From: Nannochloropsis salina CCMP1776
Lineage: Eukaryota > Sar > Eustigmatophyceae > Eustigmatales > Monodopsidaceae
Assembly (NCBI GenBank): GCA_004565275.1
Contig: SDOX01000110.1
Coordinates: 246-64,245, forward strand
DNA length: 64,000 bases
Reading direction: 5' to 3'
Part shown: positions 1 through 64,000 of the stretch, piece after piece
How positions within the stretch are numbered: the stretch's first letter is position 1
How the letters are laid out: every line of letters starts with the position of its first letter
Notes under the pieces: model-generated
The model's input: the letters and a program-made list of their open reading frames with translations, nothing else
The model's database searches: none
Told to the model about the DNA's origin: nothing
Position numbers and translations under genes: made by a program

Positions 1-56
1 GGTCCTCCCTCCCGCCCTCCCTCCCGCCCTCCCTCCCGCCCTCCCTCCCGCCCTCA
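1..56. repeat. CCCTCCCG-type tandem repeat
   Basis: The window opens in an array of about seven 8-base units of the form CCCTCCCG. It ends in a good 3' splice site (pyrimidines then CAG at 65-67), so it is probably the end of an intron of the gene that follows. Confidence 0.8.
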
Positions 57-67
57 CCCTGGCCCAG

Positions 68-916
68 GGACTCCGGACCGTTTTGAGGGACCACTTGCAG
101 GCTTGTAGGGAGGAGGCAGACTGGTACCACCGATACCTGGACGCGAGCGCACTCTGTGCATGGGCGACCCCTTCGTGCTCGGAAAACGTGGGGTTGGGGG
201 ATGCGGGCGGCGTGGAGGGAGAGGGTTGGGAGGAGGAGGAGGAGGAGGGAGGGGAAGGGGTTGGGTGGGAGGAGGAGGAGGAGGAAGGGGAGGAGAGGGG
301 CCCCGGCTGGACCTTCCACTCCTCTTCCTCCGCCTCCTCGCTCGCCTCCTCCCGGTCCACACGGAAAGGCGGGTCCGGGCGCAGGGAGCGGAGTCGTGGG
401 AGCAGTTTGAATGCGTGGGCGAGTGGGAGCTTCACAGACTCCTTCAGCGGCGCCCCTCACATGCGCCGGCCCACCTATGCCTTCCCCCCCTTCCTGCCTC
501 CTCCCGAGGAGTCCACCGACGCCGCGGCGGGGAGGATGAGGGGAGGGACCTGGGACCCTTTGGAAGGAAGCAGCGGGAGGGGCGGGCGGCGGGGAGGGGG
601 GGAGGGAGGGAGGGAAGGAGAGGGTCGGATGGTGGGGGGGGACACAATGTTGTCGTGGGAGGGGGGAGGGGAGGAGGAGGCGATGGCGGGGTTGACGCGG
701 GTGAAACGGGATGTGTTCGTGAGGGAGGATAATCCGTACATCACCTACAATATGGCCGGGGCGATCGGTGCGTCCTGCTTGCCCTGGGGGAAAGGAAGGG
801 AGGGTGGGGGGGAGGTCGAGGGGGGGGTGCGAGCCCTGGTGGGCGGGGAAAGCTCGATGCTGTTCAAGAACAGGCAAGGGGAGAGGGGGAGGGCGCGAGG
901 CGGAGAGCGCCAGTGA
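68..916 (+). CDS. 3' part of an unrecognised gene, cut by the window start
   Basis: An open frame begins after a CAG acceptor at 65-67 and runs to TGA at 914-916. The beginning (residues reading LRTVLRDHLQACREEADW) and a later segment (VFVREDNPYITYNMAG) look like real protein. The middle is Glu/Gly/Ser/Pro low complexity, and parts of it could be intron. A possible donor (GTGCGT) lies at 769, so the true 3' end may differ. I do not recognise a family. It converges on the minus-strand membrane gene to its right. Upstream exons lie outside the window. Confidence 0.35.
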   Translation, partial: GLRTVLRDHLQACREEADWYHRYLDASALCAWATPSCSENVGLGDAGGVEGEGWEEEEEEGGEGVGWEEEEEEGEERGPGWTFHSSSSASSLASSRSTRKGGSGRRERSRGSSLNAWASGSFTDSFSGAPHMRRPTYAFPPFLPPPEESTDAAAGRMRGGTWDPLEGSSGRGGRRGGGEGGREGEGRMVGGDTMLSWEGGGEEEAMAGLTRVKRDVFVREDNPYITYNMAGAIGASCLPWGKGREGGGEVEGGVRALVGGESSMLFKNRQGERGRARGGERQ

Positions 917-1697
917 TGGGGATGGAAGGGGTGGAGGAAGCATGCTGGGAGGCGCGCGTACGGGCTCGCCTCACACGTCCGAAGCGCGAAAAAAAAGGAC
1001 ATTTAATGGCGCGGGGACGCCAGCAAAACTCCACACCCACCACGGGGAGATAGTGTTGTGCCACCTTCTTTGTGAATCCTACCAGCGTTATGATTGCGTC
1101 AAATCTCCCTCAATACATGCTGTGAATGGAGGGCTCCAGCCTCGTCCCTTCCCTCCTCCCTGCGGCCCGCTGCCTTCCCTCTCACAGCGCACATGCTTTC
1201 TCCCCGCTCTCTTCCTCTGTCCTTTCAAGTCTTCTCCTTGGAGGCGGCGCGAGGACTGGGAGTGAAGAGTCTTAAGGAAGCGGAGAACCCCCTTCCCTTT
1301 CCTCCTCAGCGCCCGGTCCCGCATCGCTTCCCCTTGCTTTCTTTTTCAATTTCTTTCCCGTTAGTTTAAAAATCCTGCATACGATCCCCCAAAAAACGAC
1401 CTTCCCTCGTCGACCCCCCGTCACCACAAATGCTGCCATGCGGGTTCTTTAAAATTAATATGCGTAGGGTCAATCTCCCATTCGGCGCCTCCTTCCCGAC
1501 CTCCCTCCTTCTCCTCCTGCCTACCGCTCTTCGCCGTATCTACCTGACCCAGCGAGTGTGCTGTTTGCCATGCTGGGTGCCAGATAATATGACACCAACC
1601 TTTCCTTCCCTCGGAGAGGCACACGAATGACGCGTCTAGCCCTTATCAGGACCACCAAACTCCACCTCTCCCCCCTCCCTTCTGTCCCCTCCCTCTC
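917..1697. other. Convergent intergenic region
   Basis: About 780 bases lie between two convergent genes. The stretch is C/T-rich on the plus strand. I see no convincing exon; it probably holds the two 3' UTRs and termination sites. Confidence 0.4.
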
Positions 1698-3164
1698 TTA
1701 ACAAATGTCTTCGTCGTAGTAGTAGTCCGCCTCCTTCGCCTCTGCTCGGCTGGTGGAGTAGGGTCGAGCCCGGCTCAAGGGCCCCGAGACAGACCGAGGG
1801 CGTTTCATCATCATTCCTCCCTCCCGTCCGCCCTTCGCCAACGCCGCGCTCAAGGACTCAGCGTGCGTTCGCGCCATTTCTGCCTTCTTCATGGCATGCC
1901 CCGTATTTAAGAAGATCGTCCAGGCGGACACAGCCAAATTCGCCTGGAAAATCGTGGCCGCCGCCACGTAGATGAAGGTCATGCGCCAGAACCAGGAGGA
2001 GAGACCTTGAGGGGCCGCGCAGTAGGTGAGGAGCTCGGTCCCTGTAATCGCCACCGGCTTGAGGCCCATCCAGTAGGTGACCGTGTTCAGCTCTTGGGAG
2101 AGGCTGGCGGCGGCCGTCTCGGCGCCCAGGGCGGCCCCGGCGCCGCAGGCTTGGTTAGTCATGAGGACGAGGGAGGCCAGGAGGATGGTGAGAAGGAGGA
2201 GGCTCATGGACGCCAAGAAACCGATGTAGGAGAGGGGGAAGAAAAATGCCTGGACGGAGCGGACGGAGCAGCGCTTGAAGCCCCCACCGCAGCCACGGTT
2301 GCTGCAGAATTTCCCCACCAAAATTTCCAGGGTCGCGCCCGTGAAAAGGATGGAAAGAAGGAGGATGGCGGCGTTTACCGTGTCGATGTAATAGAGAAAG
2401 TAGGTCATGTACGCAAAAATCCGCTGGAAATTATCGAGCAAAGAGATGCTCGTCCCCAGCGTCTGAACCTTGCCCACGCCGAGGTTGGAGGCGGCAATCG
2501 CGCCCCCCGCCCAGATGAGGGTGAGGAGAGGAATGGAACGGAAAATGTCGTAGGTGGTTTTCGCGCATTTTTTCAAACCAAGGCAGCAGCCCGGCGCCCC
2601 TTCCTCTTCCTCGTCCACCACCACCACACCCGCTTTCGAGTGCACCACCAAAGCCTGCTCGCTGTTGGCGCCGGAGGAGCTGCGACGGGAGTAACGTTGG
2701 CTGCCCACAGGCATGCTGCGCGCTGAGACCCGTCGGGGGGAAATCTCCTCCTCTTCATCGAGGTAGTCGTCGTACTCGTCACCGCTGTCATCGTAGTAAT
2801 GGCGGGTATTGGTGATGCGGGAAGCGCGGCGGGATTGCCGGGCCCCACCATTGGTCCCTGCGCGAGACTGACGGTGGTGGCGGCCGGGAGAGGGGGAAGG
2901 GGCATCCTCTTCCTCGTGCCGATTCGAGAAACGAGAGCCGACGGATTCCTCCTCAGCGACGTTCCGCGCACGGGTGCTTCCCGCACCGGAAGCGGCTACC
3001 ATGGCTGCGGTGCGTTGGTTGTCCTTGACAATGACTTGTTCGAGCTCGTTGACGACGTGGGCGTGGCCGTCGTCCAAAGAACGCTCCTCCTGTGAATTGG
3101 AAGCGGGAGGCGCACCGGCGGTCGTACTCTTGGGAGGAGAAAAGCGACGGATGCCGAAAGGCAT
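1698..3164 (-). CDS. Four-helix membrane protein with long disordered N-terminus, unknown function
   Basis: This is a single uninterrupted frame of 488 codons. Residues 1-185 are hydrophilic and Ser/Arg/Glu-rich, with tyrosine/acid clusters (for example YYDDSGDEYDDY). They are followed by a Cys patch (CCLGLKKC, about 193-200) that could be lipid-modified. Four long hydrophobic segments follow at about 210-230, 250-285, 303-335 and 390-420. Cys-rich loops lie between helices 2 and 3 (FCSNRGCGGGFKRC) and between helices 3 and 4. The tail is basic and ends in DYYYDEDIC. I infer an integral membrane protein with both ends in the cytoplasm, perhaps tetraspanin-like in layout, but no family signature is visible. 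The ATG at 3164 is the first in frame. Unlike most neighbours it shows no intron. Confidence 0.65.
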   Translation of the reverse strand: MPFGIRRFSPPKSTTAGAPPASNSQEERSLDDGHAHVVNELEQVIVKDNQRTAAMVAASGAGSTRARNVAEEESVGSRFSNRHEEEDAPSPSPGRHHRQSRAGTNGGARQSRRASRITNTRHYYDDSGDEYDDYLDEEEEISPRRVSARSMPVGSQRYSRRSSSGANSEQALVVHSKAGVVVVDEEEEGAPGCCLGLKKCAKTTYDIFRSIPLLTLIWAGGAIAASNLGVGKVQTLGTSISLLDNFQRIFAYMTYFLYYIDTVNAAILLLSILFTGATLEILVGKFCSNRGCGGGFKRCSVRSVQAFFFPLSYIGFLASMSLLLLTILLASLVLMTNQACGAGAALGAETAAASLSQELNTVTYWMGLKPVAITGTELLTYCAAPQGLSSWFWRMTFIYVAAATIFQANLAVSAWTIFLNTGHAMKKAEMARTHAESLSAALAKGGREGGMMMKRPRSVSGPLSRARPYSTSRAEAKEADYYYDEDIC

Positions 3165-5592
3165 TGAATGCTCTGTGTGGATAAACGTCCATGAATGTCA
3201 GTGGATCAGCACATGTAGAGACCGTGTTGTTGATTTTTAGAGATACACCGTTGAGAAGTGGTCGGTCTTCAGCCTCCAGTATGATAACTAAACAGCATCA
3301 CTTTTCGCACAGACGCACAATATCCCCCCGCAAAATCGATTTTATCGTTGTCATATTCATTATGTCCTTCATAAGCTACGCAAGTGCGATGATCATCGGT
3401 GACATTTTTGGCGCACTTCTTTTTCAATGCAATGTAATAGCATGTGGGCGTAGGGACAAAAGCAATCATCACCTCCCCCTTAAATGACATTACCTCCCAA
3501 ATGCGCCCGCTAAAGCGTCAATCCAACACTAACCAACAAGGGCATGAGTAAGGTATGTCTTCAAAATCGATGTGCGCACAGCACGCACACGCAATGCACG
3601 AATTATGACGGGCTCAAATCTGCTGGCATTTATGGGCGTATCAAGCGGGAACTTAACGGCCTGGAAACAGCAGGTAACGGTCAAATGACCATACTATGAA
3701 CCAAGAACCATTTCAGTCGGAGAAAAGAGACCATTGGATCGAACGGTATGAAAATGATGTTATCGTAGGAAGATAATTTTGCTATGAAGATGAAATGTTT
3801 ACATCGTGATCTTGATATTGATTTCGACTGCGGACGACTACCAATGGAGCGTTTGCTTCTGGCTAGCCGTTAAGCCGTTTCTCTCTTTTCTATGCCTTTC
3901 CTCTTTTATTTCCCGCCCTTTCATCATATCATAATTTTTCGTCTCCTTCTTGATTATGCATTATCAGTTAGGTGTATAATGATGGTTAGATGACTCCAGC
4001 TGAGTTTCCTGCATCATTCAGGCTATACGCATGGAATTTAAAAAAAAGTGAAGTGAGCATATTATTATCTTCTTGCGTTCAGAGTGATGAAAAAATTTAT
4101 CGAGCTGAACACACAAATCTTTGTCATCGAGAAGTGGAAATATCTGTGTTTACTTTTTTTATTATAAAGCTCGTACATGAAAGATATGTAATATCTAGAA
4201 TCAGCGTTTAAATTCCAGTGGACGGCCATAGCCAGCAACAAAAGGATAGAGATTTCAGCTATACGCTGAACGCAGTATTCGCTTCATCAACAGTGCTATT
4301 CGTGTAAGGAAAAGAGGCTCACCGCTGTTCGAGATTGTGACTACAACTCTTTACAAAGGAATGAGATAACTCGTGATTAATTGATATGCTGCGTGCTCCT
4401 CGTGTGAGACTCGTCTCCTGAAGGAGTTAATATTAAAAAAATCGTACGAGGGTAACTATTGGATACATAAAAGATTCCACACGGTGGTACATTGAGGTTC
4501 TTGTTCAAATCTATTATGGTTCTGATTAAGGTATTTGCAGGTATAGTAGATGTTTGAAAAAATGAGAGCACTGAAAACGCCTTCATCCGACACTTTAAAA
4601 AAACAAAATTTCGACTTTGTGTATCAAAGAGCACATTTTGCGTTCAATACATGTGAACATGGATCATTCTGTCGTAACATATACAGGTCGGATGTAAGTG
4701 TGTTGTTCTTAAGAAACGGAGGTGAATGGCTTGTCCAGATGCGCCCTGAATGGGTACTCAATGAATCAGCTAAGTGCATAGAATTTATTAACAACAAGGA
4801 AAAAAGGCATTGCTTGTCAATGCTTAGGCGGACCTAAGCAAGCAAGTCTCGCGAGACATTCATATCAGGCAGGGGTATGAATCTTGGTGGTAGCTCAGAT
4901 AAAATGCGGCACAAATAAACAACGCAAGCTATTCCAACTACAAATCTGTATCGAAGGTGCAATCCTCGTCCAGGAAAGTGTGCAACCGCGTTGAGCAAAG
5001 TGTGGCGTGCGCCTAAAGTGCTAAGGCGGGTGTTGGATAACCTATCTCAAGGCATCGCCAAGGCTTTGGGCCAGAAAAAAGCGACGAGGGCAAAGCTTTC
5101 TTGTGTTTAGCAAGGTGCCAACATGTCTGAAAGCGCCTTCGAAAGTAAAGTACACACGGATCACCGTGCACTCAGTGCTCGACAGTCGTATAGGTTCCTT
5201 ATCTTTCCGCAGTCCTGGGGTGTTTGGCATTCAATGGGGTGGTCGAAACAAGCAAATGTGCGGGCCAAGCCACGCATGCGCCCCGCTCGCGGGAATGCTC
5301 GAAATAAAAGACGGCGACGTCCCGAAATAGTGCCCCCGGGGGTCTTGGGGACACAAAGACATGCGAATTCACGCGATTTTGAAATTATAAACGTGATACG
5401 TGGCATCCTCATCCCTGGCATCGTGGTATTGTTTTTTTTTCCCCCTAGAAAAGTGGGCTTTTGCTTCGGACTTCCACTACTAATGATGACGAATTGAAAA
5501 AGGAGAACTTCAGCGGGGCCATTCCATTGACTTGTCCTCACCGTCTCTCTATCCTTGTGGGGACATATATATATATAGACAGCTGGCCTAGC
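3165..5592. other. Gene-poor AT-richer region upstream of the Ca2+ ATPase
   Basis: About 2.4 kb has no open frame showing the G/C-ending codon style of the neighbours and no GGGA/CCCT tracts. The few open frames are short, AT-biased and unsupported. A TATATATATA run at about 5566-5577 lies just upstream of the ATPase start and may be a core promoter or merely a simple repeat. Confidence 0.5.
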
Positions 5593-8500
5593 ATGGTATC
5601 CTTTCAGATAGGGCCTCGGGACCTTGCGGAGTTGAATGAAGACCAACAGGTGATAACGCCCTTCCCAGATCTGCCCTGTTCAGATGTCATCTCGGTCCAA
5701 CGCCGTGCTAACCTTATAAGGTCTTTTTCCCATTTACGCCACGCCATCAACTGTAGACGGCTCAGAACGTTGCACGTCTCCGAGCCAAGGGTGGCGTCTT
5801 GTGGCTTCTCAAGGCTTTGCGCACGCATCACGATAGAGGCATTCCTTCCTCCGAGGTAAAGTGTCCGCGGTCCCTGTCCTACCAATGTGCGCATGGCCCT
5901 CCCACTGTCTCTATTGGTGATGAGAAAGCGAAAAGTCACTGAGCTCCTTTTCTCTCCAAGACCCTCGGATTCTCACTCACTGGGCATCTCTCTTTCGTTT
6001 CACAAGCCTGAGGAATCAGACTCTGAGGCCGTCCTGACTGCGCCCCTCTCTCCCCGCCTGCACTTGCCCCTCCTTCCCTCCCTCCCCACTTGTTCCAGGT
6101 GCCACATCGACAGGAGGTCTTCGGCTCCAACCGTCTCCCCGAGCCCGAGGCTGAGTCCTGGCTGAGCATTTTCATTGGCAGCTTCAATGACGCTACCCTG
6201 ATCGTCCTCATCGTCTCCGCCATCGTCTCCCTAGTCATTGGTAGGATTCAAGGGAGGGCGGGAAGGATGTTGACTTGGAAGACCTTCCTGCCCCTTCCCC
6301 CCGACGCGCTTTCCTTCACATCCGACCAACCAGGCCGGTGAATCAAATGTCATCCATCCCTCCCTCCCTCCCTCCCTCCCTCCCTCCCTCCCCCCCTTCC
6401 ACCTCCAACAGGCCTCTACGAAGACCCCCGAAAGGGGTGGGTGGAGGGTGCGGCCATCCTGACTGCTGTCCTGGCGGTGGCCTTCGTCACCGCCACTAAC
6501 GACTACTCGAAAGAACAGCAGTTTCGGGCCCTGAACGCGGTCAAGGAGGACATCGCTGTCAAGGTGAAAAGCCTCCTCCTTTCTCTTGCCTTCGTCCTTC
6601 GCCGCTTGTTTTCGTCTGGGGTCGTGCATCTCCCCTCCCTCCCTTGCTTTCTCGGTTATCTGTACTCGAGATAATATTGACCTATTCCCGTTCTTCCCCA
6701 CCCTCTCTCTGCCTTCCTCCCTCCCTCCCTCCCTCCCTCCCTCCCTCCCTCAGGTCCGACGCGACGGCCAAGTGAAAGCCGTGTCCGTCCATGACATTGT
6801 GGTCGGCGACATTGTCATCGTGGAGGCCGGGGATAAGGTGGGGGGGGAGGGAGGGAGGGAGGGAGGGAGGGAGGGAGGGAGAAACAATGGGGCAGGTAGG
6901 CGGAAATGAAATGTTGGGGACAAATTATCGCCTGTGTATGGACAAGGTAGCCAACAAGATATTTATATTCTATGTATGTCTTCGTCTTTTGAGGCCGATG
7001 CCGCCCGTGTATGGACAAGCCAGAAAAGAACGTGATTCCCTCCCCTAACGAGGTCGTCCACGGCCGGGGAGTGGGATAAAATGCGCGCCTGCCAACCCTA
7101 AGCATGACCTTCCTCCTCCTCCTTTCCGTCCTTCCTTCCCTCAGGTGGTGGCCGATGGCGTCCTGATCGACTATTTTGACGTGACCGCGAATGAAAGTTC
7201 CTTGACAGGAGAGGCAGAGGATATTGGCAAGAGTAAGGCTTCGCCCTCTCAGTCTCTCCTCCTAGCCCTTCCTCCCTATCTCCCCCCCCCCTCCGTCCCT
7301 CCCCGTCGATTGTGAAGACGAATCAAAATTTCTCTCCCGACTGTGCACCACCTCCTCCCTCCCTCCCTCCCTCTTTTCCTTTCCCCTGTTTTCCCAGACG
7401 AGGACGACCCTTTCCTTCTTTCTGGCTGCCAGGTGACAGGCGGGAGCGGGCAGATGCTGGCTGTGGCCGTGGGGAACGAGAGCCGATGGGGACGCATCCG
7501 GGACAAGCTCGACGCCGAGACCAAAGACACGCCCTTGCAGGTGCTGCCCTCCCCTCCCTCCCTCCCTCCCTCCCTCACTCCCTCACTCACTCACTCACTC
7601 CCTCACTCACTCACTCCCTCCCCCCTTTTCGTTTTCGGCGGCGCATCCCCCCTGACCGATAACTTCTTCGACGGCCTTCCCTTGCCAATGCCCGGACAGG
7701 AAAAACTGGACGACATGGCGAATTTTATCGGGTACGGGACAAACTCTATCGTATCTGTATCTTGCCTGCGGCCTCCTCACTCTTGGTGATTGACCCACCC
7801 TTCCCTCCCTCCCTCCCTCCCTCCCTTCCTCCCTCCCTCCCTCCCTCTTCTGTAGCTACGTGGGCATGGGAGCGGCCTTGATGACGTTTTTGGCGATCAT
7901 GGGGGTCTGGTTCTTCCAGATCGACGTAAGTGGCCGCCGGAGGGAGGGAGGGAGGGGTGGAGGGAGGGAGGGAGGGAGGGCCGGTCTGGAGGGAGAAGGT
8001 TTCTTTGTGCGGCCGTGGAAGGACAAGACGTAAGGAGGCGAAGGAAGAGCGTGATTCGCCCTCAGGCCCCGAAAACCCCAACTCACCCTCCCTCCCTCCC
8101 TCCCTCCCTCCCTCCCTCCCTCCCTCCCTCCTTGTCTTCCTTGCAGCCCTCCTCCGAACGCCTTCCCTTCCATGACGTGGTCCTCAAGTCCTTCATCATG
8201 GCTGTCACCATCGTCGTCGTGGCAGTACCAGAGGGCTTGCCGCTGGCGGTGACCATATCCCTCGCGTACTCCACCAAGAAGGTACCCCCTCCCCGACCCC
8301 CCTTCCTCCTTCCTTCCTGCCCGCCCTCCCTTACCTCCCTGATCTCTCTCTTTCGATCTTCGACCATTGACTCGAGATGAACTTCTTGGATGTGAACCTC
8401 TTTCCCTTCTTTCCTCCCTTCTGTCGCCCCCCTTTCGCCCCTCCCTCCCTCCCTCCCTCCCTTTCTAGATGCTCCGTGACCAAAACTTGATCCGCCACCT

Positions 8501-11500
8501 GGCTGCATGTGAGACGATGGGTAACGCTACAGCAATTTGCAGCGACAAGACTGGCACATTGACGGAAAACCGGATGACGGTGACGCATTGCTATTTGGGA
8601 GGTAGGGAAGGAGGGAGGGAGGGAGGGAGGGAGGGAGGGAGGGAGGGAGGGAGGGAGGGCAAGCTGGACGTCTGCGTGGATGCGAGGAGAGAGGTGCCCA
8701 AGCCGACCTCACAAACAGTCGCCGGCCCCTTGGTCGAAGCTCACTGACCTGTGACACCCTTTCCCCTTAGATCTGGGCCCTCAAAACCGTCTACCGCCGT
8801 CCCTCCCTCCCGCCCTCCTTCGGCTCTTGGGGGACGGGATCTCGCTGAATACGACGGCGAACCTGGACAAGGGAAGCCAGGACGGGAGGGAGGACGCGGG
8901 GGAAGGCGGGGTCGGCGTGGGGCAGGTGGGGAGGGGGGCAGTTGGCGTTCGATGGGCTCTACTTTGGTTGCGGGGGACTCGTCTCTGTGGGCGTGACTTG
9001 AACCTCCCGCATGACATGTTTAACCCTCGCTCTCTCTCCCGACCTTGCACCCTAGAACGGCCTCCCCTCCCTCGGCTCTTCCTCCTCCCGCCTGCCCTCC
9101 TTCCTTCCCTCCCGCCTGCCCTCCTTGCTGTCCTCCCTCTCCAAGCCGCCCGTGAAGATTCTGGGGAACAAGACCGAAGGGGCACTCCTCCTCTTCGTGG
9201 ATGCCTACAACGTGGACTATGACAAGGTGGACCCCCTCCCACGCCTTCCCTCCCTTCAATTTCCCTCTTTGCCGTGTTTCCCCGCACGAATGCACACCTG
9301 TTGCTCACCCTCCCTCCTTCCCGCCCTCCCTCCCTCCTTCCCTCCCTGTTCTCTCCCTTCTCAATCCAGGTGCGAGAGAACTACAGGGGATCCATCCAGT
9401 ACAACCCTTTCTCCTCCAAACGGAAGAAGATGAGCGTCCTGGTCCCCGAGGGGGAGGGCGGTGGGAAACAGAGGGTGCTCTATGTGAAAGGAGCAGGTAG
9501 GAGGGAGGAGGGAGGGAGGTAGGGAGGGAGAGAAGGGGTCTGGAGGCTTCTGTAGGGTGGGCTGGGAGAGCAATCCTTTAAATACCTCTCGGGAAGGGAG
9601 GGAAACGAGGGGGAAGAGAGGAAGAGGGAAGAACCTGAAGGTAGAGGCGAAGGGGGAAGGGAGAGGCACTGACACGGGCTGTGGGGAGGGAGGAAGTTCG
9701 GTGGGAAGAGCGAGTCTACGTCGTTCTCTGACGAATGCTATTCCTGATGCCCTTATTGCCCTTCCCTCTCCTGTCACCCTGCTTCTCGGCAATGGTCAGC
9801 CGAACTGATCCTGGCATCCTGCACCCACATTTGCGGCGCGGAGGACGGGAAGAGCAAGCCCTTGGACGCGGAGAAACGGAAGGAATTGGAGGAATATATC
9901 ACCACGCTGGCCAAGCAGAGCCTGCGGACGATGAGGTGGGAATAGGAGGGAGAGGGGGAGGGAGGGCGGGAGGGAGGGAGGATAAGACGGAAGGGGTGCA
10001 GATGTCCCTAGCCTTTGCGAATTTATTCTTGCCCTTTCTTGTCTTGTACCTTTAATGGTCCTGAATTTTACTTTTAGGCGCGGTGGTTGTGTCTGTGGCT
10101 TCTCTCTGGAGGGTAGCACGTCTTTGTAGGGTACAAAATGCCTTCTCTATATCCAGAGATTCGTCTCTCGGCCTTATTGACCTTTTTTCTCCTCTTTCCT
10201 CACCTGCTGGACCCCGCGCGGCCCTTTATTTCCCACGTTTCTTTGTATATATTTCCTTCTCATCTTTTCCATCTCCCTCCCCCCTTCCAATCAATAGTTT
10301 GGCTCATCGGAGCATCGACCCCGCCAGCCTGTCGAATGGCAAAGCCGCCGGCTTCGGGGAAGGGGGTGGCGGGGGGGTTGACCTAGATGAGCTTGAAGAG
10401 GGCTTGACGCTGGACGCGATAGTGGGGATCACGGTAGGTGTTCGCTGTCTCCTTTGCTCTCTGTCTTGTCGGTGGTGCGGAAGGGGGGCCAAGGGGGGGG
10501 GAAATGCCGGTTCAAGAGAGGATTTCGTTCGATCGTGCTAAATTGATATCGGGGCTTTGCACGGTGCACGTCTGTGCGATGGTGACCCTCTTTTCCCTAT
10601 ATTTAATTCTTGCATTCTACAACCCAAGCGTATGCGTGTCATTTAAGGGAGCACCCTTTTCCACGCTCACCGCACCCCATCCACCCTGCCGGGGCACTGT
10701 AGTCCTTCCTATCTCTTTCTAAGACTGATTTTACCGAATCGTAAGCTACCTTCCTAGCCCCCGTGGCTCACTTCATCTCCATATTGACCTCTTGTTCTTT
10801 TTCTCTGGCATTTTGAACAGGATCCCCTCCGACCCGAAGTCAGTGAGGCCGTGCGTGCCTGTCAGAAAGCAGGTATCATGGTACGCATGGTCACGGGAGA
10901 CAATGTGGAGACCGCCAAGGTAGGCAGGGGGAGGGAAGGGGGGGAGGGGACCAGTGTCTCGCCTTTCAAGCAATCTATGGTGTGTGTCTCGGTGCAGTCG
11001 GAAACGGGCGATTCATTGCACTCATGGCGCCGATTTTCCTCCGTGGCACGCCACTGCCAATATCAATATCTTAATTTAAATATGTATTTATATATATATT
11101 CTCATATGGGTCCGATGCCACCCGTCATTCCATACGGATTACCCCCCTTCCCACCGTTCCTGTCCCTCTCTCTCCCTGTCCCTCACAAAAAGGCCATTGC
11201 CCGACAATGTGGGATCCTCACCTCCTGCGGGACCGTGATGGAAGGCCCCGCCTTCCGCGCTCTGACGCCGAAGCAGCTGGACCTCGTCCTCCCTTCCCTG
11301 CAAGTCTTGGCCCGTTCCTCGCCCGACGACAAGCACACCCTGGTCGCCCGCTTGAACGGGACCTTGCCAGAGGACCAAGCCGAGTGGGAAAAAGCCCACC
11401 CGGGAAAATCGTGGGAAAGGGAGCGGGACGGGCTCTTGCCCGGGTACTTGGAGGAATGGGCCGTCTCCCGGGGTGGGGTCGGGGAAGTGGTGGGGGTGAC

Positions 11501-12602
11501 TGGGGATGGAACTAACGACGCACCGGCCTTGCGGGTGGCGGACGTGGGCCTGTCGATGGGTTTGAGCGGCACCGAGGTGGCCAAGGAGGCGTCGGACATT
11601 GTGATCATGGACGATAACTTCGCCAGCATTGTCAAGGCGGTTCTGTGGGGCCGGGGGGTCTTTGACAACATTCGGAAATTCTTGCAGTTTCAATTGACCG
11701 TCAATGTGGTCGCACTCACCATTACTTTCCTCTCCGCCGTGTCCGGGTATGACCCTCCCCTGAATGCGGTGATGATGCTGTGGGTGAATTTGATCATGGA
11801 CACCATGGGGGCGCTCGCCCTGGGAACAGAAGCCCCCACTCCGAATTTATTGGTGCGTCGTCCTTACAAGCGGAACGCCTCACTCATCTCCCGAACCATG
11901 TGGCGCAACATTTTGGTGCAATCCGGGTACCAAATCATCGTGCTGGTCCTCCTGCTACTCCGGGCGAACGACGTGCTGGCCTTTGAGGGGTGGTGGGTGC
12001 ACCGGCGCGGCTCGTCTCTTCCCGCCCCCATCGAGATGGGTTCCACCCGACACATGACGTTGATCTTCAACGCCTTTGTCTTCTGCCAAATTTTCAACGA
12101 ATTCAACGCCCGTTCCTTGGGCGACGACGTCAACATTTTGCGTGGCTTGGAAAAGAATCCGGTCTTTATCGGCATCATTTTCTTCACGGTCGTGGTCCAA
12201 TGGGTGGTTGTTCAATTCGGGGGAGAGTTCACCAAAACGGCGCCCTTGAGCGCGGAAGAGTGGCGGGCCACGGTGCTGCTGGGCATGTGCGCCATCCCCT
12301 TAGGTGTAGCCATGCGTTACTTACCCGTGAGCGAGAACCCGGACGATTTCGGAGGGACGGCAGAATCCGGCTTCGAAAACGTGGAGCCGTCGGGGGACGC
12401 GAAGCAAGCCTTAGCCCAGGCGCCTGCCCTCTATCACGTCCATCACCATGGGGCTCGGCGACGGGCACAAGTGTGGCGGTGGCTTGGCGTCCTTTTCCAA
12501 TTGTCCGTCTTGCTGGTCGTGCCCGTGCTGGTGGGTATTTGTGTAAAGGACCCGGAGCGTTGCCAATCCCTGGGGAATTTTCTTGACTTCTACAAGTTTT
12601 AG
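5593..12602 (+). CDS. Plasma-membrane-type (P2B) Ca2+-transporting ATPase, 18 exons
   Basis: It pumps Ca2+ out of the cytosol using ATP. By eye the exons are 5593-5649, 5757-5855, 6099-6240, 6412-6563, 6754-6837, 7145-7232, 7398-7540, 7700-7731, 7856-7925, 8147-8281, 8469-8601, 8771-8925, 9056-9226, 9370-9496, 9800-9935, 10298-10433, 10821-10919 and 11193-12602. Every join keeps phase and gives 1122 residues. Landmarks are an N-terminus [11 protein letters not shown] typical of P2B pumps, actuator loop NESSLTGEA, helix-4 PEGLP (about 317-321), phosphorylation site DKTGTLT (Asp about 360), nucleotide-binding GNKTEGALL, hinge TGDGTNDAP (about 756), and the C-terminal helices. A Gly/Ser/Pro insertion sits in exons 12-13. 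The long unbroken last exon carries the whole C-terminal membrane domain. Introns carry CCCT tracts before acceptors and GGGA tracts after donors. Family assignment is secure; the exact first exon is good but not proven. Confidence 0.92.
6355..6396. repeat. CCCT tract before a 3' splice site
   Basis: An (TCCC)n run of about 40 bases lies in ATPase intron 3, a little upstream of the acceptor at 6410-6411. It serves as, or extends, the polypyrimidine tract. Confidence 0.85.
6838..6882. repeat. GGGA tract right after a 5' splice site
   Basis: ATPase intron 5 opens with GT and runs straight into poly-G and (GGGA)n for about 45 bases. Such a tract could form G-quadruplexes in the transcript (inference). 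Confidence 0.85.
7555..7622. repeat. Mixed CCCT/CACT tetranucleotide tract in an intron
   Basis: (CCCT)n changes to (CACT)n and back within ATPase intron 7. The same CCCT/CACT mixture recurs near 43575-43620 and, in reverse complement, at 36090-36165. Confidence 0.8.
7936..8146. repeat. Intron with paired GGGA (5') and CCCT (3') tracts
   Basis: ATPase intron 9 (7926-8146) has GGGA repeats at about 7939-7980 near its donor and CCCT repeats at about 8088-8132 near its acceptor. The two tracts are complementary and could fold into a long hairpin in the pre-mRNA (inference). Confidence 0.75.
8602..8660. repeat. Long GGGA tract after a 5' splice site
   Basis: About twelve GGGA units directly follow the donor at 8602 in ATPase intron 11. 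Confidence 0.85.
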
Positions 12603-13625
12603 GGTTTTTTAAAAACGCGGAAGTTCTTGGGGGGCATGGAGCCGTACATGAGCAACATCCTACGTGGACGACGCGATAATTCAAGGCGATACGCTTCCGT
12701 AGGAAGGACGTGCGTGGATAATGTAGGAGTAGTTGGGCAACAATCAAAGAATAAAACATCAGTCAGCTTCATGCCTATTTTCTTCCTGTTTCTGTCGCTC
12801 TTTGTCAATTATTACTTCTTTAAATCGTAATGCATCCAGTATTGGAATCGCTACATCAAACGAGGGGCGGGGAAGTGAGCACCAAAGTGGCATGCGGCAT
12901 ATCCCACAATCGATACCACTGGTTTTGACAAAACTTTGGGAAACGCAGATATTTATGCAGGAAGCTATTTTCAGTGCCCAACAAAATATCGGTAAAGCGA
13001 TTAGACGCAGCACCAAGGCCAAGAAACTCTCCACCCCACTATCAAATAATGCTTTTGGTTGCTTCTGTCTGAAGGCTTTGCGACGCCCTTAGCATACGGG
13101 GCTGATGGCTTTTGGGTTATATGTTCCCGAAACGCTGACTGCTTGAACCTCCCCGTCCTGTGTTGAGCTGAGGGCCTCAGCACTTTTGGCAGCTTATAAA
13201 TACCTTCTGGTCGACTCAAACAGCGTGAAAGCACATCACTTCGTTGGGAGTAATCTGATCGGCAGCTGACACGGCAGTCAAGAAATTATGGAGCACAGAT
13301 TTTGGCAATTCGTACCAAAACTTCGGGTTGGCGATGCTTCAACCACAAAGCCGCCCCTCATCCCCTCTGCTTGCGAACATCCCATGGACCTGTATTCAAT
13401 CAATTTGATCAATTTGAAAGTCGGTCGATTATTGTAAAGCTTAATTCTTTGCTTATGAAGTCTGATTCATGATCGTATTGGGTAAGAAATGTCTTATATA
13501 GCGGGCCCCAAAAATCCCATATTCCTGTCAGAGAAGATCACAACCTAATGTGGATGTTCCCCTCTTTTGCCTTACAAAATTAGCACAGAGATATATCTGT
13601 CTGGTAACACAGACTGTCTCTTCTC
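12603..13625. other. Intergenic region between Ca2+ ATPase and DNA-PKcs
   Basis: About 1 kb lies between two genes on the same strand. It is AT-richer than the genes, has no GGGA/CCCT tracts and no supported exon. It should contain the ATPase 3' UTR and the PIKK promoter, but no motif stands out. Confidence 0.45.
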
Positions 13626-16600
13626 ATGACTCCTCTGTCTCCGACGACGGAACGATTGCGTTCCTTACTTTTCAGTCTGGCTGCCACCGTACGGCTGATC
13701 GGGCGGGGGACCAGGGGGGGCAGTAGAGCCGATGTGCTCACAATCGTTCATCAAATAACCCACCAGAGTCGAGTATCGCTGTCAAATCCAAGGATTTGGA
13801 ATGATGAGAAAATGACCATAGTGGCGCTATTATTTGACTCCACGGAACCGCCGGATTTATTGACGTTTTTAAGTGGGGGAGGAATAAGTTCCCAAGACGA
13901 GGGCAGAGAAGCGGCTGAGAGCCTTCGAAAGAGCAAGGAACAGGCCCTTATTTTCATATATGGCCTTATCAAGACACACCATGCATTAAAACTACTTCAA
14001 GGGTATGAAGGTCTCATTTTCCATGCCGTCTGGGGCGTCTACCGTCGGTCTGCAGGGAAGGTCAGAGGCATTTCCGAAGTCCTGTATCGCGACCTAAGAG
14101 TGGTGGCTTTACTCCTCCGTTTGTATCCTGAGCTCATAAATGAGCAGGTACAAATGGAAAGGGAAGATGAAGATTCGAATTACTTCTTGAGGGAAGAAGG
14201 TGCCCGGCGACACGAGCAAAAAGAGGTGGGGATGGAGGAAGAGGAGGAGGAGGAAGGGGAGGAGGAGGAGGATGCGTCACAGAGCGAAGAGGACAGCGAA
14301 GGCGAAGAGGAAGCAGAGATATCGAAATTTGTGGGCCCATGGGGCACAAAGGCTGGGGGAGGACACGGTCCTTTGCACATGGCAGTGCATACGGAAAGAC
14401 GACGAGAGATCCCGGTCGGCTATCAAATGCTGCGGGTCTTCCGCCGCCAGAGACGAGGTGTCAAGGGCCAGGCAAAAGCCACCCGGATGTACGGACAGGA
14501 AATGAAGACTGTGGCACTAGTTTTGGCGTTGATCTGGGAGCAAGTGATGGTAGAGGAGGACAGAGGGGCGGACGGTGGGTCGAAGATGGTCTTAAACGAA
14601 AGTCGCTTAGTAATGGAGCATTGCCAAGCGTTGTTGAGTAAGAGAGAGCCCCCTCAGCCAGACATAGCCGCCGGCATATTTGGAGCAATCGATCGACTCC
14701 TTAATATCTCCTCGGGACCGTTTGAAAATGGAAGAAGGGAGGACGGGAGGGAGGGGGGGAGGGAGGGAGGGAGGGAATTCTTATTCACACGGATGCGGGC
14801 CATTCTGGACGACTTTGTGCGAGGAAAACTAAGTCGGTACGCTCCAGTGGCTAAGATCCTCCGGCTTATGGAGCACCACGCCATCTTCTTTCGGGCATGT
14901 CTGACAAAGGAGAAGGGGACAAAGGGAGGAGGAGGCTTGATGCAGACGTTGGAATGGATCTCTGGCGTGTATCAGAGAGCCCAGCAGGTACGCCGAAGTA
15001 CACGATCTTGTTTCCCACTGTATTCTGGCTGGTACAATGCCTAGCCTTGCCCCCTTATAATTCCCGCCTCCTATTTTCCACCGCTTGCTCAGGTCAAGTC
15101 CTCCTCTTCCACCATCGAAAAACACGCCCTACCCGCTTGGGAGGCCGTCGTCACTCTCCTCGTGATGGAATGTGAGGAGCGTCAACGCTCCCTTCCTCCC
15201 TCCCTCCACCCATCCCTCCATCCTGACGTCATCCCTTTCCTCTCCCACTTTCAACGCCGGCTTCTTGACGCCCCGGGGACATGGGCCGAAGCGCTTGCAA
15301 CCGCTCGTGGGATCGGCATCCTAGCACCACTGTGGGCGGTGGCGCCGACAAAGGAAGGGAAGGAGGGCGGGAAGGATGGAGAAAGGGGTGTTGGAGGACT
15401 AGGTCCCTTGCTCCTTGATTTAGCCACCTTGGGGGAACGGATGCTCTCACAGTTGGACAAAAGTGCGGAGGAGGAAAGTAGAGAAGAAGGCGCGGGATGG
15501 TATGCTCTCCTACGTACATCGTTTGCCGTGCAATGGCGCTCGACGTTATTGGAGGCCACGGCGAGAATACTCGTGGCTGGCGTCAAAGAAAGGGAGGGCA
15601 AAAAGAAAGGGAAGGGACGGATTGATTTCCTGGGGGCAGCGCACCGAGCCTCTTTGGACTGGTGCGTTTCCATGGCCGCAGCGGTGGTTGGGAGCTACTG
15701 GAAGTTTCCTCGAGAACGTTCCGGGACTCGTCGGGCCTTGACGGCGATATTAAAAGCGTTGGGCGACATGCAACGCAAGGAAACGGAGGAAATGGAGGGT
15801 AGGAGGGAGGAAGGGCCATTGAGAGTGTTTTTGAACGCGGTGCTCCCTGTGGGAATGCTGCGGGTGGTATCAAGAGAGGATGTCATGAACGAGACAACTA
15901 GGAAGGAGGAAGCGGAAGTCTACGCGGGATTATGGCGCGAAATCATTGTCGCTTGCGGTCTTACAGCAGAAGAGGCGGAAAAGGGGCAAGAAGCCGTGGG
16001 TGCATCGGTACTACGGGGGCTTGTTGAAGAAGGAATGTTGAAGATAGTAGAGCGATTAGACTTGCGCTACACACTGATGATTGTGCCAGCCAAGGACGAT
16101 GCGGAGAAAGGGAGAGAGGTGGAGGAGGAGGAAAAATTGATCCCGTTCATGCCCATGGACCAAGAAATCCTCCTGTCTCTGACTGCTTTTTGGGAAAGCC
16201 TTTTCGCGCACGCCTTCCACGCCCCTCTCCTAGTCTCGCACATTCCCCTGGTGGCACCCCTCCTTGTCCGCCTTTCCTTGGCCTCTCCCGCGGTGTCCTG
16301 CCTCTATCGGCTCCTGGGTCTCCTCTTGCGCGCCCTGAAGGCGACGCAGGCTTTGCAAGGGTGGGACTCTGTAAGCAGAGGAGAGCAGGATGAGCGAGAG
16401 GAGGGAACGGGCTTGCAGGAAGATGCTGCTTGTCCCCGCTCGCGCCTTCCTCCTCCATTCACTTCCTCCCTCTTGGCCGCACCAGACATTCAGGCCCTCC
16501 ATCGGCTTTTTTCTAGCTACCTTCTTCGCGTCCTCCGGCGTCTAGACACGTTTCAAGATGAACTTTTGCTCTCAGCCCTCGGCATGCTCCTTGCTGCACC

Positions 16601-19600
16601 CCTCCCTCTCCTGCCCTTTCCCCGCCTGCTTACTGCCCTCCACCTCGCGCTTATCATCGGGACGGCCCATGCCCCCACGGCCCATGCAGCAATGCTGGTG
16701 CTCGAAGAGTGGCAGGAAGCAGCGGCGGAGGAAGCGTATCGACGTGGTGACGAGGAAGGAAGCGACGGAGGGCTGGTTGCTGCGTTTGATGCCTGCCTCC
16801 CCCGTATTTTACCTCTGTTTGATCGGTATTTGCGGGGAGGAACAGGGAGAGAGGCGGCTCCCAGAACGGAGCAAATAACCTTCCAAAAACGCATATTACG
16901 ATTTCTTGGGCATTTAGGAGGGAAAAATCAGGGAATTATCGCTTCAATGGAAGAAGAGATGGGTGAGCAGGAGGACATGGGTGGCGGGGGGGAGGGAGGC
17001 TCGGTCCACGTGGCGCTTCCATTCGAGGACCGCGCGGTGTCAGTGGTTGAGCTGGACGTATCTGTCGTGTTACCTCGGTTGCTCAACCTCGCCGAGCAGA
17101 AGGGAGAGGCACAAACCAAAGTTCTCGCATCAGAAAGCATCCATGCCTTAGTCCTCTACCTAGTGGGCCGGGGCGCCACCTCTCCCGCGTCTTCCCTCCC
17201 GCCCTCCGCCGTCTCCTCCTCTACGGCTTTCCTCCTTCGCTCGCTCTTTCCCACACTCATTCATCTGGCTGTAGACTTGAACGGGGTGATTCGTGCTTTA
17301 TTCTCCACGCTCATTTTCCAACTGATCCATTGGTACTCCCGGGTCCAGTCTGAGCACCCCGAAACTCGCGCCCTGTTGGATTCCCTCACGACTGGCTTGG
17401 CTGGTGGAGGGAAGAGGGGAAATTGTGAGGAAGATCGGGTGGGAAAGAGCGGAAATGGACCCGTGCGGCGCTTATGTGCCAGGGGCGTGGCTGAATTTGT
17501 ACGGTATGCGATCAAACAGAGCAGCAACAAGATGACTACCTCTCCTGTAGGTGTGGCATCTTTGATGGCCCGCTTGGAACGCATGGCACGTCATCCTAGA
17601 AGAAGCTTCAGGATAGGGGGCGCGTTGGCTTTGCGTTTGTCGGTCAGGTACTTACGGGAGGAAACAACTTTGGTACGCTTGTACGTCTTACGACTCTTGC
17701 AGGGGGGCTTGGAGGGGCTGCAGGTCGGGAGGCGGGCAGTGGAGGAGGAAAAGGAGGACGAAGAAGAGAAGGAGGAATTTGAAAAATTGGTGGACGCATG
17801 CTTGGCCGTGTGTCCTCGGTATTTGCGCAGAGGGATGGACACTGCCGAATTACTGGGGAGGGTGAGGGCGAGGGAGGAGGAGGGGGGAGGACCAGCATCC
17901 TTGTGGGAGTTGGTGGATTGGATATGGTCACATGCAGCTGCCAGGGAGCCCATTTTTCGCAAAAAATGTCAAGAAGCCTTGACGACCTTGCTTCCCCTCT
18001 TGCCAGACCCTCCCGGGGGGGAGCCTACTCATCCTTCTCTTCAGTTCACCAGGGTGGCCTCTTCTCTTTCGTTGTCGTCCTCAACGCTTAATTCTCGCGC
18101 TTGGAAGGAACAAAAACTCCGCCGATGGATTTGGGCCCGTGGACCCGCAGAGGTTCTGCACATCGTCGAAGGGACGCTTGTGGACGATGTGCTGCATTAT
18201 CAAGAAGGGGAGAAGGAGGAAGGAAAGCACAAACCGAGTCGCATGGCCAAGGAGGAGCAGGAGAGTCAGAGCCGGGCGAAAGAGGATTTCGAGGAGGATT
18301 GGGCGGAGACGAAGCAACGACAGGGGCCACGTGCCTCCAAATTGCGGAGAATTCAAAGTGGAATCCCGAAGGGAAAAGACGAGGGGACAAGACAGGAGGG
18401 AGGGGAAGGGTCAAAGGCAAGGGGGTGGAAGGAGAGCCTCGGCGAGGGCAAATCACCTGAAGCGGTCATACGAAGTCTGGAGACGCTACAAGCAGCCGTG
18501 GACACTTATACGTGGCTGTTCTCTCGGGGTATTTTTCCAATGTCGGCATTTTTCGGGGGCAATGAGGCCTCTGGGCCTGCGTCCATTGCATCTTTTCTCC
18601 CCTCTCTTTCGTCTGCTCCCCAGCATTCTGCTACCCTCCCTCGTCGGCCTCCTCCTCCGTCTGCATCCCTGCCTCTGAGTCCAGATCGAGGCGCACGGAG
18701 GGGGAAGGGCGTGCAGGGGGAGGAGGCGGAGGTTGTGGAGGACAAGGCGGCTTCTATGGGAAAGGAGAAACGAAAGCGGGTCGATGACTCGGATCTCACT
18801 CCTTCCCCCCCCGTCCCCTCGGCTTCCAATCTCTTGGTCTGCATTCACACCATCCTACTCCATGTCTGGACACATGGGGGAGAGGATGAAAAGGAGGGTG
18901 GAGGAGAGACTGAGAGAGGAATCGAGGCATCTGATACCCAGTCTGTGGAAACAATCGTTGCCTTACGACGCACGAGCGTCGAATCCCTCGTCCACACATT
19001 GAATTTCCTGTCCCTCCTTTTGGAAGGAGAGGAAAAGATGAGGGAGAAAGAAGAGGAGGAGACGCAGGAGAAAAGGAAGGACAAAGCGGCTACGCCGGCT
19101 CAAAAGGGCAGAGGGGCTGAAGCGCCCGAGAAAGGAAGGGATGGAGAGACCACCGACATTGGACCAGTCCGCTCCTTGGAGCGAGCCCAGCTGCTGGTCA
19201 GGGCAGGATTGTGGAGCATCCCAATGCAGCGGTTGCTGGCATGGTGCCTTTTTCACCCTTGGAAAAGGCGTTCCTCGACCGAGGAAGGTCTTGGCACGGC
19301 CGTGTGCAGCCGACCCGAAGAGGACGCGACGGTCGCTCAAGCCCTACCCGGAGCGGTCCAACGCTTTCTTCGGCATTGGCGTCTTTTGGATCAAGCGGCA
19401 GCAGCATCCACCCTGCCTGGTGCCATTTCTTCCTCCCTTTCTCCCTCCATCGTTCATACACTCCGAGGTATGCTTCCCTCGTCCCCGCCCTCCTCTTCTC
19501 CTCCATCCCTCCCCACTCTACCGCATCCGGCCACGCTCCCCCTTGACCTGTCCTCCTGCGATTTGGAAGAGAAAGAATGGGCCTTACGCGCCGTCGCCAC

Positions 19601-22600
19601 CTTGCACGCACTTGGCATGCTTGAGGGTGTTTTGAGCGAGAAGGAGGAGGGCAGTGGCGAGCGCAATATCGGAGGAAGGGCCACGGTGTCTCTGGCTCGC
19701 TATTTGTTTGACCACTTGAGCGATCCTTCCTTCCCCGTCCACCTTTCACCGAGGTCGAGGCATGTTGCGGGCTCTCTTTTCCTTCTCGCCGTCACTCTGG
19801 GACTTCCCCTGTCTCCGCCCCCCCCCGCATCATCCATTCCTTCCCCCCCCTCCTCCCGCAGCTTGACTGATGTCCTGCTGGACGTCTGTCGGGGAAGGAG
19901 GGACGATGACCTGTCGCGTGGGGCGCTTTTTCAACGGCACTTTGCGCCCGAGATCGCTGAAACCTTGGCTGTGGCTCAATCAGGGAGAGATTGTTTAGCC
20001 TTGCTGTTGAACTATGCGACCCGCAGCGAGTCGTGCGGGGGGGAAGTCGACAGCTCGCATCCTGACGAAGGAGAAACCCACAAAGAAAAGAAATTAGCGC
20101 TTGGAGGGAGCGAAGGAATGACCGAGGTAATCAAAAGCCGCCTTCACTCTTTATTTGTGGAGGTGATTGAGTGGCTCTTGAACCGGCCTGCCCTCCTCGA
20201 CCAGGAAGCCGCTGCCGTCCTCCGCCTCTGCCTCCTCGCCCCTTTCCTCCTTCCTCCCCTCCCTTCCTCCTCCTTTCCTTCAAGTTTCTCCACAGCTGCG
20301 GCCATAAACCATCTTGCACTCCTCCATCGCCTTTTCCGCTTAGAGGCCTCCCTCCCTCCCTCCCTTCGGCCCGACCTTGGGCACGACCCCCGGGTCCGCT
20401 CCCTCCTCCTCCACCTTCTGGTCAGCCAGGAAGGAGAGGTTAACGTCAAATGTGCGGCCCTCGAACTTCTTCCATACGTTCTGTCCTGTGGAGTAGGGAA
20501 GCGAGAGGAAAAGGGCGGGAGCAAAGACGGAAACGTCGATGGCGGGGAAGGCGCGCTCATGGAGGCGGTGGAGGAGGGCATAACGGCCGGGCGGTTTTTC
20601 CCCGTCGTATCCTCCTGGGAATGGGCTCCAGGGCGGGATGGAGGAAGCGAAGGAGGGAAAGACACGAGAAGGCGAGACGCCAACTACCTGCTGCTTCTTC
20701 GCGCGCTTTTGCGCGCAGTAGGGGCCGCAGCGAATTACGGTTTGGCCATCGTCGCTGTCCAGCATTTTCAGGAAGGCAGAGGGCATCGGTTTTATTCCTT
20801 GTTAAGAGCGGCTCTCCATCAGATGGTGAGGAAACTCGTCCAATTTCAATCACCCTTGAGAAAACGCACGGAGTCCTCCGTGCTGTGGCAGAGCGCGAAG
20901 GACAGGGAGGGCGGGAGGGAAGCCGAGGAGGCGACCGGAGAGGAAGAAGGAAAGAGCCCACAATCCCCCCCTCCAGTGGAAGTGGCAGTTGTCGTGTGGG
21001 AGACCTTGTTGCACGGTTCCATGGGCTACGTGAAGAAATTGCTAGTGCTGGACACCCTCTTGCTTCCCCTCTGCCAGCAAATGCCTGTCCAGGGCGGGCT
21101 CCTTGAATTTTTGCAGGCTTTCCCCCGGTCTCAGGGAGGAGGGGAGGGAGGAGGGCAAGGAAGGCGGGAAGAAGGGCAGAAAGGAAGAACATCACCAGGA
21201 CCAAGCAACCTGTTGCAGGGCATAGTGGAGATAATCGGCCAACCCCTGGTCTCTGCGACGCAGGGGGCAAAAGAAGGCGGGAGAAGGGTGGGAAAGGATG
21301 ACGAGAATGCGCTTCTCCTCCCACGAATCTGTGCCTATTCCCTTCTGAGAGTAATCTACGATCGATTTTCACCCGGCACCATCAAATCCTCCCTCGATCC
21401 TCTGATTCCATCGAACCTCATCTCCTCCTCCTCCTCCTCCTCCTCCTCCTCGGTGCTCAATCGAATCGTGGCCAAAACGGTGCCGCCCGCCTTCCGCCTC
21501 CCTCTTACTGGAGGAGACGAGAAAGAGGAGGGGACAGAGGGAGAGAACGAGCAAATGAAGGTCGAAGGGAGGGAGGGTTTGGCGTCAACAGCCGCGATGC
21601 GCCGACGAGCGGCAGTCGCTGCCTATGAATGCGTGGTGGCATTTGCTCTGAAGACGCAAAGCAAAGCACACGTGGTTGCCGCATTATGCATTGAAGCCGA
21701 CAAAAAATCCTTTCAGTGGTGTCATGGACTAGGGTATTTGAACCAGGTCTGGGGGGGGAGGGTAAAGGAGGGAAGGGGGCAGAAGGGAGGGAGGAAGGGA
21801 CAGGGGCAGGGAAGCAGGATCGGAAGGAAAATTTGCGTTGCTCGTCTTCGCTTTGGCGCTCATATCCTTCATCTCCTCCTCATAATTCCCACCTTTCCTT
21901 CCTCTTTTTGTTGCAAGATTATCGATCCTGGCAGAAATTACACCTTTAGGCCCTGGGAAAAGGGCACCAACCGTCTCCTTCCTTCTTCCTCCTCTCCTTC
22001 TTCCTCTCCTCCTCCCTCTTCCTCTTTCAAGCTCATGATTGGGAGCACCCTCGCTTATGGAGGGACGTTGACACTTGCTTTGGGTGGCTATTCGCAAGCA
22101 GGTGCCTCAATGCTCTCCCTCTCCTCCCTTGCGCCTACCTTAAGTCTAGAGGAAGAGGAGGGAGAAGTCGCGGGAGGGCTACAAAAGGAGGGAAGGATAA
22201 AGAGAGGAAAGAAGAAGAAATGGAAGGGATCGCTCACATTACAGAGCCAATTAAAGGTCCTGGAAGCGGGAGGCCGAGGGCAAGGAGATGACATGGAGGA
22301 AGAGCCGCAAGACGGGGAGGAGGACGAAACACCAGAAGAGACATCCTCCCAAAGGTCAGAGGACGCGTGGGACCCGTCCTCTCCCCCTTCCTCCTCTCCT
22401 TCCCCCTCCTCTTCCCGCGCCACTTTTGCCCCGGCGTTGCGACGACTCCGGGACTTGAACCGCGAGACCTGCATGCCCTCCTTTATGGCCGTTTTAGACA
22501 CTTTAGGCGCCAAATCCGTCCAGCGTCAGCAACAAGAGCAATCGCCGCAGTTTTCCGAGAATGGGCAGCAACGCGAGAGGCCTGCCTGGATGTTGGCCTT

Positions 22601-25600
22601 AGAGACGGCGCTGGCGGATGGGGATGAAGGAGGCAGGGGGGGAGGAAGGGAAGGAGGAGGAGGAGGAGGAGGAAGAGGAGGAGAGGGATTACACCGAAAT
22701 GCTCGCCTCTTTGTCTTGCAGGCGTGTCTGAATGAGCCTACCGCCTCCATTCTCGCTCCCTTCGTCAACGAAGGCTTGGGCAATAAGGTCCTGGTTGCCG
22801 TCACCGACCTGCTCCTGTACCCTCCCTCTTCCCCTTCCTCCCCCTGTCCCTCACCTAGCGCCTGCCACTACTTGCTGTGCGACGTTGCTGACACCTTCTT
22901 GTCTGCTTGGCAACAATACCGTCCTGCCCCTCCCTCGTCACCGGACTCTTTCACGCCCACCGCATTGGACCGCTGTACCGCTGTGCTCTGCTACTTCCTG
23001 GCGCACGCCCACGACGACATCTCTTCTCTGGTCACTCGCCGCAATCTGTACTACCTTTCTTCCCTCCTCTCCTTATGGATCGCTCCTCCTTCCATCACTC
23101 CCTCCTCCACGCCCTCGTCCATCCCCTTCTCCTCCCTCCTCCTCCAACGGCGCCATCACCATGCTCTTCGACGAGCATTCGAAGACGCCCTTTTCGCAGA
23201 GCCTCCCTCCCTCCCTCCCTCCCTCCCTCCCTCCTCCTCCTCCTCCTCCACCCTCGGGCCTTTTGGGACCCTCCTGCACCTTCTCTCTACTCAGACCGAG
23301 AAAGGAGGCGGAAAAGCCCGGGCAAAAGGAGGCGAAGGAATCCAGGCTGTGCGACGTCGTATCACCGCAGTGAACGCCCTCGCCTTGCTCGTGACGGCGG
23401 GACGCATCAACGTCCTCCCAGCCCGCCACCCCACCCTCGCCCAATCCCTCCATCGGCTCCTCCTCCAAGCCATGCAAGCGGAGAGCGTTCTGGTCTACGA
23501 AGTAGCCGCCGAAGTCGCGGGGCTCCTGCTCCGTTTTCTCTACCCGCTTTCCCCTGAAGGCGAGGAAGAGATTGGGGAGGAGGGCAAAGCCAGGGCGGGC
23601 GGATACCATGAGGAACAACGGCCGCACCCTCTTGTCCCTAACGTGGATCCGTGCGCGCAGAATCTGCCCCGGCAAGTTCGTGACTTGCTGCTGACTCGCA
23701 TACTGAGCACCGGAGATGTTGACGCCAAGAAAGGGGAGCAGGGGCCGCGGTCCGTGGTTGCCTTGGTAGGTCGGGGGAAGGGGGGGTTTAAGGAGCTGTT
23801 GGACGGGCGACAAGGGCGGGAAAGTCGACGTTTTTGGCTGGCGGTTGTGGCGATGCTAAGGAAGGTGCAACATATTCCTCCCAAAGCCATGGCGAATCTT
23901 TTGGAGGCACTGGCCGAATCCGATGCACCCCATGACTTGACGTTCCTAGAGGAGGTACTGCCCTTCCTTCCTCCCTGTTTGGTAGACACGAGTCGAGCGT
24001 TCTTGCGAGGAGCATGGCGCCCTGGCGTACAATACGGAGGCATTTGTCTCCTGAGGCGGGGGCTGAAGGAAATGATGGAAGGAGGGAGGGAGGGAGTGGA
24101 AGAGGGGACGGAGGAGGGGCGGGGAGGGAGGCAGGAGAAAGTGGCGCGAATCCTGCTAGTAGGAGGCCTCTTGGACGAAAGAGGCGACGTACCACACAGG
24201 TATGAGCCACATTCAAAGCCGTGCTTTCCCCCTCTCCCCTCTTCGATCCCTCTGGTCACTGTGATGTATGTGTCATTGTCGCCTCCATCCTGAGATCTCA
24301 TTCCCCCACCTCCTATTCCACTGCTTTGTTCCCTTCTACTGAAACCATCCCTCTTCTTCGCTCCCTATCCCACCCCAACCCGGTTTCCGTTCTCCTCTCC
24401 TCCCTCCGTCCAGCCTCATCACCTTAGCCGTTAACCCCCGGATAACCGACCTGGAGGTCCGTGAGGAAGTGTTTGGTCTCCTGATGGACCTTCATCGTTT
24501 CTTCTCCTCCTCCCCTCCCTCCATCCCTCCCTCCGCCCCTCCCCCCGCCCCTTCCTCGCACCATCGGGCCTCACCACCAGGACAGGAGGGCAAGGAAGGG
24601 AAGGCGTTGTCCTCCTTACAAGAGGAGGCTCAGAGACGCCTCTCACTCTGTTTGATCAGAGGCCTATCCGATCCCGATGACCGAGGGCTTGAGGCAGGGG
24701 AGGAGGAGGGGACCGAGGTCGCAAGGGAAGGAGGGACGGAGGAAAGGATGGTACCTGCCGAAAAAGGAATCCGGCGCCGCCTTATCGCTTTTTGGGGTTC
24801 TTTGTCCTCCACCCCATCCTCTCTCCCTCCCACGTCCCCTGTGACCAAATTGCAGTCCCTCCTCCACAACCTCCACCACCCGAGTAATCCCAGCGCTTTC
24901 CTGCCAACGACCACTTACCTCTTACTCTCCCTCTCCCTCGCTTCCCCCGCTGCGTCCTCCCCCCTCTTCCCGCAACCGTTGGCGAATGTCAAGTTCACCG
25001 ACCTACCCCTTTCCTTTCGAACCTCCCTCCCTTCCTCCCTCCCTTCCTCCCTCCCTCCCGCCATTTCCACCATGTCCCCCCTGTTCTCCTTCCGGCGCAC
25101 TTCGGCCCTCTTGTCACAAGCCACCCAGAGAGAAGGAAGGGGAAGGGGAAGAGAGAGAGGGAACACGGCATCGGGGGAGGTGACCGGATGGATACGGGCC
25201 ACTCAGGGGGGAAGCCAGGGAGCATGGGCCCTGACACAAGAGGGAGGAGAGGAGAGGGCAGAAAAAGGAAGCGGCGGCAGAGGAGGGAGCGGGATAGGGC
25301 GGGAGGGAGGGCATCAATTTACGACGGTTTCAGGTGTTGCATCCCAAGCAGGGTCCAAGGAAAGTGCTTTGATGGTTCGAAAGGCGGGTGGACCGGAGGG
25401 AGGGAGGGAGGGAGGGAAAGAGGGAGGGGCACAGGAAGGAAGGGGTTTGATGCCTCCACCGCCGCCCAGGAAGTCGAAAGGGTTAACCTGGGAGGACAAA
25501 ATGCGGGCAGGGCTGGAAGGAGGGGAGGAGGGAGGGCGGGAAGACGGTGCCGAGGAGGAGGAAGAGGAAGAAGAGGGGGAGGATGGAGGGAGGCCGGTGG

Positions 25601-28600
25601 TGCTGTACCGGCGGTATCGGAAGGGGGAACTTCCAGACATTCAAATTCCCGCGTCGGACATCATCCAACCCTTGCAATTATTGTGCCTGCGCGACGCAGC
25701 CATGGCTCGGACGCTTTTCGCGGCGATTTTCCCGCCCCTCTACGCGGAGGCCTCGGGAGGAGGGCGGGTAGGAGGGCGGAAGGGAAGGGGAGGAGGGCAG
25801 GCGGCTATGGTACAGGCGATGAAGCGGGCACTGGAAGGGTCGATGAGGGAGACGGAGTTGGTAGCAGGTGTGTTAGCGGCCTATAGGGCGGCCATGGACA
25901 CGGAAGGGAGGGAGGGAGGGGAGGAGGATGGGGAAGGGATGGAGGTGGAGGCGGAGGAGGGGGTCGAAGAGAAGGAAGACAGGAAGGAGGGCGGAGGGGG
26001 TATGTTACCGGTGCACTTGACGGCAGAATCGGGCTTGCAATCCTTGAATTTCCAAGCGGCGATTCTGGTGCTTGAGGAGGAGCTCATTCGAAGGGAAGGC
26101 ATGGAGAGGGTGGCTGGCAGGGGGAGGAGGGGTGGAGGAGAGATGACGGGCACGGGAAGGAAGAAAGAAGGATCGTCCTCGACGTTGGCAATATGGGTAG
26201 AACTGACGCGGCTTTATCGGGTATTGGGGGAGGGCGATGTGGTGCGTGGGCTGGTGGAGAGGATTGTCGAGGAGGAGGGCGAGAAGGAAGGCGGGAAGGA
26301 GGGAGGTGAGGAAAGTGCGATGACCAGGACGCGACTGGCGGTGGCCAGTGAGTCAGAAGGACATTGGGAAAAGGCGTTGGAGCAATACGCGAAGCTCTTG
26401 GAATTCTCGGAGAAGCCGGAAGGAGGGAAAGAGGGGGGGGGGCTAGGCAAGGAAGTAGTGGCTTTGTGGCATTCGCGTCGAAGGGAGTGCCTCCGCCGGC
26501 TGGGAGAATGGACACAGCTTCAGGATGAAATCGAGGCTGTTGTACAGCCAGCCAAGCAGCATTCATCGGGAGCTAGCTATTCTATCGAAGCCATGTCAAT
26601 AAACGGGATATACGACAAGCTTTGGTCTCTGGAAGAGGTCTGGCAAGGAGGGAGGGAGGGAGGTGGGGCTAGAGGAGGAGACGTGCTCGCGATGTGGATC
26701 GAAAGCTTGGTGCATCGCTTCTCTGCCGCATGTCTAGGAAAAGAGGAACAGGAGAAAGCAAGGGGAGAAACCTCCAGCGTCCTCAACCTTCAAGAAGCCC
26801 TGCTCCTTGTGGCCGATGACGCAGACGCCGCGCGTCGCCAGTGGTTGGCTTCGGCCCATCCTTCCCTCCTGGCCTCCCTCCATTTCTTCCTCGGGAATCA
26901 GGTACATGCCCAAGCGTACGTTGAGCAGGCGTACCGCACATTTATACGGTCTTGGAAAGGCTTGCACCCCTTAGCTGGGGCGGCGCGCCGAGCTCAATTG
27001 GAGGGGTTGGAGTACTTGGTGGAAATGGAGGATGCCCTGCGCATTTCTCGCACGCTCCCTCCTTCCTCGTCCTCTTTCCCTTCCTCCTCTCTTACCCGGT
27101 CCCCTTCTTCGTGGGAGGGGAAGCGTCTGTTGCGGGGCTGGCAGCTGGCCCCTGCGCCTGTGATGGAAAAGGACCCTCCCTTGGTCTGGGCGAATGTTGG
27201 CATGTTACGCGAATGGTCTTTGTCCACCCCTCGGGAAAGAGACGGCCACGCCCCAAGCCAAGATATGGACGAGGAAGAGGACATGCGAGACTTTCGACGG
27301 GAGAGGTATTGGCATCATTTAACCTTTTGGCAACGTGCCGCCAGGGCTGCCGTCAAAGAATGGGGCGAGGGGGTAGTGGCGATGCAATGCTGGGAGAAAG
27401 CGAAGGTAGCCTTCCACAATTGGAAGTTCCTGGTCGATCCAGAGGAAGAGGAGGACAGCGAAAGGATCGAGACCCTGGTGGGAGCCATGTTTTCAAAGGT
27501 ATGGGCCGCGCAGATTCGATTGTTTGTCGAGTTGGACAAGTGGAAATTGAGGCAGGCAGTGGAGGAGGGAGGGAGAGGAGGCGCGGCTGTCGTGGAAAGA
27601 GTGCTGTGGGGTCGGGCGGCGAAGGCGATACGACAAAGATTGATGAGTTTGGAAGGTCGAGAAAGCGGGTCGCAAAGCCGGCGCGCATGGATGGAAGCCA
27701 TGCAATTCAAAGCAGAATGGTTCGAATTGGCCTCCGGATTTGTAACCAAGCGGATTAAATGGGAAGTCGGTCAGGAGAGGAAAAGAGATGCTTTTCTTTG
27801 TTCGATCGCAAAGAGCTATTGGAAGGTGTGGAGAGGGCAAGAAACTCAGGATGAGACTGCAGGTTTTAATGTAGCAAGCCTGCGCCAGGACTGGCTACAT
27901 GAGACGTACCAAGCATACAGGGCGGTCATGACTGAAGAGAAGGAGGAAAGGAGGCGATGGGGAAGAGGCACCCGGACCGTGGCACGAAGGGCTGCAAAAT
28001 TTGCACGCTTCTGTGACAGGCTTGTGAGAGAGCGGAGGGAGGACATGGCACAGGAAGGAAAGCAGGGAGGAGAAAGCGAGCACCTTTTCTCGCCCGCTGC
28101 GCTGACAGCACAGGCCATGGAGCGATACTTGGAAGCTCTGACATGGTGTCCTGCCGAAGCCCCAGCAGCCTTACCCCGCCTCGTCGACATGATTCGCGAA
28201 TCCCACGACCCCTATGAGCCACAAAGCAATGCCCGGGTCGCCCGCGAGGTCCTGCAGAAATTCGCCGGTTCGGTACCGGCTTGGATTTTTCTGCCAGCAG
28301 CCTCCCAGCTCTTGGCTGGGTTGGACGCGCCAGAAGCTGAGGCAGTCCTGCCGGTGCTCCTGCGGCTTGCTCAGGCCTACCCACAGGCCCTCTTTTACCC
28401 CTACCGCGTCGCAAAACCTGGCTTCACTTCCATGGCGTTGGCGTATGCCCAGGAACTGGATCGTCTTCTTCAGCTCCCTGCTTTGGAGCGTTTTGTGGAA
28501 AATGTGGCCATGCTGGTGTCTTTTCCGGTCGCCTGGCGAGGTATTTTAGGCCGGATCCGCTCCCTGCTGCAGGTGGGAGACGTCCCACAGGAGGAAGTAC

Positions 28601-30436
28601 AGCATGTGTATGCCGCGTGGAGGGAGACCTTAACGGAGAGTTCTGCGGAAGATCGGGGACTGTATACGCGCGGCTGGATGAAAAATGAGGTAGCCAAGAG
28701 GTTGGATCCCAAATTGGGTCGTAGAGGTGAGCATTTAAATCGACAGACCCTTAAGGAAGTGGCCAGCGACTTGGCATTGAACGTCCAGGGCACGCCCAAG
28801 CATACGCAGGAGCGCATTGAGAGATACAGTCTCTGGCTCGCACGGTATCGTATGGAATGTGGCGACGGCGATCATAAAATCGAGATCCCAGGACAGTACG
28901 ATCGAAGGTACGGGCGATGGGAGAGCCCACCCAGGCCCGACCTGCACGTTCATCTGGTGAGCATCGATCCCCTGGTAGAGACGCGTACCTCCAAACAGCT
29001 GCCGAGGAAGATTGTGTTGCACGCGGACAATGAAAAGAGCTACCCTTTCCTGGTGAAAGGTGGGGAAGACTGTCGGAACGACGAAAGGATCGAGCGGTTG
29101 TTCGAATCCATGAACGGGATCATGGCCGCCGACACCGCTTGTGCTCAGGACCGGTTGGAGTGTCGGACGTTCAAGATAATTCCCCTCTCCCCGAGCCTGG
29201 GGTTGATCGAATGGTGCTCGAATACGATTGTTCTAAGGTTGGCCATCGAAAAGGGGAGCCGCAGTAGGGGTGCTCAGCTCGCGGTCTCTGAACACGACCA
29301 TAGGGGAAAGCGGGGGCATCCACCTCGTACCTCGGAAAGGTTCAAGGAAGAGAGAGAAGATTCCTTTGAGGTCCTGGCGCATGACTATGCACAGCTTTAC
29401 CCATCTGTGATGGATTACCATACCGGGTATCGAACCCTGTCTCCGAGCAAGGCGGGCGAGAAACTTGCCGCGTTCCATGCACGGGTTCCCTGGAATGGCC
29501 TCCGTCAGTACTTGCTCCTGCTCGCTCCCAGCCCCGAAGTCTTCTTGACCTTGCGCAGCACTTTCGCCAAGAGCCTCGCTGCTTTTTCCATCTGTTCCTA
29601 CGTCGTGGGCGTAGGCGACAGGCACCTGGAGAATTTCTTGCTGGACACCCGTTCGGCGTGTGTCGTGGGAATCGATTTCGGAGTCGCCTTTGGGATAGGG
29701 GCGTCCGCGTTGCCAGTACCCGAGCTGATCCCTTTTCGTCTGACACGGCAGATGTTGAATGTTCTGCGGCCGTTGGATAGCGAGGTAGGTAGGGCACAGG
29801 TCTGTGATTAAGGGAAAAAACGCGCCCTTTCATGTCCCTTGCGACCACAATGATCCGTACCTGACCTTGTTTCTCCCCCAATTTTGAATTACGCCCCCGC
29901 AGGGACTGCTGCAAATTGCCATGCAAAAAGTACTTCACGCCCTTCGGCGGGGCGAAGACCTTCTCCTCCCCACCATGGAGCTCTTCGTTCGAGACCCCAT
30001 TTGGGACTGGGCAGGCGCGCCGGGCGGGCAGGAGGCGGACAAGGAGAGTGCCCCCTTGTCCGCAGGAGATAGGAGGAAAAACGTCACAGGAAACAGTACC
30101 ACCCAAGAAGAAGCATATCGAAAAGTAGGGCTGGTCAGGGCAAAATTGCAAGGGGCCAACCCCAGGCAGGTGCTACTGCACGATCTGGCAACGAATCCCC
30201 ACGTGGCCCGATACGGGAGCTTCGATGGCATTCGACAAGCAGTGGAGGGACAGCTGGGGAGGGCACGGACCCGGTGGTGTCCAAGTCGAGGGGAGAAAGG
30301 AAAAGAAGGAGAAAGAGGGAAGGGGAGGGAAATGGACATGCTGACAGTGGGAGAGCAAGTGGAGGTGCTGATAGACCTGGCTACGGATCCGAACGTGCTA
30401 ATGCGGCAGTACGTAGGGTTGGCGCCCTACATGTAA
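13626..30436 (+). CDS. PRKDC: DNA-dependent protein kinase catalytic subunit (DNA-PKcs), giant PIKK
   Basis: This is a PIKK Ser/Thr kinase that, with Ku, acts in non-homologous end joining of double-strand breaks. Exons by eye are 13626-14987, 15093-24199 (probably with an in-frame intron 21747-21917), 24414-29784 and 29903-30436. All phases match and give about 5400 residues, longer than the roughly 4100 of animal DNA-PKcs. The long N-terminal part looks helical-repeat-like with low-complexity insertions. The kinase domain shows FLVKGGED (ATP-binding Lys about 4981), GLIEW, GVGDRHLENF (about 5167) and GIDFG (DFG about 5187). It continues with PVPELIPFRLTRQ, which is the DNA-PKcs rather than the mTOR/ATM/ATR form. 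The FATC tail is LTVGEQVEVLIDLATDPNVL, ending GLAPYM. GREGG and PPSLPPS insertions come from GGGA/CCCT tracts in exons. Family is secure from the kinase/FATC part; the N-terminal exon structure is less certain. Confidence 0.9.
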
Positions 30437-30998
30437 AAAAGGAGGGTAAACAGCCAGAGGGTGGAGGGATCGGTGGAAAGATCGGAAGGGCATGATGTTG
30501 GTACGGTTGGGAATGGGATGCCCTCGGCGGGAGGACAAAGGCAGCTCAACACGACATATGGGGCGGCCGTCCGTTCATGAGACTGGGGCGGTAATATGTG
30601 CATAATATATTAATGTACTTATTATGTAGCTTGTATAGGTACAAAGATGAACGATGATTGTCCGATGAAGGGTGCGAAATGCTTTGGAGACATGCGGCTC
30701 GTTGTGAAAGGGGGAGGGGAAAGGGGGGGAGGCAGGAGAGAGATACACGGGGCAGGTCACGCACAGACTTCTGCACAGAAGGGGGAGGAATCTGAGCGTA
30801 TAGCAAAACGTTCCAAGATACTAAGACGCAGGATGTCGGGACGCTCTGCGCTTGCCCCTTGGGTTTTTTGGTTACTTTGCTACGCATGAATCGGAGACAG
30901 GCCTTGGCATTCTTTGCTTCGTTATTTACATCGCTCACTTACATCCCCCCCGAGGGCCTCTTTCTTCCCCTTCCCGACATGGGCCTCCCTGCCTTATC
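30437..30998. other. Intergenic region, convergent 3' ends
   Basis: About 560 bases lie between the stop of DNA-PKcs (+) and the stop of SFT2 (-). I see no exon here; it is probably shared 3' flanking sequence. Confidence 0.45.
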
Positions 30999-32003
30999 TC
31001 ACGACACTAGGCTTGACAGACACCAGGTCAAGGTCTTCCCGCACCCCATCACCCCTCTCACCATCACGCCGCCCAAGACCCTCAATCCTGCCGGTCCCCC
31101 CGGCAGGAAAGCGAGCAGGTACCACACAAAGGCCCCAATTTGAACTCCCGTGGAGGCGACCACCCAGAGGTAGCTCCGCAAGATCAAGGAGGCGTACAAG
31201 GTGAGAAGCAGGGAGCCCAGGTAAGCGACGGCGAACGGGAGGCGTTCCCACACCAACAAGGATTGCAAATGGACGCGGGGGCCGACCAGGACCGAGAAAC
31301 TCCCCATGGTACACAGGCTGCCCAAGGTTGCACTCAGTGCAAATTTGACGGGTCGGAAGACGATGACAGGAAGGCCCACGAAGAAGGCCAGGAGGTAGAA
31401 CAAAATGCCCACCAGCAGCAATGCCACGAAGCCCCGCAGACGTGCACCGTAGTTCAAGGTGCTCTCCACAGTGGCTTTCGCCCCTCCTACGAGGCCTCCA
31501 TTGCCCTCCCCGTCGCCCCGGATGCTGGTGATAAACCGGTCGGCAAAGCCAGAGACTTGGTCGTGGGCATCCCCCAGGCCTCTGTCACGGAAAAAACGGC
31601 CCACGTTGCCAAGCAGGCCAGATTCGATGTCGCCGTTTCCTGTGTGTCGATAGTGGGATGGGGGGAGAGGAAGTCAGTTTCACGCATCGGAAGGCTGAGA
31701 GGGGAGACAGGAGCGCGCAGGGAGACGGACCGACGGACCATGTCGATGTTTGAATCGATAGTTGGGTCTTTTTCTTTTCACCATTCGTGCATGTGGGGAC
31801 ACCGAGGACGACGGGAGAGGTCTAATGCCGCGCCTCAGATCTCTCATACTCGAACCAGTACCATTTAGACACCCACCCTCTCCTATCTGTCCTGCAACCA
31901 TACCTTCTTCTTGCCGTTGTTGAGCCGCGTATTGCGTGTACCAGTCCCCAAAGGACTGGCTCCCGCCTCCTACTGCTGGATTTGTGCCACCAGAGTTCTT
32001 CAT
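30999..32003 (-). CDS. SFT2: SFT2-family vesicle transport membrane protein
   Basis: SFT2 proteins are small four-helix proteins of Golgi/endosome membranes that help vesicle fusion at the Golgi. There are two exons on the minus strand, 32003-31904 and 31639-30999. The donor GTATGG and acceptor ACACAG keep phase, giving 246 residues (an ATG at 32015 would add four). The N-terminus is hydrophilic. Four hydrophobic segments follow: FVALLLVGILFYLLAFFVG; the family-typical FALSATLGSLCTMGSFSVLV followed by GP; FAVAYLGSLLLTLYASLIL; and YLWVVASTGVQIGAFVWYL. The order and spacing fit SFT2. It is arranged head to head with TMEM258, with about 460 bases between starts. Confidence 0.85.
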
Positions 32004-32462
32004 CCTTATGTGCATCCACTTCCCCCCGATGCGGTGACTGTGGGAAGCCAGGAGGTGGGAATCGATGCGCATGTCAATGTGATGTCTACAATGACAATGC
32101 TGGCCATGCGGAGGCAATCCAGGGCACAAGAAGGGTGTACAGACTTCTTTTTTTCAAGAGGGGTTTCTCTTTTCCCCTCTCCCTGTGTATAAGGTGTGAG
32201 TGCTTCGGTTTGTCTACTATACCCCTCGCTCGACTCGCTGAGGAATTGAACGCCCACTCAAATGTCTCGCTCCGTCCCCGAGAACCGAATTATCCATATG
32301 CCCACGACCAGCTTTGAGAGTACAGTGTCATCGCAACTTGATGTACTCGTTGCTATGGACTACTGTGTGCGCAGTGATTGACTTCCCCCCCGCACCTGTC
32401 CTCATCTGACACAGGACGGAGCTTTTCGACGCCAGACGTTCCTTTCCCCACGTTCCACCACC
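32004..32462. promoter_or_regulatory. Putative bidirectional promoter, SFT2 / TMEM258
   Basis: The start codons of SFT2 (-) and TMEM258 (+) face away from each other across this 459-base interval, so it must hold both promoters unless one gene has a hidden upstream exon. I see no clear TATA or other motif. Confidence 0.4.
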
Positions 32463-33022
32463 ATGTCCTCCCAGGTAAACACAGCACCACGAAAGTTTTT
32501 TTCTTGCTTTACACACATGTACAATAAATGGCGCGAGGCACATATTTCCGTGTCCTCCTCCTTCGCGCAGCGACCTTTAGCGTTCCTTCTGACTTCCTCC
32601 TCGATCATCCTTCCTCCGCCCCCCTTCCCCAGACCCCGTACTATAGCCCCATTAATCCAGCGGCTTTCGGCACGCTAGCCTTGATTCTGATCGGGTCTGG
32701 TTTGTCCTTCATGGCCTTATTTTTTGTGTACGAGATGAAGGTAAGCAACGCGAGGGAGTGCGAAGGTCTGGTCCTCATCGGGTTATAGGGGAATCCGTAA
32801 GAGCTCTCTAGCCTCGCGTCCTCCGGCGTCCCTGGCCCGCCGTGGTGAGTGGCCTCTCACAGATCACTTTCTTCTTTTTTTTCTCGTATTCTCTTGCCAC
32901 AGGTCTCGCACGACCACACGAGCCGCTCCCTGGTCAAGGAGCTTTCCATGGCCACCCTGTCCTCCCTCCTCCTTGGCTGTGGCACCCTCTTCCTGACGCT
33001 CTGGGCGGGCGTCTTTGTGTAG
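32463..33022 (+). CDS. TMEM258: TMEM258/OST5 subunit of oligosaccharyltransferase
   Basis: This is a small two-helix subunit of the ER oligosaccharyltransferase, which transfers glycans to Asn in nascent proteins. Three exons, 32463-32474 (only four codons), 32633-32740 and 32903-33022, join in phase to 79 residues. The human protein is also 79. Family landmarks are YSPINPAAF near the N-terminus, helix one ending LFFVYEM, HTSRSLVKEL in the loop, and the second helix with the ending LFLTLWAGVFV. The gene is too small and too split to show as one long frame. A GGGA tract begins six bases after the stop. Confidence 0.92.
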
Positions 33023-33027
33023 CTGAG

Positions 33028-33068
33028 GAGGGAGGGAGGGAGGGAGGGAGGGAGGGAGGGAGGGAGGG
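33028..33068. repeat. GGGA tract just after the TMEM258 stop
   Basis: A clean (GGGA)n run of about 40 bases begins six bases beyond TAG. It lies in the presumed 3' UTR and continues into purine-rich sequence to about 33175. Confidence 0.8.
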
Positions 33069-33410
33069 GAAGGGCGGCTGGAGGGGAGGGGGTGGTGTTT
33101 GAGGAGGGAAAGGAGGGACGTCGGCAAGGGAAGGAGGGGAAAGGGAAGAAGGGAGGAAGGAAGGGGAAGTGATCTCAAAAGTTTCGAAAAGACGTCAAAG
33201 TCAATGCAACTATGGCAAGCTATGGTTTACGGGACGAATGTTGTTCTTTCCCAGGGCTGCCCGTTAGGATCGCCCTCCTCTTACTCCTTCTCCTTCCTCC
33301 CTTCTTTTTGTTTTCGCTTTTTCTTGGCCGCCGGTTTTGTCTCTTTTCGCCTCTCTTTACTCTTCCTCTTGCTGCTGCCTTTCCCTCCCCCTTCCGGCCC
33401 TCCTCCTCCC

Positions 33411-33508
33411 TCCTCTCCCTCCCTCCCTCCCCCCCCCCTCCCCTCCACTTCCATCCCTCCCCTCCCCTCCCTCCCCTCCCCTCCCTCCCTCCCTCCCTCC
33501 CTCCCTCC
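33411..33508. repeat. CCCT tract (GGGA on the minus strand) where the SAC3-like gene stops
   Basis: An imperfect (CCCT)n run of nearly 100 bases abuts the donor site of the minus-strand SAC3-like exon. Read on that strand it is the GGGA start of an intron whose far end cannot be found. Confidence 0.8.
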
Positions 33509-33512
33509 TCAC

Positions 33513-34071
33513 GTGGACGGTGAAGGCGTCCTCCACGTGCTGCACCCGCAAATCCTGCCGGATGCTTTTCAACTGGGAGCAGGCATGTGCATAGTCCTCG
33601 TGCTTTGCCCAATGGGCTTTCACGCATCGCAGCGCCTGGGAGAGGAGGGGGAAAAGGAGGAAAGGCGATGACGCCGTCAGAGAGATGGGAGGGGAGCACC
33701 ATCAGACTATGACTGGCTCACGGAGATCCGCATGCTCCCTTTACAGAGCCACTGCTGCTATTTTTATTTTTATTTTTTCCCTTTGTCTATCGCCTTTTTG
33801 TCCCCTCTTCCTCTTCCTACCTCCTGCAGCACAGGCGGCGGCCGCACCAAGGCAGGGTCGAAATCGTCCGCCGACCGCGTGTAGTCTTTCTCCACCACAG
33901 CACAAGTCCCCACCACCGGCCCGAAGCGCGCTTGGCCTTTCCGAGATTCTTCCTTCTTCAGCGGCGCAGGGTGTGTAGAAGTGGAGGGTGAGGGGACCGA
34001 CAGGGATGGGCCGAAACGAGCCGCGCGCGCTTGGCGTCGACGGAGCTCCTCGGGATCGGCAAAGGAGGAGG
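33513..34071 (-). CDS. SAC3/GANP-domain protein (LENG8/THP3-like), 3' truncated
   Basis: SAC3-family proteins are scaffolds in mRNA export, splicing and transcription complexes. Two minus-strand exons are clear, about 34071-33821 and 33635-33513, joined in phase. They give DPEELRRRQARAARFG, then GTCAVVEKDYTRS, LVRPPPVL, CVKAHW and QLKSIRQDLRVQ. This last motif is the hallmark of the start of the LENG8 SAC3 domain (family form QMKSIRQDLTVQ). The frame ends at a donor (GTGAGG) running into GGGA repeats. The next block expected in the family, beginning like VYETHARIALE, is not found anywhere to the left before TMEM258. More N-terminal sequence may lie to the right, where the frame stays open to 34285. 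Either a relic or an assembly join. Confidence 0.7.
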
Positions 34072-34285
34072 CTTGGCTGATTGCCAAGGAATTGCTCGCT
34101 TTCATCCTCAAGTATTTTGTCAGCCTAAACCGACCAGGAGGCTTAAGATGCTGACATTTTGCGGGCAGAACGACTCGTAAACTTTGTTTCAGTGCTTCCG
34201 GAGCTGGCAGTATTATTGCTTGAAATACCTGCTGATGCCCCGTGGAATGTGTTAGATAAAGCATTCGACGAAGTCCTGAGCCCAA

Positions 34286-35268
34286 TATATCACCGTTTGC
34301 TTGTCATCATTTGTATCTTGTAGAGCGCATTGAAGTAATTCAACAGACTTTAACCTAGGATAACCGCTGTTTCCGCTTCTCTCCTACTAACCTTCTTTCG
34401 CACTTGGCTGTCGTCTTTTCCATCAACCGATTCATCAACCTGCTCAAAGCTGCAACCACCTGCGAAAATAAAAGGAGCGAGATCAAAGTGAGGCTTCATC
34501 GTGTATAGTTCTGTTCATCACAAAGGAGTCCCACACTGCCCGCGTCAGGATGTTGAAGCATCGCCGAAATCGCCAACAAGGATCTTCGTCTTGGCAGCCT
34601 AGTCGAAGCGGAAGAAGCAAAGCACGGGGTGAAAAGCAATTTTCCTCGAGAAGTAAGACCGAGACGACTTAAAGAATACTACTTGTATCGCTAACACGCG
34701 GTCAGCTCATGCACTTGCCCATGTGCATTGTATTAAAGTACTCGTAGAAGTTGGAAATATAGGTTAATGATGAACATTAAACGTCCCAAAATTTGTTTGT
34801 GCTCAAGGAAAATTATCTTAATAAGGATATAAGGATGAATGGAATAGCACTCGAAGTACAGGTGTCCCGATCTAGTTGAGGTGTGCGATTTCATGTTCTG
34901 ATGATCGTCATTTATGTAGGTAAAGGCATTGAATTCTACACACGAGAAAAATTCCCACCATACGGATACCGGCGAGTATTGATGACCTGTCATACTCAAT
35001 AATGAGAGCCAGTAGGACATTGGGACGTGCCTTGCACGAGTGTAAGTACAGACAACAGCTGAGAAGGCAGAATAAGCGAGAAGGAGTGTCACCAAAAAAT
35101 ACATAATTCGCTTGCTTACTTCACAGTGTTAAGACTGAACTATCTACATTAAGCTGCTATTGCATTTTTCGAACGCCTTCACTCCCCACCTTTCAACATG
35201 GGTCCTCAAGCGTATTATCAGAGTTTTCCACAACCAACGCTCCACACTCCTCAGTATTCCCACCTAGT
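34286..35268. other. Region without a firm gene
   Basis: About 980 bases separate the SAC3-like fragment from the NYN gene. A short minus-strand segment at about 34392-34455 has a good acceptor (TTTCGCAG) and could be an upstream SAC3 exon, but its phase does not join cleanly. Otherwise the stretch is AT-richer and shows nothing I can support. Confidence 0.35.
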
Positions 35269-37015
35269 CTAGTGCCTTCCGATCTCCGTCTGTCCCTCAT
35301 TCCTTCTCGATTTCAGAGCCTGCAAGCCCACATGCCCCGGATTGGGCAAAAAATCGTTCGCAAAGAACGTGTAAGACACCCGGTTGCGTTGCAGGAATGG
35401 ACGCAAGGATGGGTCCCGGGCGCAATGGTCTCGAAAGCAGTCATTCGAGAGGACGAGGGCGTTCTGGTCGAGGGAAACGGGGACAAGGGTGAGTCAACAA
35501 GGGCAAGTGAACACGAGGCTGGGGACCTGAACGTAAGAAGGACCATTTTGAAAAAAGGAGCACTCCAAAGACCAAGATGAGAGTCTGCGGGTGACGTTGG
35601 AAGGCAGGGAGCTGAGCGACACGCAGAGGATGTCGCCCTTCCAGTCCGCCCTCCCTCTCTCCCACCCTTCTCCCCTCCCTCCCTCCTCCCATGCTCCCCC
35701 CCCGCTGTCCCCTACCTTTTCCCGTGCGAACTCCAAGATGTAAAGGTCGTCGTTATCCGTGGGGGGGATGGTCGCCAACCACCGTCTGTCTACCATGGAC
35801 TGCAGGGATTCCTGGGCCTCTGTTTGCATCATCACATTCCCACCCCCGCCTTCCCGCCCTCCCGCCCTCCCTCCCCCGGGACCTTTCCGCCGTAGCGCGT
35901 AGGCGGGAATGAAGGCGGCGACGCCAATGCTCCGACCACGGAAATAGGAAATGGCCGAGGCGATACGGCTAGCGTCGATCCGGGCGTTGAGGGGGGCGGG
36001 GCCGGACGTGGTCACCGCGTCCTCTGGGGCGTCGTGCATGCCGACGTTGGCAGCGTCGATGACCACCTGGAGGGAGGAAGGAAGGGAGGGAGGGAGTGAG
36101 TGAGTGAGTGAGTGAGTGAGGGAGCGAGGGAGGGAGGGAGGGAGGGAGGGAGGGAGGGAGGGCAGGGCTCGGGGCAGGAGGGGTGCATGGAGTACAGGCA
36201 CGTACCTCGATTGGTGGTGTGAGGCGGTCTGCAACCGCTGGCCAGGAAGAAGAGGAGGTCGAGGAAGAAGAAAATTGCCGGGCCCATGGTGTGGAGGAGG
36301 AAGACGAGGTAGGGAGCTCGCCGCCCTCACAAGCACGGGCAAAGGAGGAGGAAGGCCGGTGGGGGCTACCGGATGGATCTGGAGGGGTAAGCCTGGAGCA
36401 CGAGGTGTCCATGTCGGTTCCTTGATCGTGGGGAGGGAGGGGAGGAGGGAGGGAGGGAGGAGGGAGGGAGGAGGGGAGGGGAACTTGCACGCCTGGCTGC
36501 CGGATGCGCTGTGGATTGTGAGAGGACCAGGCCGGGACGTGCAATCCTTCCTGCTGATGGAATCGTCCTTCTTCTGGGTGCACTTGTCTCAGGCATGCTC
36601 CCCGATCGCCCCGCTGTCCCTCATCACCGAGCTCGCATTGCCCATGAAGGTGAGAGGCCTCCGCTCCCCTGGTCGCTTCCGCCCCTTCCCTGGCCGTCCA
36701 CACCATGGTCGTTTCCTCTTCCTTTCCGGTGTTCGACCGTCTCCGCTTCCGTGCGGGCGGGGCGCGGGTCACTCGCACCACGTTTCCATCCAGATCTTCT
36801 TCCGTGATCGTATACCCCTTGCGGCGGTACCTTTGCTTGCGCCCTCCCGAGTGGCCCTCACCTCCTTCCCCTTCCTCCGCATGCACCACATTTCCCAGCG
36901 AGGTGGTAAAAAGCACTCTGGAGGGGACGACCAACATGCTGTTATCTTCGGAGTGTGAGGCGCGGGAGCCGGAGGAGGACGACGGAGGAGGGGAGGAAGG
37001 AGCAGGAACACTCAT
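35269..37015 (-). CDS. NYN/PIN-like domain ribonuclease (Zc3h12a-type)
   Basis: NYN-domain proteins of this type are metal-dependent endoribonucleases (Regnase family) that cleave RNA. Exons on the minus strand are 37015-36206, 36066-35716 and 35463-35269. All join in phase 0 to 451 residues; an in-frame ATG at 37126 would lengthen it. Residues 1-270 are Ser/Pro/Arg-rich and probably disordered. The catalytic fold starts with VVIDAANVGMHD (first Asp), then SYFRGRSIGVAAFIPAY, then PPTDNDDLYILEFAR (paired Asp) and finally VLSNDCFRDH, the usual order of acidic residues. Intron 2 (36067-36205) is a GGGA/GTGA repeat on the plus strand. No CCCH zinc finger is visible. Target and location are unknown. 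Confidence 0.82.
36069..36165. repeat. GGGA/GTGA tract in the NYN gene intron
   Basis: Plus-strand (GGGA)n with an internal (GTGA)n block fills most of the intron. On the coding strand it reads as CCCT/CACT before the acceptor, the usual orientation in this window. Confidence 0.8.
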
Positions 37016-37126
37016 GACTTGGAATGCCCTCCCTCTACTCCGTTCCTTGTGGTCGCGACACCACAGATGGTTCTTTGGGACGCCGTCTAGGGCACAGGGG
37101 CAACCTTGGTGTTGAATGAGGGGCAT

Positions 37127-38001
37127 ATCGGTCGATTAGGATGTCAGCCGCTCAAAATTTGTGACCTGGGGTCCGCAGCCCCGCTTGGAAAGAGGAGGGG
37201 GAGTTTGTCACTAGCCCCTAGAAAGACAAACTTAAAAGCACTGTCTTTGAGTTTTCTTTCAAAAATCCCTTTCATGCCGTCGAAAGAGTGCAGCCATCCC
37301 TCTCACACACCGCCTGTCGCGTACCACCACGTCTCACGCACGAGGTCCTAACCCTTTTGGGTCGAAGGGGAGCTAAGCCCAACGTCACAGCACAAGCGGC
37401 CTCCCTGCCCGGCTTGGACAAGCCTCATTTTGACGTTTTGTTTCCTCGATACGTGGACACTCACTGGCTTTCCTTCACACAGCGTGGTAGACTCTGGTGT
37501 TGCAGCTGGTTAATCACGGTATCGGATGAGTGGGCGGTCACAGCTTGGACTGTGGAGTGGGGACGAAGGAAAGTAGCTCCTCCTACCGCTTATTGAAGGC
37601 CGCTCCCTCACTCGGGCAAACACAAGACCGAGATGCAAAGCTGCAGTCACAAGAAAATAGCGTCGAATTGGTGTTGTCAAGGATCCTCTTGTGTGGAAAG
37701 AGTCCAGGAACAGGGCATGGCGGCGAAAACAAAGAAGGGGACAAGAGTATTTCACAACAGGGCATCTCCCAGGATGCTGCTTTGTGCATGGTTGAGGTAC
37801 GTCAATTTGAGCTCACAGATCAATTAAGCGGACGCTTCCTGACCGCTGGGCTTTCAAAGAGAGTAAACGATTTCAAAACGTGAGGGAGGGGCACATTTTG
37901 TCCAAGGCACTGTAGACTCAGCATGCGCGCGACCGGGCGTATCGTGTGTCAGGGGTGCACTGGCTCGTGTCTGGAGCGTCATGAAGTAATCCTCCTCACG
38001 C
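37127..38001. other. Divergent intergenic region
   Basis: About 875 bases lie between the NYN gene (-) and the PPR-like gene (+). Open frames here are short and lack support. I see no clear promoter motif. Confidence 0.4.
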
Positions 38002-39248
38002 GTGCCATCATACCATCTCATCCACAGCTTCTTTTCGCTTCTCCTCCATCAACCTCTGCCAACGTCCGCCTTCCTCCACCCATTCCCGTCGTTGCCCTCC
38101 CGTCCCTGCCCTCCCCCCCTCCCTCCTCCCCCCCTCGGTCTCTCCCCTTTCGCTCCCTTCCCCACGCTCGGCGCCATCCCCCCCGTGGTTCTCACGGAAG
38201 GAGAGACGGAGCGAAGCAGCGACTTGCTCGCGGAGCTGGACGAACTGGCAGGGGAGGGAAAGTACCAGGAAGCTTTGGCTTTGGTCGGGAGTGGGGGGCA
38301 TGTGGTGGGGCCGCCGCACTACCACAAGGTGAGGGGAAGCGGGGCCAAGCCTTTTCCATCGAGCCCATATATGTATGGGAGCGAGTGTCTGGCTTTTCCA
38401 TCGGCATATGGACGCTGGCATGGTCTGGAGTCTTGATGGCTTCCCTTGTCTGTCCTCGTCGAGCCTCTCCCGGCGCTCTTGTCCTCTTATCTACCGTCGC
38501 TCCCTCAACCTCCCACCCCTCTCCCCTCCTTCCCGCCCTCCCTCCTCCCCAACCGCTCCCTCCTCACCCTTTCTGCCCTTTCCCTCTCCATCTCCGGCGA
38601 GTCCAGGTCATTGCCGCTTGTAAGGCGATGGGGCAGTGGGCCGTGGCCGTGGACACCCTCCAGGACATGCGAAGGCGCCCCGGCATGCAGGTAGGGAGGG
38701 AGGGAGGGAGGGAGGGAGGGAGGGAGGGAGGGAGGGAGGGAGGGAGGGAAGTGGACGTTCGGTNNNNNNNNNNNNNNNNNNNNNNNNNNNNNNNNNNNNN
38801 NNNNNNNNNNNNNNNNNNNNNNNNNNNNNNNNNNNNNNNNNNNNNNNNNNNNNNNNNNNNNNNTCTTACCCTCCCTCCCTCCCTCCCTCCCTCCTCAGAC
38901 CCTCTCGATCACCCGCCATAAATCCACCGATGGCACCCCCTGGTGCGACAACGACTGTCCCTCAGACTTGAACGTGGAGCTCTTCTCCGCCGCCGTGCAG
39001 GTGAATTGGGGGAGGGAGGCATCCCTAGGGACGCCGTCTCGCCGCGTGATAATGAATATGATAAGGGGACAAAGAACTTTTACATGAGCGTCCATTTAAA
39101 TCATCGACTCCCTCTTTTTCTCTCCTCTCCTCCCTCCCTCCCTCCCTCTCGGTAGGACCTCACTCATTTCGACATCACGCAAGCGCGGAGCCTGTCCACC
39201 CTGTCCTGCGAAGGTCCTCAACCCAAGAAGTACAAAGAAAGGGACTGA
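38002..39248 (+). CDS. PPR-like repeat protein, interrupted by a scaffold gap
   Basis: Visible exons are about 38002-38328, 38607-38690, 38899-39000 and 39156-39248, joining in phase. Segments such as LLAELDELAGEGKYQEALALV and VIAACKAMGQWAVAVDTLQDM have the helix-turn-helix look of pentatricopeptide repeats, which bind RNA in organelles (inference). The final part contains TPWCDNDCPSDLNVELFSAA, and the gene stops at TGA 39246-39248. The first 60 or so codons are Pro/Leu-rich and may be intron or targeting sequence, so the start is uncertain. A gap of 100 Ns between exons 2 and 3 may hide further repeats. Family call is tentative. Confidence 0.5.
38691..38751. repeat. GGGA tract leading into the scaffold gap
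   Basis: About fourteen GGGA units directly follow the donor of the second PPR-like exon and end just before the run of Ns. The other side of the gap opens with a CCCT tract (about 38870-38893). Confidence 0.85.
38764..38863. other. Assembly gap of exactly 100 N
   Basis: A 100-N run is a conventional placeholder, so the real distance is unknown. It lies inside an intron flanked by GGGA and CCCT tracts. Confidence 0.99.
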
Positions 39249-40979
39249 TGCAAGCAGGGAAAGAGGGAGGGAAAGAGGGAAGGAAAGAGAGAGGGAAGGA
39301 GAAGACGTGCGAGAGGAGACTTTTTCAGAAGGGAAGGCGGGTCAAGAAGGCAGGGGATGGAGAAGTTCGAAAAAAGGCACGAAAAAGCATGAAAATAACA
39401 ATGACGTTCGTAAAGGAGAACGCGAAAGGTAGTGATAAAGAAAGGACGATTGAGTGGAGCGAACGTGGTCCCAGGTTACGGAACATGTGGTGGGAAGGAG
39501 AAGCGGGAACGTTCAATGATCGTCAAGGTGGTGGTAGTATTTAAAAGGGCGCGAAGCATGCAAACGGGTCCAAAACGGCCCCCAGCCTGGCCAATCAGTG
39601 GCTGTTTTGGGGGAGGAGCGGAGGAGGATCTCAAAGTAACGATTGGAAAACCCCGAGACAGTAACGGTCCACACTCCGAGATGGTAACGGTCGAGACCAC
39701 CTGAGCATGTGTGGGAGAACTTCGAAAATTTTGAACATGCATTGATAAAACCAGCGATTGGTATGAGACGAATGTGTAACATCGTCTATTTGACAGTTGA
39801 CACATTTTGCTTTTTGGATGGTGGTTCCACGCGCCCGTTGTGCGAGGCCTGCGAAAATATTGCTTATTGAATAAATCGTCACGGGACACCGAACTTTATA
39901 GCTCTATCGGACAGGTTCTTAACAAGCATAGTTTTTTCATAGGTCGAAACATAAACATCTTTGTCATCAATCTCATCAAAAAATAGGAAGAGAGCGTACG
40001 CCTCCTTTCCTTAAAAATTTTCGTGACAAGTAGTAAACGTAACCATAAGTTGTTTCGAATCACGCATGGCTTCAGAAGAATCTTCTCTTACCTAACATGC
40101 CTCATTTCGTGAAACTATTTGAGGCTGAGCTTGCGAAACGGCTGCCAAAGAGAAGCACTTGCAGAACATTGTGGAGCGTAGTGACAATCCGAAGCGACCC
40201 GGAAGTAGAAGCAAATCTTGTTTGGTTGCCCTCTTCAACCGGGTCGACGGTCCCAAAAGTGCACACCATGTAGCCGGAAAAAGCAAAACAAACCTGGTCT
40301 ATCGCATCCCTATTCCTAATATCGACGGGAGCATCCACATATCGAGCTGATTTTAAAGGCTGCACCAAAAAATGATTCGGTACAGGGTGCACAATTTCTC
40401 ATACTCTTCCTCGTGTTGGTCTGCTTCGCTGCAGCGGTAGCTTTAGCTACGCTGTGCTTGTCCCCTACTTTTGACCGAAGAGGGGAAGCAGACGAATCCT
40501 TCCATTTGATACTTATTGACAAGGGAATTCAAAAGCTTGTGATAGAAGAAACGAGACAATTTACCACATAAATGCGGGTGACATCATGTAGATAAAGGAA
40601 AACAAGGTTGCCGTTACGGGGGTCGTGTTTTTCCTTCATCCAGATCTCCTTCACAGCCGTGAACGGGCAAGAGGGTGGCCCACTTTACGAGCAGGAGAGT
40701 TCCGAATGCGCGGCAGCCGTTTTGGTGTTCATCTCACCATCACTTTGCAGCGATGACAACCCGAAATCGGGCGGAAGGGTTGCTGGAGCCTTCGGGCGTA
40801 TCTCATGCATGATTGCCGTCCTGTCCTCTCTCCCTCAAGCATGTGTCTTGCTTGCTCCGGCCCTCGCATCCCTGCATTTATGCCACCTATCTCACATTAC
40901 TTCACGTACAAAATTCTTGCCCTGACGTGCTTCGTATACTCTCGTTGCCATCACGACAGGAACGCACCCCCTATTAAAA
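39249..40979. other. Gene-poor AT-richer region
   Basis: About 1.7 kb lies between two plus-strand genes. The first 100 bases after the PPR-like stop are GGGA/AAGG-rich. The rest is AT-richer, with no supported exon and no simple-repeat tract. The last few hundred bases should hold the promoter of the plastid protein. Confidence 0.45.
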
Positions 40980-43900
40980 ATGCGGGTCCTGCCAGCTTGC
41001 TGCGTCTTATCCGGGGCGGTGGCGGCCGTGGCGGCCTCGTCCCTTCGAGGTACGCTCCAATGGCTCTTTGTGTACATTTTATGGGGGATTCCTCCTTGCT
41101 GGCTCGTGACTCCTACTCACACTTCGCTCTACTCTCCTCCCGCACAGAGGCCGCCTTCGTCGCCCCCTCCCTCCCTTCTTCCCCCCCTTCCTCCCTCCTA
41201 CCCTCCACCCTGTCGCGTCCACCCCGCACTATGTTGACTATGACGAAGGCTGATGGGGAGCAAGGGAAGAAACGTGCCAAGACTGTGGGAGGCACATGGA
41301 TCGGGCGGGTGGCTCAAGGCGTGAGCACTGCGGCCATGCTGGCCTTTCCATCCAATCTCATCATTGCCCCGGTCGTCGACGGTCCCCAATCCCTCTCCTT
41401 CACCCTCGCCCCTTCCCGGGCCAACGCCGCAGAGGCAGCGGCGGAAAAGAGCGACTTGAAGAGCTTGCTGTCGGATTACTCCACCACGGTCTCCAAGAAG
41501 GAAGAAGAAGCGAAAGCCGCAGAAGAGGCCGCGGCGCAGAAAGCGGCGACCCCTCCCCCTGCCCCGACCAAGAAGCCGGCGCCCGCCCCGGTGAGAAAAG
41601 GGAAAGGAAGGAGGGGAGGCTTGGGAAAGAAAAAAGAAGAAGACGACGGGTGGGACAAGGAAGAGGCAGGGAGAGACGCCCTCTCGGAGACGGCGAGCGT
41701 GCCCGGGGTCGCATTCCATCATAGCCTCGCGTGCCTGAAGAAAGGAGGGCTTGCGACTTCCTCTCCGTATTTTTCATCAAAAAAAGCATCGCCCTCCCCC
41801 CCAATATCTCCGTTATGTACCCTCCATTTTGCCCTTTCTCTCTTCCTCCTTCCTCCTCCCTCTCTCAACTCTCCCCCCCCCCTCCCTCCCTCCATCCTTC
41901 CTAGGCACGCACCCCTTCTCCCTCCCCTAAACCCAAAGCCACGCCCAAACCTGCGCCGGCACCTCCTGCGGCTGCCCCTCCCACGGTCACGCCACCCGCT
42001 GCATCGCCCCCTGCCGTCCCTCCTCCTTCTCCTTCCCCCCCCTCCCCGCCCCCTGCTCCCCAACCTGCTCCCCAACCTGCTCCCCAACCTGCTCCCCAAC
42101 CTGCTCCCAAACCTGCTCCCAAACCTGCTCCCAAGCCCGCTCCCAAACCCGCCGTGAAGAAAGCTGCCGCCCCCTCAGCAGCGGCGACGGCGGAAGCCAA
42201 GCGGGCCAAGGAACTGGCGAAGCAAAAAGCGGAAGCCGCCGCCAAAGCGGCTGCGGACAAAGTAGCGGCCGAAGAGAAAGTGAAGGAGGACGCCCGTGCT
42301 GCATTTGTGAAGCAGTTGAACGAAAAACGGGAGAAATTTGGACTGGCCCCGTCCAAAACCATGATCGCACCCAAGGTACCCCTCCCTCCCTCCCTCCCTC
42401 CCTCCCTTTCGGGTCGACCCTCCCCCCCGTCCTGACTCTTCCTCCCCTCCTCCCCTCCCTCAGGTAATCGCGCCCGCCTCCCGGGCTCCTGTCCAGAAAG
42501 CCGTCGACCTCCTCCCCGAAGAGAAGCAACTTCAGGCCTTCCAAGAGAAAGAGAAGACTCTCGCCGCGTCCTTGAAGACCCTCAAGGCGGAGGTTGCCAA
42601 CACGGAGAAGGAGCTTAAAAAGGCGACGGCGGCGGAGACGGTAGGGAAGGGGAGAGGGAGGGAGGGAGGGAGGAAGGGAGGGAGGGAGGGAGGGAGGGAG
42701 GGCCGGGGGACGTTCACCACTCCCGAGCTTGCTCCCATCTTAAACTGACGGATCTTTTCCTTTCCCGCCCTTCCTTTGGTGTTTTTTTCGCGCAGGCGGA
42801 CAAGCGACAGGTGGACAAGCTGGAGAAGAAAGCCCGAAAAGCCCGAGGCAAAGAGGCCAAGGACGCGACCAAAGCCGCCAAGAAGGAAGGGGAGAAGGTG
42901 TTGAAGGCGGCGCAGCAGGAGAAACGCGGCCTGGAAAAAGCTGTGAAGCAGGGCAAGGCCAAGGTGGAAAAGGCGAAAAAAGAGCTGCAGGCGGCGGGGA
43001 AGAGGGTGGAGGGGCAGCGACGGGCGGTGACCAAGAGGAAGGGGGAGATGGCGAAGAAGTGCGTGAGAGGGAGGGAGGGCCGGAGGGAGATGAGAAAGTG
43101 GGCGCAGGAGCATGGGGTCTGACTTGTTTTCCTCTTCGCACGTGTCCAGGGCCCGGGAAGACGCACAAAAAGCGCGGGAAAAAGCCGAAAGAGAAGCCAA
43201 GGCCGCCGCCGAGAAGGTGAGGGGGAGGGAAGGAGGGAGGGAGGGAGAGAGGGAAGGGGTAGCCACAGCCTTGGATGGTGGGCGTCACAGACCTCATGGT
43301 CCGGGCGGACATGGGCCGGCACTCGAAGCGATCATGGGCAGGCAAGGTGTCATGGCAATCACGCCCCACCCGAGACCGATCTTGATTATGAAAAGCGGGG
43401 GCTCCGATTCTCTTCTGATGCCTCATCCCATTCCCACCCCTGCCAATACCCTCATTCACACCCCTTTCTGTCTCTCCACGCATGCCTGTGCGTCCCCTCC
43501 CCTGCCTTCTTTGCACTCCTACTCGCGACGTTGGCCACGAATAGTCAGGATCCCCACGTACGGTAGTCCATCTTCTAACTCACTCACTCACTCACTCACT
43601 CCCTTCCTCCCTCCCTCCCGCCCGCCCGCCCTCCTTCCTTCCTCCCTCCCCTCCTTCCCTGTGCAGGCCGCCAAGGCGAAGGCACAGAAGAAGAAAGACA
43701 ATCAACGGAAGCTTCAGGCTCTGGAGAAGAGCTACAAGAGCAAAAGCGCTAGCTTGGCCAAGCAGGTACCTCCCTCCTTCCCTCCCTCCCTCCCTCCCTC
43801 CCTCCCTCCCTCCCTATTTTCTCCCCTTGACGTACCTCCCTTTCAGTGCCTCCAGGCATTCCATCTCTTCCTTGATTCTCTTTCTCACCCTTTCCTCCTT

Positions 43901-44135
43901 CTCAAACTGCCATTTCCCTCCCTCCTTTCTTCTTTTCGTGTTTTTTCCTCCACTTTTCCCTTCCCTCACCACCTCTCCCTCTTTTTCCTCCTTCCTATCC
44001 CGCTCTACCCCCTTCCAGTTGCAGAAGACGGTCAAGGACGGTAGCAAGGAGAACGTGGCAAAGGTCAAGAAATCCATCGCCGACGCCAAGGCCTCCTTCC
44101 AGAGCGAGAAGAAGGTGCTGCTGCAACCCATCTAA
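40980..44135 (+). CDS. Plastid-targeted Ala/Lys-rich coiled-coil protein
   Basis: Exons 40980-41049, 41148-41590, 41905-42375, 42464-42640, 42796-43058, 43150-43216, 43667-43765 and 44019-44135 join in phase to 568 residues. The start is a signal peptide (MRVLPACCVLSGAVAAVAAS) followed by EAAFVAP. This is the heterokont two-step plastid signal, with Phe after the cleavage site. A second hydrophobic stretch ending SRANA then AEAAAE resembles a thylakoid-lumen signal. A Pro-rich linker with eight PAPQ/PAPK repeats (about 221-252) follows, and then some 300 residues of Ala/Lys/Glu heptad-like sequence, a long coiled coil. I recognise no family. Plastid location is inferred from the signal; a structural or scaffold role is a guess. 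Confidence 0.75.
42052..42147 (+). repeat. Eight 12-base coding repeats (PAPQ/PAPK)
   Basis: Eight tandem copies of CCTGCTCCCCAA and close variants (CAA changing to AAA/AAG in the later copies) encode Pro-Ala-Pro-Gln, then Pro-Ala-Pro-Lys, in the linker of the plastid coiled-coil protein. Confidence 0.95.
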
Positions 44136-44532
44136 GGATGGGAGGGAGGGGGAGAGTGAGAGGGGGGAAGAGGAAGCTCGCGTGTGAAGGTCGAGGACTG
44201 TTGGGTGTGGGTGGACGGAATGGTGTGGGGGGGGGAAGATGGGAGGGAGGGAGGGGGGGAGGGATGGGAGGGAGGGAGGGAGGGAGGGAGGGGAAAGTTG
44301 GAGAGGAGTTTCCCATCTATCCATTCGAAAGGACAAAGTGGGACGGGGGGGGAAAGAGGGAGGAAGGGAGGGAGGGAGGGAGGAAGGGAGGAAGGAAAGG
44401 GAGGGAGGGAGGGAGAGAGAGAGTGTCTATATTTATACATGACATTTGTGCATCAAAATTCATTCTTCCACGCCTTCTTCCTCTTTTCCCCCGCCCCCCC
44501 CTTCCTTCCCTCCCTCCCTCCCCCCAGGGCAC
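44136..44532. other. GGGA-rich region between two genes
   Basis: Long GGGA tracts at about 44240-44292 and 44360-44420 fill the space between the coiled-coil stop (+) and the last visible THI5-like exon (-). No further exon of either gene is recognisable. Confidence 0.55.
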
Positions 44533-45420
44533 CTGCTACTCCCCGCCGCCTGATGGAGGAGTCTTTGTGCAAGACTTAAGGAATCTGCAAGCATCCCAAC
44601 CCTCATCTGCCTTTGCGCCAGCTCTCTGCCGAATCCATCAAATTGGAAGAGAAGTCGGGAGGGAGGGAGGGAGGGAAAGAGGGAGGGAGGGAGGGAGGGA
44701 GGGAGGGAACGGGAGGAGGAAGCAAGAAAGTTGCTTGTCAGTCCAGACTTAGTCCCAGGATGAGGGTGAAATGAAAAAAGGAAGGAAAGAAGGAAGGAAG
44801 GAAGGAAGAGCAGGAGGAAGGGAGGGAAGGAGGGAGGGAGGGAGGTCGTACTTGAGGCTGTTGATTCGGGAGGTAGGGAGGAGGCCAAGACCGAGGGGAC
44901 TTTTGTGATACATGGCGCTCACAACCTGGACAGGGGCGCCATGAGCCTGGGCGGGGACGACGATGTTTCTGTGAGGCGTGGGAGGGAGACGGAGGGGGCG
45001 AGGGGAGGAGGTAGGGGAGGAGGTAGGGGAGGAGGGAAGGTGAGAGGGAGGAAGGAGGAAGACGTATCTGAGGAGGGGGGGGGGGGGGGGCTAGAAAAGG
45101 AGAGCTTCAAAGAGAGGAAGTTGGGTCAAAGCATACAACCACAATGACCGAATTTTTTTGAAAAAATGCTATGAAGCTATCTTGTACGGGCTACCTCCAC
45201 GCCCACAATAAGCGTCAATCCCGTACCCGTTCCTCCCCCCTGGCCCCCCCACTCACTGCTCTGCGCACCCCAAGGCAAGGTCCCCCCGATCTCCCACAGC
45301 TTCCTGAATGCCCGCGACAACGTCTGCTTCGGATCCGGGACGGACTTTTCCACGCAATACCACGTCTATGCCACGGGACTGGCATAATCCCGATTTGGCC
45401 GCCACCACCAGACCAGCGAA
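44533..45420 (-). CDS. THI5/NMT1-like (periplasmic-binding-fold) protein, fragment
   Basis: THI5/NMT1-type proteins make the thiamine pyrimidine in fungi or act as substrate-binding proteins in bacteria. Three minus-strand exons, 45420-45257, 44968-44852 and 44625-44533, join in phase. Residues read AGLVVAAKSG, SRGIDVVL, GDLALGCAEQNIVVPAQAHG, VQVVSAMYHKSPLGLGLL and INSLKELAQRQMRVGMLADS, which is the order of the N-terminal half of the fold. About 125 residues are visible; members have 300 or more. No start exon (expected LDW-like motif) is found to the right. To the left, after a donor followed by GGGA repeats, no continuation is found. A relic or an assembly join. Its role in thiamine synthesis is only a possibility. 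Confidence 0.65.
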
Positions 45421-46656
45421 CTACCGTGCCCAGACATGTCAAGAAAATGGAAGAAGAGAACGTCAAGGTGACAATAAAAAGTGTGGCATATCTGTTCGGA
45501 AATTTATGGGATGTATCGCCATGGACATGGATATCTGCGGCATACATGCAAGTTTATCGGGGGGAAAGAGGGAGCGCGAGTCGATTAATTCGCACCTGGG
45601 AAGAAAGAAGCTCGTAATCACCCTGGAAGAAGACGCGTGGCCGTGGCATGACTGTGACGTCATTTTGGAAAAGAATGGGCATAAAAAACTACAGTCAGGC
45701 TTTTTGGCTCACGCGCAGGTGTACGAAAAAATCGCACTGCGTAAGGATGCCTTCCAACCGTTTGAGGGGAGAAAATCCCCAGTAGAAGCCAGAAGGAACC
45801 GACAAACCCTCGGAATCGACCAAGAACGCTGATTGATGAAATTAAGAGCATACACAATGACGAATAAATCGAAATGACAGGGCGAACGGTTGAGCAGGTC
45901 AAAAGTAAGAGGATGTGCTATCAAGAGCCTGGCATTTCCTGGTTGATGTCGAAATCCGTCCAACCCCGTACGGTCGTTTTGCTTAAATAGCTTCATATAA
46001 AAAGGCTATCACACCGCCACACACACCCCTTTCTTGTACACAAGGTTTTCATTCATTGTTGTCGTGCATGTTTCCACGGGCGGAGTCAACGCACTTCTTT
46101 TCGGAGAGTTCCAGTCGGATAGTTTACGTTCCGCTATGCCCTCAATGGAGCAACGGCTACACACAGAACTGCACGCCTCAAAAATGGCCAGAAATCCTTC
46201 AATATGTGTCAGTGCATCGCATCTTTGTCCATTTAACAACAAGTGTAGGAGATATTCATGTTTTGTCCGGGCAGAGGGCGCACATTATTTCTTGTGACCG
46301 CGGTAGACATGGCTACTGCTTGCGGAGACGAGCTAAAGCTTCTGTTTGTGGTTAAAAATGTCATGCCTCTTGCTCGATACAAAACGCGTACGATTACCCT
46401 CTTCGCGCGCCTGCCCTGCCCTTGGATGGCCGAGGAGGAGATTACCATGCATTCAAACGTGTGGCCGAGGCTGTCGCAAAGAATTTTCGTGCTTAGGTTC
46501 TGTACATGGCCTACCTTCTGAACGCCCTGTGATATTTGCCAGAGTACCACACCATAGGAGAAGGATCCACACAAACCCCTACACATTCTCCCATGCGACA
46601 ATTCATCCCCTGCACAGCAAGACGGCTTGAAAAGAGGTCTCAAGGGAGAACTAGTG
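45421..46656. other. Region without a firm gene
   Basis: About 1.2 kb lies between divergent gene fragments (THI5-like on -, FolD-like on +). Open frames exist on both strands, but none has family motifs or consistent codon use. It may hold the FolD promoter. Confidence 0.35.
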
Positions 46657-47350
46657 ATGCCTCGGGGGGTGCCCGTCGCGTCTGCCATGACGGCCGCCCA
46701 ACGTGTACTAGGTCGCAGCCTCCTCGCCCGGACCGTAGCCCTTCCCCATGACCGGCGTCTCTCCATACCTGTGCTGCGTAGGAAAGGCAGCATAATGGGA
46801 TACGTCTTCCCAGAGTCGTCGGAAGAAATCTATCCCCCCGGCAATGGACCCAGGATTCTGGATGGACGCATGCTAAGTCGTCGCATCCGCGCAGGCATCA
46901 AAGCTCAAGTAGGGCCCAGACCTCAATTCTCGTCTCATCTTTCCTTGTCCTCCCCACCATGGGCCCTTGTGCCATGCTCAAGAAGTCCTTTTCCCTCTGT
47001 TCCTTTCTTCCGCCCTCGCTAGGTAAAGATTTTCAAGGAAGAACACGGCTATGTACCTCACTTGGCAATCATCACAGTGGGAGAGCGACCGCCAGAAGAA
47101 GCGGAGCGGTAAGAAGAGAGAGGAAGGGAGGGAGGGAGGAAGGGGCTATTGGGGTCAGGGTAGGGTCGGAGCGGTGAGGGGGAGGGCGGGAGGGAGGGAG
47201 GGCAGGAGGGATGGCGGGCGAGAGGGGGGTGATGTTCAGGGAGGAAAGCGGGCGGGTACCGATGATATTCTTCTCTGCTGCAGTCGTGCTCTCTTTGCTT
47301 CGGGCCCGGGAGAGGTTTCTTGGTTCGACAAGGTCAAGGGCGCGCAGGAG
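46657..47350 (+). CDS. FolD-like methylene-THF dehydrogenase/cyclohydrolase, N-terminal fragment
   Basis: FolD interconverts one-carbon units on tetrahydrofolate. Three exons, 46657-46908, 47023-47108 and 47284-47350, join in phase to 135 codons. The first 30 residues ([20 protein letters not shown] and on) are Arg-rich without acids, like a mitochondrial pre-sequence. Then come [18 protein letters not shown] and [20 protein letters not shown], matching the FolD start, and [12 protein letters not shown], matching the YVxxKxK region. The catalytic Lys position is kept, but the family Tyr is not seen, so either this stretch is mis-spliced or the enzyme is altered. The frame stops at a donor that opens into GGGA repeats. 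No downstream FolD exon follows; chorismate synthase begins on the other strand 130 bases later. Confidence 0.6.
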
Positions 47351-47480
47351 GTGAGGGAGGGAGGGAGGGAGGGAGGGAAGGAGGGCGATGCGCGTTTTTT
47401 GGAGAAGTCAAGGTCCTACTCGTCTCGAGTAGAAGGAGAGCCCTGCCCCGCCCTCCCTCCCTCCCTCCCTCCCTCCCTAC
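47351..47480. other. Junction between two truncated convergent genes
   Basis: The interval opens with (GGGA)n of the FolD intron and closes with (CCCT)n, which is the GGGA start of the AroC intron on the other strand. About 60 bases of unrelated sequence lie between. The two inward-pointing introns thus meet with neither gene continued. Confidence 0.7.
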
Positions 47481-48202
47481 GTTCGATCGATGGTCCTGGT
47501 TCCGCACAAGCATGCCGATGGGGGTTCCCAGGGTGAGGCCGTCGGGGGAAACGCCGGAGAGGATCTCCACGCTGTCCGCCTCGTTCCGCGGGGTGGTGAG
47601 GCGGGACTGCCCTGGCCTGTGGGGGAGGGAGGGAGGAACGACGGGGCGTAAGGAGGCACGCAGCCATGACAGTGGAGGGAGGGAGGGAGGGAGGGAGGGA
47701 AATACCTCCGCCGGTCTAGTTCCTTCTGGATTTCCTCCCGGGTGATGTGCAGACGAGGTGGACATCCGTCGACAATGACACCCACGCCTCCTCCATGCGA
47801 CTCTCCAAAAGTAGAAATTCGAAACAGCTGGGTGGGTATTGTATGCATGAGGCAGGGAAGGAAAGAGAGGAGGTATGAGGGATGGAGGGTTGAGTACGTG
47901 ATGGGCCCTTACAGACGTGGCAGACCCACTGCCAGGACCCTCCCTCCAACCATCCATCCTTACCCTGCCAAAAGAGTTCCCCATCCCCATTACTACGCTA
48001 TTTGACCTTTTCCTAGCCCCCTTTTGCTCCTGCATGTAAATCACATAGAAGTCGTCAGCGTTAAGGGAAGCCACCGTGCGGGGTCGAAAGGGGCACCTTC
48101 CTACTTTACCATGCCAAAGGAAGAAAGCGACGTGAAGGAAAATGCCTGGTTCCCGTCCATGACACACATGAAGAGGAGAAAGAGGGAAAGTGCTGTCGAC
48201 AT
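47481..48202 (-). CDS. aroC: Chorismate synthase, plastid-targeted, N-terminal fragment
   Basis: Chorismate synthase converts EPSP to chorismate, the last shikimate step, in the plastid. Minus-strand exons 48202-48110, 48029-47964, 47827-47706 and 47616-47481 join in phase to 139 codons. Exon 1 is a signal peptide ending NQA followed by FSF, the heterokont plastid cleavage motif. Then come [23 protein letters not shown] (FMN-binding start), [30 protein letters not shown] and [17 protein letters not shown], all in family order. About 360 residues are expected; the remaining two thirds are absent. The frame ends at a donor (GTAGGG) running into GGGA repeats. Identity is secure; the gene is incomplete here. 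Confidence 0.88.
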
Positions 48203-48479
48203 CGCGGCAGAAAGGCCTCGTCTGTGTAGAAATAACGTGGCGTCAGTGATCGTGAGTGGCTTTTAGCTCGACGTTTAACTGAAGATAAGACCTTTCCTCC
48301 ACCTCAGTAAAATTACTAACGAGAACTTTTCTCCACTTCTGTGAGAAAATCATTCTTTTCAAGTCGTCTTTCAAAATACCTCCGCTGCTAATTTTCCCCC
48401 CCCCAATCTCTTCCATTCCATTCCTCGGTCTTCCTGTTGTCCTGGTCTAAAGACTTACACAGTCGTCGTTCTTCCCTCC

Positions 48480-48644
48480 ATGATCTACCGAGTGGCCACG
48501 GCCCTGACGTCCCAGCTCTTCCTGCTTCTTGACGTGAAGATGCAAGACAATTTCGGTGATTCACGGTGCGTTTTGATGCGGAAAGGGAACATCGGTTCGT
48601 TGCGGTGGTGGAATGGATGGATGCTTGAGTTGCCGTTCGAGTTG
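48480..48644 (+). CDS. Orphan first exon of an unrecognised gene
   Basis: A 55-codon frame starts with ATG, uses G/C-ending codons unlike its AT-rich surroundings, and ends at a strong donor (GTGAGT at 48645). It reads MIYRVATALTSQLFLLLDV near the start and GSLRWWNGWMLELPFEL at the end. An acceptor-like site (TTACACAG) lies at 48455-48462, so the exon may begin earlier. No following exon is convincing and no family is recognised. Confidence 0.35.
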
Positions 48645-50094
48645 GTGAGTCCTTTTCCATCATATTCGCGCCATTTTTCCTTCCTTTCTTGGTCATCTTT
48701 CTTCGGCCGTCAGCTGGCATCATCGAGATATGAGGAAATCCTTTTTCATCATATTCGCGCAATTTTTTCCTTTGGAAGCCTTAAACTTCCAGCCTTGCCA
48801 GCCCACAAACACATAACCCACCAGATGGACAAGTTTAATAGCTCGTTGGATTATTTCAGAGCTTCTGAAACATTGATAACTTGTTGTCTCAGAAAAATCT
48901 TTCTAGTGTGTACTTTTGAAGCGAGAAGAAAATGTCGGAGGGTCTTCAAGCAGAAGCGCTCTGAACCACAATGGAAGGTAAATATTTGCGAATATATGTC
49001 CCACTCGTGTAAAGTGAAAAATGCCCTTTTCATGAAATTTTGGTGGAATTCACATTTGAAAGGTGATATATTTGTAATGCATTCATTGGATGCTTTTCGT
49101 GGACATGTATTTGATGAGGTGATAATCAAAGTTGAGGGACCGTTGCGCGTGTCCTCAACTTGTCCCCCCTGCGCACGGCGGTCCTGAAGCTTCTTTGACC
49201 CCACGTGGAGGGAGAAAATGAATGGGCACGAATGGCTAAGTGGGCACCACGTGGACTTGCGTAGTGTTTGCATGAGAAAAAGATGGGGGCTGTTCAACAA
49301 ACAGGCGTCGTGGCCCTCTTTTATGAGGGAAGGAGCGAAGAGGAACAGGACACGTACTCATGAGTTGCCCTTATGTGGCACATGAAGCGGATTTCGGAGA
49401 GCAGCAGTTCTTTGGCTCTGTAACATACACACATGCATGGCCTTTTTCTGATGTAGAAATTGTGCGTCGCCGTAAGTCATTACGAGTCACATTCGCACGT
49501 GTGGCTCCTTTGTTTCATGTCGTCCACTGTGTGTTTTGTACTCATGTCTGGCAGAGGCTGAGAGATTACTTAGTACGTTGTTCTGTCACACGCATTCCCT
49601 TGGTGCCTGGAGAACGAGATGAAGGCTTCCATGTTAGAAAATCAGCAAGGGGGAAAGGTAGTAAATTGCTTCAGTGGTTGGGACAGCACTGTTTACCACG
49701 AGTTAAGCGATGAACTTCATCATCATCAAAGCGCATGCGAAATGGAATGGGAAGGAGGATGAAAACAGGACAACGAACGTACTTAAAACATGTGCCCGAA
49801 ACCTAAATCCAACATCTTAACATCATGCAAGACAGGAGAGCGACGGACTCGGAGCTACCATCTTTGTAGATACCCAAGGTATCGTGTCGCTGCTGCGCAC
49901 GCAGGAAGTATCTCTGTCGAGTACAGGTAGTATCACTTCTTCAATAAACTCCGGCCAGACCGGCAGCCACGGGAAGGCTCCACATCACTCTGGCCGCCAC
50001 AACGATTTTGGGCTCAAAGCGATCTGTGGTGCTTCCGTCGTCATCTTGCGTATAAGCCACCTGATTGTCCCTGTGCGCGTTACCCAGTGCAAGC
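48645..50094. other. Gene-poor region upstream of the kinase gene
   Basis: About 1.45 kb of AT-richer sequence has no supported exon. A pair of imperfect 35-base direct repeats (about 48652 and 48742) sits at the left end. Confidence 0.4.
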
Positions 50095-53000
50095 ATGTAT
50101 CTGTTCAAGAGTAAGAAAAAGTAAGTTCCTCGGATCGCATACCGAGAATGCAGGGTGAAAAGGAAGGGAGAGAAAACAAGGAGAGAAACAAGGAGGAGAG
50201 ATGAGTTAGAGGGGGAAAGACAGAGAGATATTGCGAATCCAGGAAACCTGACAGTCTGTCACAGAGTCCTGTTCTAGTAAATTCACAGATATTGGTTTTC
50301 TACATTATTCCAGGCCTGCGGGCAAGGGCGGATCTCCTTATGGTTATAAGGAGAAGATAAACGACCATGAGAGGCCGTACAACCTTCACTACCGCAAACA
50401 AGAGCAGCCCCAACCAGGATTCCGGTATCAAGTGAACCCGCAGCACGGGCACGTTCTGGGACTCCCCCCTCTCGAGCACGTCCACCCCATCTCCCCCGAA
50501 AATGACTCGTGGCAACGCCACGGTGGCCAGGGCTTTTACACTGCGAACGACCCTTGCCTGAGAGACCAGGGTTATTACCACCACGCCCCGCCATACCAGC
50601 CGCAGGGAAACGGAGGGGACCGCCACACCCTGGATAAAAGGCATGGTTGGCCCGCCTGCCAAGGTGCCAAGATGCAAAGCATCATTGGGGACGAACAGGA
50701 CGCCCACACTGCTGCCACCTTTGTGTTTGACGAAGACGAGTACAGTAGCTACGACTCCTATTCCAATCCTATCCCGACTGGGCGGCTGCGGCAGTACCCG
50801 CCACCGCAGCACCGACGACAACAGCCACAGGGGGGAGGACACCGGTACAATTTCTTCCTTTCCCCCTTACGTGGCAGCAAAAGGCAGCAATCCGCCGCAG
50901 CGGCCGCAGCGCCCACACAAGGTGACCTGCCGACGTACCAATTCCCGCCTCAATCCCAGCCACAGTGCCACAATGAGAACGGACGCGGAGGAGGGTACGT
51001 GCACCGGATCCACCCCTTTCCAACCGAGAAGGGGTTGCAGACGCAGGACCCGCGCAGCCCAGAGCGACACGAGCAACGAGGGACGGGGCGGCAGCTGGAG
51101 CCTCTGGGGGAGCCTAATTTGTCGTTGCATCAAGACGACGGGGGGGCGGACGACCTGTCCTCTTCCCTTCCCCGGACACCACGCGGCTCGGATTCTCTGC
51201 CTTTGCCACCCCTCGCCGGTGGGCGCCCGCGTCAGGTGATGGGGCAGTACGAGATCTTGGAAACTTTGGGGAAAGGCATGAGCGGGAAGGTGAAGAAGGC
51301 TCGGCATATCCTGACAGGGCAGGAAGTGGCGTTGAAGATCATCGACAAATCAAAGGTGCGTGGGGAGGAGGGAGGGTTGAAAAGTCCAGGGGAGATCGGT
51401 CGGGAGGAGATGGGACTACTCCATCCCACGGCTAGCCCCACCTTAAGTTCTCCCTGTCTCCGGGCACCCGAAGAGGATGGGGGTTGGTCGGTTGGCTTTT
51501 ACGGTCTTGGTGCCTGCCACTCATTTTTTCTATCTAATGGAATTTGTTGCGCTGTTGTTTTTGGACGGTCATGCCCATGAGCAGCCCTTCCCCATGGGAC
51601 CATCTCGTTTCTAACATGGGGGTTCCTTACATCTTCCTTTCCCTTCTTTTTTGGAAATATGTCAGGCTGTCAAACGCACGCTCCTTCAGCTTCGCACCGA
51701 AATCACGGCCTTGAAGACCGTGCGCCATCCCAACGTTTTGGAGCTTTTGCACGTAGAGCTTGACGCAATTTACGTGAAGAAAAATGGGACCAAGGTAGAG
51801 GGGGAGAAGGGGAGGAGGGGGGGAAGGGTTTGAGGAAGCAGGGGAAGGACGAAAACAAGCAGTTAAGAGGGGAGCGATGCCATGATGGGTATCATCAAAA
51901 TAGTACAGTCTCTTATCTCTGTCGACTTTTTTCCCTTGATCAAGCACCCTGACCCGCTCCTTTTCACTCTCTCAACCCCAGGTACCCTCGATTGCCCTGG
52001 CCTTACAGCTTGCCGCGGGTGGCGAGTTGTTCGATTTTATGATGTATACGGGTTATTTTCGGGAAGTTGTAGCCCGCACGCTCTTTCGGCAGCTGGTTGG
52101 GGCCATGCAGGTAGGAAGACGGGGAGGGAGAGAGAAAGGGAGGGAGGGAGGGAGGGAGGGAGGGAGGAAAATGGTGAGGCGGAGATCTTAGAGGCACGGT
52201 CTCTTCTTCGTCATTCTGACCCTTTCCTCCTCTATTTTTCTTGGTACGTCAGTACTGCCACGATCGGAACATCTACCATCGAGACATCAAGCCAGAAAAT
52301 TTGCTTTTAGACTCCAATTTCCAACTTAAGGTGCGTGAGACAGGCAGGCCCTGGGGGGAGAGGGGCATGAGTTGATGAGACCATACGACGTGGTACAGGG
52401 GGATGGGCAATTTAAATCGATCAATGTTCATGCATCATCGATATTCTCTCTCTTGTCACCACGCATACTCACGCGCCCTCCCCGTCGCCCGCCCGCCCTC
52501 CCTTTTGCGTACGCTTTCTTTCCCTCCCTCGCGGCAGATCGCCGACTTTGGCTTGGCCGCCATCCGTTCCGATCCGTTGGACGTGTTGCGGACCGAGTGT
52601 GGGACTCGCTCGTACATGGCTCCGGAGATTTTACAGCACGAGGGTTACGAAGGGGAAAAAGTGGACGTCTGGTCGATGGGGGTGGTGCTCTTTATCCTCT
52701 TGGCGGGGAACCCTCCCTTTCAAATGGCGCGACGGGGGGACTGGTGGTTCAACGCCTTGTTGGAGAACGATTGGGAACGGTTTTGGAAGGCCCATTTGAA
52801 ATACGCCCCCCATTTCCCTCCGGCCGCCCAGACCTTTCTGTCCTCCCTCTTTCAACCCATTCCTTCCCGCCGGCCTAACACGGAGCAAGTGCTGCATTCC
52901 GAGTGGCTCGCCGGTCCCTGCCTGACGCCGGACCAGCTTCACGCGGAAATGGCGGCCCGACAAGCAAACGTGGCGCGGGAGAAGGCAAAAGAACGGGAGA

Positions 53001-53881
53001 AGGTGAAAGCCGAGAAACTGCGCAAGGCACAGGAAGCTCAAGCCGCCGCCGCGGCAGTGGCCCGGGCCCGTGGGACGTCCACAGCCGACGGACCTGGGAT
53101 GTCAGGGCTTGCGCCGCACAACGCGGTGGCGACGGCCGTTTCGGACGTGACGTGTGGGAGCGACGTGATGTTCCAGGACCACATGACGCGCCGGCGGTCC
53201 GTGAGTGGAGGGGAGGGCGAGGTGGAGGTGGTGGGGCTGGCGGAGGGCGGGGAAGAGGGTATGAAAGGTGGTGGTGGTGGACGCAATCGGAAACAAGCCC
53301 CGCTTTTGCCGTCTGAGAAAGGACTGAAGGCCTACACGTACTTTTATTCCCACGCATCCGACTCGGAGGAGCTTTTGGACCGGCTGCATTTCGTCTTGAT
53401 GATGCGCATGTCGGCGACGATTAAACCACGGGAGCATACCCAGCAAGAGGAGGCGGAGAATGCCGGCTTCCACCTGCGGTGCCTGGTCCCCCTGACGGCC
53501 GCAAAAGTGCGGATGGACGTACGGCTGTGGCGGGTGGAGGACGAGGGGGAGGGAGGGGAGGAGGGAGGGAAGGTGGTGTTGCACGTGGTAGAGGCGGTGC
53601 GGAAGGAGGGGGACCCGGTCCTCTTCCATCGCTTGTACAACAACTTGAAGAGAAAGGTGGTGGAAGAAGAAAGAGTGACGGCGGGGAAAATGGGAATGCT
53701 GGAATCGGAGCTTGCGTTGCCTTGGCTCTTGCCCGCCACACCCTCCAGAGAGGCGCGAACGGAGGCAACCGAAGCAGGGGTGGAGGGAGGGAGGGAGAGC
53801 GGGAAGGAGGGGGAGGATGAGTATCCGCCTCCGGAGCCTTTGTACGAGGAAAGAATGAGTGATCTGGTGGAAATGCTGTAA
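50095..53881 (+). CDS. CAMK/AMPK-like Ser/Thr protein kinase with KA1-like tail
   Basis: Exons 50095-50120 (nine-codon start, MYLFKSKK), 50314-51355, 51666-51794, 51982-52110, 52253-52330 and 52538-53881 join in phase to 915 residues. Residues 1-317 are Gln/His/Pro-rich and probably disordered. The kinase domain (about 320-590) has loop [11 protein letters not shown]-binding Lys 350 in VALKII, catalytic HRDIKPEN (about 451), DFG (about 471), T-loop [14 protein letters not shown] with candidate activating Thr about 487, and [10 protein letters not shown]. An Ala/Glu/Lys-rich segment follows. The final part (about 731-860) reads [28 protein letters not shown] and [15 protein letters not shown], like the KA1-type regulatory domains of AMPK-related and CIPK kinases. 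Substrates are unknown. All catalytic residues are present. Confidence 0.88.
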
Positions 53882-56107
53882 AGGGATCGTGGCGGAGAGG
53901 GAAACAGGGGAGAAAGAGACATTTTTAGCAGGGAAATTTTACGCGCGAAGAGCCGACGAAAGATGGCGAAACGGGGAAAAGGGATCAAATAGTGGAGGCA
54001 GGGAGGAATCAGTAAGAGGGTAGTGTAAGGAGAGGGTCGGAAGTGTACGAGGTATACGTGTGAATGAAAGACCATGGAAACATATGGCAATATTCCTCAT
54101 TCGAAGAGAGGAGGAAGGTCGACGGCGTCAGAAAACATAAAAGAGCGGTAGGGGTAGATTAAAGCGGGAAGAAGGAGGAAGTTTCAGCGTATAGAAATGT
54201 GGCTGTATACGAGCAACAGGTATGACGGGTGCGAGCGCACCTTGACCAGATCCCATTTTTATGCTATGCCTCAAACAAAGGTCACGGCGTGACGAACAGC
54301 TACGATTGGAACACACACAACGGTTACGACTGACTGCAACATACGGAAAGGTTGCAGTAAAACGTCAGACATCAGGTATTCACGTGCGTGCGGCTCAAAA
54401 CCGATGACATTTCAGGGCAGGAATAAGCACGACGGAGGGGGAAAATACAGAAGTTGTAACTGGGAAAGGCGTGTCATACGCGTAGAAGAGAGGCGCCCAA
54501 ATCTTTTTTGAGGAAGAAGAAGCCCGTGTACGTCGTACACAGAAAAGAGCGCATTAGACTCCGTTGAAAGTGGCAAGGGAGAGAGAAACTCTCTGTAAGA
54601 GCAGCGAAGGATGCATGCAGGATGTGAAGAAGCAGGTGCAAGAGCAGTCAGACGGGTGGCATGCTAAAAGACAATACAGCACAGCCCTCGGAGTCTAGGG
54701 CGTTCAAAGGGTCGCGTACAGCTTTTGAAGCTATCAGCTTTGAGTGTAGATAGCATTTAAGAATTTGAGCAAAGGGGAATGAAGGGAGTTGAATATACTA
54801 ATGGCTTTTACTTTCAGTAAGCCCCCAAAAAAAAACGTACGCATGATGAATAACAAAAGAGGCACCGGGACATCCTGCGAGTATGAGGCACGCGGGTGGC
54901 TGCGTTGTTGAAGGAATTACAAAGACACGAAACGGAATGTTAAAAGACAGCTTACGCCCTCGACGCGGAATGTGACAAAATATGTTGTCTTGATTTTTCC
55001 CATTGGCATTTATCATGCTTTGGTGTGGACAAGATCGATAATCTTCACATCTTCCCTTGTGAAATGTTCCCGTCATTCGGTCTCTCCATGGTTTTCCAAC
55101 GGAAACAAAATCAATTAAAACCTGTTCATTGACACAAAGCGCCAAATTTAGGCAGATAATATGATTGCAGGCTTATTGCATGTTACACCATAACTGATTT
55201 CGCCCCAAGTGGTGATTACGATATCAGATCAATTATCTTGCACCTCGCAATACGGGTTCACATTTAAATTCTCACAGTCTGTGCAATCTTGTCAAGAAAC
55301 TTGATTGTGAAGTTATCTATCTGCAGTCTATTCGTTCTCACAGGCGAGATCGGGAAAGTTTTTGGTCGATACTGTACTGTAGAGGTCTATGCGAAAAAGC
55401 GTGTTACAATTCATAGGCACAAGGCGCTCAGAGCCATAAATGATTTGTCATTGTCATGTTTAAAATGGGTGGCTAGGAATATTTTGAACAGTGAAATAAG
55501 AATTCTACGAAACCAACAAATAATGCCATGTTAAATATGACTTGTACGAAGCCATCACTGTGTTGTATTGATATTTATGTGGGTCGTATGTATCAAAGAG
55601 ACTTAACCTCCTCGATGTTTGCCAATTCAAAGCTATTCCACCGAGATTTAGAGCGTGTCATTTTTTCCATCATGGCAGTGCATGAAAACATGGAAAGGCC
55701 ACTCATTGAATTATGCAGAAGCTGTTCAGGATGGATGGTACAGTCTCAGATGCACACACCATTGATGAATAACCACCAGTGGGACGTTATGTGTATGGGA
55801 GCGAATCAGGGCGATCACGTTATCCTCAAGTGTACTGCCTAAGGACAACACATGCATAATTGCTTTTCCAGGCAAGCAAACACCCGTACGATCTCGCGGG
55901 GCTCACACATGGTATGTGTGATGCAATTTGAAGCCTTACGCGTCACACGTCTCAACTTATGTCGTTTTTGAAGGCCTTTTTGCAAAACTTTCATAACCTC
56001 CCTTTGACCTCCTCCCTTTATTTCACAAGCCTCAGGTCGGGGAAGTATGTATAATTGCTACACGCCTCGCGTCGCCACAAAGACACAAGTTAGCACGCTA
56101 CAAACCA
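53882..56107. other. Gene-poor AT-richer region
   Basis: About 2.2 kb has no GGGA/CCCT tract and no exon with the local codon style. Short open frames around 55289-55842 are AT-biased and lack splice context. The right end should contain the MTR3 promoter. Confidence 0.5.
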
Positions 56108-57308
56108 ATGGTCAAACTCAAGCGCAAAGAAAAAAGGATGACACAGGACCATCACCGGCGAGAGGCGAGGTAAAGGCAGCTTGACATCTTTCATATCCCG
56201 CATCCCCCTGTATTTTGCACTCCTAATTTCGGAAACCAGCTGTCGAAGAAAGAAGCGTCGCTCATCACAAACTCAACGACAGTCTTTACGCATGGATGGA
56301 CGGGCCTACAACCAGCTTCGGCCTGTGTTTATAGACCTGAATACCGTTAGTCATGTACGTAACGTTCCATTCCCTATACTCCCTCTTATCAAGAAAAAAG
56401 AAAGGGCTGGGGCAGACCTCCACGCGTCTTTTTATTCCTCCCTTGGCCGCAGGCCGCCTTCTTGTAGCTTCCTTCCACGCGCTCAATCGATTTTCCCTCC
56501 TTGCGTCCTCCTTTTTTTCGTCCTATATAAACAGGCCTCTGGCTCGGCATATTTGGAAATGGAGCATACCAAAGTGCTCGTCGCGGTGTACGGACCGAAA
56601 GCACGTCAAGACGTGGAATTCAGTGACGAAGGTAAACTGAGATGCGATTTCAGGTACTCTCCCTTCGCCCTCCGGGCCCGCAGGCAGACGGGGAAGGAAA
56701 AGGGAGGGAGGGAGGGAGGGAGGGAGGGAGGGGGAGGTGGGGGGGGAGGGCCCCAACGGGACGAGGAACGTGCCGCTTCCCGGACGGTCTCGCAAGCCTT
56801 GGAAGCATCGGTGCAGCTGGCAAAGCTGCCCAAAAGCGTGGTGGAAGTCTTCGTCTTAGTCTTGCAGACAGACGGAGGCGAGGTCGGAGCGGCCATCTCT
56901 TGCGCGTCCCTGGCACTGGCCGAGGCGGGTATCGAACTCTTCGGGCTGGTCGCGTCCTGTGAAGTGGTGGCTTTCATGCCCAGCGAGGGTAAAAGGGAAT
57001 GGAGGGTCCGCGTGGACCCGAGCGCGGCGGAGGAAGGCGGGGAGGAGGGCGGGCGGGAGGGCGGGAAGGAGGGAGGGGTGGTGGGGTTGGCCTTGATGCC
57101 TGTGTCGGGTGAAGTCACGCAAGTATGGCAGAAGGGTCGTCTGGACAGTCATGGGATCGAAAGGGCCTTGGAAATGGCAGCGGATGGGGCTAGGATGGTG
57201 CATGCATTGATGCGGAGGCGTCTACTGACGTACATGGAGCAGGAGGGTGGGGGGGAGGGCGGGGGGGAGGGCGAGAGGAGAGGGGGTGGGGAGGGCATGG
57301 AGAGATGA
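56108..57308 (+). CDS. MTR3: Exosome subunit MTR3 (EXOSC6), RNase PH fold
   Basis: MTR3 is one of six RNase PH-like subunits forming the ring of the RNA exosome, which degrades and trims RNA in nucleus and cytoplasm. Exons 56108-56169, 56240-56354 and 56535-57308 join in phase to 316 residues. The N-terminus is very basic (a likely nuclear signal). Then come RMDGRAYNQLRPVFID, ASGSAYLEMEHTKVLVAVYG, KLRCDF, PKSVVEVFVLVLQTDGG, AAISCASLALAEAGIEL and MPVSGEVTQVWQKG, in family order. The second intron (180 bases) is a multiple of three without stops, so it could be read through. GREGG insertions at about 112-120 and near the C-terminus come from GGGA tracts. The eukaryotic subunit is expected to be catalytically inactive. 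Confidence 0.87.
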
Positions 57309-57795
57309 CGAAGGGTGACCGGGCAAGGCGGGCACGAGACGAGAAGCACCCAGAGAGCGTGGATGGAGATGTGCATTAAAGTAAGAAAAAGTGAAAGTAA
57401 AGCCCTCGGCGCCGGGGGGGGGGGGGCAGAGTCCAACCTAGAGATATTGCCTGGTCACCAGCCTTGGGCCGTGGACTATCTGTCAAACGCCTTTTCAATT
57501 TTCAAATTTTCCGCCCTTGCTCTTTACAAGGCGGGTGTCGCATGCTTTGAGGTGGGGAGATCGTCATTCCACAGTCAACATCCCGACTGATCACTTCGAG
57601 TATAGGTTGTTGCCCGTCACAGGGGCTCCGGCGTACCGACCACCTCCGGGTGACATCCCAGTCCCAAAGACAAAGAACTCCAGGCGCTGGTTCCAGCCTT
57701 CCACTCACAGACATATACACTCCACCCGTACCCCACCACCCCCAACGCCCACACCGCGGCGGTGGCTGTGGCTTTCTCTTTTCAAATTCAAACAG
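57309..57795. other. Convergent intergenic region
   Basis: The stretch between the MTR3 stop and the minus-strand membrane gene may contain that gene's last exon, but I cannot define it. It includes a poly-G run at 57415-57426. Confidence 0.35.
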
Positions 57796-59614
57796 TTAAC
57801 GGCTGGTAACGGTCGAGGCGTGCGTTTTCCTCAGGTCCGTAGTGGGATGCACATGACTAAACGTGCGTCCGTGCTTACCGCCGGGGGTAGACCCCTGCCT
57901 CCCTTTCAGCGGTCGAGCACACATGCCTTGGCTGTTGCCAGGGGGAGGGGCGGGTGCGATGACGAAGAAGGCGGACCGGGAGGGTGGGGGAAGGTGCAGA
58001 GGGAATGCACCGCGCGTGGTAGGGGTGGGAAGGACGAAGGAGGAAGAGCGCCAGAGACTCTCGGGCCCAAGGCTGCCAAGGGCGAGGTCGGGGCAGAGGG
58101 TGGGCGTGCCCGGAGCATCCTGCTTTTCCTGGGCGGTTGAGGCGCCGGCCTTCCGTGGGAAGCGGTGAGACAAGAGATGGGTAGGAGCAGCAAGCGTTTC
58201 TTCCTCCCGAATATCCTCGGAGGCCCCATACAGAAGGTTGGGGGTATCCCGGGATGAAGTCTCCTTAACCAAGGCTACTGGTGCCATGGCGGGCTTTGCG
58301 TCGTCCTCCCAGGCGAAAGAACGCTGGCGACAAGGCGGGGGCAGCCGGCTGGAGAAGATCCCTCCCTTCTTTCCCGGTCCACACGCTCCCAAGGCTGCTT
58401 GTGCGGCGATTGCTGAGCATGCGGCGGTTGCGCTGCTAGCGAAGGCGGGGGTAGAGCGTCCTTCAGCTGCTTGGGGTTTCCCCCGCTTGAAGTTGCAGGC
58501 ACGAAGACAGCTGCCCGCCCTCCCTCCCTCCTTCCCTCGCTTCCTCCTCTCTTTCGTATTCTGCATGTTCTTCGCCGGGAATTGGTCCGTCATGAATCCC
58601 AATGACTGTCCATCCCCCCGCCTCCGCCCCGTCCTCCCTCCCCTCCTCCTCCTCCTGGTCCTTCTCCCTCCTCTCCCACTTTTCCTTGCCTGCCACGCCT
58701 TCCTCCTTCATTCCCGATCCAGACGAAAGCCGGTGCCGTGCTGCTTTTCCCTCCTCCTTCCCTTCCACGGCCTCCGCCACCTTCCCTTCCCATCCCATCA
58801 GTCCCCCATATAATCCGACACGCAAGATAGCACCAACGGCGGCCCCACTGGCGACGAGGCACAGGATTCCAATCACACAGAGCAAGACTATCCGGAGAAT
58901 AGCCACTTCCCCGCCCCTTCCTCTCCCCCGCGGTCGGAGGGAGGAGGGGGCATCCGAGGTAGGGGGGGAGGGCGGGAAGGAGGGAGGTCAAGAGAAGGCG
59001 GTCCCCGCGAGGCTAAAGACCCAGAGGGCGTCGGCAAAGAGGAGGACGGCGGATAGAGAGAGGAGGAAGGTCAACCGCTTATCGCGGGAAAGACGATTAT
59101 GGGGAGGAAGCGAGGGAGGGAGGGAGGGAGGGAGGGAAAGAGGCAGGGCTGTCGGCGCGGGATGTGGCAGGACTGGATCCACCCCTCCCTGATCCCATGC
59201 ACCTGCCCCACCCCGTCCTTTCTCCCTGTCCTCCGCACAGTCCTGGTAGTGCCCCCACCCACTCCCATGTTGTCCTGCCATGCCGTGGTCCCCCCAGGGA
59301 ACGACCACCTCCTCCTCCTCCGCCACCGTCCCTCTCCCTTCCTCCGCCTCCCTTCCCCTGCCACGCCCCGCCATGTGGTGGAGTGAAGTATTCTGATGAC
59401 TCTCAACCCGATCTTCTTCTGCGTGAGCGAGATCCTGTGGGAAGGTTCTCCGCGTTAGGGACAGCCTGGTCGTCGATCGTGGAGGGGAGGTTACGAAGGA
59501 GATGCGCTTGGGGGCTGCGCGCAGGGCCAAGGAAATCTCTTCGTCGTGCTGTTGTTCCAGCCCAGAATGGAGTTTCTCAAGGTACGCCGCCGCCAATGTC
59601 GGAAAGCATTTCAT
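57796..59614 (-). CDS. Probable multi-exon membrane protein, structure unresolved
   Basis: Three coding-like blocks lie on the minus strand. The first (59614 to about 58988) starts MKCFPTLAAAYLEKLHSGLE and ends in a hydrophobic helix (LTFLLSLSAVLLFADALWVF). The second (about 58906-58520) opens with a helix, ILRIVLLCVIGILCLV, followed by a Glu/Lys-rich region. The third (about 58500-57850) is Ala/Ser/Pro-rich with FAWEDDAKPAMAPVALVKE. I could not place the introns so that all blocks join in phase. The protein probably has at least two membrane helices. No family is recognised. Confidence 0.4.
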
Positions 59615-60272
59615 GGGCAATAAACCCACTTATGTCTACGCACCAACCGCGCAACATATACTGTACCACAGCTATGCGCACAAGGATATAGTCTCCCACC
59701 CCGCTTGAAGCCGCCGGTCCTGTACTCAGGCTTCGTAGACTCTTGTGGCAAGGTTGATCTATCAAAAAGCTCGGTTGTCAACAACGTTGACATCTTGAAG
59801 TTTTGAGGTCGAAAAACGTGGCATACTTTGCGTGATTATTGTACCCTATACTTTGCGTAAACTTCCAATTGCCACGTCAAAAACAAACAAAAACTTCACA
59901 TGTCGCATTTCGATCAGGTAGTTGATCCTGTAGAATAATTGTGTGGTGTGAGAAAGCAGATGGCACGGCTGCGTGGCAGCATGGGCCTGGGGAGCAACAA
60001 GGGATCGTTCCACCCAAACTTTGTTTTGTATGGCTATGTGGCTTTTCAAATAAAAACCACCCGGCTCATGCGTCACTGAAAGAAATAATCAAAGGCTACA
60101 AAGACGCTACGACGTAAAACGTGCCAAGACCATTCGCACTTTTCTTTCATGGCTATCCAACGCTCACGGATCTGCATTCGGTCAAGGTGGTGCTACCTCC
60201 AAACCGTTCAGCATTCCCATCGCCTTACCCTTCTACCACCCTTCATCAATCACTTGTGCACATGCCTTCAAT
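59615..60272. other. Intergenic region
   Basis: About 660 bases lie between two minus-strand genes. They are AT-richer, with no exon that I can support, and should include the 5' flank of the membrane gene and the 3' flank of NKAP. Confidence 0.4.
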
Positions 60273-62590
60273 TCAAATCTCGTCCACATTCTCCCCCTCC
60301 CCCTCTTTCTCTTTCCGCTTTTCCAATGCTTGTCGGAAATTTGCCAGTAAGGTCGCTTCCTTCTGTTTGTTCTCCTCGAGCTGAATGAGCGCTAAAGCCT
60401 TCTTCTCCAGGGCCGTATAGACCTAAGAAGTGGAGGGTGAAAAAATGTAGAGTTCCAGTGAGGTGGACAGGAATACAAGAGTGGCTTTAAGCTCAACCCA
60501 GACAGGGACAAAGGCATTGGTATAATTTACAGCCCCAATAGGGGAAAAAGAGCCATGGGCCGGAGGGAGCCGAGGACGCAACAAAACAAGGAGGGTAGTG
60601 GGCGGATGTCCCCGCGAGAGAATAAGAAGATAGAGGGACGACGCACCTGGTTCTCTTTGCGGATACGAATGGCGTTCATGCGCTTGTGCCGGTTGCCTGG
60701 GAAGGGGGAAGGGAGGGAGGAAACATGAGGAGGGGAAAGAGACAAGGGTCTCCACACTCATCCATTTCATCGTAGAATAAAGTGACTCAGTTACTCTTTC
60801 CCCTTTCGACGGCCACACTCATCCATTTCATCGTAGAATAAAGTGACTCAGTTACTTTTCCCCCTTTCGACGGCCTCGCCTGTTTTAAAAACGGCGGCTA
60901 TTGCTCCATCCCTCCCTCCTTCCCTCCCTCCCTCCCTCCCTTTCTCCCTCCCTCCCTCCCTCCCTCCTTACCACTCATCACGTAACCCAAAGACTCCAAG
61001 CGCTCGATCTCCTCCCCCTGCCATCCTACCTCCCCTCGCCGAGGGATGCGCATGTTCTTCTCTGCGTACTGGGCGATGGCCTCGCCCTCCCTCCCTCCCT
61101 CCCTCCCTCCCTCCCTCCCTCCCTCCCTCCCTCCCTCCCTCCCTCACCTCCCCCGGCATCAACGCCCCTCCGAAACTCCGGCCCTGGCCTCCCTCCCTCC
61201 CTCCCTCCATTCCATCGTCCAGCGGGCGGGGTCCCATTTCCTCATCCTCGCTGTCGTCATCCCCCCTGTCATGGCAGGCAAGAAAAGCGAATGAGAACGG
61301 GTCAGGAGCCAATGCTGAGACCTCCCCGTGCGCCATCCGCACGGCAGAGAGACCGAAGCCGAGTTCCTCAGGAGGGAGGGGGAGAGGGAGGGAAGAAGGG
61401 GGGCAGCCGGCAAACGACAAGGACACTCACCCTCCTCCCTGCACTTGGGCCTTGAAACGAGCCGCCTCGTTCCGCTCCATTTCCTCCACCTCCTGGTCCT
61501 CTCTCCCCCCCTCCCCCTCCATCCCTCCATCCCCCTCCAAAGCCTGGAGAGCAGCCGCGGGAGCGGAAAGCGGGGAGGCTGGACGGCTCGGCTTCTGTTG
61601 CTTCTGCCGGGAGTGAGTCCTGTCCTCGGCCGCGCTGTCGTCCCTGGAAGAGGAGGGGGAGGAAGAGGAGGAGGGAGAGGGACTCGAGGAGGAAGAGGAG
61701 GAGGAGGAGGTCGACGACGAAGAGGAGGAGGAGGAGGAGGAGGAAGAGGAAGAGGGAGAGGGACTCCGTGGCTTCTTTTTCCTCTTTTTTGCCCCCGCTT
61801 TTCCCTCCATCTTTTTCCCTTCCCTCCCACGCTCCTTCATCTTCAAAGCCGCCTCCTTCCCGCCCACCTTGGCCCTCCCCTCCCTCCTCGTCGGGGGGGA
61901 GGGCGAACGTGCCCAGATGTCCACCGCCGACTCTTCCCCAAGCTCTCGGCGTCGTCGCAACCGAAATTCCTCGTAGGTCTCTCCGGGCAAGGCCGTGGCC
62001 CCTCTTTCTACTCCTCCTTCCCCATTGCCTGCCTCCCATCGCGACCTCCGTCCTTCCTGGCCTTCATTCCCTTCCCGCACACCCTCCCACCTTCCCTGTC
62101 CCTGGCGTGCCCCCTGCTCTCGTTCCAATTGCCGCCGCGTGGGGGGAGAATGAGGTCGGCCGGACCGTTCATACCCTCTCCGAGGACTGCGACTCCTGCT
62201 ACGCCTTCCCCGTGCCTCCCTCCTCCCCTCTCTTCCCCTCTCCTCGCTCTCACTCCTCCTTCTCCCCCCCCTCCAACCTCCACCTCGCCCCTCGCTCTCG
62301 CTCCTCCTCCTTCCCTCCCGCCTTCGATCCCCTCGCCCTCTTTCCCCCCGCCCAAACTCGTCTTCCTCTTCCTCACGTCGGTTATTGTCATCCTCGTTTC
62401 TACCATTTTCCCCGCGCCGCTGCCATCCATTCCGGCCCCTTTCGTCCCGTTCTTCACTTTTCCTTTTTTTGTGGTGTCCGTGGTGTGTCTTCTGGATTCG
62501 TGCGGCTCCACTTCCTCCTCTTTCCGAGGACAATGATACGCTCCTTTCCTTGCGTTTCCCACGCGCCCCCGGCGAAGGAGGCGGAGACAT
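60273..62590 (-). CDS. NKAP: NKAP-family nuclear protein (SynMuv-product domain)
   Basis: NKAP homologues are nuclear RS-rich proteins linked to splicing and transcriptional repression. Minus-strand exons 62590-61431, 61265-61148, 61080-60972, 60696-60647 and 60422-60273 join in phase to 528 residues. Residues 1-386 are Arg/Ser/Glu-rich with SRSRSPRRG and a poly-Ser block (about 295-330). They also contain the TYEEFRLRRRRELG segment typical of the family. The conserved C-terminus reads SFGGALMPGE, AIAQYAEKNMRIPRRGEVG, IERLESLGYVMSG, NRHKRMNAIRIRKENQ and VYTALEKKALALIQLEE. Intron 2 is almost pure GGGA on the coding strand and ends in GAG instead of a pyrimidine-CAG. Intron 3 carries a 61-base tandem duplication. 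It is divergent from MOCS3. Confidence 0.92.
60753..60874. repeat. 61-base tandem duplication in an NKAP intron
   Basis: Two adjacent 61-base copies (60753-60813 and 60814-60874) differ at about two positions in a pyrimidine run. The near identity suggests a recent duplication. Confidence 0.95.
61085..61145. repeat. CCCT tract filling NKAP intron 2
   Basis: Plus-strand (CCCT)n; on the NKAP coding strand it is (GGGA)n and makes up nearly the whole 67-base intron (61081-61147). Confidence 0.9.
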
Positions 62591-63255
62591 GCCGAGAAAG
62601 TGACCGCCGCTGTGGTTCTACCTGTCCCGGGATGTCATACATCGTGAAATAGGGAGTATAGTTGAAGATTCGTGGACATGGTGCCGTTTGTCCCGCAGGG
62701 AATACAGCGGGGTCGGTCTTGCCTTCTCTATCGGCAAGAGCAGAGGGTCCTGCCTCCCCGACACACCAACTCTCTCGTTCAGGCACAATGTACGGGACGC
62801 CACAGTCAAACAGGGACACCCCCTCCGGTGGCGACGGGTATGTTTGTGACAAGGATGAAGGAGGAGGAGGATGGAAGGGAACGGCTTTGCATACCACAAA
62901 CACGTCTCGAGCCTCCCACCTCACGGCGGCAAGCAAGCCTTCGCATTGAAGCTCGGGGAATTCTAACCCTCAGCGCCTTTGTCAATGGCCATGAACAGAA
63001 ATCTAGGGGCTTTCCTTATAAGACACATGTGGATTTCACCACTCTCGGACTTTCCGAGGATAGTGTCGTTTTCTTCCGCTTACTTGAAGAGGTCTTGCCA
63101 ATTTATTCCACAGGGGGAGAGACGCGTTCGTCAGCTTCAGCAGGAAATCCGGGTAATTCACAGGGGGCATTACTCTACGATCTATGCCTCCCTTCTACCA
63201 CGAATAATCATACCAGACACAAAAACCAATTTATTTTGCCCGTATAACGTCGATC
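62591..63255. promoter_or_regulatory. Putative bidirectional promoter, NKAP / MOCS3
   Basis: This is the 665-base interval between divergent starts. A minus-strand open stretch (about 62780-62930, VRWEARDVFVVCKAVPF) looks mildly coding but has no clear splice partners. No core promoter motif is evident. Confidence 0.35.
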
Positions 63256-64000
63256 ATGTCGGCAATGACGGATGAGTCCACCATGGAGGACGAAGCGGCA
63301 GATGTCTTGGGGTGTGAGGTACGATTTCAGTGCCCCTGAAACTATTGGTGCACGCACCCGCCGTTTTCACGTCGTGAGGCCAACACATTTGAGCACGCCT
63401 GACAACTCCACTCAACAATTTCTTCTTTGCCGGAGCCTTCCTTTCCATTCTCTTCCCATTCCGGATGCTTTGCCTCTTTAACCTTTAACCTGCATCTTCC
63501 CCCCTATTCCAGGCCATGGGGCAACCTTCGTCCTACGAAACCCTAGTAGAAGAGAACAGACGGCTCAAAGCCCTGCTTCACCGCCAGGAGTCACAGTTGC
63601 GATTGCTCGAGCAGGAGCGACTCAAGCAGGGGCGACATGTCCCTCCTCCATCGGCCCATTTTCCTCCTTGCGCCTCCACTGCCTCCCCTCCCGTCCCCTC
63701 CCCCTCGGCTTCCTCCTCCTCCTCCTCCCCTTCCACCCCTCTTCCTCTTCCTCCCGTACACTCTCTGTCCTCGTCGGAGATCTCTAGATATTCACGCCAG
63801 CTGCTTGTCTCCCGCTTTGGGGTCACGGGTCAGAGGAACCTGCTCTCGTCCTCCGTCCTGGTCGTAGGGGCCGGTACGCTCGACCTCCCTCCCTCCCTCC
63901 CTCCCTCCCTCCCTCCCTCCCCCCCGCTCTCTCCCCGCCCCTTCCTCCTTCCCGTTGTGTTCCCCCGCCCTCCTTCCCTCCCTCCTTCCCTTCCTCCTCC
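63256..64000 (+). CDS. MOCS3: MOCS3/UBA4-like adenylyltransferase-sulfurtransferase, 5' part
   Basis: MOCS3/UBA4 is an E1-like enzyme that adenylates and sulfurates MOCS2A and URM1, serving molybdopterin synthesis and tRNA thiolation. Exon 1 is 63256-63318 and exon 2 is 63513-63873, joined in phase. The window ends in the next intron (CCCT tract 63886-63920). The N-terminus has the family's short coiled coil (LVEENRRLKALLHRQESQLR), then a Pro/Ser linker, then ISRYSRQLLVSRFGVTGQRN and VLVVGAG. The last is the first strand and glycine start of the nucleotide-binding ThiF fold. The catalytic Cys and rhodanese domain lie outside the window. Confidence 0.85.
63886..63920. repeat. CCCT tract in a MOCS3 intron
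   Basis: (CCCT)n of about 35 bases lies shortly after the exon 2 donor. The acceptor is beyond the window end. Confidence 0.85.

Follow-up and report, generated by a model that had tools for sequence, protein, structure and literature searches.

The 64,000-nucleotide stretch of Nannochloropsis salina CCMP1776 DNA analysed here (from contig SDOX01000110.1; hereafter the window) very probably harbours an orthologue of DNA-PKcs (PRKDC), the only one we found in this genome, intact at the sequence level and probably active. In animals, DNA-PKcs is a giant kinase that keeps the ends of broken DNA together while they are repaired. Judged by domain order, the ranking of PDB matches and a kinase tree, the window gene is DNA-PKcs, which bears out the identity proposed for it in an earlier note made from the letters of this stretch.

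Results

The gene lies at window positions 13626-30436 on the forward strand and consists of four exons joined across three GT-AG introns in consistent phases. Its coding sequence (16,374 nt, 5,457 aa) contains a single stop, which is terminal; the ATG at 13626 follows an in-frame stop six codons upstream, and the stop codon of the gene ends at 30436. The middle frame (exon 2) is stop-free over 3,082 codons and GC at the second codon position is lowest in all four exons (4/4), a combination that is not chance. With splice signals, phases and one terminal stop in agreement, the coordinates and four-exon frames given in the earlier note are right, and the unbroken coding sequence upholds, at sequence level, its view of the gene as intact.

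13626..14987, + strand: exon 1, 454 codons, N-terminal; open frame, GT donor at 14988, phase 0
14988..15092, + strand: intron 1, 105 nt, GT-AG
15093..24199, + strand: exon 2, N-HEAT and M-HEAT solenoid; Pfam DNA-PKcs_N, CC1-2 and weak CC3; phmmer match to human DNA-PKcs
24200..24413, + strand: intron 2, 214 nt, GT-AG
24414..29784, + strand: exon 3, end of M-HEAT, ABCDE loop, YRPD, FAT region and most of the kinase
29785..29902, + strand: intron 3, 118 nt, GT-AG
29903..30436, + strand: exon 4, end of the kinase, FATC, stop
21747 or 21762 to 21917, + strand: possible unrecognised in-frame intron, 171 or 156 nt, with GT start, pyrimidine-rich run and AAG end

The last of these segments has a length divisible by three and may be an intron that keeps the frame; if so, the protein would measure 5,400 or 5,405 aa. 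As modelled, it is about 1,330 residues longer than the human enzyme (5,457 vs 4,128 aa), in keeping with the size suggested previously (about 5400 residues, larger than the animal enzyme). Low-complexity windows make up 1,346 of the 5,457 residues and the remaining 4,111 come close to the human 4,128, a comparison that depends on an arbitrary low-complexity threshold and on a human protein left without the same masking. The last such run ends at residue 4688, leaving none in the final 769 residues (FAT end, kinase, FATC), and the length beyond human appears to consist mostly of low-complexity runs in loops. Since the stop-to-stop frames of ATM (4,193 codons) and SMG1 (4,882 codons) in this genome also exceed the human PDB chains (3,056 and 3,661), extra length seems to be a general tendency of this genome and not something peculiar to DNA-PKcs; the comparison uses open frames in place of gene models and covers ATM and SMG1, the genes of TOR and ATR being split by introns.

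Domains and candidate regulatory elements follow the order expected of DNA-PKcs:

16029..16724, + strand: DNA-PKcs_N (PF20500), Pfam, 40.4 bits
17232..17732, + strand: DNAPKcs_CC1-2 (PF20502), Pfam, 90.4 bits
22443..22619, + strand: weak DNAPKcs_CC3 (NUC194), Pfam, 18.3 bits, below the 28.9 cut-off
25114..25239, + strand: ABCDE-like cluster, aa 3724-3765, aligned to human 2609-2647
25498..25593, + strand: acidic tract, aa 3852-3883, gapless alignment to the human DNA-end-blocking (DEB) helix 2736-2767
25615..25677, + strand: YRPD motif YRKGELPDIQIPASDIIQPLQ, aa 3891-3911, pattern match, metazoan form
29041..30013, + strand: PI3K-like kinase domain spanning intron 3, PF00454, 130.7 bits in exon 3, sub-threshold tail in exon 4
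30341..30433, + strand: FATC domain, 27.0 bits (cut-off 25.3), ends GLAPYM

All three DNA-PKcs-specific Pfam models N, CC1-2 and CC5 score over their cut-offs, as do PI3_PI4_kinase and FATC. In the profile check that the earlier note had called for, kinase and FATC were recognised, NUC194 gave a weak match below its cut-off (18.3 < 28.9) and the Pfam FAT model had no match in the gene. Among PDB chains, human DNA-PKcs ranks first for exon 3 (303.6 bits vs 115.6 for mTOR), for exon 2 (human residues 700-1200, 112 bits by phmmer, with all other matches at E 0.2 or worse) and for the kinase part (201.9 vs 121.7 bits). Kinase identity is 41.1% to human DNA-PKcs, against 26.7-32.0% for the remaining four human PIKKs in the comparison, and the kinase string singled out before, PVPELIPFRLTRQ, is present and DNA-PKcs-like (human LPVPELMPFRLTRQ).

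A kinase phylogeny with TOR, ATM, ATR and SMG1, named in the earlier note as the refuting test, was run on ten rows (five kinases of this genome and five human ones) and did not refute the identity. The window kinase pairs with human DNA-PKcs at a support of 100/100; the TOR, ATM and SMG1 pairs with their human namesakes are starred as well and the ATR pair reaches 94/95, in a tree where the algal SMG1 row is long-branched with odd composition and human SMG1 is represented by a piece of 209 residues. Across the whole assembly (26,503,672 bases, 103 contigs) FATC matches six times, counting the one in the window, and the PI3/PI4 kinase model 19 times, most of these left unclassified. The kinases at four of the other FATC loci match best to mTOR (551.6 bits), ATR (302.1), ATM (351.9) and SMG1 (152.0). 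Two loci were kept out of the tree: the fifth (C69), a multi-exon locus whose C-terminal letters look TOR-like, and a kinase match at C37:1032416, a putative TRRAP. Searches of viral and genome contig collections confirmed no kinase relatives among 2 and 30 pattern stretches, respectively; each was a single query with one protein, able to pick up just the close ones, and the collections may omit records near this genome.

Catalytic motifs (PFLVKGGED, GDRHLEN, IDFG with FRLTRQ) are in place, and the window DNA-PKcs is probably active as a kinase. Five SQ/TQ sites (S3724, T3727, T3753, S3757, T3764, each preceding Q), of 28 in the whole protein, crowd into 41 residues (3724-3764), a density reached by none of 2,000 whole-protein shuffles and by 4 of 20,000 shuffles confined to residues 3700-3780. 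In the HMMER alignment T3727, T3753 and T3764 correspond to human S2612, T2638 and T2647, and S3724 stands three before T3727, like T2609 before S2612, with a gap placed there by the aligner; where human DNA-PKcs has T2620 and S2624, the alignment shows neither SQ nor TQ. The region of the PQR cluster gave no phmmer alignment to the human protein. Residues 3891-3911 fit the metazoan YRPD pattern exactly, including the preceding YR, and contain by pattern match the YRxGxxPD reported as invariant across the DNA-PKcs family (PMC8549938). Human T3950 aligns to alanine in the kinase and was dropped as a conserved site. The FATC end reads GL at the place where GW or GY stands in each of the five other FATC ends in the genome.

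Residues 2736-2767 of the human protein are described as a helix that meets the DNA end (PMC8549938). The tract aligned to it here carries a net charge of -11 vs +3 in human. Because this alignment crosses low-complexity sequence, the helix may lie elsewhere instead of being lost.

As to partners in end joining, the genome encodes Ku70 (vWA, barrel, arm and SAP) and two ligases nearest to LIG4, on contigs C15 (232.9 bits) and C93 (83.6 bits), with 25-30% identity in two stretches. DRMBL nuclease places lie on C99 (65.2 bits) and C18 (41.9 bits), and modest polymerase X palm places on C1 and C12 (33.8 and 25.2 bits). The XRCC4 model had no match in the genome, in a search that lacked a positive control.

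Ku80 proved harder to trace. The Ku barrel (PF02735) and Ku_N (PF03731) models match Ku70 alone in the genome, and Ku_PK_bind (PF08785), again run without a positive control, has no match. A human Ku80 query hit one vWA-like place (C57, E 0.007); an Arabidopsis Ku80 query gave Ku70 (E 0.003), C57 again at that place (0.037) and, weakly, a third place (0.57). On the 9 kb of the C57 place a two-sequence Ku80 profile found an exon at E 2e-6 and nothing else above noise; in Pfam this exon yields sub-threshold VWA_2 only, with no Ku_N, and the vWA-like exons are followed, about 1.7 kb downstream, by a run of 100 N. A codon pattern for the Ku80 tip (up to two mismatches) occurs at five places in the genome, each with two mismatches, and nowhere in the reversed control. 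None of the five, C72:810461 ('AVDELFDM') included, is Ku-like or at the end of an ORF, and all were rejected because the stop comes 33 to 319 residues later. The Pfam Ku model picks up the plant Ku80 itself at 2e-44, which means that a plant-like Ku80 encoded in long exons ought to have been detected. The search for end-joining genes proposed in the earlier note hence brought up Ku70 and two LIG4-like ligases, and of Ku80 nothing beyond a weak vWA-like piece.

Discussion

Carried over from the biology of the human enzyme, the algal pathway would begin with a double-strand break at which Ku loads on the DNA end, followed by docking of the HEAT cradle of DNA-PKcs on Ku and DNA. Two DNA-PKcs kinases would then pair across the break and phosphorylate each other's ABCDE loop, which may give SNM1-type trimming, polymerase X and LIG4 access to the ends. 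Repair partners in the genome (Ku70, LIG4-like ligases, DRMBL and polymerase X places) speak for the overall reading of a probably active DNA-PKcs orthologue. Against that reading we count the failure to recover a full Ku80 or an XRCC4 match, the sub-cut-off CC3 and the missing FAT match, and also the FATC GL, the alanine at T3950 and the acidic DEB stretch.

Might the window gene instead be another PIKK (TOR, ATM, ATR, SMG1 or TRRAP) dressed in DNA-PKcs-like strings? One of the strings first used to name it, LIDLATDPNVL in the FATC, is indeed present and had to be given up as a diagnostic, its ATDP being common to the FATC ends of ATM and SMG1 in this genome. However, PDB ranking and the DNA-PKcs-specific Pfam models speak against any such assignment, separate TOR, ATM, ATR and SMG1 kinases exist in the genome, and the kinase tree leads us to reject it as extremely improbable. 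A different concern is that the exon 1 frame, or a portion of exon 2, comes from a separate gene, in which case the enzyme would be shorter. Exon 1 has no convincing Pfam match, and homology to the human DNA-PKcs N terminus was discarded when comparison with the human sequence gave no detectable similarity; the exon is therefore joined to the gene by splice sites and frame only. Yet the GT-AG junction between exons 1 and 2 is in phase without a stop across it, and the first Pfam match, though it begins at aa 767, starts at position 519 of the 810 in the DNA-PKcs_N model, so that several hundred residues are expected ahead of it. We therefore consider a separate N-terminal gene very unlikely and retain the four-exon DNA-PKcs.

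A further question is how such a DNA-PKcs would be recruited. The Ku80 tip motif is reported to accompany DNA-PKcs, and NUC194/CC3 to dock this tip (PMC8549938). One could envisage a kinase that works without the standard Ku70/Ku80 platform, on Ku70 with a shortened Ku80 or directly on DNA, with Ku80 degraded or lost. The Ku models matching Ku70 alone, Ku80 queries that yield the C57 place and no full Ku80, the blank from Ku_PK_bind and the unconvincing tip places would fit this, and eukaryotes with Ku70 but without Ku80 are on record (PMC11936186). Nevertheless, the assembly is spread over 103 contigs (26.5 Mb) with an N run near the C57 place, six-frame searches can miss short exons, the Ku_PK_bind result comes without a positive control, and the C57 piece is itself uncertain. 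To our minds this scenario is unlikely, and the simplest cause of the missing Ku80 may be loss from the assembly. An extended version, where a full and seemingly active DNA-PKcs is kept together with its ABCDE cluster and YRPD, Ku80 is vWA-only or gone and the DEB helix is acidic, such that DNA-PK is recruited and opened differently, seems to us quite unlikely; if true, it would be an exception to the rule, reported so far, that DNA-PKcs and the Ku80 tip motif occur together. With an acidic tract at the site of the DEB helix, the end-plug model can be put to the test.

In its domain order, catalytic motifs, ABCDE-like SQ/TQ cluster, YRPD and kinase clade, the window DNA-PKcs resembles the human protein, from which it differs by its length (about 1,330 aa more, with 1,346 low-complexity residues), the acidic DEB stretch, alanine at the T3950 position, the GL of its FATC and a CC3 below cut-off. 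In green plants, the T2638 equivalent is reported as invariant and most have S/T at the T2609 and T2647 equivalents (PMC10419180); the algal protein is like them in keeping the former and in having S/T at the latter two. Unlike the green plants studied, whose YRPD is reported to be without the final Gln and to have the preceding Tyr replaced (PMC10419180), it keeps both residues. The full metazoan YRPD, absent from green plants, would be either older than that split or convergent.

Our literature search, by titles and openings of abstracts, returned none on DNA-PKcs in Nannochloropsis, diatoms or other ochrophytes, and an earlier report is possible. Oomycetes are stramenopiles. DNA-PKcs has been reported in oomycetes (PMC8549938) and is listed for three dinoflagellates (PMC6680887, Table 6), which by report places these proteins in the same family as the algal one. 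With oomycetes already on record, DNA-PKcs in stramenopiles is not new and the algal gene is therefore a further, well-preserved member, in a branch that the earlier note takes to be plastid-bearing. DNA-dependent kinase activity is described as shown only for proteins of some vertebrates (PMC9303282). An intact DNA-PKcs beside TOR, ATM, ATR and SMG1 in a genome of 26.5 Mb would offer a simple non-animal setting for its role.

Surroundings of the DNA-PKcs gene

The following features were placed in the window around the DNA-PKcs gene.

10788-12599, + strand: cation-transporting P-type ATPase, C-terminal portion (PF00689), a short way upstream of the DNA-PKcs gene
30999-31670, - strand: Got1/Sft2-like membrane protein (PF04178), a short way downstream of the DNA-PKcs gene, on the opposite strand
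38764-38863: run of 100 N

Putative end-joining partners in the genome

In the assembly of the same alga (G000), distinct ATP-dependent ligases are found on contigs C15 (782640-783350; locus extract L037) and C93 (57185-57715; L039), for each of which LIG4 is nearest, and a third ligase is present on C86. Both LIG4-like ligases have BRCT matches, that of C93 lying at the cut-off, and over two stretches they share 25-30% identity with each other. Ku80-like vWA exons were located on C57 at about 1401292-1401962 (L045:2293-2963); no Ku barrel was recognised downstream of these exons, and a run of 100 N lies farther downstream on the contig.

Other FATC-bearing loci

The SMG1 locus on C96 (L036) holds an open frame of 4,882 codons, in which about 1,570 residues separate the kinase match from the FATC match. 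An additional FATC gene of several exons occupies C69:35511-38675; its C-terminal letters have a TOR-like look, and a separate TOR resides on C19.
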